Assembly (NCBI RefSeq): GCF_036711975.1
Contig: NC_091976.1
Coordinates: forward strand, 31,868,001 to 31,932,000
Direction: 5' to 3'
Source: Onthophagus taurus
Lineage: Eukaryota > Arthropoda > Insecta > Coleoptera > Scarabaeidae
DNA: 64,000 nucleotides
The position numbers were made by a program, and so were the translations under genes. Positions within the stretch are counted from its first letter, which is position 1. Every line of letters begins with the position of its first letter. Under the pieces are notes generated by a model that saw only the letters and a program-made list of their open reading frames with translations, was not told the origin of the DNA and ran no database searches. This document shows, one piece after another, positions 1-64,000 of this stretch.

Positions 1-3000
1 AATTCTTTTTATCTCGAGATCGGTAAATGTTAGAGCTTTTAGATAAAAACACGCAAAATATATCAAGGAATTCAAAAATGTATCGAAAATAATGATAAAA
101 TCATTGGCGTAGATGCTATTGGGTGCTAAATAATGATATAATGAAATTTTATAATTTTTGGGTACTTTTAGTACAAAATTAATTTTATCTGGAGAACAAT
201 TGATGTTAGAGCTTTTAGATAAGAACACCTTTTTTATGCATAATATATCAAGGAATTCAAAAATGCATGCAAAGTAATAATACAACCAGTGATGTAGATG
301 TTACTGGGTGTTAAACAAAGATGTAATGAAATCTTATGATTTTTTGTGTTTTTGGTACAAAATTCTTTTTATCTCGAGAACGGTAACTGTTAGAGCTTTT
401 ATATAAAAGCACCTTTTTTACGCAAAATATATCAAGGAAGTCGAAAATGTATCCAAAATAATGATGAAATCATTGACGTAGATACTACTGGGTGCTAAAT
501 TATGATGTAATAAAATTTTATAATTTTTGGGTATTTTTAATAAAAAATTCCTTTTATCTGGAGAACAATTAATGTTAGAGCTTTTAGATAAGAACACCTT
601 TTTTACGCAAAATATATCAAGCAATTCAAAAATGCATACAAAATAATAATACAACCAGTGGCGTAGATGTTGCTGGGTGTTAAACAAAGATGTAATGAAA
701 TCATGATTTTTTGTGTTTTTGCTACAAAATTCTTTTTATCTCAAGAACGGTAACTGTTAGAGCTTTTAGAAAAGAACACTTTTTTACGCAGAATGTACCA
801 ACGAATTCAAAAATGTATGCAAAGTAATAATACAATCAGTGGCGTAGATGTTATTGGGTGTTAAACAAAGATGTTATGAAATCTTACGATTTTTAGTGTT
901 TTTGGTACAAAATTCTTTTTATCTCAAGAACGGTAACTGTTAGAGCTTTTAGAAAACAACACTTTTTTACGCAGAATGTACCAACGAATTCAAAAATGTA
1001 TGCAAAGTAATAATACAATCAGTGGCGTAGATTTTATTGGGTGTTAAATAAAGATGTAATGAAATCTTACGATTTTTAGTGCTTTTGGTACAAAATTCTT
1101 TTTATCTCAAGAACGGTAAGTGTTAGAGCTTTTAGATAAGAACACCTTTTTTACGGAGAATATATCAAGGAATTCAAAAATGTATCGAAAATAATGATAA
1201 AATCATTGACGTAGATACAACTGGGTGCTAAATTATGATGTAATAAAATTTTATAATTTTTGAGTATTTTTAGTACAAAATTCCTTTTATCTGGGGAACA
1301 ATTAATGTTAGAGCTTTTAGATAAGAACATCTTTTTTACGCAAAATATATCAAGGAATTCAAAAATGCATACAAAATAATGATAAAATCATTGACGTAGA
1401 TACTACTGGGTGCTAAATTATGATGTAATAAAATTTTATAATTTTTGTGTATTTTTAGTACAAAATTCCTTTTATCTGGAGAACAATTAATGTTAGAGCT
1501 TTTAGATAAGAACACCTTTTCTATGCAAAATATATCAAGGAATTCAAAAATGCATACAAAGTAATAATACAACCAGTGGCGTAGATGTTGCTGGGTGTTA
1601 AACAAAGGTGTAATGAAATCTTATGATTTTTCGTGTTTTTGGTACAAAATTCTTTTTATCTCAAGAACGGAACTGTTAGAGCTTTTAGATAAGAACACTT
1701 TTTTACGCAGAATGTACCAACGAATTCAAAAATGTATGCAAAGTAATAATACAATCAGTGGCGTAGATGTTATTGGGTGTTAAACAAAGATGTTATGAAA
1801 TCTTACGATTTTTAGTGTTTTTGGTACAAAATTCTTTTTATCTCGAGAACGGTAACTGTTAGAGCTTTTATATAAAAGCACCTTTTTTACGCAAAATATA
1901 TCAAGGAATTCAAAAATGTATCGAAAATAATGATAAAATCATTGACGTAGATACTACTGGGTGCTAAATTATGATGTAATAAAATTTTATAATTTTTGTG
2001 TATTTTTAGTACAAAATTCCTTTTATCTGGAGAACAATTAATGTTAGAGCTTTTAGATAAGAACACCTTTTTTATGCAAAATATATCAAGGAATTCAAAA
2101 ATGCATACAAAGTAATAATACAACCAGTGGCGTAGATGTTGCTGGGTGTTAAACAAAGGTGTAATGAAATCTTATGATTTTTCGTGTTTTTGGTACAAAA
2201 TTCTTTTTATCTCAAGAACGGTAACAGTTAGAGCTTTTAGAAAAGAACACTTTTTTACGCAGAATTTACCAACGAATTCAAAAATGTATGCAAAGTAATA
2301 ATACAACAAGTGGTGTAGATGTTATTGGATGTTAAATAAAGATGTAATGAAATCTTACGATTTTTAGTGTTTTTGGTACAAAATTCTTTTTATCTCGAGA
2401 TCGGTAACTGTTAGAGCTTTTAGATAAAAACTCGCAAAATATATCAAGGAATTCAAAAATGTATCGAAAATAATGATAAAATCATTGGCGTAGATGCTAC
2501 TGGGTGCTAAATAATGATATAATTTTTGGGTATTTTTAGTATAAAATTCCTTTTATCTGGAGGACAATAAATTAATGTTAGAGCTTTTTTACGCAAAATA
2601 TATCAAGGAATTCAAAAATGCATACCAAATAATAATACAACCAGTGGCGTAGATGTTGCTGGGTGTTAAACAAAGATGTAATGAAATTTTATGATTTTTT
2701 GTGTTTTTGGTACAAAATTCTTTTTATCTCGAGAATTGTAACTGTTACAGCTTTTAGATAAGAGCACCTTTTTTACGCAAAATATATCAAGGATTTCAAA
2801 AATGTATCGAAAATAATGATAAAATCATTGGCGTAGATACTACTGGGTGCTAAATGATGATATAGTGAAATTTTATAATTTTTGTGCATTTTTAGTACAA
2901 AACTCCTTTTATCTCGAAAACAGTTAATGTTAGAACTTTTAGATAAGAGTACCTTTCTTACGTAGAATATATCAAGGAATTCAAAATTGTATAGAAGATA

Positions 3001-3235
3001 ATAATAGAGTAAACGGCGTAGATCTTATTAGGTGCACAATAAAGTTATTCAATTTTAAAAGTCCTTAACTCAAAATCTTCCATATCTTGAAAAAGGTTAA
3101 TATTAGAGCTTTTAATCAAGAGCACCTTTTTGATGTAAAATACATTGAAGAATTCAAAAATATATTCAAAATTATTAGAAAGTTAGTGGGTGCTAAATAA
3201 AGATATAATAAAAATATTAAAGTTATCTAATGATT
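1..3235. repeat. ~184-bp tandem satellite, about 18 copies, cut by window start
   Basis: The word GTTAGAGCTTTT recurs about every 184 bases (near 28, 204, 388, 572, 754, 937, 1121, 1303, 1489 and on to about 3100). Two variants often alternate: one reads ATCATTGACGTAGATAC, the other CAGTGGCGTAGATGTTG. The higher-order period is therefore about 367 bases in places. Copies near the left edge are similar, while those after about 2900 are diverged and shortened, as expected at the edge of an array. Three nearly identical 89-codon minus-strand frames inside (418-687, 1336-1605, 1887-2156) come from the repeat and are not taken as genes. The array runs off the left end of the window. Confidence 0.93.
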
Positions 3236-5027
3236 CAAATTTGCTAAATCGACGATCAAAGTTTAGAGAGAAATGAATAATAATGATAAGTTAGGCGCCA
3301 AATCGCGAAAATCAATTAAATCAGACGATTTATTACGCAATCGCGCGAGGATAATCAATTTGAAATAAATATAGTTTTTCTGTGAAATCTAAAATCTAAA
3401 ATATGTCCACGTGTATGCGGGTGATCAGTGCAAGTAGTCGAAGAATGCACGCCGGGCGTAAATAACACACATTAATGCGTAGGCCTCGATATCTGTTTAT
3501 AACCACTCAAAGTGCTATTTATAGGATACAAAAGAAAAAAATCGTTCTTACGAGACAATAATAACTACGTGAGTGACAGGAATACAACAGTTATCGGTTT
3601 ACGTCTAAACAAATTTTGTCAAAAAAAAAATTATGTTGCATTATTTGCATTTAATTATAATTGGTTAAAAAATAAAATAATTTTAACTAACCTTTATATT
3701 TACCATTTTGATGTTTTTAAAATGTATCAAAGGAAATCATCAACCAATTTCTCCGAATAATTCGAAATTGAAATCTTGGATGAACTTGGATGAAATTCGT
3801 TCGGAATCTTTTCGAAGCTTTCGAATTTCCCCCCTTAACACGTAGTTAACTCTTTAGTGATGTGGCACTAACTAAGATCTAAACCGGTGACGATATCTAT
3901 ATTTATAGTGATGTTTGTTGTGTAGAGGCTGTTGTTTTGTTCGCAGGATGTGAGAAATGACCCACCTTTGGCTTAAATACTACAACAATCACTTCGATCT
4001 TGCCCTTTCCGATTGTTTTCGATTGTGATTGTGATCGAGAGAGCACATGATGTTGCTTCAAGATTTATCTGTAGGAATTGTAATTTATTTTGATGAAAAA
4101 TTGTAATAATAAATACCTTTGTTTGTTCAAAATATAAAGTAAATTGGGGATGATAATGTGGAAGAGAGTCGAAAGGTACTGGTCGGTATCGAGCTTGACA
4201 CGACGTGTTTATAAATTAAAAAAAATTGTTTACTGGGGTGATTGTGACTTATAAATAAACTGATGATAATGAATAAAATCAAGAGGAATGTTATTTTTTT
4301 TAGTTTAATTAAGCAAATGAAATAAAACAAATAAATGATGCTTTTTTAAATATAATTATTGTAATCAATTTATTTATAAATTTTCTTATTTTCTCGTTTT
4401 ATTAGAAAATTGTATAATCGTAACAAAACTTTTATTAGATCCTATTATCACAAGGTCGTCATTGTAACAAAAATAACTAGGAACGTGTGAAACATACATT
4501 GGAAATGGTACAAACAAACAAATAACAAACATTGATAACAATAGGAAAACATGAACAAGCAAATAAATATGTAAAGGTACAAAGAAATTGTATGTAGCGA
4601 AACTAAACATGTACATTACATAGTATTATACATGGAGCATTTATGACGACCAATTTGTTACTCGTTTTAATACAAAACGGTATCATTTAAAACCAAATTC
4701 GTTTGAACACAAGTTACAATAATTAATAAAAATATATAATATTTAATTAAGATCACATCATTTTTTAATCTTATAATTCTTGTAATTGTTTTTCAATTTT
4801 CATCATCTCCTTTTAAGTAGATCAACATCATCAAGTTAATCTTGATCTTCATTCATTAATCTTCTTCTCCATCAAATTGTCATCAAATATCACAGGAAAA
4901 TAATATCAAAAAAAAAATCTTTAACGTTTCAACCCAGTCTTTGCTTCTTGAATATTGACTAGTAGGTTTCCAGCCATTTAATTTCTCGAAAAAAAATTAA
5001 ATCTCACCAAATTGCAATAAATTCCGT
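3236..5027. other. AT-rich stretch without a recognised gene
   Basis: No frame here resembles a known protein. The short open frames (3512-3760, 4127-4330, 4386-4616) are low-complexity and AT-driven. The part next to 5027 is probably the 3' untranslated region of the insulin-like gene on the minus strand. 3380-3500 is less AT-rich than its surroundings, with no identifiable content. Confidence 0.5.
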
Positions 5028-5766
5028 TCAACTTAAGCAATAATCGTGTAATTCCGCGTAAGTGCACGGTTTTATGCAACATTCATCATAAACTCCTCTT
5101 TTAACTCTTCGCTTTCCTTTTAAAACTTGAATGGCATGTTTCCTAGGTAAAAGAATATCGCCTAATTTTAACTGTGGTATTTCATCTTCGTTGGAATTAT
5201 AATAATGGGGAACCATCATTTCAACTATTGGAATTGGTACAATACTTCTTTTATTAAGACCTAAAAAAACGAGATTTAATTAAATTATTTGGCACGTGTA
5301 GTTTATGAATTATCTTAGTCTTAGTTTAGAATTTATCGATACACTATGACCACCATAAAATTTAAAAATAGCACTAGTACCCCACTTAGATGATAAGATA
5401 TAATTCAATTAACTTCGAGGAACTGTGGACCAGAATTACTCAACACTCAATTATAATCTTGAATTTTTTAACCCTACTTATCTTTCGAATTGAGAAGATT
5501 AAGTGACCGTAAAAAGTTTTGGAATAAACATCGATAACGAATTTTCGCCTTCTCGCAAAGTTTGCTCACGTTTAATGAATGCGTTTTAAAGTATTTAAAT
5601 TTCTTTTTTTTTTTTACTTACTTTGAGAGTTGTATCTCGATTTGCAAACCATCGAAAGAAGTTGCGATAAATACGTTCCACATTGCTGAAAATGAGCTTG
5701 ATTTGAATCCGCCGAAAGCGTTGAAGTTACCAATAAAAAAAAATAAATAGTCCAAGTTTTAGACAT
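5028..5766 (-). CDS. insulin-like peptide precursor (two coding exons)
   Basis: Secreted hormone of the insulin/ILP family, expected to act on the insulin receptor pathway. Coding exons on the minus strand are 5766-5622 (48 codons plus one base) and 5260-5028; the join CAA-A|GT is phase 1 with a GTAAGT donor. The product is 125 residues. Residues 1-19 (MSKTWTIYFFLLVTSTLSA) form a signal peptide. The B chain holds Cys29 and Cys41 with 11 residues between (QCGTYLSQLLSMVC), the insulin spacing. NKR at about residues 51-53 is the first processing site. A C peptide of about 50 residues ends in the basic stretch KGKRRVKR. The A chain, GVYDECCIKPCTYAELHDYC, has the CC-x3-C-x8-C pattern; two residues follow it. 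The phase-1 intron is the classic insulin-family position. A TTGTTACAG directly before the ATG may be an acceptor for a 5'-UTR intron. The subtype is not assignable by eye. Confidence 0.9.
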
Positions 5767-6060
5767 CTGTAACAATCAAATAAAATAAACTTAAGTATCA
5801 TTTTAAACGATTTACACTTAATTTTAATTATTTCTACTAATTAATACCTCTTTAGTTTCTGTTAAATTGTTGTTGTTTACACAGTATAAAGTTGTTGTTT
5901 CTGTAGCAAACATTCGAATTGATTGTATATTTATCTTTGATGTTGAACGACGAGTCAGCAACTGATCATTTTCGAGCGCTTGGCTCGAACGACTCAACAA
6001 TCAATCGTCGTCAATGTGCCACACAAGTCAAGAGCCCCCACCAAAAAACGACTTATAGAA

Positions 6061-6073
6061 ATATTTATATAAA
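6061..6073 (-). promoter_or_regulatory. candidate TATA box for the insulin-like gene
   Basis: Read on the minus strand this is TTTTATATAAATA. It lies about 300 bases upstream of the insulin-like start codon, in a less AT-rich stretch (5930-6060), and could serve a 5'-UTR exon spliced to the acceptor next to the ATG. Position is the only support, and AT-rich DNA gives such words by chance. Confidence 0.25.
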
Positions 6074-6485
6074 ACGACTTGTAAAACGTTTCTCAAATTC
6101 TTGTTGTTTGGTTAACCACTACCTTGGACTGCATAGATTATATTCACGACAAGTTTTATTTTGCTCACTTTGTCATTTCAAAATAAGTTGGAGAGAAGAA
6201 GAAAAACGATTTTAATTTCTTATCTTTTCAAAATTTTCCATACGTTATGGATTCATTTAATAAACTTTAACTTATATTATGATTGTTATTAATTTTTTAA
6301 AGTATACCTGTGTCATTTTTCTTTTTAAGTTTAGGTTCACGTAAAAATCTTGTAGGTTGCATTAATACAACATCTTTGTCGTATCATAATACAGTGAATT
6401 TCACTTAAAATGCAATATACAAAAATATATTTCCATAGAAATTAAGGCGTACCTACTTACTTTAACCCACATAAAATGCAACATG

Positions 6486-7922
6486 TCTAAATGTTTCTAG
6501 TTCTAGGTCTAGAGTTAGTTCTAGTTTTACACTAACACTATCACAAGAACTAACACAAGACCTAGAACTAGAATCAATCGGGTTTAGCCGTCTTGAGAGA
6601 CGTGCGGCTAAATCCGAATGTTTCTAGTTCTCGGTCTAGTGTTAGTTCTAGTTTTGCACTAGCACTATCACTAAAACAAACACAAGACCTAAAACTAGAA
6701 TCATTCGGGTTTAGCCGTCTTGAGAGACGTGCGGCTAAACCCGAATGATTCTAGTTCTCGGTCTAATGTTAGTTCTAGTGTTACACTAGCACTATCACTA
6801 AAACAAACACAAGACCTAAAACTAGAATCATTCGGGTTTAGCCGTCTTGAGAGACGTGCGGCTAAACCCGAATGATTCTAGTTCTAGGTCTTGTGTTAGT
6901 TCTAGTGATAGTGGTAGTGTAAAACTAAAACCAACACTAGACCTAGAACTAGAATCATTCGGGTTTAGCCGTCTTGAGAGACGTGCGGCTAAACCTGAAT
7001 GTTTCTAGTTCTTGGTCTAGTGTTAGTTCTAGTTTTAGACTAACACTATCACTAGACCTAACACAAGACCTAGAACTGGAATCATTCGGATTTAGCCATC
7101 TCAAGAGATGTACGGCTAAATCTGAATGTTTCTAGTTCTCGGACTAGTGTTAGTTCTAGTTTTGCACTAGCACTATCACTAAAACTAACACAAGACCTAA
7201 AACTAGAATCATTCGGGTTTAGCCGTCTTGAGAGACGTGCGGCTAAACCCGAATGATTCTAGTTCTAGGTTTTCTGTTAGTTCTAGTGATAGTGACAGTG
7301 TAAAACTAGAACTAACACTAAACCTAGAACTAGAAACATTCGGGTTTAGCCGTCTTGAGAGACGTGCGGCTAAATCCGAATGTTTCTAGTTCTTGGTCTA
7401 GTGTTAGTTCTAGTTTTAGACTAACACTATCACTAGACCTAACACAAGACCTAGAACTGGAATCATTCGGATTTAGTCATCTCAAGAGATGTACGGCTAA
7501 ATCTGAATGTTTCTAGTTCTAGGTTTTCTGTTAGTTCTAGTGAGAGTGACAGTGTAAAACTAGAACTAACACTAAACCTAGAACTAGAAACATTCGGGTT
7601 TAGCCGTCTTGAGAGACGCGCGGCTAAACCCGAATGATTCTAGTTCTAGGTCTTCTGTTAGTTGTAGTGATAGTGGCAGTGTAAAACTAGAACTAACACT
7701 AGACCTAGAACTAGAAACATTCGGGTTTAGCCATCTCAAGAGATGTGCGGCTAAATCCGAATGTTTCTAGTTATAACTCTAGTGTTAGTTCTAGTTTTGC
7801 ACTAGCACTATCACTAAAACAAACACAAGATCTAGAACTAGAATCATTCAAGTTTAGCCATCTCAAGAGACGTGCAGCTAAATCCGACTGTTTCTAGTTC
7901 TCGGTCTAGTGTTAGTTCTAGT
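6486..7922. repeat. array of alternating palindromes, left block
   Basis: Two palindromic modules alternate with a period of about 150 bases. Module P is GTTTAGCCG ... CGGCTAAAC around TCTTGAGAGACGTG, flanked by CGGG/CCCG-like bases. Module Q starts TTCTAGTTCTAGGTCT, passes GTTAGTTCTAG, and returns as its own complement (CTAGAACTAACAC ... AGACCTAGAACTAGAA). Nearly every base can pair with its neighbour, so a single strand could fold into a chain of hairpins. Module P carries compensating changes (CGTCTTGAGAGACG against CATCTCAAGAGATG), so several variants are intermixed. Confidence 0.9.
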
Positions 7923-9417
7923 TTCTTTCCTTCCTCAAAAGTCTGCCCCCATGCAGATGCCGACCCTGAAGTAATTGACATAACCCGTCCATCAGGTAGG
8001 GTTCGCAGCACAGCTGGGAATATTTTCACACCCAACAGAGTAAGGTGGGCTATCTCGAATTTCAAGACCCTAAAATCACCTGGAGGAGATGGAATTCTGC
8101 CTATCTTTCTGCAAAAAGGCTTAGAAGATCTTCTCCCAATAATAATATCCCTATATATAGCTAGCTACAGCTTTAGCTATATACCCACTCTATGGAGGAA
8201 AGTAAAGGTGGTCTTCATACCTAAAGGTGGTAGGCGTTCAAACGCGGACCCCAAGGCGTACAGACCAATTAGCCTAACTTCATTTCTCCTCAAAGGGATG
8301 GAAAAGGTAATCGATCAATACCTAAGGAATGGAGTGCTTCTCACAAATCCACTCCACCCTAGCCAACATGCTTACCAGAAAGCAAAATCAACAATTACCG
8401 CTCTCCATGCTTTGACTAGCACCTTAGAGGAGGCAATTGCAACCAAAGAGATAGCCCTTTATGCTTTCCATAGAGAAGGCTTTAAACGTAAAAGACATAC
8501 ATCCGTCGACAATCAAGTGGTGCATAGCCATGTTGAAAAGTCGGCAGATCACAGCCAGTCTGGGAGGCGAGTCGCTGACTATAAAGGCGCTAAGAGGATG
8601 TCCCCAAGGGGGAGTGCTATCACCTCTATTATGGTGCCTGGTAGTTGATGACTTGATGAACACCCTAACTAAAAACGGATTTAAGATACAAGGGTATGCT
8701 GATGACCTGGTAATCACAATCCGAGGTAAATATGATTCAATCATAACTCAACTAATGCAGAAAGCCCTACTACTCACCAGTACTTGGTGCAGAAGCAATG
8801 GGCTCAGCATCAATCCCAATAAAATCGAAATAGTCCCTTTCACTCGGAGAAGGAAGCCATTGAAAGTAGAACTATTAACCTCAAAACAGAAACTAAATAC
8901 CTAGGGGTAATACTTGACAGTAAACTAAACTGGAACTCACACTTAGATAAGGTGAAGAAAAAGGCCATCATGGCAAACCAGATCTGCCGCAGGCTCCGCA
9001 GGAAGGAACTGGGGTCTCAAACCACGAATGGCTCATTGGGTCTACGTAGCAATAATCAGACCCATGGTTGCCTACGCCTCATTGGTTTGGTGGCCAAAAA
9101 CAAAACATAAGACAGCTCGACAACAGCTGGCACAAATCCAGCGGTTAGCATGTCTTAACATAACGGGTGCAATGAAATCCTGTCCGACGGCTGCTTTGGA
9201 AGCCCTACTCGGTCTCACACCGCTCCACATATATATACAAAAGGAGGCAGCCTTAAGTGCCTTATCACTGAAAACAGTTTCTTCACTCAAGTTGATGCAC
9301 GGTAATCTCAGAGGACACGTCGAGATCCTCAAAGACCCATGTCTAAATCACCTGATTAAAATTAAAACGGACCTTATACCGACGGAATACAATTTCAACC
9401 AACCGTATAAGGTCATC
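7923..9417 (+). pseudogene. non-LTR retrotransposon RT fragment, frameshifted (R1/jockey-like)
   Basis: This carries the RT domain and its C-terminal part without endonuclease or 3' tail. Visible pieces: KSPGGDGI and AYRPISLTSFLLKGMEKVID (frame of 7872-8648); RGCPQGGVLSPLLW and GYADDLVI, the catalytic YADD (frame of 8461-8904); KYLGVILDSKLNW (near 8908, third frame); and RPMVAYASLVWW with ALLGLTPLHIYIQKEA (9028-9420). At least three frame changes (near 8458, 8870 and 9015) break it. Such RTs normally act as one ~900-residue ORF2 protein, so this is dead. It begins and ends directly in palindrome repeat with no visible poly(A) or target-site duplication. That looks more like capture or recombination than a fresh insertion (inference). 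Confidence 0.9.
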
Positions 9418-11340
9418 TAGCCGTCTTGAGAGACGTGCGGCTAAACCTGAATGTTTCTAGTTCTTGGTCTAGTGTTGGTTCTAGTTTTAGACTAACACTA
9501 TCACTAGACCTAACACAAGACCTAGAACTAGAATCATTCAGGTTTAGCCATCTCACGAGACATGCGGCTAAATCCGAATGTTTCTAGTTCTCGGTCTAGT
9601 GTTAGTTCTAGTTTTGCACTAGCACTATCACTAAAACTAACACAAGACCTAGAACTAGAAACATTCGGGTTTAGCCGTCTTGAGAGACGTGCGGCTAAAC
9701 CCGAATGATTCTAGTTCTAGGTCTAGTGTTAGTTCTAGTGATAGTGGTAATGTAAATCTAAAACTCACACTAGACCTAGAACTAGAATCATTCGGGTTTA
9801 GCCATCTCAAGAGACGTGCGGCTAAATCCGAATGTTTCTAGTTATAACTCTAGTGTTAGTTCTAGTTTTGCACTAGCACTATCACTAAAATAAACACAAG
9901 ACCTAAAACTAGAATCATTCGGGTTTAGCCGTCTCACACTAGACCTAGAACTAGAATCATTCGGGTTTAGCCGTCTTGAGAGACGTGCGGCTAAACCTGA
10001 ATGTTCCTAGTTCTTGGTCTAGTGTTGGTTCTAGTTTTACACTAACACTATCACTAGACCTAACACAAGACCTAGAACTAGAATCATTCGGGTTTAGCCA
10101 TCTCAAGAGACGTGCGGCTAAATCCGAATGTTTCTAGTTATAACTCTAGTGTTAGTTGTAGTTTTGCACTAGCAGTATCACTAAAACAAACACTAGACCT
10201 AAAACTAGAATCATTCGGGTTTAGCCATCTCAAGAGACGTGCGGCTAAATCCGAATGTTTCTAGTTATAACTCTAGTGTTAGTTCTAGTTTTGCACTAGC
10301 ACTATCACTAAAATAAACACAAGACCTAAAACTAGAATCATTCGGGTTTAGCCATCTCAAGAGACGTGCGGCTAAATCCGAATGTTTCTAGTTATAACTC
10401 TAGTGTTAGTTCTAGTTTTGCACTAGCACTATCACTAAAATAAACACAAGACCTAAAACTAGAATCATTCGGGTTTAGCCGTCTCACACTAGACCTAGAA
10501 CTAGAATCATTCGGGTTTAGCCGTCTTGAGAGACGTGCGGCTAAACCTGAATGTTCCTAGTTCTTGGTCTAGTGTTGGTTCTAGTTTTACACTAACACTA
10601 TCACTAGACCTAACACAAGACCTAGAACTAGAATCATTCGGGTTTAGCCATCTCAAGAGACGTGCGGCTAAATCCGAATGTTTCTAGTTATAACTCTAGT
10701 GTTAGTTGTAGTTTTGCACTAGCAGTATCACTAAAACAAACACTAGACCTAAAACTAGAATCATTCGGGTTTAGCCGTCTTGAGAGACGTGCGGCTAAAT
10801 CCGAATGTTTCTAGTTCTAGGTCTTCTGTTAGTTCTAGTGATAGTGGCAGTGTAAGACTAGAACTAACACTAGACCTATAACTAGAAACATTCGAGTTTA
10901 ACCGTCTTGAGAGACGTGCGGCTAAACCCGAATGATTCTAGTTCTAGATCTTGTGTTAGTTCTAGTGATAGTGGTAGTGTAAAACTAAAACTCACACTAG
11001 ACCTAAAACTAGAATCATTCGGGTTTAGCCGTCTTGAGAGACGTGCGGCTAAACCTGAATGTTTCTAGTTCTTGGTCTAGTGTTGGTTCTAGTTTTAGAC
11101 TAACACTATCACTAGACCTAACACAAGACCTAGAACTAGAATCATTCGGGTTTAGCCATCTCAAGAGATGTGCGGCTAAATCCGAATGTTTCTAGTTATA
11201 ACTCTAGTGTTAGTTCTAGTTTTGTACTAGCACTATCACTAAAACTAACACAAGACCTAGAACTAGAATCATTCGGGTTTAGCCGTCTTGAGAGACGTGC
11301 GGCTAAACCCGAATGTTTCTAGTTATAAGCCTAATGTTAG
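9418..11340. repeat. array of alternating palindromes, right block
   Basis: Same modules and ~150-base period as the left block. It also holds a longer, well-conserved internal duplication: about 9800-10200 recurs at about 10340-10745, including a shared irregular junction TTTAGCCGTCTCACACTAGAC (9925 and 10465) where a palindrome arm is missing. That shows segmental copying of several units at once. After 11340 the pattern decays into unique sequence leading to the right terminal repeat. Confidence 0.88.
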
Positions 11341-11799
11341 TTCTAGTTTTAATTGTTATTCAGCGTTAGGTTGTGGTATATTTTTGTTGAACGAAAAGTA
11401 GAACCAGAAACATTTGGGTTTAGCCGTACATCTCTTAAGACAGCCGAAAACTTAGATTTAGCATAAGATGTTGCATTTTATGTGGCATTTTATGGTGACT
11501 GCGTTCATATATTGCGAATTATATGAAATTCCCGGTTTATAAAATGCAATGTGTACAGAATGAGATAGCAAAAATAGAAAATCTGTGATCTGCAGAAACT
11601 GATGTTCCTGAAACTGAGATAGCACCTCTATATTTTACGAAAAAAGCCAAAAAAAGAAATGAGCAGAACTCAATGAGAGAATGTCATCAAGATGGTAAAT
11701 GGAGATATTTAAGAATCGATGAAAAACCAGCAGTAGACGACTTCATCTTTTATGCGAGAGAAACTCTATGAGTAAGTATAACAGAAGAGGTACCCTCAT

Positions 11800-12345
11800 T
11801 CCTCACAATCTTCTAACAAACCATCATTATCCAGGAACTGATGAAGCCTTTCTTTGTGTGTCTGGGCATATACTTTGATAACTGTGTCAACAGTTTCTCT
11901 TAGATTCTTGTAGATTGTTATTTCGAACGTACCTTTATTTTCTTCCCCAGTATGTCCTTATCGCAGCGTTGTGTATGGCCTCGAATCCATCTTCTGAAGT
12001 TTTCCCTCTCCCCAGCAAGACTCTTGAACTGCTACATAGTCTTCCGTAATACATCCGTAGTTTCCTCTCCTCAATACTACATATTGCTGCATATCATTTA
12101 CTTCATCCTTTCCAAACACACGCTGACTCAGGGCATAGTAAGTCTTGGTAGCTTTGTTCACTCTGTTCTTTGCCCTCTTCAGTAAACTTCCCTGTCTGGT
12201 GGATTGTCGTGCCCAGATATTGTTAGATGCTCATTTTAGTGAGAAGTTAACCATCATATTCGATATGGATATTATCCACCTGTTCCTGAGTCCTCGTCAG
12301 CACCATAACTTAACTTCAAACGTACCATAGGGTAATAATTTAATT
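11800..12345 (-). pseudogene. degenerate non-LTR RT C-terminal fragment (RTE/CR1-type)
   Basis: Read from 12345 downwards, the minus strand gives pieces typical of the region after the RT palm: QYLGTTIHQTGKFTE, then NKATKTYYALSQRVFGKDEV, then CWGEGKLQKMDSRPYTTLR and KDILGKKIKVR. Frames change several times and stops interrupt. No start, catalytic YADD or 3' tail can be placed. Known members have a continuous region here, so this is an old fossil. Related fragments lie at 44100-45070 and 54300-54660. Confidence 0.7.
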
Positions 12346-13990
12346 GTTTTTGACTGGTAAAATCCTAGAGTTGAATGCCATAAGTCCACACTGATTTAAG
12401 GACTTGTTCATAAAATTGTTATACACTGTCAGAACTGAATGTCTGCTCAATAATCAATATATTTGGTTGTACTTAAGTCTTGGGATTATAATCACTTCAG
12501 TTATCTTCCATAGCTGCGGCACATAATGAATCAAATAACTCATTCTATCTAGTACATTAATCACCCATCAAGCTGTAATCGGTGAATACGAAGAGGGAAA
12601 TTTGATCCATATCCAGAAAAAAACAGTTTAGGTCAAAAAAAATGTAATGAATGACTTGGCAATTACCTCCTCATCAAGTATTGTATATGATGGTTCAACA
12701 AAGATGATTCCAACAATAGAATATATTAACTTGGTCCCAATTTAAATTTTGGAAATATAGAGTCTCTACAATTGCGTTTGTCGATGATCTGATGCAGTGA
12801 TCATCATTAAAGCGTGGTCATCATCCACCTCAGCAAACAACTTGAAGTGTTTGACAAGAAAGTAAAAAACACCTATACAAATGATTTATATTAATAATCT
12901 TGGAGAACCAAATAAATGGGAAGCAAAAATTTTCACATTGAGGAAGGATCATGTTAAATAAAAACTCACCTGGATCATCAAGTATAAACCTAAGCTGGGG
13001 ATAATAAATTAACAAGACAAAATCTGATCCACACATTAACAATGTCCAGTTTGAACCAATCTGATTTCTTCTATAAAACATAATTAGTAACTGGGACATT
13101 AAGATCATTAATAATAATTAGGTTAGTGATGATTAAATATTTCCTGAAACTAATAGATTTCAAAGAAATTGATACAAATCACTTTTAAATGGAAATATAA
13201 TAACTTTTTGAAAATTCATTGCAACAATCGACCTATTATGCGTGTAATAGTTTATTAATCTTGTTGACTGCGATTGGTAGACTATGAACCATTAGATATC
13301 CAAAAGTATATCGAACGTGTTTACCATCTTTTCAAACAGCTGCAATGAACTCTAAGAAAACTATATTAATATATTATATATAAATAAATTTCTTTGCAAA
13401 TTTGTGTCATAAATAAAACAGTAATTCAGCAATTTGATAATGCAAAATTGGAGCAAAAAAACAAATTGCCTGCGTTTATTTAATTATTTTTTTTTGTTGT
13501 TGAACAAAACAGAAAAACATCTTGAAAAACAAACATCGTTAGAAGAAAACCGTAATAATTGATTAACAGTTTAATAAACATCGAAACGATTAGAGAACTT
13601 GAGGCGAACAAAAAAAAAGTGTATTAATAAAATGGTTCTTATCGTCGACATTATTCGAAACGTTTAAGTTATACGAGGCCGTGATAAAATTGGGTTCGGG
13701 TAAACAATTACTTATCTGCATTCATGCCCAATTATATTTTTCGTCCGTTCAAAGAACCTTCGACAACAGCAAATTATAAATAACGAAAGATATCGGAGAT
13801 GATGCAGTTTTGTATTGATTCATAAAAAGTGCTTATTTATTTAATTAAATACGTCTTTTTTGGTTAAATAAACTGTTCGATTGTGGTGGATACTATTTTA
13901 GAATATTATTGTACGATATTATTTTTCGATATTATTTTTAGACCATCAACAGTGTAGCAGCACTAAATATAGATTATAGTTCAAGTTGTA
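12346..13990. other. no recognisable gene
   Basis: AT-rich sequence with scattered short frames and no family resemblance. 12830-13108 (minus, 92 codons) is open but compositionally ordinary for random AT-rich DNA. Nothing further can be supported. Confidence 0.45.
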
Positions 13991-14560
13991 GTTCACACGC
14001 CTACAGTCTCGTCGTAGTCTACCACGAGATGTTGACGGTATATCTCTTTGGACAATGCAACGACCCTGTGTACTCAATATCCCACTTTGCCGGCGATCGT
14101 GTTTTCATTTTACAATTGTTATTGTTATTGTTGTGTATCGGATCCTTAACGACTTTTATAACAGATGGGCACAAAACAATATTTACAACTGAGAATTGCG
14201 CATTAATTTTCTAACAATTATAAACTAATTACGTTAAAAAAAAATTATAATTAAAAATTAATTTTTGCTTACCTCCGATATTGTCTAAAAATGTTCTAAA
14301 ACAAAAATCCGAACGAAGTTGAAATTGTTTGATTTATTGTGGTGGATCGGAACGAACTGTGACCAAACGTCCGGTACAAAATATGAGCTGTACTCTGGTC
14401 AAAGGGCACAGTCCGAACTGAAAGCCGGCCAGTGCACTTGAGCCGTCCAGACTGTAATATAATTGTTTTGGAAACTGCCGGGGCTCCATCAAACTATCCC
14501 TGTATATTATAGCCCACCTCCCGACCGCGACCACCTACTCGAACCACACGAGCTTATTCT
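13991..14560. other. two GC-richer islands, possibly exons of an unidentified gene
   Basis: 14020-14165 and 14335-14560 are clearly less AT-rich than their surroundings. The plus strand from 14029 encodes 61 codons (LFGQCNDPVYSISHFAGDRV followed by a leucine-rich run). The minus strand over 14334-14534 encodes 66 codons (including QFPKQLYYSLDGSSALAGFQ). Neither is recognised and the two are on opposite strands. A 5' exon, an old transposon piece or plain island composition are all possible. Confidence 0.25.
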
Positions 14561-14576
14561 CTAACAACTCAAAGAC

Positions 14577-15100
14577 CAAATGTGCAATTGAGTGAAATAG
14601 ACAATTGGCCAGACCGTAGACGCCTAACGTTATTAGAGACAATAGGGAGAATTCCCTGTATTGACCTATTAATTCATTTTAACTAAAGACTCAGTATCAA
14701 GAAACTTGGACAATTTTTTATAACATCTCATTCAAATCATTGTTATAAATTTAATTCTAAAACAATTTTAATAATTTAAACTTGATTATAACAAATCAAG
14801 CAATTTTAACAAACTAAGAATATTCTTAAATAGCCCAAATTTTTATAGGCCCCAATTAAATTTATCTCATTCGAAAACTTAAATCAATATGAAAGTGGCG
14901 AATTTTAAAATCGCCGATCATTCAAGATGTTGATGTCTAAAATTGATCAAATTGATCAACAACCCAAATCGGTTTATGGAATCCTTTAATTTTTGTCTCC
15001 ATTTCCACTCTATCTGACACTGCTCTTCCTCAATCTCAAAGGATTAGAAGATCTCATATCGTTTCAAAAGTACTGGTACATGCTCTGGTTCTGAAATGAT
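14577..15100 (+). repeat. direct duplication, copy 1
   Basis: Starting at AAATGTGCAATTGAGTG this ~0.5-kb segment is repeated with modest divergence and small indels at 15743-16270, an offset of about 1166 bases. Copy 1 retains a stretch near 14925 that copy 2 lacks. It contains no open frame of interest. Confidence 0.85.
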
Positions 15101-15286
15101 TCCAAGATTTTACACAATACCAAATATGCTCAAAAATGTACCGGATCAAATCATCAGTATATTAAGCTCCTTCTTTAATATTATCTTAAATCTTTGATGT
15201 TTCCCTGATGAACTTAGTAAGAGGCTTAAAAATGAAAAAAAAATCTCAAATCTCTAAAATCTCTTCTTTGTAATCCAAAAATTCTT

Positions 15287-15743
15287 TTACTCATCGGGGC
15301 TCCACGCAAGTATACCGTTGCTAATATGACTTTGGAAAAGCACAAAATAAGCTGTACGCAATACTTCAGTAGAAGAAAACTCCGAGAGACGCCTCAACAG
15401 AAAGACAGTGGAATTCAAGCGAGAAGCTAAAACTTCCCCATGAGAATTCCATGTAAGTCCGGGGTCCACATGGACACCAAGAAATCTGATTCCCTTCTCC
15501 GAATTTAAAGACTCACTACTCTGTCCATGTGTAAAAGTCATTGATACTGTCTTGCCACTATTCAAAGTCAGGTGATTACTAGCAAACCAATGCTTTGCCG
15601 ATATAAACATTAAATTTTGTAAGGTTGTGGCTTCTGTTCCTGAAATCAGTTAATAAGCTAGTATCGTCAGCATTTAAAATAGATTGTCTAAGCCCCAAAA
15701 AGGAAGGTAAGTCATTTATATAAATTAAAAATAGAATAGGATC
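15287..15743 (-). pseudogene. non-LTR RT fragment (jockey-like) between direct duplicates
   Basis: The minus strand reads [20 protein letters not shown], then NADDTSLL (the YADD region with Tyr replaced), then in another frame AKHWFASNHLTLNSGKT, KGIRFLGVHVDPGLTWNSH and FQSHISNGILAWS. The order is right for RT motifs from palm to thumb. A frame change separates the two halves near 15620, and a stop follows the last motif. The upstream RT motifs are absent because homology begins exactly where the duplicated segment (15743) ends. Confidence 0.85.
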
Positions 15744-16270
15744 AAATGTGCAATTGAGTGAAATAGACAATTGGCCAGACCGTAGACGCCTAACGTTATT
15801 AGAGACAATAGGGAGAATTCCCTGTATTGACCTATTAATTCATTTTAACTAAAGACTCAGTATCAAGAAACTTGGACAATTTTTTATAACATTCAAATCA
15901 TTGTTATACATTTAATTCTAAAACAATTTTAATAATTTAAACTGGATTGTAACAAAGCAATCAATTTTAACAAACTAAGAATATTCTTATATAGCCCACA
16001 ATTTTTATAAACCCCAATTAAATTTATCTCATTCGAAAACTGAAATCAATATGAAAATGGCGAATTTTGATGTCTAAAATTGATCAAATTGATCAACAAC
16101 CCAAATCGGTTTATGGAATCCTTTAATTTGTGTCTCCATTCCCACCCTATCTGACGCTGTTCCTCGTCAACCCCAAAGGATCAAAAGATCTCATAGCTCA
16201 TAGCGTTTTCCCAGCGTTTCTGTGACTTTTTCAAAAGCTCTGGTGCATGAGTGCAGGAAGTTAGCCCAAA
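15743..16270 (+). repeat. direct duplication, copy 2
   Basis: Second copy of the 14577 segment, beginning CAAATGTGCAATTGAGTG. The two copies flank the RT fragment in the same orientation, as an LTR pair would. They lack TG...CA ends and an LTR-type coding region between them, so a tandem duplication that took in a retroelement edge is more likely. Confidence 0.85.
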
Positions 16271-16990
16271 ATTTTTCTATTTTAAAATTTTTCATTGTTG
16301 TTCTAGATTGTTCTAGAGTTGTTCTACATTGTTCCAAAACGGCAAATAGAAAAAATAAAACTTCGGCGAGAAAAACTGAAAAAACGGTTTTTTGACTGGC
16401 ACCATTTTTGGAAAAATCAGATTTTCTTTGTTGTTCTGGGTTGTTCTAGTTATTGTTCTAGAAAATCAAAATTATGGAATACATCATTACGAAGTTATAA
16501 CTAAAAATAAGTTTGGCTGCCAAAATGTCTAGTTGATTGCTGTGACCATAGTTTTTTTCAATTCCATATACTTATTATATCTATTATCTAACGCAATCTG
16601 GAACAGCTATTATTTTTACTAGAATAATTCTATAAAAGACACTTTACTCTTTGAAAATTAAAGTTTCTGGAAGTTTCAGTCAGTAATTCTTGCGTCAGCA
16701 CACATATAACGATCTAAAATAACTCAAACTTTGCTGATTCAAATTGTTCTAGGTGTGTTTTACGTTTAAATTAGGGAAAAAGGGTTTTTCTGGATACACG
16801 GACATTAATTTTGCAAAATCATATCTTCCTAAAAATACAGCAAAATGCAGATCTAAAAAGAAAAATAATAAATCAACAAATGAATAATCCAATTATTCGA
16901 TCAGCAAACAAAAATACACTATTTGTATTATACATTATATGTTAAAAACTAAATATCTCTGTGTCCCACCCACACAGAAATATATTTATA
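16271..16990. other. no gene recognised; short GTTCTAG-rich tract
   Basis: 16300-16460 is unusually rich in TTGTTCTAG words (for example TTGTTCTAGATTGTTCTAG), perhaps a decayed minisatellite. The frame at 16319-16504 shows no resemblance to a known protein. Confidence 0.4.
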
Positions 16991-17391
16991 TACAGGGTGT
17001 ATCTGAATGACGTGCCCAAACTTCAGGGGGCGATTCTTTAGGCAATTTTAAGGGTACTTTTTCATATAAATTTTTACCCTCTGCATAAAAAAATGTTAGC
17101 AAAAATGTAAAGGGGGTGGTTACGTTTAGTAGTTTAGAAGGATAGGTTGAAAGTACAAATAGGGTGAAAACGTGCCCTACTACCAGTTAAACATATTCCC
17201 CAAATTTCGTTGTCCTAGCGTTTATGGTTTTTGAGAAAAAAAAATTAAACCAAAATTTTCCGCCATTTTTGGAGGGGTGTAGCTCCTTAGGGGAGCCCAA
17301 GTCGCCCATGGTTTATATATCAAAGTACCCTTAAAATTGAGTAAAGAATCACCCCTTGAAGTTTGGGCATGTCATTCAGATACACCCTGTA
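16991..17391. mobile_element. MITE, 401 bp, TACAGGGTGTATCTGAAT inverted ends
   Basis: The left end starts TACAGGGTGTATCTGAATGA and continues CGTGCCCAAACTTCAGGGG. The right end is its near-exact complement, finishing ATTCAGATACACCCTGTA. About 40 bases pair. TA lies outside both ends, as expected for Tc1/mariner-type insertion. No coding capacity. It shares the TACAGGGTG start with several other elements in this window. Confidence 0.88.
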
Positions 17392-17456
17392 TACTATATT
17401 TGTTCCTAATATATAATATTAATAAAATAAAGTATTAAAATTCGGATGAAGAATTA

Positions 17457-18540
17457 TACAGGGTTTCCCAAAAGTAACGGATAAATTCGTTCAAGGAACT
17501 AATAACAGTTTATGGAAAAAGTTTATGCAATTTTTGGTATAGATTTCAATTTTTTTCCGCCATTTTTAAACAAGTTACGACGTCATCACTATTTTTTTTC
17601 AAGTAGCAATCCCTCATTGTTATTATGGAATATGAAAGAGGATTTTTTTCTAAATTTGGTACCGCCAAAATTAATATGAGCTACATAATAAAATTTTCGA
17701 GAAATATTGTCTTAAAGTTTCATGATTTTCCATTCATTGGAGGTAGAAAAATAGCAGTAGCCATACGTAACCATGGCAACCAGTTGTTTCAGATACTTTA
17801 TTAAGACGATGATTAATTTTTGATATCTGAAACTGCCGGTTGCCATGGTTAGCTACTGCTATTTTGCTATCTCTCCAGGAACAACAACAAGATCATTATG
17901 TTGTCTATACTTATTCCAGCCCAAACCATAACTGATCCCAGACCAAATCTATCCACTTCTTGTATAGTAGCGGCTGCGTAGCGTTTACCAGGACGTCTAT
18001 GTACTCAACCGTCATAACGAGTTAAACGAAATCTGGACTAAACAGTACAGGCGTCCAGTGAGGAAGTTCCTAATCTCTGTGATCATTCTAGGTTTCAAAT
18101 TAGCTTCTTTTAATCTGTTTCTAACAGTTTGATCAGAAATTTCTATTTCATGTTGTGGCAGTACGCGTACATAGATAGGAAAGGAAACGAAATCGGTCTT
18201 GATGTTGAGTAGTGTTTCGATTTCGACCTTGTCCAGCTCTTCTAACATGATGGCCAGTCTCCGGAAACCGATTCCATAAACGCTGAATAACAAAAGGGGA
18301 AACTCGAAGATCCCTGCTAACATGTCGAATAGAGTGGCCATGTTGAATAAGGGCGACAGCACGAGCAACTTGCACTTCTTTAATATTATCATAAATCTTT
18401 GATATTTCCCTAAAACTTAGTAAGAGGCTTAAAAATGAAAAAAAAATAATAAGACCTTTAAAAACTACAGATCTATTAAACCCTTTCTTATGTTCGACAA
18501 ACCTTTGAGGAACACATCTAACATCACTCAACAGTAGATC
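17457..18540 (-). mobile_element. Tc1/mariner-like remnant with one visible TACAGGG end
   Basis: The left boundary is TACAGGGTTTCCCAAAAGTA at 17457. An internal foldback lies at 17746-17880 (TAGCAGTAGCCATACGTAACC against GGTTAGCTACTGCTA). A transposase fossil occupies 18012-18531 on the minus strand. No matching right terminal repeat was found, so the right edge is approximate and the element may be two fused insertions. Confidence 0.55.
18012..18531 (-). pseudogene. Tc1-like transposase, N-terminal DNA-binding part, frameshifted
   Basis: The minus strand shows a paired-type helix-turn-helix (VQVARAVALIQHGHSIRHVS, then RDLRVSPFVIQRLWNRFPET), followed in another frame by a second DNA-binding segment (EISDQTVRNRLKEANLKPR). 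These are the two recognition domains ahead of the DDE catalytic core in Tc1 transposases. The core (DD34E) is missing and the frames are shifted against each other, so this is inactive. Confidence 0.82.
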
Positions 18541-18629
18541 AGTTTACATGAGTATCAATGTTAATAAACAATTGTGTAAAGTTCTAAACAAAAGTATAGA
18601 GAACATGGAGTTTTTCAGCTGCATGCTAA

Positions 18630-19555
18630 GGTAATACCAAAAACTACAGACCTATATCAATATCATCAAGCTTATCAAAAGTTTTTGAAATTGTACTAAA
18701 AAACATGATTGTGCATTATATACAAGAAAATAACATTATAACAAAATTCCACCACGGGGGTCAGAAAGATAAATCTACCACTACAGCACTTCTAGCTTTA
18801 GTAACGATACTTCACTTATAAATAGAGATACAAATGTTAAAATTTTAAAATATAGAATACGGCGGGCTGAAGACTGGTTTAATACCAATAAATTAAATCT
18901 GAATGCAGATAAAACCAAGATACTCACCTTTTACACTAAACAAGGAGATGAGGTAACAAATCAAACCATAAAATTTCTGGGCGTTACACTGAATAAAACT
19001 CTCACTTGGTGGGATCATGTAACAAAACTAAAACAAAGATTGACTGGTTCTTTGTACTGTTTAAAAGTTATAGTTAAAAGCTTACCTTTAAAAGAAGCAA
19101 GAAATGTGTACTTTGCGTATTTCCATAACATTGCGACATACTATATGGTATAATGGTATAAGAAGGCGATACGAATCCTATTGAAAATGTCCCAAGGAGA
19201 CAGTTGCAGAACACGATTCAAGGAATTAAAGATTATGACTTTACCATCGTGTTTTATACTTGTTTGTGTTAAACACGTTCATAAATATCGAGAAGAATTT
19301 TAGATAAATTCGGACAAGCATAGTTACAGTACGCGTCATAGACGAGATTTGGCGATTAAAATTGAAAGACACAAAAATGTTTCAATTTTACAGCGTTGAA
19401 ATTATATATCCCAGATATATAATCCCAGAGTGTTCAGAGCCACGATGAAAGAAATTTTACAGGATGGAGAATTTTATTCTATTAATAAATTTTGTATAAA
19501 TTATGAATTGTAATTTATTTTCTTTGTTTTGTGACGAAAAATATTAATAATAATA
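18630..19555 (+). pseudogene. non-LTR retrotransposon RT, internally deleted, with 3' end
   Basis: Starts in the RT fingers (KNYRPISISSSLSKVFEIVL, then HHGGQKDKSTTTALLALVT), then jumps to NLNADKTKILTFYT, KFLGVTLNKTLTWWDHV and the thumb, losing the palm with the catalytic YADD. The C-terminal tail, in shifting frames, contains LPSCFILVCVKHVH and YSTRHRRDLAIK, as in jockey-type elements, and the same tail occurs at 60453-60980. It ends in an AATAATAATAG tract next to the 360-bp satellite. Confidence 0.82.
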
Positions 19556-22500
19556 GAATATACATTAAATTTGCTTCAAAATGATTCTTATTTCATCTAG
19601 ATATCGCAATCAGTTATTGAGATACGATTCTTTAAACTTTTTTGATTTTAAACCAAAGTTACATACAAACAGGGTTGTATTGAAAAAATGATAACATGAA
19701 AATGTGAGTACTCAAAGGAATAGTCTTTACCACATTAAAAACTAATTAAATTTACTTTAAAATGCTTCTTATTTTGTGGTGATATCTCAATTAGTTTTTG
19801 AGATACGCCTACTTAAATTTCGCTTTTATTAATTTTATTGAAATGAATGATGTGTTGATTAAAAAATCGTAACATCGAAATCTATAGGAATAGAAAAATT
19901 ATTTTTGGTCCATTGAATATACATTAAATTTGCTTCAAAATGATTCTTATTTCATCCAGATATCTCAATCAGTTATTGAGATACGATTCTTTAAACTTTT
20001 TTGATTTTAAACCAAAGTTACATACAAACAGGGTTGTATTGAAAAAATGATAACATGAAAATGTGAGTACTCAAAGGAATAGTCTTTACCACATTAAAAA
20101 CTAATTAAATTTGCTTTAAAATGTTTCTTACTTCGTGGTGATATCTCAGTTAGTTTTTGAGATACGCTTTCTTAAATTTCGCTTTTATTAATTTGATTGA
20201 AATAAATGATGGGTTGAATTAAAAAAATCGTAACATCGAAATCTATAGGAATAGAAAAATGATTTTTGGTCCATTGAATATACATTAAATTTGCTTCAAA
20301 ATGATTCTTATTTCATCTAGATATCTCAATCAGTTATGGAGATACGATTCTTTAAACTTTTTTGATTTTAAACCAAAGTTACATACAAATAGGGTTGTAT
20401 TGAAAAAATGATAACATGAAAATGTGAGTACTCAAAGGAATAGTCTTTACCACATTAAAAACTAATTAAATTTGCTTTAAAACGCTTCTTATTTTGTGGT
20501 GATATCTCAATTCGTTTTTGAGATACGCCTACTTAAATTTCGCTTTTATTAATTTGATTGAAATAAATGATGTGTTGATTAAAAAATCGTAACATCGAAA
20601 TCTATAGGAATAGAAAAATGATTTTTGGTCCATTGAATATACATTAAATTTGCTTCAAAATGATTCTTATTTCAGCTAGATATCTCAATCAGTTATTGAG
20701 ATACGATTCTTTAAACTTTTTTGATTTTAAACCAAAGTTACATACAAACAGGGTTGTATTGAAAAAATGATAACATGAAAATGTGAGTACTCAAAGGAAT
20801 AGTCTTTACCACATTAAAAACTAATTAAATTTGCTTTAAAATGTTTCTTACTTCGTGGTGATATCTCAGTTAGTTTTTGAGATACGCTTTCTTAAATTTC
20901 GCTTTTATTAATTTTATTGAAATAAATGATGGGTTGAATTAAAAAAAATCGTAACATCGAAATCTATAGGAATAGAAAAATGATTTTTGGTCCATGGAAT
21001 ATACATTAAATTTGCTTCAAAATGATTCTTATTTCATCTAGATATCTGAATCAGTTATTGAGATACGATTCTTTAAACTTTTTTGATTTTAAACCAAAGT
21101 TACATACAAACAGGGTTGTATTGAAAAAATGATAACATGAAAATGTGAGTACTCAAAGGAATAATCTTTACCACATTAAAAACTAATTAAATTTGCTTTA
21201 AAATGTTTCTTACTTCGTGGTGATATCTCAGTTAGTTTTTGAGATACGCTTTCTTAAATTTCGCTTTTATTAATTTTATTGAAATAAATGATGGGTTGAA
21301 TTAAAAAAATCGTAACATCGAAATCTATAGGAATAGAAAAATGATTTTTGGTCCATTGAATATACATTAAATTTGCTTCAAAATGATTCTTATTTCATCT
21401 AGATATCTCAATCAGTTATTGAGATACGATTCTTTAAACTTTTTTGATTTTAAACTAAAGTTATATACAAACAGGGTTGTATTGAAAAAATGATAACATG
21501 AAAATGTGAGTACTCAAAGGAATAGTCTTTACCACATTAAAAACTAATTAAATTTGCTTTACAATGCTTCTTATTTTGTGGTAATATCTCAATTAGTTTT
21601 TGAGATACGCCTACTTAAATTTCGCTTTTATTAATTTTATTGAAATAAATGATGTGTTGATTAAAAAATCGTAACATCGAAATCTATAGGAATAGAAAAA
21701 TGATTTTTGGTCTATTGAATATTCATTAAATTTGCTTCAAAATGATTCTTATTTCATCCAGATATCTCAATCAGTTATTGAGATACGATTCTTTAAACTT
21801 TTTTGATTTTAAACCAAAGTTACATACAAACAGGGTTGTATTGAAAAAATGATAACATGAAAATGTGAGTACTCAAAGGCATGATCTTTACCACATTAAA
21901 AACTAATTAAATTTGCTTTAAAATGCTTCTTATTTTGTGGTGATATCTCAATTAGTTTTTGAGATACGCCTACTTAAATTTCGCTTTTATTAATTTTATT
22001 GAAATAAATGATGTGTTGATTAAAAAATCGTAACATCGAAATCTATAGGAATAGAAAAATGATTTTTGGTCCATTGATTATACATTAAATTTGCTTCAAA
22101 ATGATTCTTATTTCATCGAGATATCTCAATCAGTTATTGAGATACGATTCTTTAAACTTTTTTGATTTTAAACCAAAGTTACATACAAACAGGGTTATAT
22201 TGAAAAAATGATAACATGAAAATGTGAGTACTCAAAGGAATAGTCTTTACCACATTAAAAACTAATTAAATTTGCTTTAAAATGTTTCTTACTTCGTGGT
22301 GATATCTCAGTTAGTTTTTGAGATACGCTTTCTTAAATTTCGCTTTTATTAATTTTATTGAAATAAATGATGGGTTGAATTAAAAAAATCGTAACATCGA
22401 AATCTATAGGAATAGAAAAATGATTTTTGGTCCATTGAATATACATTAAATTTGCTTCAAAATGATTCTTATTTCATCTAGATATCTCAATCAGTTAGTG

Positions 22501-23625
22501 AGATACGATTCTTTAAACTTTTTTGATTTTAAACCAAAGTTACATACAAACAGGGTTGTATTGAAAAAATGATAACATGAAAATGTGAGTACTCAAAGGA
22601 ATAGTCTTTACCACATTAAAAACTAATTAAATTTGCTTTAAAATGTTTCTTACTTCGTGGTGATATCTCAGTTAGTTTTTGAGATACGCTTTCTTAAATT
22701 TCGCTTTTATTAATTTTATTGAAATAAATGATGTGTTGATTAAAAAATCGTAACATCGAAATCTATAGGAATAGAAAAATGATTTTTGGTCCATTGAATA
22801 TACATTAAATTTGCTTCAAAATGATTCTTATTTCATCAAGATATCTCAATCAGTTATTGAAATACAATTCTTTAAACATTTTTGATTTTAAACCAAAGTT
22901 ACATACAAACAGGGTTGTATTGAAAAAATGATAACATGAAAATGTGAGTACTCAAAGGAATAGTCTTTACCACATTAAAAACTAATTAAATTTGCTTTAA
23001 AATGTTTCTTACTTCGTGGTGATATCTCAGTTAGTTTTTGAGATACGCTTTCTTAAATTTCGCTTTTATTAATTTTATTGAAATAAATGATGGGTTGAAT
23101 TAAAAAAATCGTAACATCGAAATCTATAGGAATAGAAAAATGATTTTTGGTCCATTGAATATACATTAAATTTGCTTCAAAATGATTCTTATTTCATCTA
23201 GATATCTCAATCAGTTATTGAGATACGATTCTTTAAACTTTTTTGATTTTAAACCAAAGTTACATACAAACAGGGTTGTATTTAAAAAATGATAACATGA
23301 AAATGTGAGTACTCAAAGGAATAGTCTTTACCACATTAAAAACTAATTAAATTTGCTTTAAAATGCTTCTTATTTTGTGGTGATATCTCAATTAGTTTTT
23401 GAGATACGCCTACTTAAATTTCGCTTTTATTAATTTTATTGAAATGAATGATGTGTTGATTAAAAAATCGTAACATCGAAATCTATAGGAATAGAAAAAT
23501 GATTTTTGGTCCATTGAATATACATTAAATTTGCTTCAAAATGATTCTTATTTCATCAAGATATCTCAATTAGTTACTGAGATACGATTGTTTAAACTTT
23601 CTGGATTTTAAGCCAAAGTTACATT
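19556..23625. repeat. 360-bp satellite, about 11.3 copies, dimeric
   Basis: TACATTAAATTTGCTTC recurs at about 19561, 19920, 20281, 20640, 21002, 21363, 21721, 22081, 22442, 22801, 23162 and 23521. Each 360-base unit is two related ~180-base halves: both contain ATTAAATTTGCTT, then a GATATCTCA...TGAGATACG foldback, then a TTTAAA/TTAAAT tract. The second half has two forms, A (CTTCTTATTTTGTGG, CCTACTT) and B (TTTCTTACTTCGTGG, CTTTCTT), in the order A B A B B A A B B B A. Copies are otherwise nearly identical, apart from point changes. The last copy decays after about 23605. Confidence 0.96.
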
Positions 23626-23639
23626 TGATAGTCATAATC

Positions 23640-24020
23640 ATATTTAAATTCGGTTCATAATGTTTTCCGATTTCCAATCTTCATTTTCTTCATTCCGTCA
23701 AGAAATTCTCTTCTATCTCTCGTTAAGTTGTTTATCTATTTCCTCTCTCTAACTTATCCTCGGTCTTCTTCTCCTTCTTCGTCTTTGGTGCTTCCATTGC
23801 CATATTTGTTTTGGCCAACTGCATTTTGTACCTTTAGCCATCTTTCTTTGAACCCTAGAACTGCTTTGGCTGCTGCGTGCGTGCAAATCTTTATAAAATG
23901 GTAGTGTTCTTCAATGTTTTTATACTGCATGTTTTCTAGTTTTTCATCTAATCTAGCTTTATACCGGGAATCATTGGGTAGCTTTGCAAAGGAAAAGTTT
24001 TGCTTGGAAAAAAGTGACAT
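23640..24020 (-). pseudogene. RTE-type non-LTR ORF2 fragment (linker between endonuclease and RT)
   Basis: The minus strand from 24020 encodes 88 codons, including KARLDEKLENMQYKNIEEHY and HFIKICTHAAAKAVLGFKER. This is the pattern of the linker after the endonuclease in RTE-like retrotransposons. A later frame gives RREFLDGMKKMKIGNRKT, also typical. No endonuclease or RT motif is left. It is wedged between the 360-bp satellite and the 151-bp array. Confidence 0.6.
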
Positions 24021-24039
24021 CCTTATGATAACACTGAGT

Positions 24040-25225
24040 TTATGGCCGTCTTAAGAGAGGCACGGCTAAACCGAAATGTTTCTGGTTTCCACAATCTAAC
24101 GCTAGAGCAAGAACTAGAAATATTCGGATTTAGCCACACGTCTCTAAAGACGTCTAAACCCGAATGGTTCTAGTTCTAGGTCTTGTGTTAGTTCTAGTAA
24201 TACCTCCAGTGTTAGTTCTAGTGATAGTGCTAGTGTAAAACTAAAACTAACACTAGACCGAGATCTAGAAACATTCGGATTTAGCCACACGTCTCTAAAG
24301 ACGTCTAAACCCGAATGGTTCTAGTTCTAGGTCTTGTGTTAGTTCTAGTAATACCTCCAGTGTTAGTTCTAGTGATAGTGCTAGTATAAAACTAAAACTA
24401 ACACTAGACCGAGATCTAGAAACATTCGGATTTAGCCACACGTCTCTAAAGACGTCTAAACCCGAATGGTTCTAGTTCTAGGTCTTGTGTTAGTTCTAGT
24501 AATACCTCCAGTGTTAGTTCTAGTGATAGTGCTAGTGTAAAACTAAAACTAACACTAGACCGAGATCTAGAAACATTCGGATTTAGCCACACGTCTCTAA
24601 AGACGTCTAAACCCGAATGGTTCTAGTTCTAGGTCTTGTGTTAGTTCTAGTAATACCTCCAGTGTTAGTTCTAGTGATAGTGCTAGTGTAAAACTAAAAC
24701 TAACACTAGACCGAGATCTAGAAACATTCGGATTTAGCCACACGTCTCTAAAGACGTCTAAACCCGAATGGTTCTAGTTCTAGGTCTTGTGTTAGTTCTA
24801 GTAATACCTCCAGTGTTAGTTCTAGTGATAGTGCTAGTGTAAAACTAAAACTAACACTAGACCGAGATCTAGAAACATTCGGATTTAGCCACACGTCTCT
24901 AAAGACGTCTAAACCCGAATGGTTCTAGTTCTAGGTCTTGTGTTAGTTCTAGTAATACCTCCAGTGTTAGTTCTAGTGATAGTGCTAGTGTAAAACTAAA
25001 ACTAACACTAGACCGAGATCTAGAAACATTCGGATTTAGCCGCACGTCTCTAAAGACGGCTAAACCCGAATGATTTTAGTTCTAGGTCTTGTGTTAGTTC
25101 TAGTAATACCTCTAGTGTAAAACTAGAACTAACACTAGACCTAGAACTAGAAACATTTGGGTTTAGCCGCAAGTCTTTCAAGACGGCTAAACCCGAATGA
25201 TTCTAGTTCTAGGTCTAGTTTTAGT
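24040..25225. repeat. 151-bp tandem array, 7 near-identical copies, related to the palindrome element
   Basis: CGGATTTAGCCACACGTCT starts at 24125, 24276, 24427, 24578, 24729 and 24880, exactly 151 bases apart, with a seventh variant unit near 25031. Each unit contains modules of the 6.5-11.5 kb arrays: a P palindrome (TTTAGCCACACGTCTCTAAA) and a Q palindrome (TTCTAGTTCTAGGTCTTG ... AACACTAGACCGAGATCTAG). Unlike the 6.5-11.5 kb blocks, the central copies differ by hardly a base, so this block is recently amplified or homogenised. The outer edges are diverged. Confidence 0.95.
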
Positions 25226-27180
25226 GCAATAAAAATATGCAACATAGTGATATCTTATGCTAACTAGCTCTACCTACCACTGCCACTAGAACTAACATTA
25301 TACCATATAGAGTTGGCATAAGCATTATAGAGTTAGGTTCATCTTGATCATTCGTTAATTTTTTACGTCCCATGTTATTATACATATATCTTCTTACTTA
25401 TTAGAATGTCTATTTTTGTTGAGAATCCTTGGATGTTCAAAATCAATTTCATTTTCCGGTCCATGGTTAACTGTTTTTTTTTTAATTATGAGCCTAACTA
25501 ATTTGCAATGATAGCTGAAAAATGATATAATTAAGTGTAACTAAATATGCAGAAATTTCTAATTCTCACAAATACTTGAAAGATATCGATAAGACGACGT
25601 TGTGTTAAATTAGCTAAAGTGTGATGATGATTTATTTGCTAATTAAATTAATTAGTCGCGTGCCAAATTCCAAATAGGATAAAATAACAGTTATTAATAC
25701 ACGTGTTGTAAGCTAATTATTAATGTATTCCCAATTAATAAAAAGTTTTACAAATGTTGGAATAATTTGAATCGTTGAACAGCGATAAACAGTTTAATAA
25801 TTTATTATTTAATTTATTATTTCATAATTAAATAGAATTCAACGAATTTTTGTGTATATAAAACCCGAATCATCGTGTAATTTTAGATCATCGTAGAATT
25901 TGTACCAAGCGTAGGCCTATAAATAGTAACGATATCTGAGAATAACTAAACTATGTTTTACATCCGTCTATATAACGTCGTGTTTGTTTATTTTTGGAAT
26001 ACTCGAGTGACATTCGAGTGCACCGAAGAGGAGATAAATTAATTCAGACATCGCGGCTATTTTTCTTTGTTGCTAAGCCATCAATGTTAGATTATATATA
26101 TATTAATAAAATATGAATAATCATGAAGTGGGGATAGAGCTTTGATTACTTAAAATTTTTTATTGGGGCTGTAATTATGCAAATGGCATTTTACGACCAA
26201 AGAGATAAATTGACCCAATTTACTGTTGGCAAGTGGTTTCCTAGTAGGTACCCATTGTTCAATTGCTAAATTGCTATTGCTAAATGGAACTACTTTTATG
26301 TACTTTGGCACATGCGGTCGTATCCGAGTCTATTATAAATATTAAACAATTCGCGGATAAATTGCGATAATTCAAGATTACGCACGCGTCTCTTCTAGTT
26401 TAATCTCCACGAAAAGACCATTAACACTAATGTCCTTTTTATTGAATTAAGCTCTTAAAAGTTAATGTTCTCAGAAATTTTTATAAATTACTCTTAGAAT
26501 GAAGTATCCCAAAGTCTTAAAAATCGAGATTAAACAGCATAAATTGTAAATAAACAAAATAGAAAAACGAAAATTGAAATACGTCTAGAAAAAAAGAAAC
26601 AGATAAAATCGTAATGCTTAAAAATCCGGGTTAAAAAAAGAGGTATTGAACCGAAAAATGGACCTTGAAACATCGAAAACAACCTCTTTTTAATTACTCT
26701 TCAACGCTGATAAAATAAACGTTGCCTAAAACCGAAAAAATAATCTAAAAAGATTAACTCTCAAACCACGTTAGAGAAGCGTGTAAAAATTTCGTATCAA
26801 CACTATCAAATTAATATCTATTTAATATTTCGAGTCACTATAAAAAGTTTTTTTTTTCTTTACAAGCTAAATCCTATTACAGAAGGAGGCAAAGGTTATC
26901 GTAGTTCACGGTGCCCGTAGCAGAAAAAAGTAGTAAATATTTTTTTGGATTATCGAACGATCTAATAATTAGGTTAAAGGGTACAGGAACTAAAATCAGG
27001 AATTCCTGGTTAAAATAAAAATATCCCATTCAAAACAAACGGTCAGATATCATTATTTTATTGCATTATACATTTAAATAAATGTTTTTAATTATTTTTT
27101 TTCTTTTAAATCTTAATCATTTTCCGATGCGTAGTAACATTGTATCATTTGACCTGATGGCCTTGTTATTAGCTACGTTA
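25226..27180. other. no recognised coding sequence; possible TATA-type promoter near 25854
   Basis: 25226-25330 continues as a decayed unique core of the palindrome family (TGCAATAAAAATATGCAACA). GTATATAAAAC at 25853-25863 is a good TATA-like word, followed by a less AT-rich stretch (25870-26060), but no frame after it can be identified. The remainder shows nothing I can support. Confidence 0.35.
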
Positions 27181-27182
27181 TG

Positions 27183-29960
27183 TTAGAGCATTCTTAAGAT
27201 TTGATTAAGATGCGTCAAATTTTATTTTATGAAAACTCACCCAAGAAAGTAGAAGATAATATTTTCAACTGTATCACCTTTTTTAATATCTTCCTTCTTC
27301 AGATAGAGTTATAAGCGTTTCTTCCAATACTGAAGCAATTATCTTATTAACTGCGTTGTTTACATATTATCGGTTAAGTTCGAGGTTAATACCTGTTTTG
27401 GTTCAAGAGTTTTGCATTTCCAAACAGTTCTAAACTTTTCTGCGCATAAATTTAATATGCTATATGTACTCTATGTTTTATTCCTTCTCGATTATGGTAG
27501 TCAAGTTGTAGGTTATAACTGGTTGAACTAATTTATCTTAATAAATCTTCTCAAAGATGTTGCCCTAATGAAACATAGCAAGAAAGAAGATTGCCTGATA
27601 AGAAATGAATGTGCTACTTGCCTTTTGATCAAATCTTTGATGAAATGGCTAAGTTGAAATAAAATCTTACATCAAGCTCAAATTATGAAAACTTTGATTA
27701 AGTTTGAGGTTAATATCTGTTTTAGTTCAAGAGTTCTGCATTTCCAAACAGTTCTAAACCTTTTTGCGCATACATTTAATATGCAAAGTATGCGCAGAAA
27801 GATTCAGAACTGTTCAGAACTCTTGAACCAAAACAGGCCTATGTAATGGTATAACTACAACTAAATAATGTATTAAAAAGTACAGCGTCCTTCTTGCTTC
27901 AGTTAAAGTCTCAAAAACAAGGTTCGTCTCTCATATAAACGCAGAAATTTAATGTCTATACATTAAATTGTCTATACATTGCATACTTTGATGCAAAATG
28001 AGGTGTATTGTACATGAAGGAACAAAATACTTTGAGGTGAGTGAGGATGCAATGGGATTTAGAGTTTTTGTATCAACTCCACATTTTGTAGCAAATCAAA
28101 AAATGGAAACAAAAAATTCAGCGTATGGTAGTTATTATCAATCAAGTTCTTCAGTCTCTATAAAAGTCCTCTGCAACCAGTAAAGCATTTGGAAGACGTT
28201 ATGAACTCAATAGTCTTGTAATCAAACAAAACTCCAAAATAAATTGCAAAAGTGTGCATATAAAAGCACACACAAGAAGATACTCGATTACGATAGTCAA
28301 GTTGTAAATTAGCTGTAACAATCCACACCTTCATAAATCTTCTCAAAGATTTTGCCCTAATGAAATATAGCAGATTATTTGATAAGAAATAAATGTACTA
28401 CTTGCCATTTGATAAAATCTTTGATGAAATGGCTAATACTTGAAATAGAATCTTATATTTAAAGTTGAAATTATTATAACTCTGAAAACAAGAAGTTATC
28501 TTCAAGCAAAGATAAATAATTCAAGAGGAATTAGAGACTAATTGTATAAATAATTAAGAAGAGGAAATTTTACACATTACTACATTTGTTGTTAACGTCT
28601 GGAGTGGGAATTTCCTCATTAACCATTCTTAATTGATTGGATTTATGTTTATAATCAAAAATGATAATATAAATATAAATAATATAAAAAACATCAAAAA
28701 CTTAGTTTGGAATTAAGATGAATACGTTTTTTAATTAATAAGTTATCGAAAATTAATGTTATCTTATCCAGAAATGAGTAATAAGCAAATATTCCTTAAT
28801 TACTTAATTAGAACATTCTTAAGATTTGATTAAGATGCGTCAAATTTTGTTTTATGAAATCTCACCCGCGAAAGTAGAAGATAATATCTTCAATAGTATC
28901 ACCTTTTTTAATATCTTCCTTTTTCAGATAGAGTTATAAGCGTTTCTTCCAATAACTGAAGCAAAAATTACGCTGTACTTATTAACTGCGTTGTTTACAT
29001 ATTATCGATTAAGTTTGAGGTTAATACCTATTTTAGTGCAAGAGTTCTGCAGTTCCAAACAGTTCTAAACCTTTCTGCGCATACATTTAATATGCTATAT
29101 GTACTCTATATTTCATTCCTTCTGGATTATGGTAGTCAAGTTGTAGATTGGAACTGGTTGAACTAATCTATAACGACTTACACCACCATAAATCTTCTCA
29201 AAGATGTTGCCCTAATAAAACATAGCAAGAAAGAGGATTGCCTGATAAGAAATGAATGTACTACTTGCCCTTTGATAAAATCTTTGATGCAAAAAGAGGT
29301 GTATTGTACATGAAGGAAGAAAATACTTTGAGGTGAGTGAGGATGAAATGGGATTTAGAGTTTTTGTATCAGCTCCACAATTTGCATCAAATCAAAAAAT
29401 GGAAACAAGAAATTCAGCGCATGGTAGTTATTATCAATCAAATTACACCAAAACCAAAACAGGCCTATGTAATGATATAAACCACTACAACTAAATAATG
29501 TATTAAAAAGTACAGCGTCCTTCTTGCTTCAGTTATTGGATCAAACTTTAACTCTATCTGAAGCTCCAAAGGTCTTAATGAATCATAATCAATGTAATTA
29601 CTTAAAGTCTCAAAAATAAGGTTCATGTCTCATGTAAACGCAGAAATTTAATGTCTATACATTAAATTGTCTATACATTGATGCAAAAGGAGGTGTATTG
29701 TGCATGAAAGAACAAAATACTTTGATGTGAGTGAAGATGAAATGGGATTTAGAGATTTTGATGTTATAAACAAAGAAGATAAAGGTATTTTGATGGATAT
29801 ATATGGACACCATTTGTATCAGCATCACAATTTGCGTCAAATCAAAAAAATGGAAACAGAAAATGGAGCGCATGGTAGTTACTAACAATCAAATTAGTTC
29901 TTTACTCTCTATAGAAGTCCTCTGCAACCAATAAAGCATTTGAGGAACGTAATCAACTTA
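27183..29960. repeat. shuffled low-copy repeat, at least two copies
   Basis: A segment starting AGCATTCTTAAGATTTGATT (27184) recurs from 28809, offset about 1625 bases. Later parts are repeated out of order: 27990-28145 resembles 29280-29450 and 29690-29880, and 27830-27900 resembles 29460-29530. Shared landmarks are TCTTCTCAAAGATGTTGCCC and TGATAAAATCTTTGATGAAA. More copies lie at 32015-32717, 34853-34935 and 37826-38440. Small open frames (27998-28183, 29700-29885) share KYF(E/D)VSED but appear with each copy and are not convincing genes. Confidence 0.8.
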
Positions 29961-30111
29961 ATAGTCTTGTGATCAATATGATAAATGGAATAAAATTTAA
30001 AACACACACAAGAAGGTGATTTTTACGAAACGTATCTAAAGATATATATCAAATACATTTCATTAAAATCATTAAAATATGTGGCAGAAGCATCTGGAAT
30101 ATCTTCGAGGA

Positions 30112-30240
30112 GGGTTCCGTCCAATCGGAACAAATGATATATCCCAGACAGTACGTCGCGCCTTTATCTTACCTACATAAAGAAATAAGGCGCGACGTCC
30201 TGTCTGGAACACACCATCTGTTCCGATTGGACGGAACCCC
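30112..30240. repeat. 128-bp inverted repeat able to form a long hairpin
   Basis: GGTTCCGTCCAATCGGAAC (from 30113) is complemented by GTTCCGATTGGACGGAACC (ending 30238). The inner arms AGACAGTACGTCGCGCCTT and AAGGCGCGACGTCCTGTCT also pair, leaving a loop of about 20 bases. It is strikingly GC-rich for the region. It could be a small foldback MITE or an inverted-repeat transcript source. No flanking duplication is obvious. Confidence 0.85.
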
Positions 30241-31820
30241 CGGCACCCCGCAGAGCTTATTTCTGTTTCTCTTTAATTTGTAATTCCATTAAATCGCTCT
30301 TCAAAAATTAGGGAGCTCTAATTTTGAAAAACTAATAACGGAATCCGACAACCGACATTATTTGATATATTTTGGTCAAATCCGCGAGGAAATCCACCCT
30401 CGTCTTACTAAACCGCGATTTTCCATGAAACTATATGGAATATCGAAAAAATAAAATATGCCACTCATTAAGAACACGTCAGGCTACCACCTGTTCAAAA
30501 TTAAAATTTTTTCGTACGATAGTTTTCGAGAAAAAAATCGCAAAGTTGATAAAGTTGCCGGTATTCTCAAAAATCGGGTACTTTTTTCATTTAACTCGTG
30601 ATAAAAAGAAAACCGTGGATCCGAAAATTTTCAAATTAGCTCATGTTACGTAGAAATGTTCAGTAATTACAACAAACTTTGTCGCAATTTTTTTTATCGA
30701 ACGGTTGCAAAGATATAGATCTCTAAAGTGAGGGGCCTTGACTTTTTGCACGGATAGTAGTGGAATAAAGTTACTTTTTGTAATTCGCGACGGTAATGAA
30801 AGCTATAACAGTACTCCAACGAGTGCTGTAATGAAACTCCTTACAGCATCCGATGCTGTAATGAGATTTTAGAAACATTTTATGGTACCAGTTCAAGTTG
30901 GTGACATTGGATCATTAATTTTTCTAGTTGTCAATGTGACAATGTTTATCTATGGATGTTTAAACACGTTCTTAGCATTGAATACAAGGTCCACAATGAT
31001 GAGGACATTGAACTCTGAGCAATTTCTCTTATTTTGGGAGGTGTACATCAAACATTTTTGTCAGGTGAATACATTTTGTGTTTTGACAGATTCTACTTGT
31101 CAATTCAAATTTCTATTTTCAAGTGTTACGGTGTTACCAACATACATTGTCAACATTTATTTTATTTTTGAGAAAGAAAAGGATAAAAACGCGAATTACA
31201 AAAAATAGTATAAAAACACGTTTCATAAGACTTAGCACTCATTCATTAAAAAACTGGTGGCTTCGCCACTCGTTTTTCAACTTGAATTCGTACATTTCAA
31301 ACGTGTCTTACGAAACTTGTTTTTTAATATACTATTATTCCACTAGTGGAATAATGAAGAATACAATCTTAAATCAATCACATCCTATTTATTATTTACA
31401 TTAACATTAACGTTTATATTAATAGACATTTCATTGTTTGATTTGCCATATCACTTTCTTCCATTTTTCATCAACTTTGCCTTTACAACTTTCACACTTT
31501 TACAAATATGTTACAAATGGAGTCGGTAAACAATCGAAAATAAATAGCAACAATTCAACACCTCTCAATGTTTTTTTAGTTAATTGCAATGATTTTTGAG
31601 GTGACAGCCGCTGTCAGAGTGAAATGTCAAATCATTTTTTGATAACATCAGATCAAATTTTGACGATGCTGATTCTAAATGAGTGTGATTGTGGATAAAA
31701 CGTTGTATTGCATGCATGTTTTAGATGCATTTTATTAAAACATAAACATTCTTGCGTGAATAAAATGCTGTCTAAAACACTTACACAATAAATAACTATT
31801 ATATTTCAGAAATAATTCAA
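30241..31820. other. no recognised gene; diverged repeat-like sequence
   Basis: Short frames at 30882-31208 and 31123-31404 overlap each other and have no family resemblance. GGATAGTAGTGGAATAAAG (30753) and TACTATTATTCCACTAGTGG (31330) are roughly inverted and may bound a decayed ~600-bp MITE. Nothing else can be supported. Confidence 0.35.
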
Positions 31821-31821
31821 A

Positions 31822-32014
31822 ACCGTTAATGAAACATATTAGTAATGTACCGTAATTGTCAGCTGTATGTTGCAGAAACGTTTCATTAGAATGAAACATG
31901 AAAAGGGCCGGACATTAGCAGTTTCAACTATGTTTCAGAAATATGTCGAAGAAACATTTCATGTTTCAATAATATGTATCAGAAATGTTTCTGAAACGCA
32001 AATTGTTTACTGGG
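31822..32014. mobile_element. right-end fragment of the CCCAGTAAAC element
   Basis: Matches 34665-34852 in order (ATGTACCGTAATTGTCAGC, GGGCCGGACATTAGCAGTTT, ATGTTTCAATAATATGTATC) and ends in the same terminal word, TTGTTTACTGGG. The left part is missing. It abuts a copy of the low-copy repeat (CACCATCATAAATCTTCTC). Confidence 0.8.
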
Positions 32015-32095
32015 CACACCATCATAAATCTTCTCAAAGATGTTGCCCTAATGAAATATAGTAGATTATCTGATAAGAAGTAAATGTACTACTTG

Positions 32096-32530
32096 CTTTG
32101 ATTATATATAATATGGATTGAGCCAACGAGAGAGATAGCTTGCGCAAGGTGATCGAACCAAGATAGACATAGAAACGTACTGACATATAATGGGCGTGCG
32201 TTAATTTATAAGATAAAAAACTATCAATTAGAAGTAACATTTATAATACTTACAGGTGATGTGAAACTGTATTATCGCGAACTTTGCACACGAAACAATA
32301 CATTTTTAAACATAACGGTGTGACTGGCTGTGACACAACAAAACGATAAACGTCAAATGGAAGAGGTTTGACACTTTTGTGCGCATGCGCCCGTCTGTTT
32401 AGTACCGTTTTATGTCTATCTTTGTTACACTTTCACATTATCGCTTTACATCTGCGTCTATTCACCTTGAGCCACATTTTTGTTAGTAGATATATTCAGT
32501 TAACTCAATCCATATTATATATAATCAAAG
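32096..32530. mobile_element. hAT-type MITE, 435 bp, perfect 27-bp ends and 8-bp target duplication
   Basis: The left end CTTTGATTATATATAATATG, continuing GATTGAG, is exactly complemented at the right end (27 of 27 bases). ACTACTTG precedes (32088-32095) and follows (32531-32538), an 8-base target duplication as made by hAT transposases. Uninterrupted copies of the host repeat read ACTACTTG once (for example near 34908), which confirms the boundaries. The subterminal parts are also partly inverted (GATAGACATAGAAACG against TTTTATGTCTATCT). No coding capacity. Confidence 0.92.
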
Positions 32531-32865
32531 ACTACTTGTCATTTGATAAAATCTTTGATGAAATGGCTAATAGTTGAAATAGAATCTTATATTTAAAGTT
32601 GAATTTATTATAACTCTGAAAACAAGGAGATAACTTCAAGCAAAGATAAATAATTTAAGAGGAATTAGAGACTAATTGTATAAATAATGAAGAAGCACCA
32701 TAAATCTTCTCAAAGATCCCAGTAAACAAGAAACCTCTGTGAAACATTTCAATTTTAACGTACAGTGAATTAAATGAAACATCTTAGAACTACAGAAACA
32801 TTTCATTTGAAACATTTCGCTACAAATGTGTCTGAAACATGTCTGGAATATTTACAAACATTAAT

Positions 32866-33405
32866 TAATGTTTGTAAACAGAACTAACCTAAGGTAACAT
32901 TCCTTCACGGTTTAATTGGCATTTCAAAAGAAAACTTCACGCTATAATTGGCATTACTAATTACTAAAGAAAACTTCACGCTATAATTAATGTTTGTAAA
33001 CAGAACTAACCTTACCTAACATTCCTTCACGGTTTAATTGGCATTTCAAAAGAAAACTTCACGCTATAATTGGCATTACTAATTACTAAAGAAAACTTCA
33101 CGCTATAATTAATGTTTGTAAACAGAACTAACCTAAGGTAACATTCCTTTACGGTTTAATTGGCATTTCAAAAGAAAACTTCACGCTATAATTGGCATTA
33201 CTAATTACTAAAGAAAACTTCACGCTATAATTAATGTTTGTAAACAGAACTAACCTTAAGTAACATTCCTTCACGGTTTAATTGGCATTTCAAAAGAAAA
33301 CTTCACGCTATGATTGGCATTACTAATTACTAAAGAAAACTTCACGCTATAATTAATGTTTGTAAACAGAACTAACCTTACGTAACATTCCTTAAGGAAT
33401 ATTCA
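32866..33405. repeat. 121-bp tandem repeat, about 4.3 copies
   Basis: TTAATGTTTGTAAACAGAAC recurs at about 32865, 32986, 33108, 33230 and 33352. Units include TTCACGCTATAATTGGCATT and an internal repeat of AAGAAAACTTCACGCTATAA. Copies differ at only a few bases. It lies inside the CCCAGTAAAC element, as is common for subterminal arrays in non-autonomous DNA elements. Confidence 0.93.
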
Positions 33406-33445
33406 TTCCCGGGTGGTATGCTCAGAAATGCTTCCTCAGCATATG

Positions 33446-34559
33446 GGTAGAAGGAAGAGCGAAGACTGGAGGTGGGAAGGGAAGGAGATAGAGGAGGTGA
33501 GGGAGTACACATATTTGGGGTACAGATTTAGAGAGCACAACAAGGAAGGCGCGCATGTGAGGGCAATGGCAAAAAAGGCGAATAAGGTGATGGGGCAGGT
33601 CTGGGGGTGGGGAGAGAGATTATTTGGAAGGGATATGGGAAAAAGGAAGATGATATTCGAGTGCTTGATTAGAAGTGTTATGATGTACGGGGCGGAGCTT
33701 TGGGGGTGGAAAGAGCAAGGGCTGTTGGAAGGCGTACAGGCTAGGTATTGGAGATGGGTTTTTGGTTGGCAAAAGAGAGGGAGCCGGAGTACATAGTCAG
33801 AGAAGAGGTGAAGGTTGATAAGTTAAGAGTGGAGGCGGGTAAAAGGGCGGTACGTTTTGAGGAGAGGGTTGAAGGGAGGTCTCAATGTAAAATTTTGGGG
33901 GAGTGCTGGAAAGAGATTAAGGCAGGGAAAGGGGGTGACGGGTAACGAGGGAGGGAGGAATATTTCAGAAGGGTGGGGTACTCAGTGAAAGCGGTAGATG
34001 ATAGAAGGAGGGAAGGGATTGAGATGTGGAAAGAGCTGGAGAGCAGGGATAGAGATGTACAGAGGCAAGAAAGAAGGGGGCAGATAAGGGAGAGCAGGTA
34101 CAACCCTAAGTACGAGGAAATAATAACGGAGGGATTGCCGAAGTACCTGTCGGTGGAGGGGGATGAGGAGGGGAAGAGGATGGTGGCAAGATTCAGATGC
34201 GGCAATGAGGAGAGAGCGAATAGGTATTGGATGAGAGATGATGAGAGGGGTTGTAGGCTATGTGGGGGGGAGTGGGAGTCGTTGGAGCACCTACTGAGGG
34301 AGTGTGACGAGCTAAGAGAGGAGGTGATCGGCTGGAAGCAGGTGCTGGGGGAGGGGGCAGAGGGAAGAGAATGGATGAGGGAGGTGGTGGCGACAAGGCA
34401 GCGTAGGGAGATGCGGGGAAGAGATGGAGAGGGGTAGGATAGGAAATAAAATGTATTGTATTGTAATGTGATATATGTAATTGTACTATTGTTAAAAATT
34501 TAATTGTTTGTGGAATGTATTGCTGATTTGGTAGCAATAAACTTAAATAAAAAAAAAAT
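33446..34559 (+). mobile_element. 5'-truncated non-LTR retrotransposon with poly(A) and 15-bp target duplication
   Basis: CTTCCTCAGCATATG occurs just before (33431-33445) and just after (34560-34574), a target-site duplication. The 3' end is AATAAACTTAAATAAAAAAAAAAT. The insert encodes an RT C-terminal region: REYTYLGYRFREHNKEGAHV, SVMMYGAELWGWKEQ, then after a frame change near 33770 EYIVREEVKVDKLRVEAGKR, and later (33973-34437) a zinc-knuckle-like CRLCGGEWESLEHLLREC. RT fingers and palm are absent, which fits 5' truncation during reverse transcription. The plus strand is extremely G-rich and C-poor, unlike anything nearby. This is a comparatively recent arrival. Confidence 0.93.
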
Positions 34560-35071
34560 CTTCCTCAGCATATGCATGTGTTCTGATGAAGCATGTATGA
34601 GCATGTTGTCTGGGATGCAGATGCTAAAGGCCAACAAAACCGTTATTGAAACATTTCAGTAATGTACCGTAATTGTCAACTGTATGTTGCAGAAACATTT
34701 CAATAGAAACGTTTCAATGAAACATAAAAAGGGCCGGAAATTAGCAGTTTCAGACACGTTTCACCTATGTTTCAGAAATTTGTCGAAGAAACATTTCATG
34801 TTTCAATAATATGTATCAGAAATGTTTCTGAAACGCAAATTTGTTTACTGGGATGTTGCCCTAATGAAATATAGTAGATTATCTGATAAGAAATAAATGT
34901 ACTACTTGCCATTTGATAAAATCTTTGATGAAATGCAGTGGCGTAGCTAGCCATGAAGGGGCCCTGTATCAATAAAATATCGGGGGCCCTTTTTGGGGTA
35001 ATAAAGAACACATATATAGTCGCAAAAACGATAATACTTATAAACTAAACTTATGTATATGATATAAACTA

Positions 35072-36977
35072 TGCAGGGTGTCTCAGCGAGAACGGTCATT
35101 AGACGTTTTTGGGGTTCTAGCCAAACAAAAAATTTGAGAATGCAGACTTAAGTATTATCAATTACGTTCTCTTCATCTAAAATATTTTCAGATTTCTAGC
35201 ACTTCCGGTTATACCGGAAGTCGCCACCTACTCTATTTTTTTAAATGGAACACCCTGTATATTTTTACATATTTGGATTTGTCTGTTTTGAAGGTTTATA
35301 AATAACTTTACTTTTTGCAATTTGAACCAGCAATTCTCGAGTTATTCGAATTTTTCTAGAAAAGTTTGCTCCAGCGGACATTTGTTCAAAAAATCATAGA
35401 GCACTCAATTTTTGAGATATCAATTTAGGATTGAGAACATGCTTAAACAACATGATGGAGTATGTTTTGGTGCCGAGAACGGCTGTCTAGATCGTTTGGT
35501 CACTTTACTATGATACGTTAACTTTTCGAAATTTGGAAGCACCATAACTTCATTTTTTTAAATGGCACCTCCCATATTTTATTACTTAGTCGTCTTCAGC
35601 GTCTCATTTTACATCTTTTATATTCCATATGTCCTATGCCTAACATTAATAGTTTGGGAAATAATTAGGGTTTTTTGAAAAATGCTCATATCATATGGAT
35701 ATTAACCTAGTGTGCCATGGAAAACAAATGTTTAATGACTTATTGATAAATGTCAAAGTCTAATTTAGGTTGTTTGATGCTTGTGAGTCTAAAACCAGTT
35801 AAAATGGATATTAATAACGTAAATAATGTTTATACAAATGAAGAAATCCATAATTTATTTTTGTGCATGAAAAGTGCGACAAAGTTCTTAGTAGAACTTG
35901 CAGAATGTTTAATGAAAATTATCCACATTTATCTCCGATGACAAAAGGTAAATTTAGAGGAATAGAAGCAAATTTTTTGCATTTTGGACGAATTAATCAC
36001 GTGTTAAACTGACCAAAAAATGTAGTAGATAATGCAACGGAAGAGGTGAATACCTTGGCTTATTTCGAGCCCAGTCCCAACACCTCAATTCGAGCTGCCA
36101 AAGAATATCTAGGAATTATACTACGAATTTTGTCGCGCTTTTCATGCATAAAAAATAAATTAAGAATTTCTTGATTTGTGTAAATATTACTTTCGTTATT
36201 GTTATCGATTTTAACTCGTTTCAGTACTAATATTAAGGGACATAACAGATAATTATTAGCTCACATGCATCAAGTGACGTAAACAAGTGAGTCTTTGACA
36301 AGAACTCATTGAGAAGGCTTGTTTTTCATGGCACACTAGGCTAAATATCCATATGATATGTGTGCATTTTTCAAAAAACCCTAATTATCTCCCAAACTAT
36401 TAATATTAGGTGTGGGTCATATGGGATATAAAAGATGTAGAATGAGGCACCGAAGACAACTAAAAAATAAAATATGGGGGGTGCCATTTAAAAAAATGAA
36501 GTTATGGTACTTCCAAATTTTGAAAAGTTAACGTGCCATAGTAAAGTGATCAAACGTTCTAGACCGCAGTTCTCGGCACCAAAACATACTCCATCATGTT
36601 GCTTAAGCATGTTCTCAATCCTAAATTGATATCCCAAAAATTGAGTGTTTTCTGATTTTTTGAACAAATGTCTGCTGGAGCAGATTTTTCTAGAAAAATT
36701 CGAATAACTCGAGAACGACCGAATCAAATTGCAAAAAGTAAAGTTATTTATAAACCTTGAAAACAGATAAATCCAAATATGTAAAAATATACAGGGTGTT
36801 CCATTTAAAAAAATAAAGTTGGTGGCGACTTCCGGTATAACCGGAAGTGCAAGAAATCTGAAAATATTTTAGACGAAGAGATCGTAATTGATAATACTTA
36901 AGTCTGAATTCTCAAATTTTTATTTTCGCCAGAACCCCTGAAACGTCTAATGACTGGTCTCGCTGAGACACCCTGTA
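35072..36977. mobile_element. foldback element, 1.9 kb, arms of about 650 bp
   Basis: The ends are TGCAGGGTGTCTCAGCGAGA and its complement ending GAGACACCCTGTA. Complementarity continues through most of each arm (left 35072-35722, right about 36320-36977), including ACTTCCGGTTATACCGGAAGT, itself palindromic, in both. The centre (about 35723-36320) holds a 63-codon frame (35750-35941) with no recognised family. A second copy lies at 41106-44053. It is inserted into the hAT remnant, so it is younger than that. Confidence 0.9.
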
Positions 36978-36997
36978 TGTGTAAATAACTAAAAATG

Positions 36998-37690
36998 CTA
37001 CGTTTTTAAATAATTTCTTTTCTGGCCTTCATTTCGGCAAAAACATTTATGATTTATGATTTCTATGGACAGTATTGATAAATCCGATAGTCGATCTTGT
37101 TCCATAGATGTCCTTAAGTATGTTTTAATGAGCTTCAATTTAGAAAAGCTTCTTTCAGCAGTTGCGGTTGTAACTGAAAGCGTCAAAAATATAAAACATG
37201 CTGTTATAACTTCTGGGAAGCTAGAGGTGAGGCTATTGAATTTTGTAACAAGCAATTCTACAAGATCTTTAACTGTGTGGATTTTTGAATTTCAGATTTT
37301 AAGCAACTTTTGAAAGTAATTAGCTGATTATGTAAATCAAGTGTTAAATCCTTTTGATATTTGCTGGCCAAATTTGCTGTCTTAGTTTGTATTTCTTCAT
37401 TTGAAAATGAAAGTAATTTATCCAGTTGAAAAACGTCAAATATATTATTCAAATTAAGCAATGCCTGAAATCTTTGTTTTGTTTTAGCAATCAATATAAC
37501 AGCAATAAAATATGTTGACTCTGAAATACGATTCTGGATCCGATATTTTTGCATCTTCTGACAACTCATCAAAAAAACGCTTCTTAATTCTTCTTCTTTT
37601 ATTTTTGAAATGAGGTGTTATATTCCACTGTTTTGCCTGATCTTTCGCTCGATTTAATAATCTAGTAAATGAGTTTTGACTTCGCATTTC
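36998..37690 (-). pseudogene. hAT transposase C-terminal part (ZMYM1-like), broken
   Basis: Minus-strand frames in order: 37687-37484 (RIKKRFFDELSEDAKISDPE), 37572-37258 (AKTKQRFQALLNLNNIFDVF) and 37255-36998 (TLSVTTATAERSFSKLKLIK then DRLSDLSILSIE). The last is the hAT C-terminal dimerisation motif. The reading frame changes between the pieces, and the N-terminal zinc finger and most of the catalytic domain are gone. Confidence 0.85.
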
Positions 37691-37825
37691 TAACAGTCTA
37701 TCTAAAAGGTTATTTAATAAAGTACTAGCTTTTTTAAGTCATAACTTTCGGATTGAAGGGCTTTGGAAATGGGATCTATGATTTCAAATAATTGAGAAAC
37801 ATTTCATGTTTCAATAATATGTATC

Positions 37826-38440
37826 AGAATCTTCTCAAAGATGTTGCCCTAATGAAATATAGTAGATTGTCTGATAAGAAATAAATGTACTACTTGTCAT
37901 TTGATAAAATCTTTGATAAAATGGCTAATAGTTGAAATAGAATCTTATATTTAAAGTTGAAATTATTATAATTCTGAAAACAAGGAAATATCTTCAAGCA
38001 GAGATAAATAATTTAAGACGAATTAGAGACTAATTGTATAAATAATGAAGAAGAGGAAATTTTACACATTACTACATTTGTTGTTAACGTCTGGAGTTGG
38101 AATTTTCTCATTAACTATTCTTAATTGAATGGATTTATGTTTATAATCATCCAATTTATTATGACATAAAAACCTAGAAATTCCTAAATAGTGTTTACAA
38201 AATAATTTGAAGAAAACTACACAAGAAAACTTACTAAAGATGGAATTAGAATTGTTTAAATTATTATTTAAATAATTATGCTAATAATAAGAAAGTTACA
38301 TCCAAAATTTAGTTTAGAATTAAGATTAATACGTTTTTTAATTAATAAGATATCGAAAATTAATGTTATCTTATCCGGAAATGATTAATAAGCAAATATT
38401 CCTTAATTACTTACAGTGCATAATTATTGATTATCATTAT
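37826..38440. repeat. further copy of the low-copy repeat
   Basis: Collinear with 28330-28800: TCTTCTCAAAGATGTTGCCC, TGATAAAATCTTTGAT, ACATTTGTTGTTAACGTCTG and GATATCGAAAATTAATGTTATC occur in the same order. 38180-38290 is extra relative to the 28-kb copy. Confidence 0.8.
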
Positions 38441-39169
38441 TAAATTGATCATTAACTTAGTTAATAAATTATTCATTCTTTCTATTACTTGTGATAAAGC
38501 AGTCTTAATATAAGAAGCTACCCTTTATTAAAAGATTTTTTATATATATTTGTCTCAAAGGATTATTTACTTATAGTTAGAAGTCCAAAACCTTGTACAT
38601 TAGTACATCATAATTAAATAGCTGATGAAGGAGCATGGCATATAAACGCGAGCTCGCAAACAATAACTTTTTTTGCTCACTTATAAACAGGGTCAAATGT
38701 TAAACTTGTGCTGGCAAATACATTAAAACACGCATATAAGTTTACTATTTGGCGTCGTTGTCGCTTACAATGAATTATAATTACCACATTTACGAAATTG
38801 ATTACAAGAACTACAATATTTCGCTTTGTTTATTACATCTGAATGAACTGAAATCTAAACAAAACCTTATAATTGATTGATAGCCTATTTAAAAGGAAAG
38901 TTTTATAGACTTCCTGTCTCTAGAAAGATCATTGTAAAACCCCTCATTTCTTGGAGTTGTTTTGCTTTTAATCTAATTTCACAATCAATAAACTAGAAAT
39001 ACAAAATACAATGATCTTTATTAATCATTTTTTATTTCGATAATTACATTACTAATAGAAAAAAACAATGAATAAAAACCGTTCTTTCATACAATATTAA
39101 TAATTACACTGTATTGTATGTTTTAATTAAATACTACACATTTTTGTTTAAATTCGTAACAAGATTCAT
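38441..39169. other. no recognised gene; probably contains the Tim8 3' untranslated region
   Basis: AT-rich, with no supportable frame. The 39000-39169 part is immediately downstream of the Tim8 stop codon on the minus strand. Confidence 0.4.
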
Positions 39170-39510
39170 TCAAGATGCAGCACTTTTTTGTAATAATTGT
39201 GCAAATCTATTCGTGATTAATAAAGAAACATCAATAAATCTATCGACGCAATTTGTTAAACAAGTTTCAGTCTTGCTATCCAACTTATTACTTGGTTTAT
39301 CGACGCATTTATCCCAGCAAAAATCGTTAAACTCGTGAATCTATAAGAAATTAAAACTTAAAAATTTTTAAAAGCAACGTGACATAACCTCACCTGAGCA
39401 TTAAATTGCGCTTTCTGTTTCTCTACCATTAAAAATTCTTGTAATTCTTTATCACCTGACGGTTTTGGACCATCCAAACCGGCTTGAAACGAATCCCCGA
39501 AATCGGTCAT
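39170..39510 (-). CDS. Tim8: mitochondrial import inner membrane translocase subunit Tim8
   Basis: Small intermembrane-space chaperone that partners Tim13 and passes hydrophobic precursors to the TIM22 route. Two minus-strand exons, 39510-39394 (39 codons, ends CAG|GTGAGG) and 39340-39170 (TTATAG|ATT), joined in phase 0. The product is 95 residues. It carries the twin CX3C motifs CWDKC and CLTNC, separated by 14 residues within ICWDKC-like context, followed by VDRFIDVSLLITNRFAQ, the Tim8 signature. In exon 1, ELQEFLMVEKQKAQF is the N-terminal helix. No signal peptide is seen, as expected for this family. The 53-base intron splits it just before the first CX3C. It is divergent from AMN1, with tRNA-Gln between. 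Confidence 0.95.
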
Positions 39511-39778
39511 ATTGAGATTAAAATTATTTAATGAAAATTTTGATTTCTCGATTAAAGAAAAAGTGACAGTTTAGGTTATGTTGAATTTAGGATGCGAGTG
39601 AAGTTGTCTACGAATAATTTTAGATTTAATTTTAATTTGTGATTCAAATTATCTTTTTATTTTGATTATTTATTAACACGATAATTAAGATATTTAATTA
39701 AGTTAATTAAATTAAAATAATTATTATTAAAGGGGATTGAGTTTTGAAGGTGTTTTATTAATAAACGTTGTATATGTA

Positions 39779-39850
39779 GGTTCCATGGTGTAATGGTTAG
39801 CACTCTGGACTTTGAATCCAGCGATCCGAGTTCAAATCTCGGTGGAACCT
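39779..39850 (+). tRNA. tRNA-Gln (anticodon UUG)
   Basis: The full cloverleaf is visible in 72 bases. Acceptor stem GGTTCCA pairs with TGGAACC. The anticodon stem CTGGA/TCCAG closes loop CTTTGAA, giving anticodon TTG (39812-39814), which reads CAA. The A box (TGGTGTAATGG) and B box (GAGTTCAAATC) are intact. Discriminator base T; a short T run follows (TTCTTTTT), a pol III stop. No intron and CCA is not encoded, as in animals. Confidence 0.98.
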
Positions 39851-40092
39851 TCTTTTTAATTTATTTTTTTTCTTTTTTAATTAATAATAATAAAAATAAT
39901 TTAATTTTAATAAACAAAGTTATTAAATTAATTTATTTTTAATTTATTTCTTATTTAATTATGACGTTTAACTTGATTTGATTCATTTTACAAAACGTCA
40001 CTTTATTGTACAATTGACAATATTTCATACATATTTTATAGCTATTACAAGAATATTATTTACATTAACATTTACACAAATGTAGCAAGAAA

Positions 40093-43000
40093 ATGTCCAG
40101 AGTTATAATAACGAGAAGTGTACCTTCGTTAACCTCTTTGTAAGTTAATTAAAGTAATCGAAATTTTTTTTAGGTTATGTCAAAATTAATTCTTTTAGGT
40201 GTACTTATTTCGTCGTGGATCATCTCAAAGAATCTCTATACCAAACCGATCTCCTTTATTTGCCCGTTAAATTGAAAGACAAACTTTTAAAACGATTTTT
40301 GGTCAGCCAACAATATTGGAAAAACATTGATTTTAAAACGATATTAAAATTATTGGTTCACCCAGGAACTAAATCGTTAAATCTAACTCAAGTACATGTT
40401 GATGATGAAATATTAGAAATAATCAGTATTTGTCGTGGTTTACACGAACTTTATTTAACTCTACATAATTGGAATACCAACAGTGTATCAACGAATGGAT
40501 TATTAAAATTATTTCCTTGTCTACCACACTTACACATCATTTGCTTACCTAGATGTAATGCTGTTGACGATAATGTCATTTTGTGTATTACTGAACATTG
40601 CAAAAAATTAGCTGGATTAGATATTAATTCGTGCGATCAAGTTACTTCAAAATCGATTAGTATTTTATCGAAAAGTGATCAATTATTATGGGTAACTTTA
40701 TCAAAGACAAATGTAAAATAATTTGGCCAAATTTATATATGATTTGTTAATTAAATCGATTTTTTTTAATAGGTGTGTGATGAAGGTATTCAAAACTTAG
40801 TTTTGGGACCTAGTGGAAAGTATTTGAAGGAGTTAAGATTAAATGATTGTTCACAATTATCAAATAATGTCCTTCAATTAATTGTTGAGCATTGTAAAGA
40901 TTTGGAGGTGTTGGTTTTTAATGATTGTAGCCGAATAGCAGGTATGTTTAATTTAGGTTAACCCCTTTATTATTATTTTTTTTTAATTAATTGATCACAA
41001 TGATAATGTTTTAAGTTCAATAAAAAAAATTTTGCAGAATGATTCAAATTAATTCCATTTATAGATGATTTGTAGAGAATTATATTCCCTTTTTGGTATT
41101 TTATATACAGGGTGTTTCAATCATTAGACGTTTCTAGGGTTCTGGCCAAAATAAAAATTTGAGAATTCAGATTTAAATATTATCAGTTGCGTTCTCTTCG
41201 ACTAAAATATTTTCAGATTTCTAACACTTCCGGTTATACCGGAAGTCGCTACATACGTTATTTTTTTTACTAGTTTAGATTTATCTGTTTTCAAGGCTAA
41301 CGAATAATTTTACTTTTTTAATTAGATTCAGCCGTTCTCGAGTTATTCGAATTTTTCTAGAAAAATCTGCTCCAGCAGACATTTGTTCAATAAATCAGAG
41401 AATATTCGATTTTTGAGATATCAATTTAGGATTCAGAACATGCTTAAGCAACATAATGGAGTATGTTTTGGTGCTGAGAACGGCTATCTAGATCATTTTG
41501 TCACTTTACCATGGCACGTTAACTTTTCGAAAATTTTGAAGTACCATAACTTTTTTTTTTAAATAGCACCCCCCATATTTTATTACTTAGTCGTCTCATT
41601 TTACATCTTTTATACTCCATATGTTCTACACCTAACATTAATAGTTTGGGAAATAATTAGGTTTTTTGAAAAATGCTTACATATATTGATATTAACCTAG
41701 TGTGCCATGGAAAAGAAATGTTTAATGACTTATTGACACTTATTGACAAACGTCAAAGTCTGATTTACGTTGTTTGATGCTTGTGAGTATAAAACCAGTT
41801 AACATGGATATTAATAACGTAAATAATGTTTATACAAATGCAGAAATCCTTAATTTATTTTTATACACGGAAAGTGCGACAAAGTTCTTAGTAGAACCAC
41901 AGAATAACCAGAAGTGACAGTGGCAGTATCCCGCGAAATCTGACGCCATATTATAGCGAGTTATCAAGGTATGTTGCTATTGGCAGGATACCGCTAATGT
42001 CACTTCTGGTTCACGTCTCGTAAGACGGCTAAACCCAAACGATTCTAGTTCTACTATATAATCTAATATACGTACTTTTCTAATACGTATATTTAACCTT
42101 TCAACTACTTCAATAAAAATATACAACAATCTAGCGATTAATAACAATTAAGACTAGAATTAACACTAGACCTAGAACTAGAATCATTTGGGTTTAGCCA
42201 CACGTCTCTAAAGACGGCTAAACCTGAATGATTCTAGTTCTAAGTATCGTGATAGTAAGTACTGGTGATAAGATGGCGGATTTTAAATCGAGGTCACAAA
42301 ACGAGGTGCCGCCCAAGGTTTATATATAAAAGGTTGTCTAGGTTCGTACGCAACCATACTACGCATTACGTCACATGTGGAAAATAATACCGCCAAGCAA
42401 TTCAAATTAAACAAATGCATGGAGCACCACATGGCCATGAGGTTGCGTGCGCAATCCGTGATCGCTTATGTCACGAAACACTCCTGCTCTTGCCCCTCGC
42501 CCACAAACTAAAATCAAAGTATTGCAGCATAGGAACTTAGACAACCTTTAATATACAGGGTGGTCCGTTACTAATGGGACACAGAGCAACAGTGAATTCC
42601 TTACATATAATTATTACGATTTAACCCAATTTATCTTTATCCTATGGATTTTTGCGTATGGGGATTTGTAAAATCCCTTGTTTACAAAGACAATCCTGAA
42701 ACTCGTGAGGAACTGTGGCAAAAAATTGTAAAGGCAGTGGATATCATTAGGAAAGAACAAATATTATTTAACATAAGAAGATCATTTTCTAAACGGATTG
42801 GAAAATGCATTGAAGCTAACGGTGGTCACTTTGAACACTTACTCTAATGCAGTTCATTTTAATTGTTATTATTGTTTCCTCTTTTTGTTCGATGTTATTA
42901 TTATTAAAATGTTTAAATAAATTATAGTCGTTATTCAAATCGATTTTTAATATAGTAATTATGTTAATATTTTTGTAACATCAACTTATGTTTGTGGATA

Positions 43001-46000
43001 GTTAAATTATATCTGAAAGATAGATCAGAACTATACTAATTTATCATTTATCGTCTTAAAAAGTAATAATATAAAAATTTTAATGTTCATAATTTAAGAA
43101 AAAGCGAAATTATTAAAAAAACAACGAAATTAAAGTATTAACTTTAACCAACTCTATCTTCGTTATTATTAACAATTGACGATTTAACCCAATTTATCTT
43201 AGTCCAATTGTAAATAAAGACTTTTTCACCGCCAACTAATGTTTATTGAGCATAGTGAAATTTTGCAATGTGCGCTTAAACAGTGATTATCTCGGGAACT
43301 ATATACTAAATTTATGTAAAAATGTCTGAGAAACTGTTTTATGTTATGTGAGTTGTAAAAATTTTAACGATGAAAAAGATATGACTACTTTAAGGGTGGT
43401 TTTTTAAGGTAGACAGCGCCATCTGAAAGATAAATCAAAACTAACACCAAATTATTATTTATTGTATTAAAAAATGATAATGTACCAATTTTCATGTTCA
43501 TAATGTAAGAGACAACGAAATTATTAAAGAAAAACGAAAATAAAGTATTAACTTTAACCATCTGTATCTTCGTTGTTATTAACAATTGGACTAACATAAA
43601 TTGGGTTAAATCGTAATAATTTAATGTAAGGAATTCACTGTTGCTCTGTGTCCCATTAGTAACGGACCAGCCTGTATAAACCTTGGGTGCCGCCAACATC
43701 AAACGAATCGACGTCAGTGTCATTTCTGGTTATTCTCTGATAGAACTTGCAGAATGTTTAATGAAAACTATCCACATTTACCTCCGAAGACAAAAGGTAA
43801 ATTTAGAAGAATAGAAGCAAAGTTTTTGCATTTTGGACGAATTAATCACGTGTTAAACTGACCAAAAAATGTAGTACCGTGGCTTATTTCGAGCTACCAA
43901 AGAAGATCTAGGAATCATACTACGAACTTTATCGCGCTTTTATATTTTAGTTGAAGAGAACGCAATTGATAATACTTAAGTCTGAATTCTCAAATTTTTA
44001 TTTTGGCCAAAACCCCAGACGTCTAATGACCGGTCTTGCTGCGACATCCTGTAGAAAGTTTGTATGATTGAATAGTTAAATCTAAAAAAGTTTAAAAAAA
44101 AACTAGTTATGTAAATCCACTATTGACCAGCTATTTAGTGTGCTAAAGAGATACTCAAACACAAGCCTATGGCTCAGGGTATGTCAGAATACAGAAGACC
44201 AACTCATTCGAAATTCACATAACACAAGGATTGAAACAGGGTGATGGATAGCCCCTTGCTCTCCTCAATATCACCTTGGAATACGTCATAATAAAAATGT
44301 CGATCAATATTATTCAAACATCTTGAATAATAAGTCCTTACAAATAGCAGCAACATATGCTGACGACAATAATATAATGAGAAGAGCAACAACGACAGCG
44401 AAGGAAATACAGTGTGTTAATTAATTATCGTACCCGACAAAGTATGCAACCAATATCACAGATTGGTATTGCAACGCGACGAAAGTTCCTAAAAACGATG
44501 GCGACAATTCATTAACTTTAAAAGTCGTTTAAAATTTATTTTGATATATTTTAATAATTAAAAAAATACTTTAAACATAAAAAGGTTAACTAAGGCTAAC
44601 TTTCTATCCTTTTATTTAAATAATAACTTTCTTACCGCTTAAAGCAACCGCTAGAAATTATGATAGTTCTAAACAGAACTGTCGTAATTTTAAGAAACTC
44701 ACAAAGCGTACGACAATCACAATAACGTACGATCAGCTATCAACATCTGGTTACTAATTTAAAATTATCCAAGCTACCACTACATATTGAGATATGCAGC
44801 CAATATTACACAGGTCACGTGGGTTACGATAATTAATTAACACAGTGTATTTATCAAACTGGAAGACAATACGCGACAAGTGGGTCTATTAATAAATGCA
44901 GAGAAAACCAAACTTTTAACCCAAACGCTTTGGCAGAACTCTGCAAAATCTAAGCATCGGGTATACTAACTTGGAAATGGTGAATGATTTCACATATCTG
45001 GGGGTCAAACTATTAAAAAATGGTAGCAAGGAGCCGGAAGTCTGAAGAAGGATTACACAGACAAACAAAACATGTTTACCGTTCTCCATATATACAGGGT
45101 GGTCCATTGAAAACGAGCTGAAGGGCAAAACTGCCAGGGAAAGATTTGGTTGAAAACTTTATCGTCCTAAGCAGGAGTGCCATCCCCCATAGTTTTTCAA
45201 ATGAGAAGGGTGGTTAAGCGATACATCATTTTATAGGTCTTGTCCTTATTCATACAACACAAAAACAAGTTTCTTTTTTAATTTTTCTTCTTGAAATATT
45301 TTTTATGTTTAGTGAAAATTGAAAGATTCTAACTAACCATTTTTTTTATATTGTATCAATAAGGACAAGAGCTATAACAACCCTTCCCATTTGAAAAACA
45401 TTGAGGGATAACACCCCCGCTTAGGAAGGTAAAGTTTGAGGTATAATTTTTGCGTAAAAAGTTGTCCCCCTGAGAAACAGATTTGACTTGTTTCAGGTTT
45501 CGATATAATATTTCCCTGGCAGTTATTCCCTTCAGCTCGTTTTCAATGGGCAACCCTGTATAGATCGCGTGGTTTACACCCCAACAATAAAATACGTTTA
45601 TATAAAAGTATTCTAGGGCCAATATTAACCCTTGTACGACCAAAATAATATAACAAGCATAGACGACCATAACGGGTCAATTTAGACCCATGCATGGTGG
45701 TCATCTACAGTTTTTATTAAAGCATTAAAACTAGATATTGTATATGATATACAGGTGTGTCAAATGTCTGGAATATAGCCAATAATTTCGCCATTTGTGG
45801 TTTTAAAGAAAAATGTTTCAAATACAAGTTTCTTTATTATTCGTGGCGCATTTTTTTGCGATATTTGCTTGTTTGTATTGTTTTTTTGTTTCGTTGCTAT
45901 GGCAACCAACATTATTATCTTAAATGGGATGCATACATTTTTTTACATACTTTGATAGAGGATAAATCCCTCTATGCTATGAACATATCAAATCATTATT

Positions 46001-47024
46001 AATAATTCATAATTGTTGAAACTGTCAATTTCTTGACATTTAAAGCTGTCAACGGCGTTATTTCGGTGCCTACTTTGATTCTAATTTGCTGATTTAATAT
46101 TTTCAGAGAACGCTTTCTTTCTCGATTTTTTCTTATTTATCCTGTATCAAAATTTGTAAAAAAACCATTTGAAATAACAATTGTAAAACAAGTTGGTTGC
46201 CATAGAATGAATGAAATGGCGAAGTTATTGGCTATATTCCAGACGTTTGAAACACCCTGTATATTATTAACCAATAACTACAGTAAAACTACGTATAAAA
46301 AGGAACTCAAATGTTCTCAATAATAAGTCATATTCCAAAGCAAGAAGACGGGGAATGGAGATCCAGGTACAAGATGGAGAAGGACATGAGAAGTAACCTC
46401 AGCATCAGGAACTGGAAGAGAGTGACTATGGATAGAAAAGGATGGGGAGAGAATCTGAAGGAAGTCAATAGAAGAAGTTATGTGAAACAGGGTTGGGTTG
46501 AAGAGATCTCCTTGCTTCAATTCAAGTGTATCTTCCATTCAATTCCATTCTAGCAGTCCTCTTAAATTCTACCATCCTTGGTTTTTCATTAATTTTTTTA
46601 CAAAATCATAAATTACTTTCAAAATATTTTGCAATATTTTTTATTGAACTTGAAAATATAAGAGAAGTTTTATTGTTTAGATTAAAATCATTTTAATAAT
46701 TAATATTTAAACTTGTTTTAAAAGGGTTATTTTTATTTGTAATCAAAATTAAACAAACATATTAATTAACTAATATATAAAATTGTGATAAAAGCAATTT
46801 TTTAAAATGAACCTCATAAAAATTGTGATATTTGTCTCACACAGTCATAAATATGTAAATAAATTATAATTGTATATCAAAAATGTTTTTTTTTTTTTTA
46901 AATAAATTTTTAAAAAGCTATAATTTATTTATTTAAACCTCTTTTTCTAGGTCAAATGTCTTTGGGAGATCAAGAAACGCATTTGAAGAATTTAAAGCAG
47001 TTTACATGGTCAATACACTGGTGA
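40093..47024 (+). CDS. AMN1: AMN1 homolog, leucine-rich repeat protein (four exons)
   Basis: Homolog of animal AMN1 (related to yeast antagonist of mitotic exit network 1), a cysteine-containing LRR protein. Exons are 40093-40139, 40199-40712, 40773-40941 and 46951-47024. Joins are phase 2 (TT|G), 0 (AAT|GTG) and 1 (GCA-G|GT), all GT-AG. The product is 267 residues, close to the usual ~258. LRRs run from about residue 55 to the C-terminus (for example LTQVHVDDEILEIISICRGL, HCKKLAGLDINSCDQVTSKS, LKELRLNDCSQLSNNVLQLI). The last exon gives QMSLGDQETHLKNLKQFTWS and ends IHW. It fits the AMN1 C-terminus (a KLKQVTW-type motif), which is why a 6,009-base last intron is accepted. That intron is filled with nested transposons. 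Start chosen as the first in-frame ATG before the first donor. Confidence 0.88.
42010..42246. repeat. short copy of the palindrome family
   Basis: Contains AAGACGGCTAAACCCAAACGA and GATTCTAGTTCTA on the left, and ACACTAGACCTAGAACTAGA with TTTAGCCACACGTCTCTAAA on the right. A unique core (AAAAATATACAACAATCTAG) lies between. The core resembles those near 25235 and 54200, so this looks like a single unit before tandem amplification. Confidence 0.8.
42554..43676 (+). mobile_element. mariner-like derivative with long inverted ends
   Basis: Starts TACAGGGTGGTCCGTTACTA and ends with the near complement, TTAGTAACGGACCAGCCTGTA. Pairing extends past GACACAGAGCAACAGTGAATT, with the AATTTATCTTAG/TTTAACC blocks repeated inside. 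TA flanks both ends. A transposase tail is kept at 42644-42847. The rest has been replaced by inverted and duplicated subterminal sequence, so it cannot move itself. Confidence 0.85.
42644..42847 (+). pseudogene. C-terminal end of a Tc1/mariner-family DDE transposase
   Basis: 67 codons ending in a natural stop: DFCVWGFVKSLVYKDNPETR, then EELWQKIVKAVDIIRKEQIL, then RIGKCIEANGGHFEHLL. (D)FxxWGxxKxxVY..P.t.eeL and the final C(I)(E/D).nGGHfE..L are standard for this transposase family's last third. The leading D would be the third catalytic residue region. Everything upstream is missing, so this is a tail only. Confidence 0.85.
44100..45070 (+). pseudogene. RTE-type RT fragment split by a MITE
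   Basis: Before the MITE: SFEIHITQGLKQGDG (RT palm, QGLKQGDG motif), NITLEYVIIKMS and ATYADD-like coding around 44350-44370. After it: FIKLEDNTRQVGLLINAEKT then KLLTQTLWQ. The two parts align end to end in an RTE-like RT if the MITE at 44415-44842 is removed, apart from frame changes. Stops are frequent. It lies in the AMN1 last intron. Confidence 0.78.
44415..44842. mobile_element. MITE, 428 bp, with 5-bp CAGTG target duplication
   Basis: TGTTAATTAATTATCGTA at the left is inverted at the right (TACGATAATTAATTAACA). CAGTG occurs at 44410-44414 and 44843-44847. Inner parts also pair roughly (GGTATTGCAACGCG, GCTGCATATCTC regions). No frame. It interrupts the RT fossil, giving relative age. Confidence 0.85.
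45093..45560. mobile_element. MITE, 468 bp, TACAGGGTGGTCCATTGAAA ends
   Basis: The left end TACAGGGTGGTCCATTGAAA continues ACGAGCTGAAGGG; the right end is its complement, CCCTTCAGCTCGTTTTCAATGGGCAACCCTGTA. Pairing continues inward (GCAGGAGTGCCATCCCCCAT against ATAACACCCCCGCTTAGG). TA flanks both sides. Non-coding. Confidence 0.88.
45750..46261. mobile_element. MITE, 512 bp, TACAGGTGTGTCAAATGTCT ends
   Basis: The left end TACAGGTGTGTCAAATGTCTGGAATATAG is complemented at the right by CTATATTCCAGACGTTTGAAACACCCTGTA. The inner parts also match (CCAATAATTTCGCCATTTG against AAATGGCGAAGTTATTGG). TAT lies outside both ends. The 81-codon frame at 45757-46002 is an artefact of the element. Confidence 0.88.
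46311..46553 (+). pseudogene. extreme C-terminus of a non-LTR ORF2 (RTE/CR1-type)
   Basis: DGEWRSRYKMEKDMRSNLSI then RNWKRVTMDRKGWGENLKEV is the GRP(x)WxxxVeeDLr...nWxxlAxDRxxWrxxvxEA tail of many insect retrotransposons. Only this end is left, in the AMN1 last intron shortly upstream of its last exon. Confidence 0.65.
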
Positions 47025-47380
47025 AAAATATTTATATTGATTTTAACTTATATTAATTAAAAAAAAAAATCATTTTAATGTCGCAACAACTATATTTTTT
47101 TTTAATTACACTTTTTCATTCTCAAATACACTTTTACTACCTAATTATCAATATTAATAATAATTAACTATGTAAAAAATAATGAATAGATCAAATATTT
47201 TAGCCGGTTCATTTTCTTTCAAGGCATAATAAAAAGAATGAAACTAAATTATTACATTTACAAAATATATATATATTAGACTTAAAACAAGACGGTTTTT
47301 TTTTTAAATTTATGTTAATTTTTTTTTATTTCATAGACGCTTTTATCCCCACTTTATTTTTTTTTATTAAGTTGGGTTGA

Positions 47381-48641
47381 TTATGCCTTTGAATTTATTG
47401 GGGATTGTTTTAATTGTAAAATAATGGAACGCATACGAGAAACATCTTTACTTCCTTGTTTAGCTTTTGGGTTAAAATCACAAAGTTTTGCAATTCGCTC
47501 CCATTCAGTTCCTGGTTCTATTTCATTATCATCTGCTACAAATTGTTTTTCAGCATTCCTAAAAAATTAATCAATTATTAGAATTTCATTTTAATTTAAT
47601 CAAATTACTCCAGTAAAGAAAGACTTACTTTGCTGATTCTCTGATTGCATAAATAATTTTATTTTTAAACAATCAATTAATTATTTAATGTTTTTCTTAC
47701 CTATTAGCAGCTTTGGTTTTAGCAATTTGTTCTGCATGATTCTTATACCAATCCTCCAGCTCTTTTTTTGCAACTTCTCTCCATTCTTCTTTCTTTATTT
47801 CCTCAGCTTTATCTATTTAACACATAAATGAAATTAACTCATCAACAAACACTTTTAAATCACCTTTTTCCTCTAAACGGGTCACTTGTTCTTCCCTCCA
47901 TTTCCGAATTTTTTCAGGTTCCTCTTTCAATTCATGCTTCATCAGTGGGGGTGAAGATGAAACTATAAATTTAGATGTATCACAAAAGTAAAATATTAAT
48001 TTTATGAGTTCATTTTAAATTCTCACCTGTATTTCCATAATCATGCTCAAAAGAATAATCATCTAATAGGATAGGAACAGAAAAGAGAATGAAAAGAAAA
48101 TGTTTAATAAAAGATCATGCAAATAAAAAACGTTAAACATCTTCTACATAAGTAGATAGTGCAAGAATAAAAATTATAATCAAGGGTAAAAAGAAAGCAG
48201 CAAAATTGACATACCACCGTTGCTGGGTTTTCCAAAATCCAAATTGATGTCCTGTTCTAGATTGTCAATCATCTCAAAACTTGACCCAGAATTTTCGTTG
48301 ACGAGGTGGATTGGGGCACCATCTACACGTAAAGCTACACTTATAAAATGATACAGCAACCAATAAGGAAATTAGAAAAAGCAAAAATGCAATTAAGTGC
48401 AATTAACACAGAATTAAACACATCTCATGCGACCTATTTAGTTATTTAGCGACGCCCCTTTTACGCGAAAACGATTTTTTAGGTTAAGTTCTTACTCACT
48501 TCCATTTATTGGGGGAATCGTAACCGCCGCCGCCGGTTTCAATTCATCCTCAAGTCCAGCTAATTCCGATTGTTCGCGGGCGAGGAATTCCGCTGCAGGA
48601 TCTACGTCTAATTGATCGAAATTATCGCCGAAATCTGCCAT
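47381..48641 (-). CDS. Clc: clathrin light chain (six exons)
   Basis: Regulatory subunit of the clathrin triskelion, binding the heavy-chain hub on coated pits and vesicles. Minus-strand exons: 48641-48500, 48322-48215, 48062-48027, 47962-47864, 47812-47701 and 47558-47381. All joins are GT-AG and in frame; the product is 224 residues (fly-size). The start MADFGDNFDQLDVDPAAEFL is the conserved light-chain N-terminus; an in-frame ATG 13 codons upstream is rejected. The heavy-chain-binding helix is in EEPEKIRKWREEQVTRLEEK and KEEWREVAKKELEDWYKNHA. The C-terminus is EIEPGTEWERIAKLCDFNPK then DVSRMRSIILQLKQ. The 36-nt third exon (DYSFEHDYGNT) starts and ends in phase 1 and can be skipped without a frame change. 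It is convergent with AMN1, with 356 bases between stop codons. Confidence 0.95.
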
Positions 48642-49114
48642 AGTTTTTGTGTTTAGAATTTGACAAGTGACAAGTGTCAAGTGGATTCCGTTGTAGCCGG
48701 ATATGACGTTTCAGTTTTACCGGAAATTTATTTAAATCGCCAAATTTAACTACTTTTTTTTTCGTCTTTTGAAAACAATTAATTTCTTGAATAAGCAAAC
48801 AAATAGAATGGATAAATAAATTGGAACAAAACTCCTTTTAAAGTTTTAGTGACTACTTTGAAAATTAATGAACGTATCCACCTGTTTATAATTTATTATT
48901 CATTAAAACCGAAAAAAATCGATATTATTAAAAATCGTTTATTTATAAAAAAAATCACTGGAGAAAGCTTCGAAAATAAATAAAGTAAATGTTTAACAAT
49001 AAAATTTGAATAATAAATTTTCAATTTAATAACGTCTAACTAACGCCATCTTTTGCTCGGCGATCGTTTTACTAAACGTCTATTGATACTGGAAGCACGA
49101 ACATAACCTCAATA
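48642..49114. promoter_or_regulatory. shared upstream region of clathrin light chain and PUS3
   Basis: 473 bases separate the two start codons, which face away from each other, so both promoters must lie here or overlap. No TATA box is well placed for either gene, as is usual for housekeeping genes. ATAACCTC and GACGTTT-like words appear near each start. Inferred from geometry only. Confidence 0.45.
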
Positions 49115-50580
49115 ATGAACGTTCAAATTAAAAAGCAAAATAATTCAACAATAAACGAAGATGAATTGATAAATTTATCAAAAGAGGTAAATTTTGTAAT
49201 ATTAATCTTAAAAAAGAATTAACCAATTTAATTTATAGGAACTGGTATCAAAAATAAAAGCTCTAACAGCACATAACTTCCAATTAAAAAGTATAATAGC
49301 TAAATCAGAGATTACCAAAGCACCAAAAAGAAACAATAAACCCTTTAACTTCGCTAAATGCACCTTTAGAAAAGTACTTTTAAAAATTTTATATTTAGGA
49401 TGGGATTATCAAGGTTATGTTGTACAAGAAGACACAACAAATACAATTGAACATCATTTATTTGAAGCTTTAATTAAAACTTGTTTGATTAAATCAAGAC
49501 AAGAATCAGATTATCATCGGTGTGGGAGAACTGATAAAGGTGTTAGTTCTTACGGACAAGTAATTTCAATAAATTTAAGAAGTAAACTATTAAATAATGA
49601 CCAAGATAATATAAAAGAAGAATTAGATTATTGTACAATGTTGAATCGAGTTTTACCCTGTAATATACAATGTATAGCTTGGAGCCCTATTTTAAACGAA
49701 TTTAGTGCTCGATTTGATTGTAAAAGTCGCGTTTATAAATACTTTTTTTTTAAAGGAGAACTTGATATTGAAAAGATGAGGATAGGTTCTAATCATCTTT
49801 TGGGGGATCATGATTTTAGAAACTTTTGTAAAATGGATGTAGGTAATGGGGTTACTCAATTTAATAGAAATATTACAAAGATTAACATTGATTTATTTCA
49901 TAAATGGGGTTCTAACAAAGAAGGTGTTAATAAAAAATACTCTGTGGTTTAATTTAAAGTTATTTACCTTGTAGATTATGATAGTTATGTTATTACAATT
50001 GAAGGACAAGCTTTTTTATGGCATCAAATAAGGTGCATAATGGGGATATTGTTTTTAATTGGTCAAAATCGCGAGTTACCTGAAATTGTTAAAGAATTAT
50101 TAGATGTAGATCAAAACCCAAGAAAACCTGAATACAACATGGCGAGTGAAATTCCTCTAAATTTATTTGAGTGTAATTACGACGACGAAAATATTATTTG
50201 GAATTATAGTGAAATCTCTTTAAATATGGTTTTAGAGAATTTAAAGAAAAAATTGACTTATTCATCTATAAAGTAGGTTGAAATAAATTTTGTAATATAT
50301 TTTAAAAAGTTATTTTTAGAGCCAATATGTTAATGTACATGATTAATGATTTAGAACAAAAAGGTTTTGGTGAGAAAAAGAAAACGTATTTTTCTGATTT
50401 TTTGTTGCAAGGGATTAAAACAAAAAATTACGTTCCTGTTATGAAAAGGCAAAAATGTGGTAAAAAAAATCATTTAATTATTATTTTTTATTAATTAATA
50501 TTTTTAAATTTCCAGATAGTTTGGAAGACAAAATAAAGCATTACACAAAAAGGAAAAGAATTGAAATAAACAATCAATAA
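49115..50580 (+). CDS. Pus3: tRNA pseudouridine(38/39) synthase, PUS3/DEG1 (five exons)
   Basis: TruA-family enzyme that turns uridine 38/39 of tRNA anticodon arms into pseudouridine. Exons: 49115-49186, 49239-49923, 49975-50272, 50320-50459 and 50516-50580. Phases 0, 1, 2 and 1; all GT-AG; the product is 419 residues. LKILYLGWDYQGYVVQEDT opens the catalytic domain. YHRCGRTDKGVSSYGQVIS holds the catalytic Asp (residue 123). DHDFRNFCKMD and EGQAFLWHQIRCIMGILFLI complete the core. The C-terminus YVPVMKRQKC then LEDKIKHYTKRKRIE matches PUS3 rather than PUS1. Intron 2 is only 51 bases and was placed at GAA-G|GTGTTA; reading on instead gives a premature stop. An AATAAA overlaps the stop codon (50576-50581), so a further signal may lie downstream. 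Confidence 0.94.
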
Positions 50581-50595
50581 ACTTTTTTCTTTTCG

Positions 50596-50812
50596 TTAAT
50601 TTTTGGTGTTCATTTCAATGCTAAGAAACTCAAATTTCTTATTCATGATTCCCTTAAATGTTTCACCACTGTGTTTTAACTCGAACAACCTCAATGCAAC
50701 TTCCTTAATATCCACAGGTCTTATATATTCCTTATTATTTTTTTTTATTTCGTATTTTTTTATTATTTTTTCAAGTTCATCCGCAACGAGTTGTTTATCA
50801 TCTAATGCAGCT
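50596..50812 (-). CDS. possible terminal exon of an unidentified gene
   Basis: After a good acceptor (AATATTTCTTTTAG) the minus strand is open for 71 residues to a stop: DDKQLVADELEKIIKKYEIK, later RPVDIKEVALRLFELKHSGE and TFKGIMNKKFEFLSIEM. Composition is charged and helical (K, E, L), unlike random AT-rich frames, and it sits tail-to-tail with PUS3. An upstream piece starting MSDRYLTKINE (near 50960) does not join in frame with a GT donor, so the 5' part is unknown and may lie beyond the satellite. The family is not recognised. Confidence 0.4.
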
Positions 50813-51054
50813 CTAAAAGAAATATTAAAATCGTTAATTAAACAAATTATTATAAAGTTAATCTTGCTCTAGGTCTTATTCTAAAACTTATGAGTCTTAT
50901 GGAAATATCTCATTTGAGATAATTAACTTCGTTTATCTTTGTCAAATAACGATCAGACATTTTCCATCAATTAGAAGCATTTTAACGTACACCAACAACC
51001 TATTTTTATTTTCTCGCAAATTCCAACATCTCCAAAAACAAATGACACATAAAT

Positions 51055-54000
51055 ATTATGATAGATAATTAAGAAACGTTCAAAATGAGTCCAAACTCGA
51101 CATATCTAAGTGTTGCAACCCCCAAGATATCAATGTTTTTATAAAATCAAGATGGCCGAAAACAAAACACTAATTATTTGTGTCATTTATGCTTTTAAAA
51201 GTGAATTTTATGATAAATATGGGATGTGGCGCATCAAATTAGGTCAAAATTTTCTGGTTTTGACGAAAATCTTAGTTTTTTTAAAATAGAATTGAATATT
51301 TGTAAAATTCATGATTGCCGAAAAGAAGCAATCCCTAAATATTACTAAAGATAATTAAAAAAGGCTCAAAATGAATTCAACCTCGACGTATCTAAGTGTT
51401 ATAACCTCCAAGATATCATTATTTGTATAAAATCAAGATGGCCGAAAACAAAACACTAATATTTGTGTCATTTATGCTGTTAAAAGTGAATTTTATGATA
51501 AATATGGAATGTGGCGCATCAAATTAGGTCAAAATTTTCTGATTTTGACGAAAATCTTAGTTTTTTTAAAATAAAATTGAATATTTGTGAAATTGAAGAT
51601 TGCCGAAAAGAAGCAATTCCTAAATATTACTAAAGATAATTAAAAAGGTTCAAAATGAGTTCAAACTCGACATATCTAATTGTTATAACCTCCAAGATAT
51701 CATTATTTGTATAAAATCAAGATGGCCGAAAACAAAACACTAATTATTTGTGTCATTTATGCTTTTAAAAGTGAATTTTATGATAAATATGGGATGTGGC
51801 GCATCAAATTAGGTCAAAATTTTTTGATTTTGACGAAAATCTTAGTTTTTTTTAATAAAATTGAATATTTGTGAAATTCAAGATTGCCGAAAAGAAGCAA
51901 TTCCTAAATATTACTAAAGATAATTAAAGAAGGTTCAAAATGAGTTCAAACTCGACATATCTAACAGTTATAACCTCCAAGATATCATTATTTGTATAAA
52001 ATCAAGATGGCCGAAAACAAAACACTAATTATTTGTGTCATTTATGCTTTTAAAAGTGAATTTTATGATAAATATGGGATGTGGCGCATCAAATTAGGTC
52101 AAAATTTTCTTATTTTGACGAAAATCTTAGTTTTTTTAAAATAAAATTGAATATTTGTGAAATTGAAGATTGCCGAAAAGAAGCAATTCCTAAATATTAC
52201 TAAAGATAATTAAAAAGGTTCAAAATGAGTTCAAACTCGACATATCTAATTGTTATAACCTCCAAGATATCATTATTTGTATAAAATCAAGATGGCCGAA
52301 AACAAAACACTAATTATTTGTGTCATTTATGCTTTTAAAAGTGAATTTTATGATAAATATGGGATGTGGCGCATCAAATTAGGTCAAAATTTTCTGATTT
52401 TGACGAAAATCTTAGTTTTTTTAAAATAAAATTGAATATTTGTGAAATTGAAGATTGCCGAAAAGAAGCAATTCCTAAATATTACTAAAGATAATTAAAA
52501 AGGTTCAAAATGAGTTCAAACTCGACATATCTAATTGTTATAACCTCCAAGATATCATTATTTGTACAAAATCAAGATGGCCGAAAACAAAACACTAATT
52601 ATTTGTGTCATTTATGCTTTTAAAAATGAATTTTATGATAAATATGGGATATGATTCATCAAATTAGGTTAGAATTTTCTGATTTTGATAAAAATCTTAG
52701 TTTTTTTTATGAAATTGAATATTTGTGAAATTCAAGATTGCCGAAAAAAAGCAATTTTTAAATATTACTAAAGATAATTAAAAGATGTTCAAAATGAGTT
52801 CAAACTCGACATATCTAATTGTTATAACCTCCAAGATATCATTATTTATATAAAATCAAGATGGCCGAAAACAAAACACTAATTATTTGTGTCATTTATG
52901 CTTTTAAAAGTGAATTTTATGGTAAATATGGGATGTGGCGCATCAAATTAGGTCAAAATTTTCTGATTTTGACGAAAATCTTAGTTTTTTTTTTAATAAA
53001 ATTGAATATTTGTGAAATTCAAGATTGCCGAATAGAAGCATTTCCTAAATATTATTAAAGATAATTAAAAAAAGCTTAAAATGAGTTCAAACTCGACATA
53101 TCTAAGTGTTATAACCTCCAAGATATCATTATGCGTGTAAAATCAAGATGGCCGAAAACAAAACACTAATTATTTGTGTCATTTATGCTTTTAAAAGTGA
53201 ATTTTATGGTAAATATGGGATGTGGCGCATCAAATTAGGTCAAAATTTTCTGATTTTGACGAAAATCTTAGTTTTTTTTTAATAAAATTGAATATTTGTG
53301 AAATTCAAGATTGCCGAAAAGAAGCAATTCCTAAATATTACTAAAGATACTTAAAAAGGTTCAAAATGAGTTCAAATTCGACAGATCTAAGTGTTATAAC
53401 CTCCAAGATATCATTATTTGTATAAAATCAAGATGGCCGAAAACAAAACACTAATTATTTGTGTCATTTATGCCTTTAAAAGTGAATTTTATGATAAATG
53501 TGAGATGTGACGCATTAAATTAGGTCAAAATTTTCTGATTTTGACAAAAATCTTAGGTTTTTTTTAATAAAATTGAATATTTATGAAATTCTAGATTGCC
53601 GAAAAGAAGCAATTCCTAAATATTACTAAAGATAATTAAAAAAGGTTCAAAATGAGTTCAAATTCGACATATCTAAGTGTTATAACCTCCAAGATATCAT
53701 TATTTGTATAAAATCAAGATGGCCGAAAACAAAACACTAATTATTTGTGTCATTTATGCTTTTAAAAGTGAATTTTATGATAAGTATGGAATGTGGCGCA
53801 TTAAATTAGGTCAAAATTTTCTGATTTTGACGAAAATCTTAATTTTTTTTTAATAAAATTGAATATTTGTGAAATTTAAAATTGCCAAAAAGAAGCAATT
53901 CCTAAATATTACTAAAGATAATTAAAAAAGGTTCAAAATGAGTTCAAACTCGACATATCTAAGTGTTATAACCTCCAAGATATCATTATTTGTATAAAAT

Positions 54001-54146
54001 CAAGATGGCCGAAAACAAAACACTAATTATTTGTGTCATTTATGCTTTTAAAAGTGAATTTTATGATAAATATGGAATGTGGCGCATCAAATTAGGTTAG
54101 AATTTTCTGATTTTTACGAAAATCTTAGTATTTTTTAATGAAATTG
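51055..54146. repeat. 285-bp satellite, about 11 copies
   Basis: CAAGATGGCCGAAAACAAAA recurs with GATGG at 51151, 51437, 51721, 52006, 52291, 52576, 52860, 53147, 53432, 53718 and 54004. Units share CTCGACATATCTAA, ATAACCTCCAAGATATCATT and GGATGTGGCGCATCAAATTA. Most copies differ at a few percent of sites and in A/T run length. An ATG at the start of GATGGCCG opens a short frame (about 45 to 65 codons) preserved in several units; see findings. The right end passes directly into a palindrome-family copy. Confidence 0.96.
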
Positions 54147-54290
54147 TGTTTAACTAGAGTCATTCGCATCTTTCTAGTTCTAGTTTTAATTCAATGCAAA
54201 TATGTACAACAGAGCGCTATCTACCACTGACACTACAACTAACATTAGACCTAGAACTAGAAATATTCAGACAAGTTGTATTTTATGTGG
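54147..54290. repeat. solo copy of the palindrome family with terminal repeat
   Basis: TTTCTAGTTCTAGTTTTAA, a unique core (TGCAAATATGTACAACAGAG, CTATCTACCACTGACACTA), then TAGACCTAGAACTAGAAAT, and finally TTGTATTTTATGTGG, which matches the right terminal repeat of the 6.5-11.5 kb element. About 145 bases in all. It may represent a minimal form of that family. Confidence 0.7.
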
Positions 54291-54299
54291 GACGTAGTA

Positions 54300-54660
54300 A
54301 GTAGGTACGCCCTAGTATGATAGAAGCCATCAGACCCAAACTAGGACCCAACACAACCCAAAATGTTAACATAGTTTACTATGCCGAAGACGCCGTTTTG
54401 ATTACAAGTAACGAAGATGACCTGCAAAGACTAGTGTATCACTTCAACATAGCAACTAAGTAATACAATATGATAATATCAACGGAGAAAACAAAATATA
54501 CGGTTATATCCAAAGAACCAAGACGGTGCAAGCTACAAGTTGAAGACTAGGTGTACAAATTACAAACTATTGAGATCTATGTAAGGAAGCACAAGTGGTA
54601 AGATGTCTAAGGAACACTATATGGCGCAACAAATACATGCGTGTAGAAGGAAAAATGAAA
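54300..54660 (+). pseudogene. RTE-type RT fragment (YADD region)
   Basis: VYYAEDAVLITSNEDDLQRL (YADD changed to YAED), then YHFNIATK, a stop, then MIISTEKTKYTVISKEPRRC. This is the region around the catalytic box to the thumb of RTE-like RTs. Stops follow soon after. Flanking sequence carries no tail. Confidence 0.78.
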
Positions 54661-54770
54661 GTTATAACGAATTATAACTTTTTTAAAATATTAGTTATAA
54701 TAGATTTCACCAGGTGACACTATTATGGTTTTCAACAATAACTGACAAATTTTAACTATATTATTTGTAC

Positions 54771-56186
54771 TTACTCCTCTTTTATGGCTATAAACTCCTT
54801 CAAAAATGGATCATCATGTATCAATTCATTTTCTTTACAATAAACATAAAAAGTGGCAAGAGCATCTAAAATAACATTCACCTCCGCTTTATACTCGTCG
54901 CATATAATCTCCATTTCGGCGATTTTTTTCTGAATAACAATATTAGCGGAGGTTTCATCAGTAATTAACGAATAAATATCTCGATCTAAAACGCGTTGCT
55001 CAACAAAATCGACCATTTCAACTTTCTGATTCGAAGTATCCTCGCTGTAATTGTAATCCAAGTTTCCGCCGATCGAAAATACCGGAAAACTTGCGTGTAT
55101 TCCAAACCCAACTTTGTGACTTGTGCTACGACCGGTGGTGGTTTGTGAGCGAATGAGTTGTTTATGATCGATTTTAAAAAGATTTTGTTTTAATAAGTCT
55201 AAATTGGTGGACTTTGAGTTTAAAGCCTCTTCGTATTGTTTGATGCTTATTAAAGCTTTTTCGTAATTTCCTATTAATGTTGTTAGGGGTTTTGATAAAC
55301 GCAGGATTATTCTTTTTGATTCGTTTGGCGTTGCCACGTTTTGCATTTTAATTTGAGGCAAATTTTTGATGAAATCAATCATTCTAAAAATTTATTGATT
55401 TTATTAAAAATTATAAATGTTAAATAAAAAATACCTTTTTGTTGTTGATGTGGAATGATTAAAACTTTCGGAGTATCTAGATATTTCAGCTTCAGAAAAT
55501 TTTAGTCCTAAATGTCGCCCGGATAAATATCTAAATGCCTCATTATCCAAGCAAAAAACGTTGTGTTTTCCTAAAGGTATCGCATAACCCGTTATGTTTT
55601 GTATTTCTTCGATGGCTGTACGAAGAAGTGGGTAAGCATCCCCCGGTCCATAATGAGTACCCCTTGTTCTTGTAAAAACAAACGCAAAATTGTTTCGTAT
55701 GTTAGGAACGAGCTCTTTTAAAATCACTCGTAAGCAGCGATCAAAAATAACTGATAATCTCGAATCGGTTGGTTTTAAAAAGATACACACGGCGTTTATG
55801 TATTCAAGTTCCGAAATATATCTCAACATGGTGTGAGTGTTGTTTAAATCAAAATCTAATCCTTTTGTGTCCCCAATTCCGGGGGTATCCACAACGTTTA
55901 AAATCACATCATCTGAGAGATGATAAATGTATGATCTTGGTTTTTGCGTTGATGAAGCTCCGGGGGTGGTGATTTCATTTTCATTTGGAATTCCTACGTT
56001 AACTTGGTTTTCTTCAAAGTTTTCGTTGATGTGGGTGAAAGTTATTGGGGCAAGAACCGTGAAATCATCAGATGCAACGTCAGACCAAGTACTTCCGAGA
56101 AGATACTTTGTTAACATGTTTATAAATGTTGTTTTTCCCACCCCAGTTTCTCCTAATAAAAGGATATTAATTTTTCGTTGCGACAT
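54771..56186 (-). CDS. AIG1/GIMAP-like GTPase (two exons)
   Basis: P-loop GTPase of the AIG1/GIMAP-like type common in insects; exact role unknown. Exons 56186-55435 and 55383-54771 (minus), join AAA-AG|A in phase 2 with a GTATTT donor and TTTTTAG acceptor; the product is 454 residues. G1 is GETGVGKT (residues 12-19). G3 is DTPGIGD (100-106). FAFVFTRTRG (167-176) stands at G4, where the usual N/TKxD is replaced. A Walker-type beta strand INILLLG precedes G1. Exon 2 encodes a charged helical region (MQNVATPNESKRIILRLSKP) and a glycine/aromatic-rich patch (HKVGFGIHASFPVFSIGG). No signal or transmembrane segment is seen. It is divergent from the cuticle-type gene, 572 bases away. Confidence 0.88.
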
Positions 56187-56690
56187 TTTTTTGTATTTTT
56201 AAAAACACTATTCTTATTGATAATAAGTTTTTATTTAATCATCCTTTTATATTAAATTTAAATCTTGTTTACAGCTTATTTTTTTATGATATTGGTTAAC
56301 CACATGGAAATTACAAGAATTTTGATAACCAAATGGGAAAATAAAAAACAATTTGCAATAATATTTGTTTGGGTCGTTAAGATGTAATCGATAATAACAA
56401 TTGTATGTCAACAGGTGCATTTAATAAATCAATTCTAAATGGGGTGATTAAACTTTTATGAAAAAAGTTTTATGGGGCATACTTTTAAAGTATTTCAATT
56501 ACTTTTTCTTGATTACGCAATTAAATTTGCGATTGATGCGAAGAAAATTGATAGAAAATGAAACGATGGATGCTTAAGATTATGTGCTACAAAAATCACT
56601 TATTGTAATATATATTTTAATATTAAATTACATTTTAATGAGTAACTCTACCCGAACTTTTGCAACTGTTGAAAGGGATCTCAAACGATC

Positions 56691-56698
56691 GTATATAA
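56691..56698 (+). promoter_or_regulatory. TATA box of the cuticle-type gene
   Basis: GTATATAAAC lies 60-70 bases before the start codon. A second TATA-like word (TGTATAATA, 56712) is closer, and TCACTA (56739) could be the initiator. TATA-driven promoters are usual for stage-specific structural genes. 56203-56690 otherwise shows nothing I can assign. Confidence 0.55.
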
Positions 56699-56758
56699 AC
56701 CCCTGACGATTGTGTATAATACATTATGCTTTGTTTCGTCACTACAACAGCAACCAAA

Positions 56759-59700
56759 ATGAACCCTTTGGTAAGATTAAAATTTTTTTTTTATAATAGT
56801 ACTAGAATATAAAAATACAAGGATTAGTAAGTACAAGGATTTGTAAGAAATCAATTAACGAGAAATGAAAATGTGTTCATTGTGATGAAGCTTATCTAGC
56901 TAATTATTATGGATGTACTATGGAAAAATTGAAGAATGAAAGTGGGAAAATCAAAATAACAAGTACTGCACAACTACAATCTCAAAGAAAAGCAAACGTA
57001 ACATCAGTCAGGAAAATCGTTAAATGACATGAGTAGGTCTTATAGCAAGAAGATAGCAACAAATATAAAAATGGACAATAACCTGATAATAATAATAATA
57101 ATAATCTGTAATAGAATAATAATAATATTACTTTATTTGTCCCATTAGATGTACATTGACTTAGTATACATGAAATTATTATAAATTAAGCCAGGACAAA
57201 TTAGGCGGAGTTCAGGTGCAGCCATAACAGCACCTGCTCTTCCACTCAAACCTACTAAAACTAATTCTAAATATACAAGAGAGACAAAGAAAAGAAAAAC
57301 GAAAAGAAATACTAAAAGAAAAAGACCCGATACTGAAATCATAATAAATTACGTTTAAAATTCTGAATTTGAGACAAGCGGCTCCTCATTCTGTGAAACA
57401 ACCTTAAAGAAGTGCTACATTTTAAAGTTGATGGCAAATCATTAAAAATATATGTTATTTGGTATGAAAAGCATTTCTTAAATAGCTGGTGATGATGGAT
57501 CGGCGGGGTAAGAGTGCCCTTGAATCAAATATTCAAGGTATAAACATCGGTACGAAACGTTATTCTATTGAACAAGTATGGAGGTTTCTTTAAAGTAATT
57601 ATATTAAAAAACAAAACCGCCGAAATCATGTCAAATCCTTTAATTTGTGCGGAACATGCTGATGCCCCCATAACCCAAATATCAAGTGCAAGCAAGAATT
57701 TGAAAATTTGAAGGCGACCAATCGCCATAAATCAGCTTAAGAGCAGCATACGCGGAAGCAGTGCACTTATTGATGTGTTTATTAAAGTTTAAATTTTCGT
57801 CCAATAAGACATCCAAGATTCTCACACAATCCTTCATACTTGATTGTTGACAACTATCTTGACCCGATCCCAAACAGAATTGTCACTTATTACCTTTCTT
57901 GGTCCGAATAAAATCAGCTCCGTTTTAGCAGCATTCAGATAGAGGCAGTGACGCCTAGAAACCAGCTCCAAAGCCTCTATATGCGAAGTCAGACCAAAAC
58001 CAGCATTATGACATCTGATGGCAGAAAAGATATATATCACTGGGTGTGATCCGCGTAGAAATAATGATTACAATTTTTTATGTATCTGTTAAAATGCGAT
58101 ATGTAAACTGAGGACCCAAAATTAAACAAGATCATCAAACCCAATGTAGCGAAACATGGCATACATCAAAAGCCTTTGAATAATCTAAGAGACTCATCTT
58201 GGTCTGTGCTTCCTATGACATCGTCCACAATATTCGATAGAGCATTTATAATAATCCCAAGAAGAATACAGCCCATTCTTTTTAAATGCCGTATAAGCAA
58301 TATACAGGTGTCTCACGTAACTGGTTCGTTAGAACTTTTTTAGGTTCGAGTATTCGTACAGTTTTGAAATTTTGGTAGTATGGGTTGTTCAGTCGGAACT
58401 TTCGATCTAAAATACTGTCAAAATGTCATGGCCTTCTAATAAAAATACAAACGGTTTCCTGCATTTCCTGCATGTTTTGATAAATTTACGAATATGAGAG
58501 AAACTACAATAGATAGGTATAGTAATGTTTATAGATAATTTGTAGAAAATTAAATTCTCTTTCTGATAGGCTAAAAAAATATGGGGCGTTCCATTTAAAA
58601 TTTTCGACTTTCTCAGCATTTTTCAGCAACTTTTGACCACTCTGTATAAGATACTCCGATACAACAAATGTCAATCTATTTGACAACATCTGAAGAGTAA
58701 TCGTGCCAATGTAGATATTTTTTGAATGAACGTTGGCTGAGATATGGAGTTTTAAAGAGCATGTTGAAATTTTCCAAAAAAAGCTTAAAACAAAAATAAC
58801 TCGAAAACAAAAAACGCTAGGTACCAATAACTTTTATCAAAGTCAACCTATTATTTTACATACAATTAAATGGTGTAATAAAAATTATAGCATTCCATTT
58901 AAAATAGCGAAGTTATGGTCTACTTCCAGTAGACCGGAAGTGGCGGCCATCTTGAAAACATTTTAGATCGAAAGTTCTTAATGAGCAACCCATGCTACCA
59001 AAATTTCAAATCTCTACGAATAGTGGAACCTGAAAAAGTTCTAACGAACCAGTTACGTGAGACACCCTGTATATATATATATCCTTGTCGCAAAGACACT
59101 GCATTTGTCTGATTGTACTCGTCAACCAAGGCGCAGGAGGCTTAGTAAAGCGTGGAGTTACTAGGGGCATATGACAATTCATTAAATACATTAATGCATT
59201 ATTTGGGAATTCTGCCATCCAATTCACATTATCTCTATCGTAAATATTAGCTTGGTTCGAAACTTCGAACCAGTTTCTGAAAAAGGTTGCAACATGGCAA
59301 AACCCGAAAGTTTCTAGTGTTAGTTCTAATTTTAGTTTAATGATCAGATATGTTTACATGTTCGGTATTTTGATTAAGTAATGAAGTCTGATTGACCGAC
59401 AAACCAGTCACACGTGTAGGGGAATCCATAATTTGAACTGGACCAAAGGAAGACGTCAAATCGAGCAACGCTGAAGTTTGATTATCACTTATCACACTTC
59501 AATAAATTTACATTAAAATCGCCGAGTAACACCAAATCCTCACACTCAGGTGCAAAAGCGGCCAAACTATTCTCAAGGTCTTCCATAAAACAAACAAGAT
59601 TAAAATTAGGGGGTCTGTACACAACACCGACAGTGATTGCCATTCCATTGAGCCGAAATTGAAAGATAATACTATATTTTATGTTATTAGTAATACACAT

Positions 59701-62700
59701 CGCCACGGCTACATCTATCTTGCCGCAAGAAAGAATATGAATCAATATTGAAATAGGTACTGTCATGATAATCGTTTAACCAGGTTTTAGTCAGACCCAG
59801 AAGAGAAAAGCCGCTCCCCAACAACAGAGATGCAGAGATCACACGTTCAAATGAGCCAAAATAAGACTCTGTCATCGGTCGAGAAGTATACTAAATTTTG
59901 CTAAAATTAAAATTAAACTTATAGATTATTTGAATCCTCACATACCGCCATACGAGAACCCTTTAGCTTTGATTATGATATGCCAATGGAAATACATTGT
60001 TGCCAAAGTGGGCTAATAATAGTTAAATCTAAAGTTTTGAAAATGAAATGTACGCAGAAAAATTAAAATAATAGACATATATGAGCTATCAGAAAGAGCA
60101 GTTCAAAAACAGAACCACTGTATCAATATAACATAAAACCAAAAATTACGGTGCTAGTGCAAAACTAGAACTAACACTAGACCGAGAACTAGGAACATTC
60201 GAATTTAGTCAGTACACCATAAAGAAAGCCTATATCCAGGTCTAACTGAAACTGAAAAAGTCTCGTTCACTACCGATAGTGGTAAATAATTTGAGATGAT
60301 CTGCGTAAAAAAGTGCACCTATAATAATAATAATAATAGTTTTATTGAATAAGTATGATTATACATTATTCTCGTCAATAATATACAGTTCGTAAGACTC
60401 AAAATATTACATATCCTTCCTTACAATCCATTTACAACCCAGCATTTATATACTAGGAAAGTTCTTTTTCCAATAATACTCGTTTAACTGTCTGTTTGAA
60501 CCTTTTGTTATTCAACTCTTTTATTTTTGATGGCAATGCATTATACAATTTGATCGATGTATAGTTGATAGTATTCTGGAATTTTTTGATTCTGTGATAT
60601 CGTATTAACAGACTACTTCCATGACGCGTGTTGTAGATATGTAGATTTTCGTTCTTTGGTAATGTGTCTTTCTTCGTATGAACATGAACTAGGCAGGTAA
60701 GTATGAAACAACCCGGGATAGTTAGTATTTTTAAGGTTTTAAAAAATGTTCGGCAACTTCCAATATAGTCAAGCCCAGACAAGATCCGTATCACTTTCTT
60801 TTGCATTTTAAATATGTCGTACATATCATTTGACCCTCCCCAGATAGATAGAGACCACGTTAAAGTTTCGGACAGCATAATGCCTAGAAAATTTATCTTT
60901 TGAATTTCAGTGTCTTTGTCTCTTATTGTAGGGAAAGTTAGTACTTTGGTTTTATCTGCATTTAATTTCATTTTGTTCATGTCAAACCATGTTTTTGCAT
61001 CGGCTAATGATGTTTGCGTTTTATTTTTAAGTTGCTGAATATAATTTCCTTGGTTGATAACATATACACTGCATATGTTATCATATATTTGTCTCTATAC
61101 ATCTGCATAGAGACAAATGGAAAGTGCCTTCACATTTTTTGGCAGATCGTTTATATATATCAGAAAAAGTATAGGCCCAAGCACAGAACTTTGAGGTACA
61201 CCCGTCCCCACAGATTTCCATTCTGAGTGTATTCCTTTCCAATACACTTGCTGTTCTCTCTGATCCAGGTAAGAGGCTAATAAATTATATGCAGTAGCTT
61301 TGAAGCCATATTTATGTAACTTTTCTCTTAAAATTCTGTGGTGTATCATATCAAAAGCCTTGCTGAGATCACAAAAGGCTATTTGCGTGTTTTTCTGTTA
61401 GTCAAAACTATCTGCTATTTTTTGGATAACATTTAATAACGCTGTTGTGGTTGATCTGCCTTGTATGTACCCATGCTGATATTTGGTTTTGAGATCTTCT
61501 TCTTCTAAATATTCTATTATCCTTCTCTTTATGACCATTTCAAATACTTTCGACATCACCGGTAATATTGATATAGGTCTATAATTGCCACAATCGTTTG
61601 GGTCCCCTGGTTTCTTAATTGGTATTATTTTCGCTCGTTTGAGTTCCAGTGGGAAAATACCTTCTGTCAAATATTTGTTTAGTACTACTTTCAGTTGTTT
61701 ACTAATTTGTTCTTCTATTTCTTGTAGCAGTTTTACTGATAAGCCATAAATATCTGTTGTGTTAGTGCTTTTCATGTTTTTAATGATGATAGTGAAGCAC
61801 GCAGGTAAATCGTTCACAAAGACATTAAATAGTAGAGGGCCCAGAATGGAACCCTGAGATACGCCACTAGTTACATTTATATACCTAGATTTAACACCAC
61901 CCAGTTCGACGTACTGCCTACAATCAGACACATAAGACGTAAGGAGATCAATCGCAACCAAATCTTTCCAGTTTCATCGTCAACAACGAAAGATCCAAAC
62001 ATTTGCCTGTGAGAAATTAGTGTGAACTACATCAACTTGTCCACTACGGTCCATTGCGGCAGATACATATTGAGCAAAACTTAGTAGGTTAATGGCAGCA
62101 GATTTATCTGTGTGGAAGCCATGCTGACAATTTGTTCAAATAGCTTTGTAAAGTTATTGATCCATTCTAGTAAACCGGGCAAATCCTGCTTAATTTTCAT
62201 GTCTTTGGAAATTCAGAGTTTTTGATTATTAGGTTGAAAATATGTAAGAGTGCAGTCCTTGACTAAAAATATACATACGACTACTCTTTAGCAGGAATCC
62301 TATCTGGGCCCGTTGTAGCCTTTGCCTTGAATTTTTTTAAAGTATCATAAACAGCGTGATCGTTACCAGTAGGTTCAATTGATGCAGGAATTATGAACTG
62401 GATGCGAAACACCAATAAGAATTACAAGCAATCCTTTATATACAAAGGATTTGATCACATAACTAGAGAAATACTCTTATCACAAGTTGTGCTAAAAGAC
62501 ATAAAAAGACACTTCATCATCTTGTGGATATTGAGGTTATTGAACTTCTGGACACTTCACAGCTAATGAAAAGACATACAAGATAATTTAAGATTATCTT
62601 CAATAATTATTTTTTTAATTTTTAGTTCTTTGCCACTCTCCTTTTATTCATCGCTGGATCAAAAGGCGGTGTTATAACCACGGATCTTAGTCATGGTCTT

Positions 62701-62928
62701 TTAGGATCAGCAACCCCATTAGCAACGTTAACGGCAGTACCAATATCTTCTCTTGGACATGGAGTTTCTTCAGTGGTATCTTCTGGAACTTTAGCACCTA
62801 GCGTTACAGGATTGGGTCATTTAGGTGTAACAGCTCCAATTGCTCTTCCAGCTGTATCAACTGTCTCTGTTGGAACTTTAGGATTGTTGGGAAATACTTT
62901 GGGAGGTCACGTTTTGTCGACTCATTAA
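56759..62928 (+). CDS. secreted low-complexity protein, probably cuticular (two exons)
   Basis: Exon 1 (56759-56770) is just ATG AAC CCT TTG, followed by GTAAGA. Exon 2 (62626-62928) follows TTTTTAG, joining in phase 0 to give 104 residues. [19 protein letters not shown] is a signal peptide. The mature part is rich in A, V, S, G, L, T and H with no cysteine ([40 protein letters not shown]), like low-complexity insect cuticle proteins. The tiny first exon interrupting the signal peptide is typical of cuticle genes. The 5,855-base intron is filled with non-LTR elements on the opposite strand. No chitin-binding R&R motif is present, so the cuticle assignment is inference. Confidence 0.8.
57090..59900 (-). 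mobile_element. non-LTR retrotransposon (R1/jockey-like), decayed, split by a MITE
   Basis: Minus-strand order: endonuclease pieces at 59875-59485 ([41 protein letters not shown], the conserved GDFN), linker at 59227-59100 ([18 protein letters not shown]), then after the MITE an RT thumb at 58040-57690 ([38 protein letters not shown]). The RT fingers and palm are missing. The 3' end carries an (ATT)n tract (57092-57130). Frames shift several times, so it is dead. It lies in the cuticle-type gene's intron in antisense. Confidence 0.8.
58303..59071. mobile_element. MITE/foldback, 769 bp, TACAGGTGTCTCACGTAACT ends
   Basis: The left end TACAGGTGTCTCACGTAACT continues GGTTCGTTAGAACTTTTT. The right end is the complement (AAAGTTCTAACGAACCAGTT then ACGTGAGACACCCTGTA). 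About 110 bases pair at each side, including the ACTTTCGATCTAAAAT region. TA flanks the ends (the right side runs into TATATATATA). It is inserted in the retrotransposon just after its linker coding region. Confidence 0.88.
60150..60212. repeat. palindrome-family fragment
   Basis: GGTGCTAGTGCAAAACTAGA, then ACTAACACTAGACCGAGAACTAGGAACATTCGAATTTAG in pieces matching module Q and the start of P. A further shorter piece lies at 59300-59340 (AACCCGAAAGTTTCTAGTG). Confidence 0.75.
60300..61775 (-). mobile_element. 5'-truncated jockey-like retrotransposon
   Basis: From 61775 downwards the minus strand encodes [40 protein letters not shown] and [20 protein letters not shown] (61398 frame). A frame change near 61398 leads to [40 protein letters not shown] and [20 protein letters not shown], ending at LYAD. 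A deletion and another frame change lead to [26 protein letters not shown] and the tail [20 protein letters not shown] (60980-60453). The 3' end is an (ATT)n tract near 60320-60340. The catalytic YAD is present but the following D is lost at the deletion. Same family as 18630-19555. Confidence 0.85.
61776..62340 (-). pseudogene. RT fragment of a second retrotransposon, cut by the neighbouring one
   Basis: Minus-strand pieces: [11 protein letters not shown] (near 62310), [38 protein letters not shown], and [20 protein letters not shown] then [20 protein letters not shown] (61900-61795). These run from RT fingers to palm and stop before YADD, exactly where the neighbouring element begins. Frames change three times. 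Confidence 0.8.
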
Positions 62929-64000
62929 ATCGTTATTAATTTAAAATTTGAATTTTATGAATTATTCTTGTAGTTTTCTTCTCTTAAAAAAAAATAATTA
63001 TTAAAATTTTATAATGATAAAGAAAATTGTTAAATTACAACGAAAAGCGACGATTAATAAATAATCAATGGGAAATGGGTGCGTACTCTTATTTCACAAT
63101 AACTATTTATAAATTCCGCATGTTCGTGATTGTTGCGGTTGAGCGGTATTTAATTTTTTTAGAAACCTAGTAAATGCATAGTCATGGTTTACATATTAAA
63201 TTCATTTCATATAAGAAAAGACATCGATACCTTTATAATTTACATAAATAATTTACCAGAAAACTTTAAAGTTTATGATGTTGACCTATTGCTCTACTAG
63301 GAAACGCGAGGGTCAAAGATTTGATGCATTTAAAATGGGTGTGGACTAGAACCGAGGAAATATCATCGTTGCTCTTGCACCAGATATGGAGATAAAAATT
63401 TCCATACCCTCCTTTAATTAACAAGTAATACCTTTATGACGCTATTTAGGCTTGTGTTCGAAGGATATACTCAATTAATTGTAAGGTTAAATAAAATAAG
63501 TAAACTTGTGGTAAATATTTCATGGTCGCCGTTATGGTCGATCTAACGGAATTTACCAGAAAATCGAAGTAAATTAAAAAGAAAAAAATGCAATGTTAAG
63601 GATACACGCATTCACTTTTATTATCTCGACCACTTGGACAATGGTTAAAGTGTTTGTTCTAAGTAAAAATTTCGCGTAATTACCATTTCGTGATCCTGGT
63701 CGTGACAAAGAGATTGTTGGCATTGCTGTTTGTAAGTTGAACAAGTTTCAGTGTCAGTTTAATTGCATAATGTTATGGTAATATGTAATGATATATAACC
63801 ACAACACTCGGAATTTAAAGTGCTCTAAATAAAATATTAAATCTTTAAGAATATTTTATTGTTAATATTTTTTAAGTAATATTGTTACCTTAATCTTAGG
63901 GAATAAAAAAAATGTACGGATATTGGAAAGCTAAACTATGGGCGCGGTCTCACGAGTGGCGGGGACTAAAGTCAGCCCACCGATTTTCGAACAACTAAAA
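62929..64000. other. 3' flank; no further gene recognised
   Basis: AATAAA at 63056-63061 is the likely polyadenylation signal of the cuticle-type gene. 63225-63300 on the plus strand reads FIIYINNLPENFKVYDVDLL, a short RT-like remnant. The rest up to the window end has no supportable content. Confidence 0.45.

Follow-up and report, generated by a model that had tools for sequence, protein, structure and literature searches.

Inverted repeats of 18 bp enclosing about 5 kb of repeated palindromes raise the question of whether this locus in Onthophagus taurus is a transposable element or an ordinary satellite. The 18-mer CCACATAAAATGCAACAT and its exact inverted partner lie in the window, the 64,000-nucleotide stretch of contig NC_091976.1 analysed here (Table 1). 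Allowing up to three mismatches, the window holds five matches to this motif against 0.14 expected, and the exact 18-mer occurs 564 times genome-wide (299 + 265) against 0 and 1 for reversed controls, which excludes a chance occurrence. An assembly-only artefact is unsupported, given the spread of termini over many contigs. The earlier note had taken the 18-mers for the ends of the element. They are indeed exact, but alignments place them in a subterminal position with outer blocks, L and R, beyond them, which rules them out as true ends; the element extends outward on both sides, with the outermost L-type homology beginning at ~6389–6392 and the R-type block stopping at 11535. It is likely that the locus belongs to a dispersed, non-autonomous, TA-inserting family of DNA transposons that carries a palindromic satellite, a reading based upon the TA rule, the copy number of the 18-mer, the one-sided position of the modules, and the convergence of L and R ends.

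Table 1 Features of the window copy and of other relatives within the window.
Feature	Position	Strand	Basis or remark
Complete element between its outer termini, ~5.1 kb, with LINE fragment inside	6392..11535	+	end-type alignment in 30 loci, paired copies, profile matches
TA preceding left terminus	6390..6391	.	right flank 11536-11537 = TT
L-type end: outer block CAGTGAATTTCACTTAAAATGCAATATAC and inner 18-mer	6392..6484	+	profile match 6389-6510, E 4.2e-33 (window's L end itself among the profile-building sequences)
Left 18-mer CCACATAAAATGCAACAT, subterminal	6467..6484	+	exact match
Palindromic array, left part: P + Q units of 127 bp in a higher-order period of 381 bp	6490..7924	+	TRF; P positions
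LINE (non-LTR retrotransposon) fragment, broken RT frames, nested in array	7925..9417	+	RVT_1; genome copies
Palindromic array, right part: units of 127 bp, steps of 169 bp, tandem 550-bp block duplication	9418..11350	+	TRF
Right 18-mer copy, subterminal	11468..11485	-	exact match
R-type end, outer block CCGGGAATTTCATATAATTCGCAATATATG, internal deletion beside 18-mer	11468..11535	-	profile match 11468-11539, E 2.6e-13
Internally deleted second relative: piece of R terminus, CCGGGAAT, joined directly to R-internal sequence and followed by an array and a diverged AATGCAACAT-like motif	23964..25255	-	by eye
Array of second relative, 151-bp units	24038-25225	-	TRF; by eye
Short piece of module, no L/R ends recognisable	42012..42230	.	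profile search
Truncated L end and short module stretch	54221..54316	-	L profile E 2.6e-12; 18-mer with 2 mismatches at 54273

Exact termini were counted genome-wide, giving 133 for L and 74 for R. The dinucleotide TA directly precedes 119 of these L termini and 71 of the R termini, while TA accounts for 9.6% of dinucleotides in the window (~10% expected by chance). This is the TA target-site duplication of IS630/Tc1/mariner elements, and it is present on both sides of L033, L034, L035, L044, and L065 and on one side only of L032 and the window copy, whose duplication is imperfect because its right flank reads TT. The L end of the window copy is 87–95% identical to 39 others among the genome matches listed. 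Among loci with two facing ends (L031–L066 plus the window copy), 13 of 14 combine L with R and one combines L with L. Exact L and R termini lying within 10 kb of each other converge in all five cases, with outer spans of 236–2,008 bp (comparison covering 110 of the 133 L rows and all 74 R rows); the other exact-terminus pairs within this distance are four L–L pairs (one convergent, one divergent, two same-strand) and four R–R pairs, all same-strand.

Modules lie inward of the 18-mer in 26 of 30 loci and outward in two (Fisher p 2e-10), and four of the six distinct array clusters anchored on module P have a profile L or R end within 1.5 kb; end fragments were recognised by eye at the other two. 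No L or R profile match was found at the second relative in the window. The earlier note had likened the element to a MITE with an interior expanded into a satellite, a description to be abandoned if the 18-bp ends were never found together or if most arrays lacked them. So far as this comparison was run, the description holds up and is largely right, given the abundance of the 18-mer, the sidedness of the modules, and inverted partners in a number of copies. Copies are dispersed, share termini, and apparently lack a transposase of their own, as in MITEs, which measure under ~600 bp. Spans between facing 18-mers (up to three mismatches) are larger, from 341 to 5,019 bp, with 9,069 bp in L035, which contains nested inserts. 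The element works like a MITE enlarged by its array. No open frame of at least 100 amino acids lies between the ends in seven of the 14 two-ended loci. Of the other seven, five hold the inserts or transposase pieces described below (the window copy, L035, L039, L053, and L065), and neither the frames of L031 nor the one scanned frame of L033 gave a Pfam match at E 0.01.

Movement of the element is what we infer from these sequence features. The window stretch would be one old copy of the non-autonomous family, and a transposase supplied in trans would act on the two unlike ends, L and R. Transposition would disperse array-bearing copies, and the satellite (P + Q, 127 bp) may grow and shrink after insertion by exchange of multi-module blocks. 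In the window copy, a LINE would have entered the array at a later stage.

The transposase is most likely of the IS630/Tc1/mariner type, perhaps from the pogo/Tigger group; the pogo terminus had no match in the literature searched. Three coding inserts were rejected as the autonomous partner. The 504-aa DDE_1 open reading frame in L035, for which 85 matches are listed (L035 included), all ~100% identical in protein, is part of a distinct element of 3.8 kb that has TIRs of ~939 bp and is nested at L035:3721-6646. The open frame of L053 (Pfam DUF4817) sits in another nested transposon, bounded by inverted ends of its own that were recognised by eye, and the 526-aa frame of L039 is a LINE reverse transcriptase.

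A further candidate is L065. Within ~3 kb, this Tigger-like copy has an L and an R end, each flanked by TA, together with decayed pieces of DDE_1 and modules resembling Q. It is possible, though we lean against it, that such an element is the mobilising partner and that the array family consists of its internal deletion derivatives. In line with this, non-coding copies such as L001, L002, L008, and L018 have a Tigger-like start, CAGTAAAACCTCGATATAACGG, at the internal TA where L065 begins CAGTATTACCCC, and in one other copy of the transposase unit (C7:5938481) a match to the modules lies 60 bp beyond the junction. However, L065 is the sole copy joining L/R ends to a DDE_1 transposase, which may be nested; for other copies of its transposase unit, the match with L065 extends no further than the array junction, and a relative, L066, has a Tigger-like terminus of its own, CAGTAATACCCCG, outside the transposase. 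We give this reading reduced weight because foreign inserts are frequent in L/R copies, including transposons bounded by TIRs of their own (L035, L053) and LINE reverse transcriptases (L039 and the window copy).

The interior of the window copy consists of two alternating modules, as first described, P of 46 bp and Q of 79 bp, in which 32 of 46 and 60 of 79 positions, respectively, equal their own reverse complement. Other parts of the initial description need correction. Instead of a period of ~150 bases, TRF finds a unit of 127 bp with some 169-bp steps, and the 151-bp period belongs to the second array at 24096-25118. Nor is the element almost wholly palindromic, since 1,493 of its 5,019 bp (7925-9417) are a LINE reverse-transcriptase fragment nested in the array. 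One piece of this fragment matches Pfam RVT_1 (E 9e-19), and 19 of 39 other scored genome candidates match the whole stretch at 91–95%; no target-site duplication was seen around it. The 127-bp TRF rows show 83–93% matches between units, so the array is in itself a tandem satellite. In the right array, 447 identical bases recur from 9780 at an offset of 550, in a copy whose L end diverges by at least 5% from every other match listed. Array lengths thus change by block duplication, and the one in the window is recent. P modules share one orientation in 26 of 27 cases within the window copy. Relative to the ends, their orientation is mixed (19 + and 16 - on the L side, 13 + and 26 - on the R side), which rules out a fixed orientation, and we therefore make no claim of a single origin.

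Modules are also found in other contexts (L042, L046, L050, L055, and L066), joined in L050 to at least one other end type, so the array does not form a fixed unit with the ends. Candidate vehicles for P/Q include the L/R family, the family represented by L050 (GCTCACGGGTTGA...AAAATGCAACATGT), and the context TTGAAAAGGTA seen in L042 and L046; P/Q also adjoins the Tigger-like copies L065 and L066. We tentatively suggest that the P/Q satellite might be a travelling cargo that transposons with several unrelated kinds of end have each acquired, and that spreads by a swap of vehicles, with palindromes perhaps acting as recombination hot spots. The same variety of contexts, together with turnover by block duplication, would be expected if this were an ordinary dispersed satellite that travelled through recombination or on extrachromosomal circles, with the 18-mer as a conserved edge motif. 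This is unlikely given the TA rule at both termini, the convergence of unlike ends with modules on one side, and short two-ended copies with an outer span down to 236 bp. A TA-inserting transposon that carries the satellite remains the better account.

The structure of the ends bears on a further alternative. The exact inverted repeat is the subterminal 18-mer, not the outer blocks, which are partly alike between L and R (14 of 19 positions in the best-matching segment; 5 of 300 shuffles as good). IR/DR ends have two transposase sites each, as in Sleeping Beauty. Inner and outer motifs are loosely alike here (14 of 19 positions in L and 13 of 19 in R), a likeness only suggestive of direct-repeat ends, since 11 and 31, respectively, of 300 shuffles matched equally well. 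The palindromes themselves could be multiple putative transposase-binding sites that aid movement in a foldback-type element, as proposed for Galileo and Tetris, and the plan resembles Tetris in placing tandem repeats within an inverted-ended element (PMC4079207). We think this improbable because the motif likeness is weak against shuffles, the arrays lie between the inverted ends rather than forming long TIRs of tandem repeats, the duplication is TA rather than 8–10 bp, and short L–R spans (236 and 380 bp) leave little room for an array.

Self-folding, which the earlier note had anticipated, is predicted to be strong for P (6702-6747, z -7.0) and Q (6622-6703, z -6.1), whereas the two control stretches gave z -2.3 (the one within the LINE fragment) and z -0.6 (the one outside). 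Retention of hairpin arrays through transcripts that feed a small-RNA pathway, to which such folding would lend itself, is nonetheless very improbable, with compensatory double changes close to chance in 139 distinct P modules (10 vs 5.6, 6 vs 3.7, and 0 vs 1.1 expected), hence no clear signal of RNA-structure conservation there, and a Q stretch of the second array barely better than shuffles (z -0.7). The palindrome arms mutate independently, and so nothing indicates that hairpins are maintained.

The claim that no named element class has such a plan fails, since transposon-borne satellites have already been described in Tetris (PMC4079207), Cg_HINE (PMC7492417), and TCAST (PMC3411249). A description of the L/R family and matches to four module strings were not found in the literature searched. 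Other animals already show the principle, and the L/R family adds to it; the element class extends existing knowledge and does not break it. Hundreds of copies in one genome make a countable system for satellite growth on a transposon, in which each copy can be scored for the length of its array, for duplicated blocks, and for its end types. The cargo reading, if true, would mean a satellite moving between transposon families.

The TA duplication and an L terminus starting CAGT are features that we take to be shared with pogo/Tigger transposons, as are the DDE_1 pieces of L065 (Pfam); most of the L/R copies examined, in contrast, lack a transposase of this kind, and their two ends differ (CAGTG and CCGGG). 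Helentrons are rolling-circle elements, and Helitrons and Helentrons have no TIRs, no target-site duplication, and rolling-circle termini. Judged on its inverted ends and TA flanks, the L/R family belongs to neither. It does resemble Cg_HINE, the non-autonomous Helentrons of the Pacific oyster, which have dispersed satellite-like central repeats with conserved flanks and varying flank/repeat combinations (PMC7492417), but differs in having inverted ends at TA. TCAST of Tribolium castaneum is likewise a satellite in a TIR element without transposase, dispersed in beetle euchromatin, with a Transposase 1 (mariner-type) domain in one related copy; its satellite forms part of ~269-bp TIRs, some copies have an ACT duplication, and there is no long internal palindromic array, unlike in the L/R family (PMC3411249). 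Tetris/DAIBAM is a foldback element of Drosophila virilis with TIR-220 repeats (PMC4079207). It is also a non-autonomous DNA transposon; the tandem repeats in its interior form satellite-like arrays as well, and its copies are variable and rearranged, with repeats duplicated between alleles. Tetris has 8–10 bp duplications and long TIRs that hold the repeats, whereas the L/R family has TA, short unlike ends, and palindromic repeats between them.

The earlier note had proposed a MITE whose inside had expanded into a satellite, and this central guess proved good: the element belongs to a real, abundant and dispersed family of TA-inserting, apparently non-autonomous transposons carrying an internal palindromic satellite. 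The whole-genome search it had suggested (290.8 Mb in 33 contigs, window included) recovered 299 + 265 exact copies of the 18-mer CCACATAAAATGCAACAT (reversed control 0 and 1), and the core of palindromic module P occurs in 1,214 + 1,112 copies (control 0 and 0). Among the first 30 18-mer loci of contig 1, each examined together with its 1.5-kb flanks, the inner side of the 18-mer carried modules in 26 and the outer side in two (L009, L026; Fisher p 2e-10), with four loci (L005, L006, L015, L027) having no inner modules; because these loci were picked by the exact 18-mer, they are uninformative on its conservation.

Two palindromic modules do alternate between the 18-mers, as first described. 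P has perfect arms of 16 bp around a 14-base centre and Q is an imperfect palindrome of 79 bp, and both fold much more strongly than shuffled sequence does (z -7.0 for P, -6.1 for Q). Their period is 127 bp, not the ~150 bases originally given; a spacing of 151 bp belongs to a second array in the window, whose Q stretch folds hardly better than shuffles (z -0.7). Nor is the element almost wholly palindromes, since the LINE fragment nested within it carries no array.

The 18-bp inverted repeats are exact (6467 and 11468-11485 in the window), but they are not the ends of the element. Aligned loci share two unlike outer blocks beyond the 18-mer, L, which starts CAGTGAATTTCACTTAAGATGCAATATAC, and R, which starts CCGGGAATTTCATATAACTCGCAATATATG. 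TA directly precedes 119 of 133 exact L termini and 71 of 74 exact R termini in the genome, while making up 9.6% of window dinucleotides. Among termini with at most five mismatches in the loci read, it stands before 18 of 22 L-like and 13 of 18 R-like ends, two lists that overlap by two termini. The window copy is flanked by TA on its left but TT on its right, an imperfect target-site duplication.

Among L031-L066 and the window, 14 loci had two facing ends, L with R in 13 and L with L in one (L035); the profiles of both blocks derive from 24 ends in the loci read. Exact termini, taken from 110 of the 133 L and all 74 R, formed 13 pairs no more than 10 kb apart. All five L-R pairs converged, spanning 236-2,008 bp from one outer terminus to the other. 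The four L-L pairs comprised one convergent, one divergent and two same-strand at ~7 kb, and the four R-R pairs were each same-strand, three coming from a run of three termini on contig C5 that would represent whole elements in tandem or their right halves. Starting from the array, eight P-anchored loci fell into six clusters, and in four of these the profiles located an L or R end no more than 1.5 kb away. By eye, one other cluster (L052) contained R- and L-internal pieces, and the last (L055) a weak, nine-base L-like edge.

The array also occurs with other edges. In L050 it lies between different inverted ends, which also contain ATAAAATGCAACATGT and appear to be a second vehicle family, and arrays in L042 and L046 adjoin a common TTGAAAAGGTA edge. 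The array is therefore not tied inseparably to the L/R ends.

What lies between the ends differs among the 14 two-ended loci, and no gene is shared across the family in the loci read; open frames of at least 100 aa are absent in seven, and foreign inserts are frequent. Frames in L031 and L033 had no Pfam match at E 0.01 (one of two frames scanned in L033), and by eye the one in L033 looks like part of that in L053. The DDE_1 element of L035 looks young and recently active, judging from ~100% protein identity across the 85 matches listed (L035 included) and two copies 99.8% alike in DNA.

Features of the window, the L/R loci and related sites.
Feature	Location	Details
L terminus, window copy	starts 6392	
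R terminus, window copy	ends 11535	
LINE reverse-transcriptase fragment between ends	window 7925-9417	broken frames; 1,493 of 5,019 bp
LINE reverse transcriptase between ends	L039	RVT_1 E 3e-28
DDE_1 element, 3.8-kb	L035:3721-6646 (nested between ends); also L063, L064 (C1:3548212 and others)	TIRs ~939-bp, 97.7% alike
DUF4817 transposon, nested between ends	L053:213-1049 + flanks	own inverted ends AAGGGTTTTCCAATAAGAGG and complement; sits at TA of R-internal AGCTTAATA
Frame akin to L053 transposon (by eye)	L033:1501-1842	
DDE_1 pieces between ends	L065	
5'-truncated LINE copies adjoining P/Q modules	C7:1063459, C7:14493273, C6:2888231, C5:2325299, C7:40283563	
Exact R termini, one strand	C5:2772003, 2772713, 2773417	spacing ~0.7 kb
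Array with unlike-family inverted ends	L050:3432-5056	GCTCACGGGTTGA..TTTCATAAAATGCAACATGT
Arrays with TTGAAAAGGTA edge	L042:2266-3216, L046:5860-6104, L046:8569-8724	beside repetitive AATGCCAATTTGA-like stretch
Tandem array	window 1-3034	period 185/369 bp
Tandem array	window 19556-23624	period 359 bp, 96% matches
Second array	window 24096-25118	period 151 bp
Tandem array	window 32862-33393	period 122 bp
Tandem array	window 51050-54146	period 285 bp
Strong G skew	window 33001-35000	+0.38 to +0.47; long ORFs both strands
ORFs	window 33386-33796, 33946-34437 (+)	by eye same LINE family as reverse transcriptase nested in L039
Exon, tRNA pseudouridine synthase-like	window 49239-49952	
GTPase-like gene	window 55404-56198 (-)	MMR_HSR1 match

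A partner mobilising the family might be sought in L065, found by comparing DDE_1 positions with L matches by eye. In this copy, flanked by TA left and right, the L and R ends enclose ~3 kb that contains fragments of a decayed DDE_1 transposase and, ahead of the R end, Q-like modules. We consider it doubtful that this transposase unit is the partner, as its other genomic copies match L065 at most to the array junction (to query 726 in four, 707 in two and earlier in the rest; in one of these copies, C7:5938481, modules match again 60 bp beyond). Furthermore, a relative on contig 6 (L066) has its own Tigger-like terminus past the transposase, with P/Q modules ~210 bp beyond that terminus, and other L/R copies contain plainly nested transposons.

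The array itself seems to receive insertions. Forty candidates were scored against the window LINE fragment, window included; 19 of the other 39 matched it end to end in one piece (91-95%), and five were 5'-truncated, with varied break points and array modules just upstream. It looks like this LINE inserted repeatedly into these arrays, possibly with a preference for them. Since the query extended 40 bp into the array at both ends, this serves as a lead rather than as an estimate of rate.

The right array of the window copy holds a 550-bp block in two tandem copies, 95% identical over the entire block and with a 447-bp identical run from 9780; the left array has a three-unit period of 381 bp. 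Set against the 87-95% identity of this copy's L end to the other 39 matches listed, the identical run indicates that the array was probably altered long after insertion, presumably by unequal exchange or replication slippage. Across 139 distinct P modules the arms mutate largely independently, and compensatory double changes are few and near expectation (largest 10 vs 5.6 expected), which argues against selection on pairing; the array could still yield small RNAs.

Four P/Q module strings had no match in the literature text searched, and we recognised no description of the L/R family in that literature, where hits other than the three papers cited here were assessed by their listings. Transposons carrying and seeding satellites are already known from Tetris in D. 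virilis (PMC4079207), Cg_HINE in oyster (PMC7492417) and the TCAST transposon-like elements of Tribolium (PMC3411249). The L/R family has this transposon-borne plan in common with them and adds another example, but differs in its TA duplications, its unlike ends and its palindromic two-module unit.
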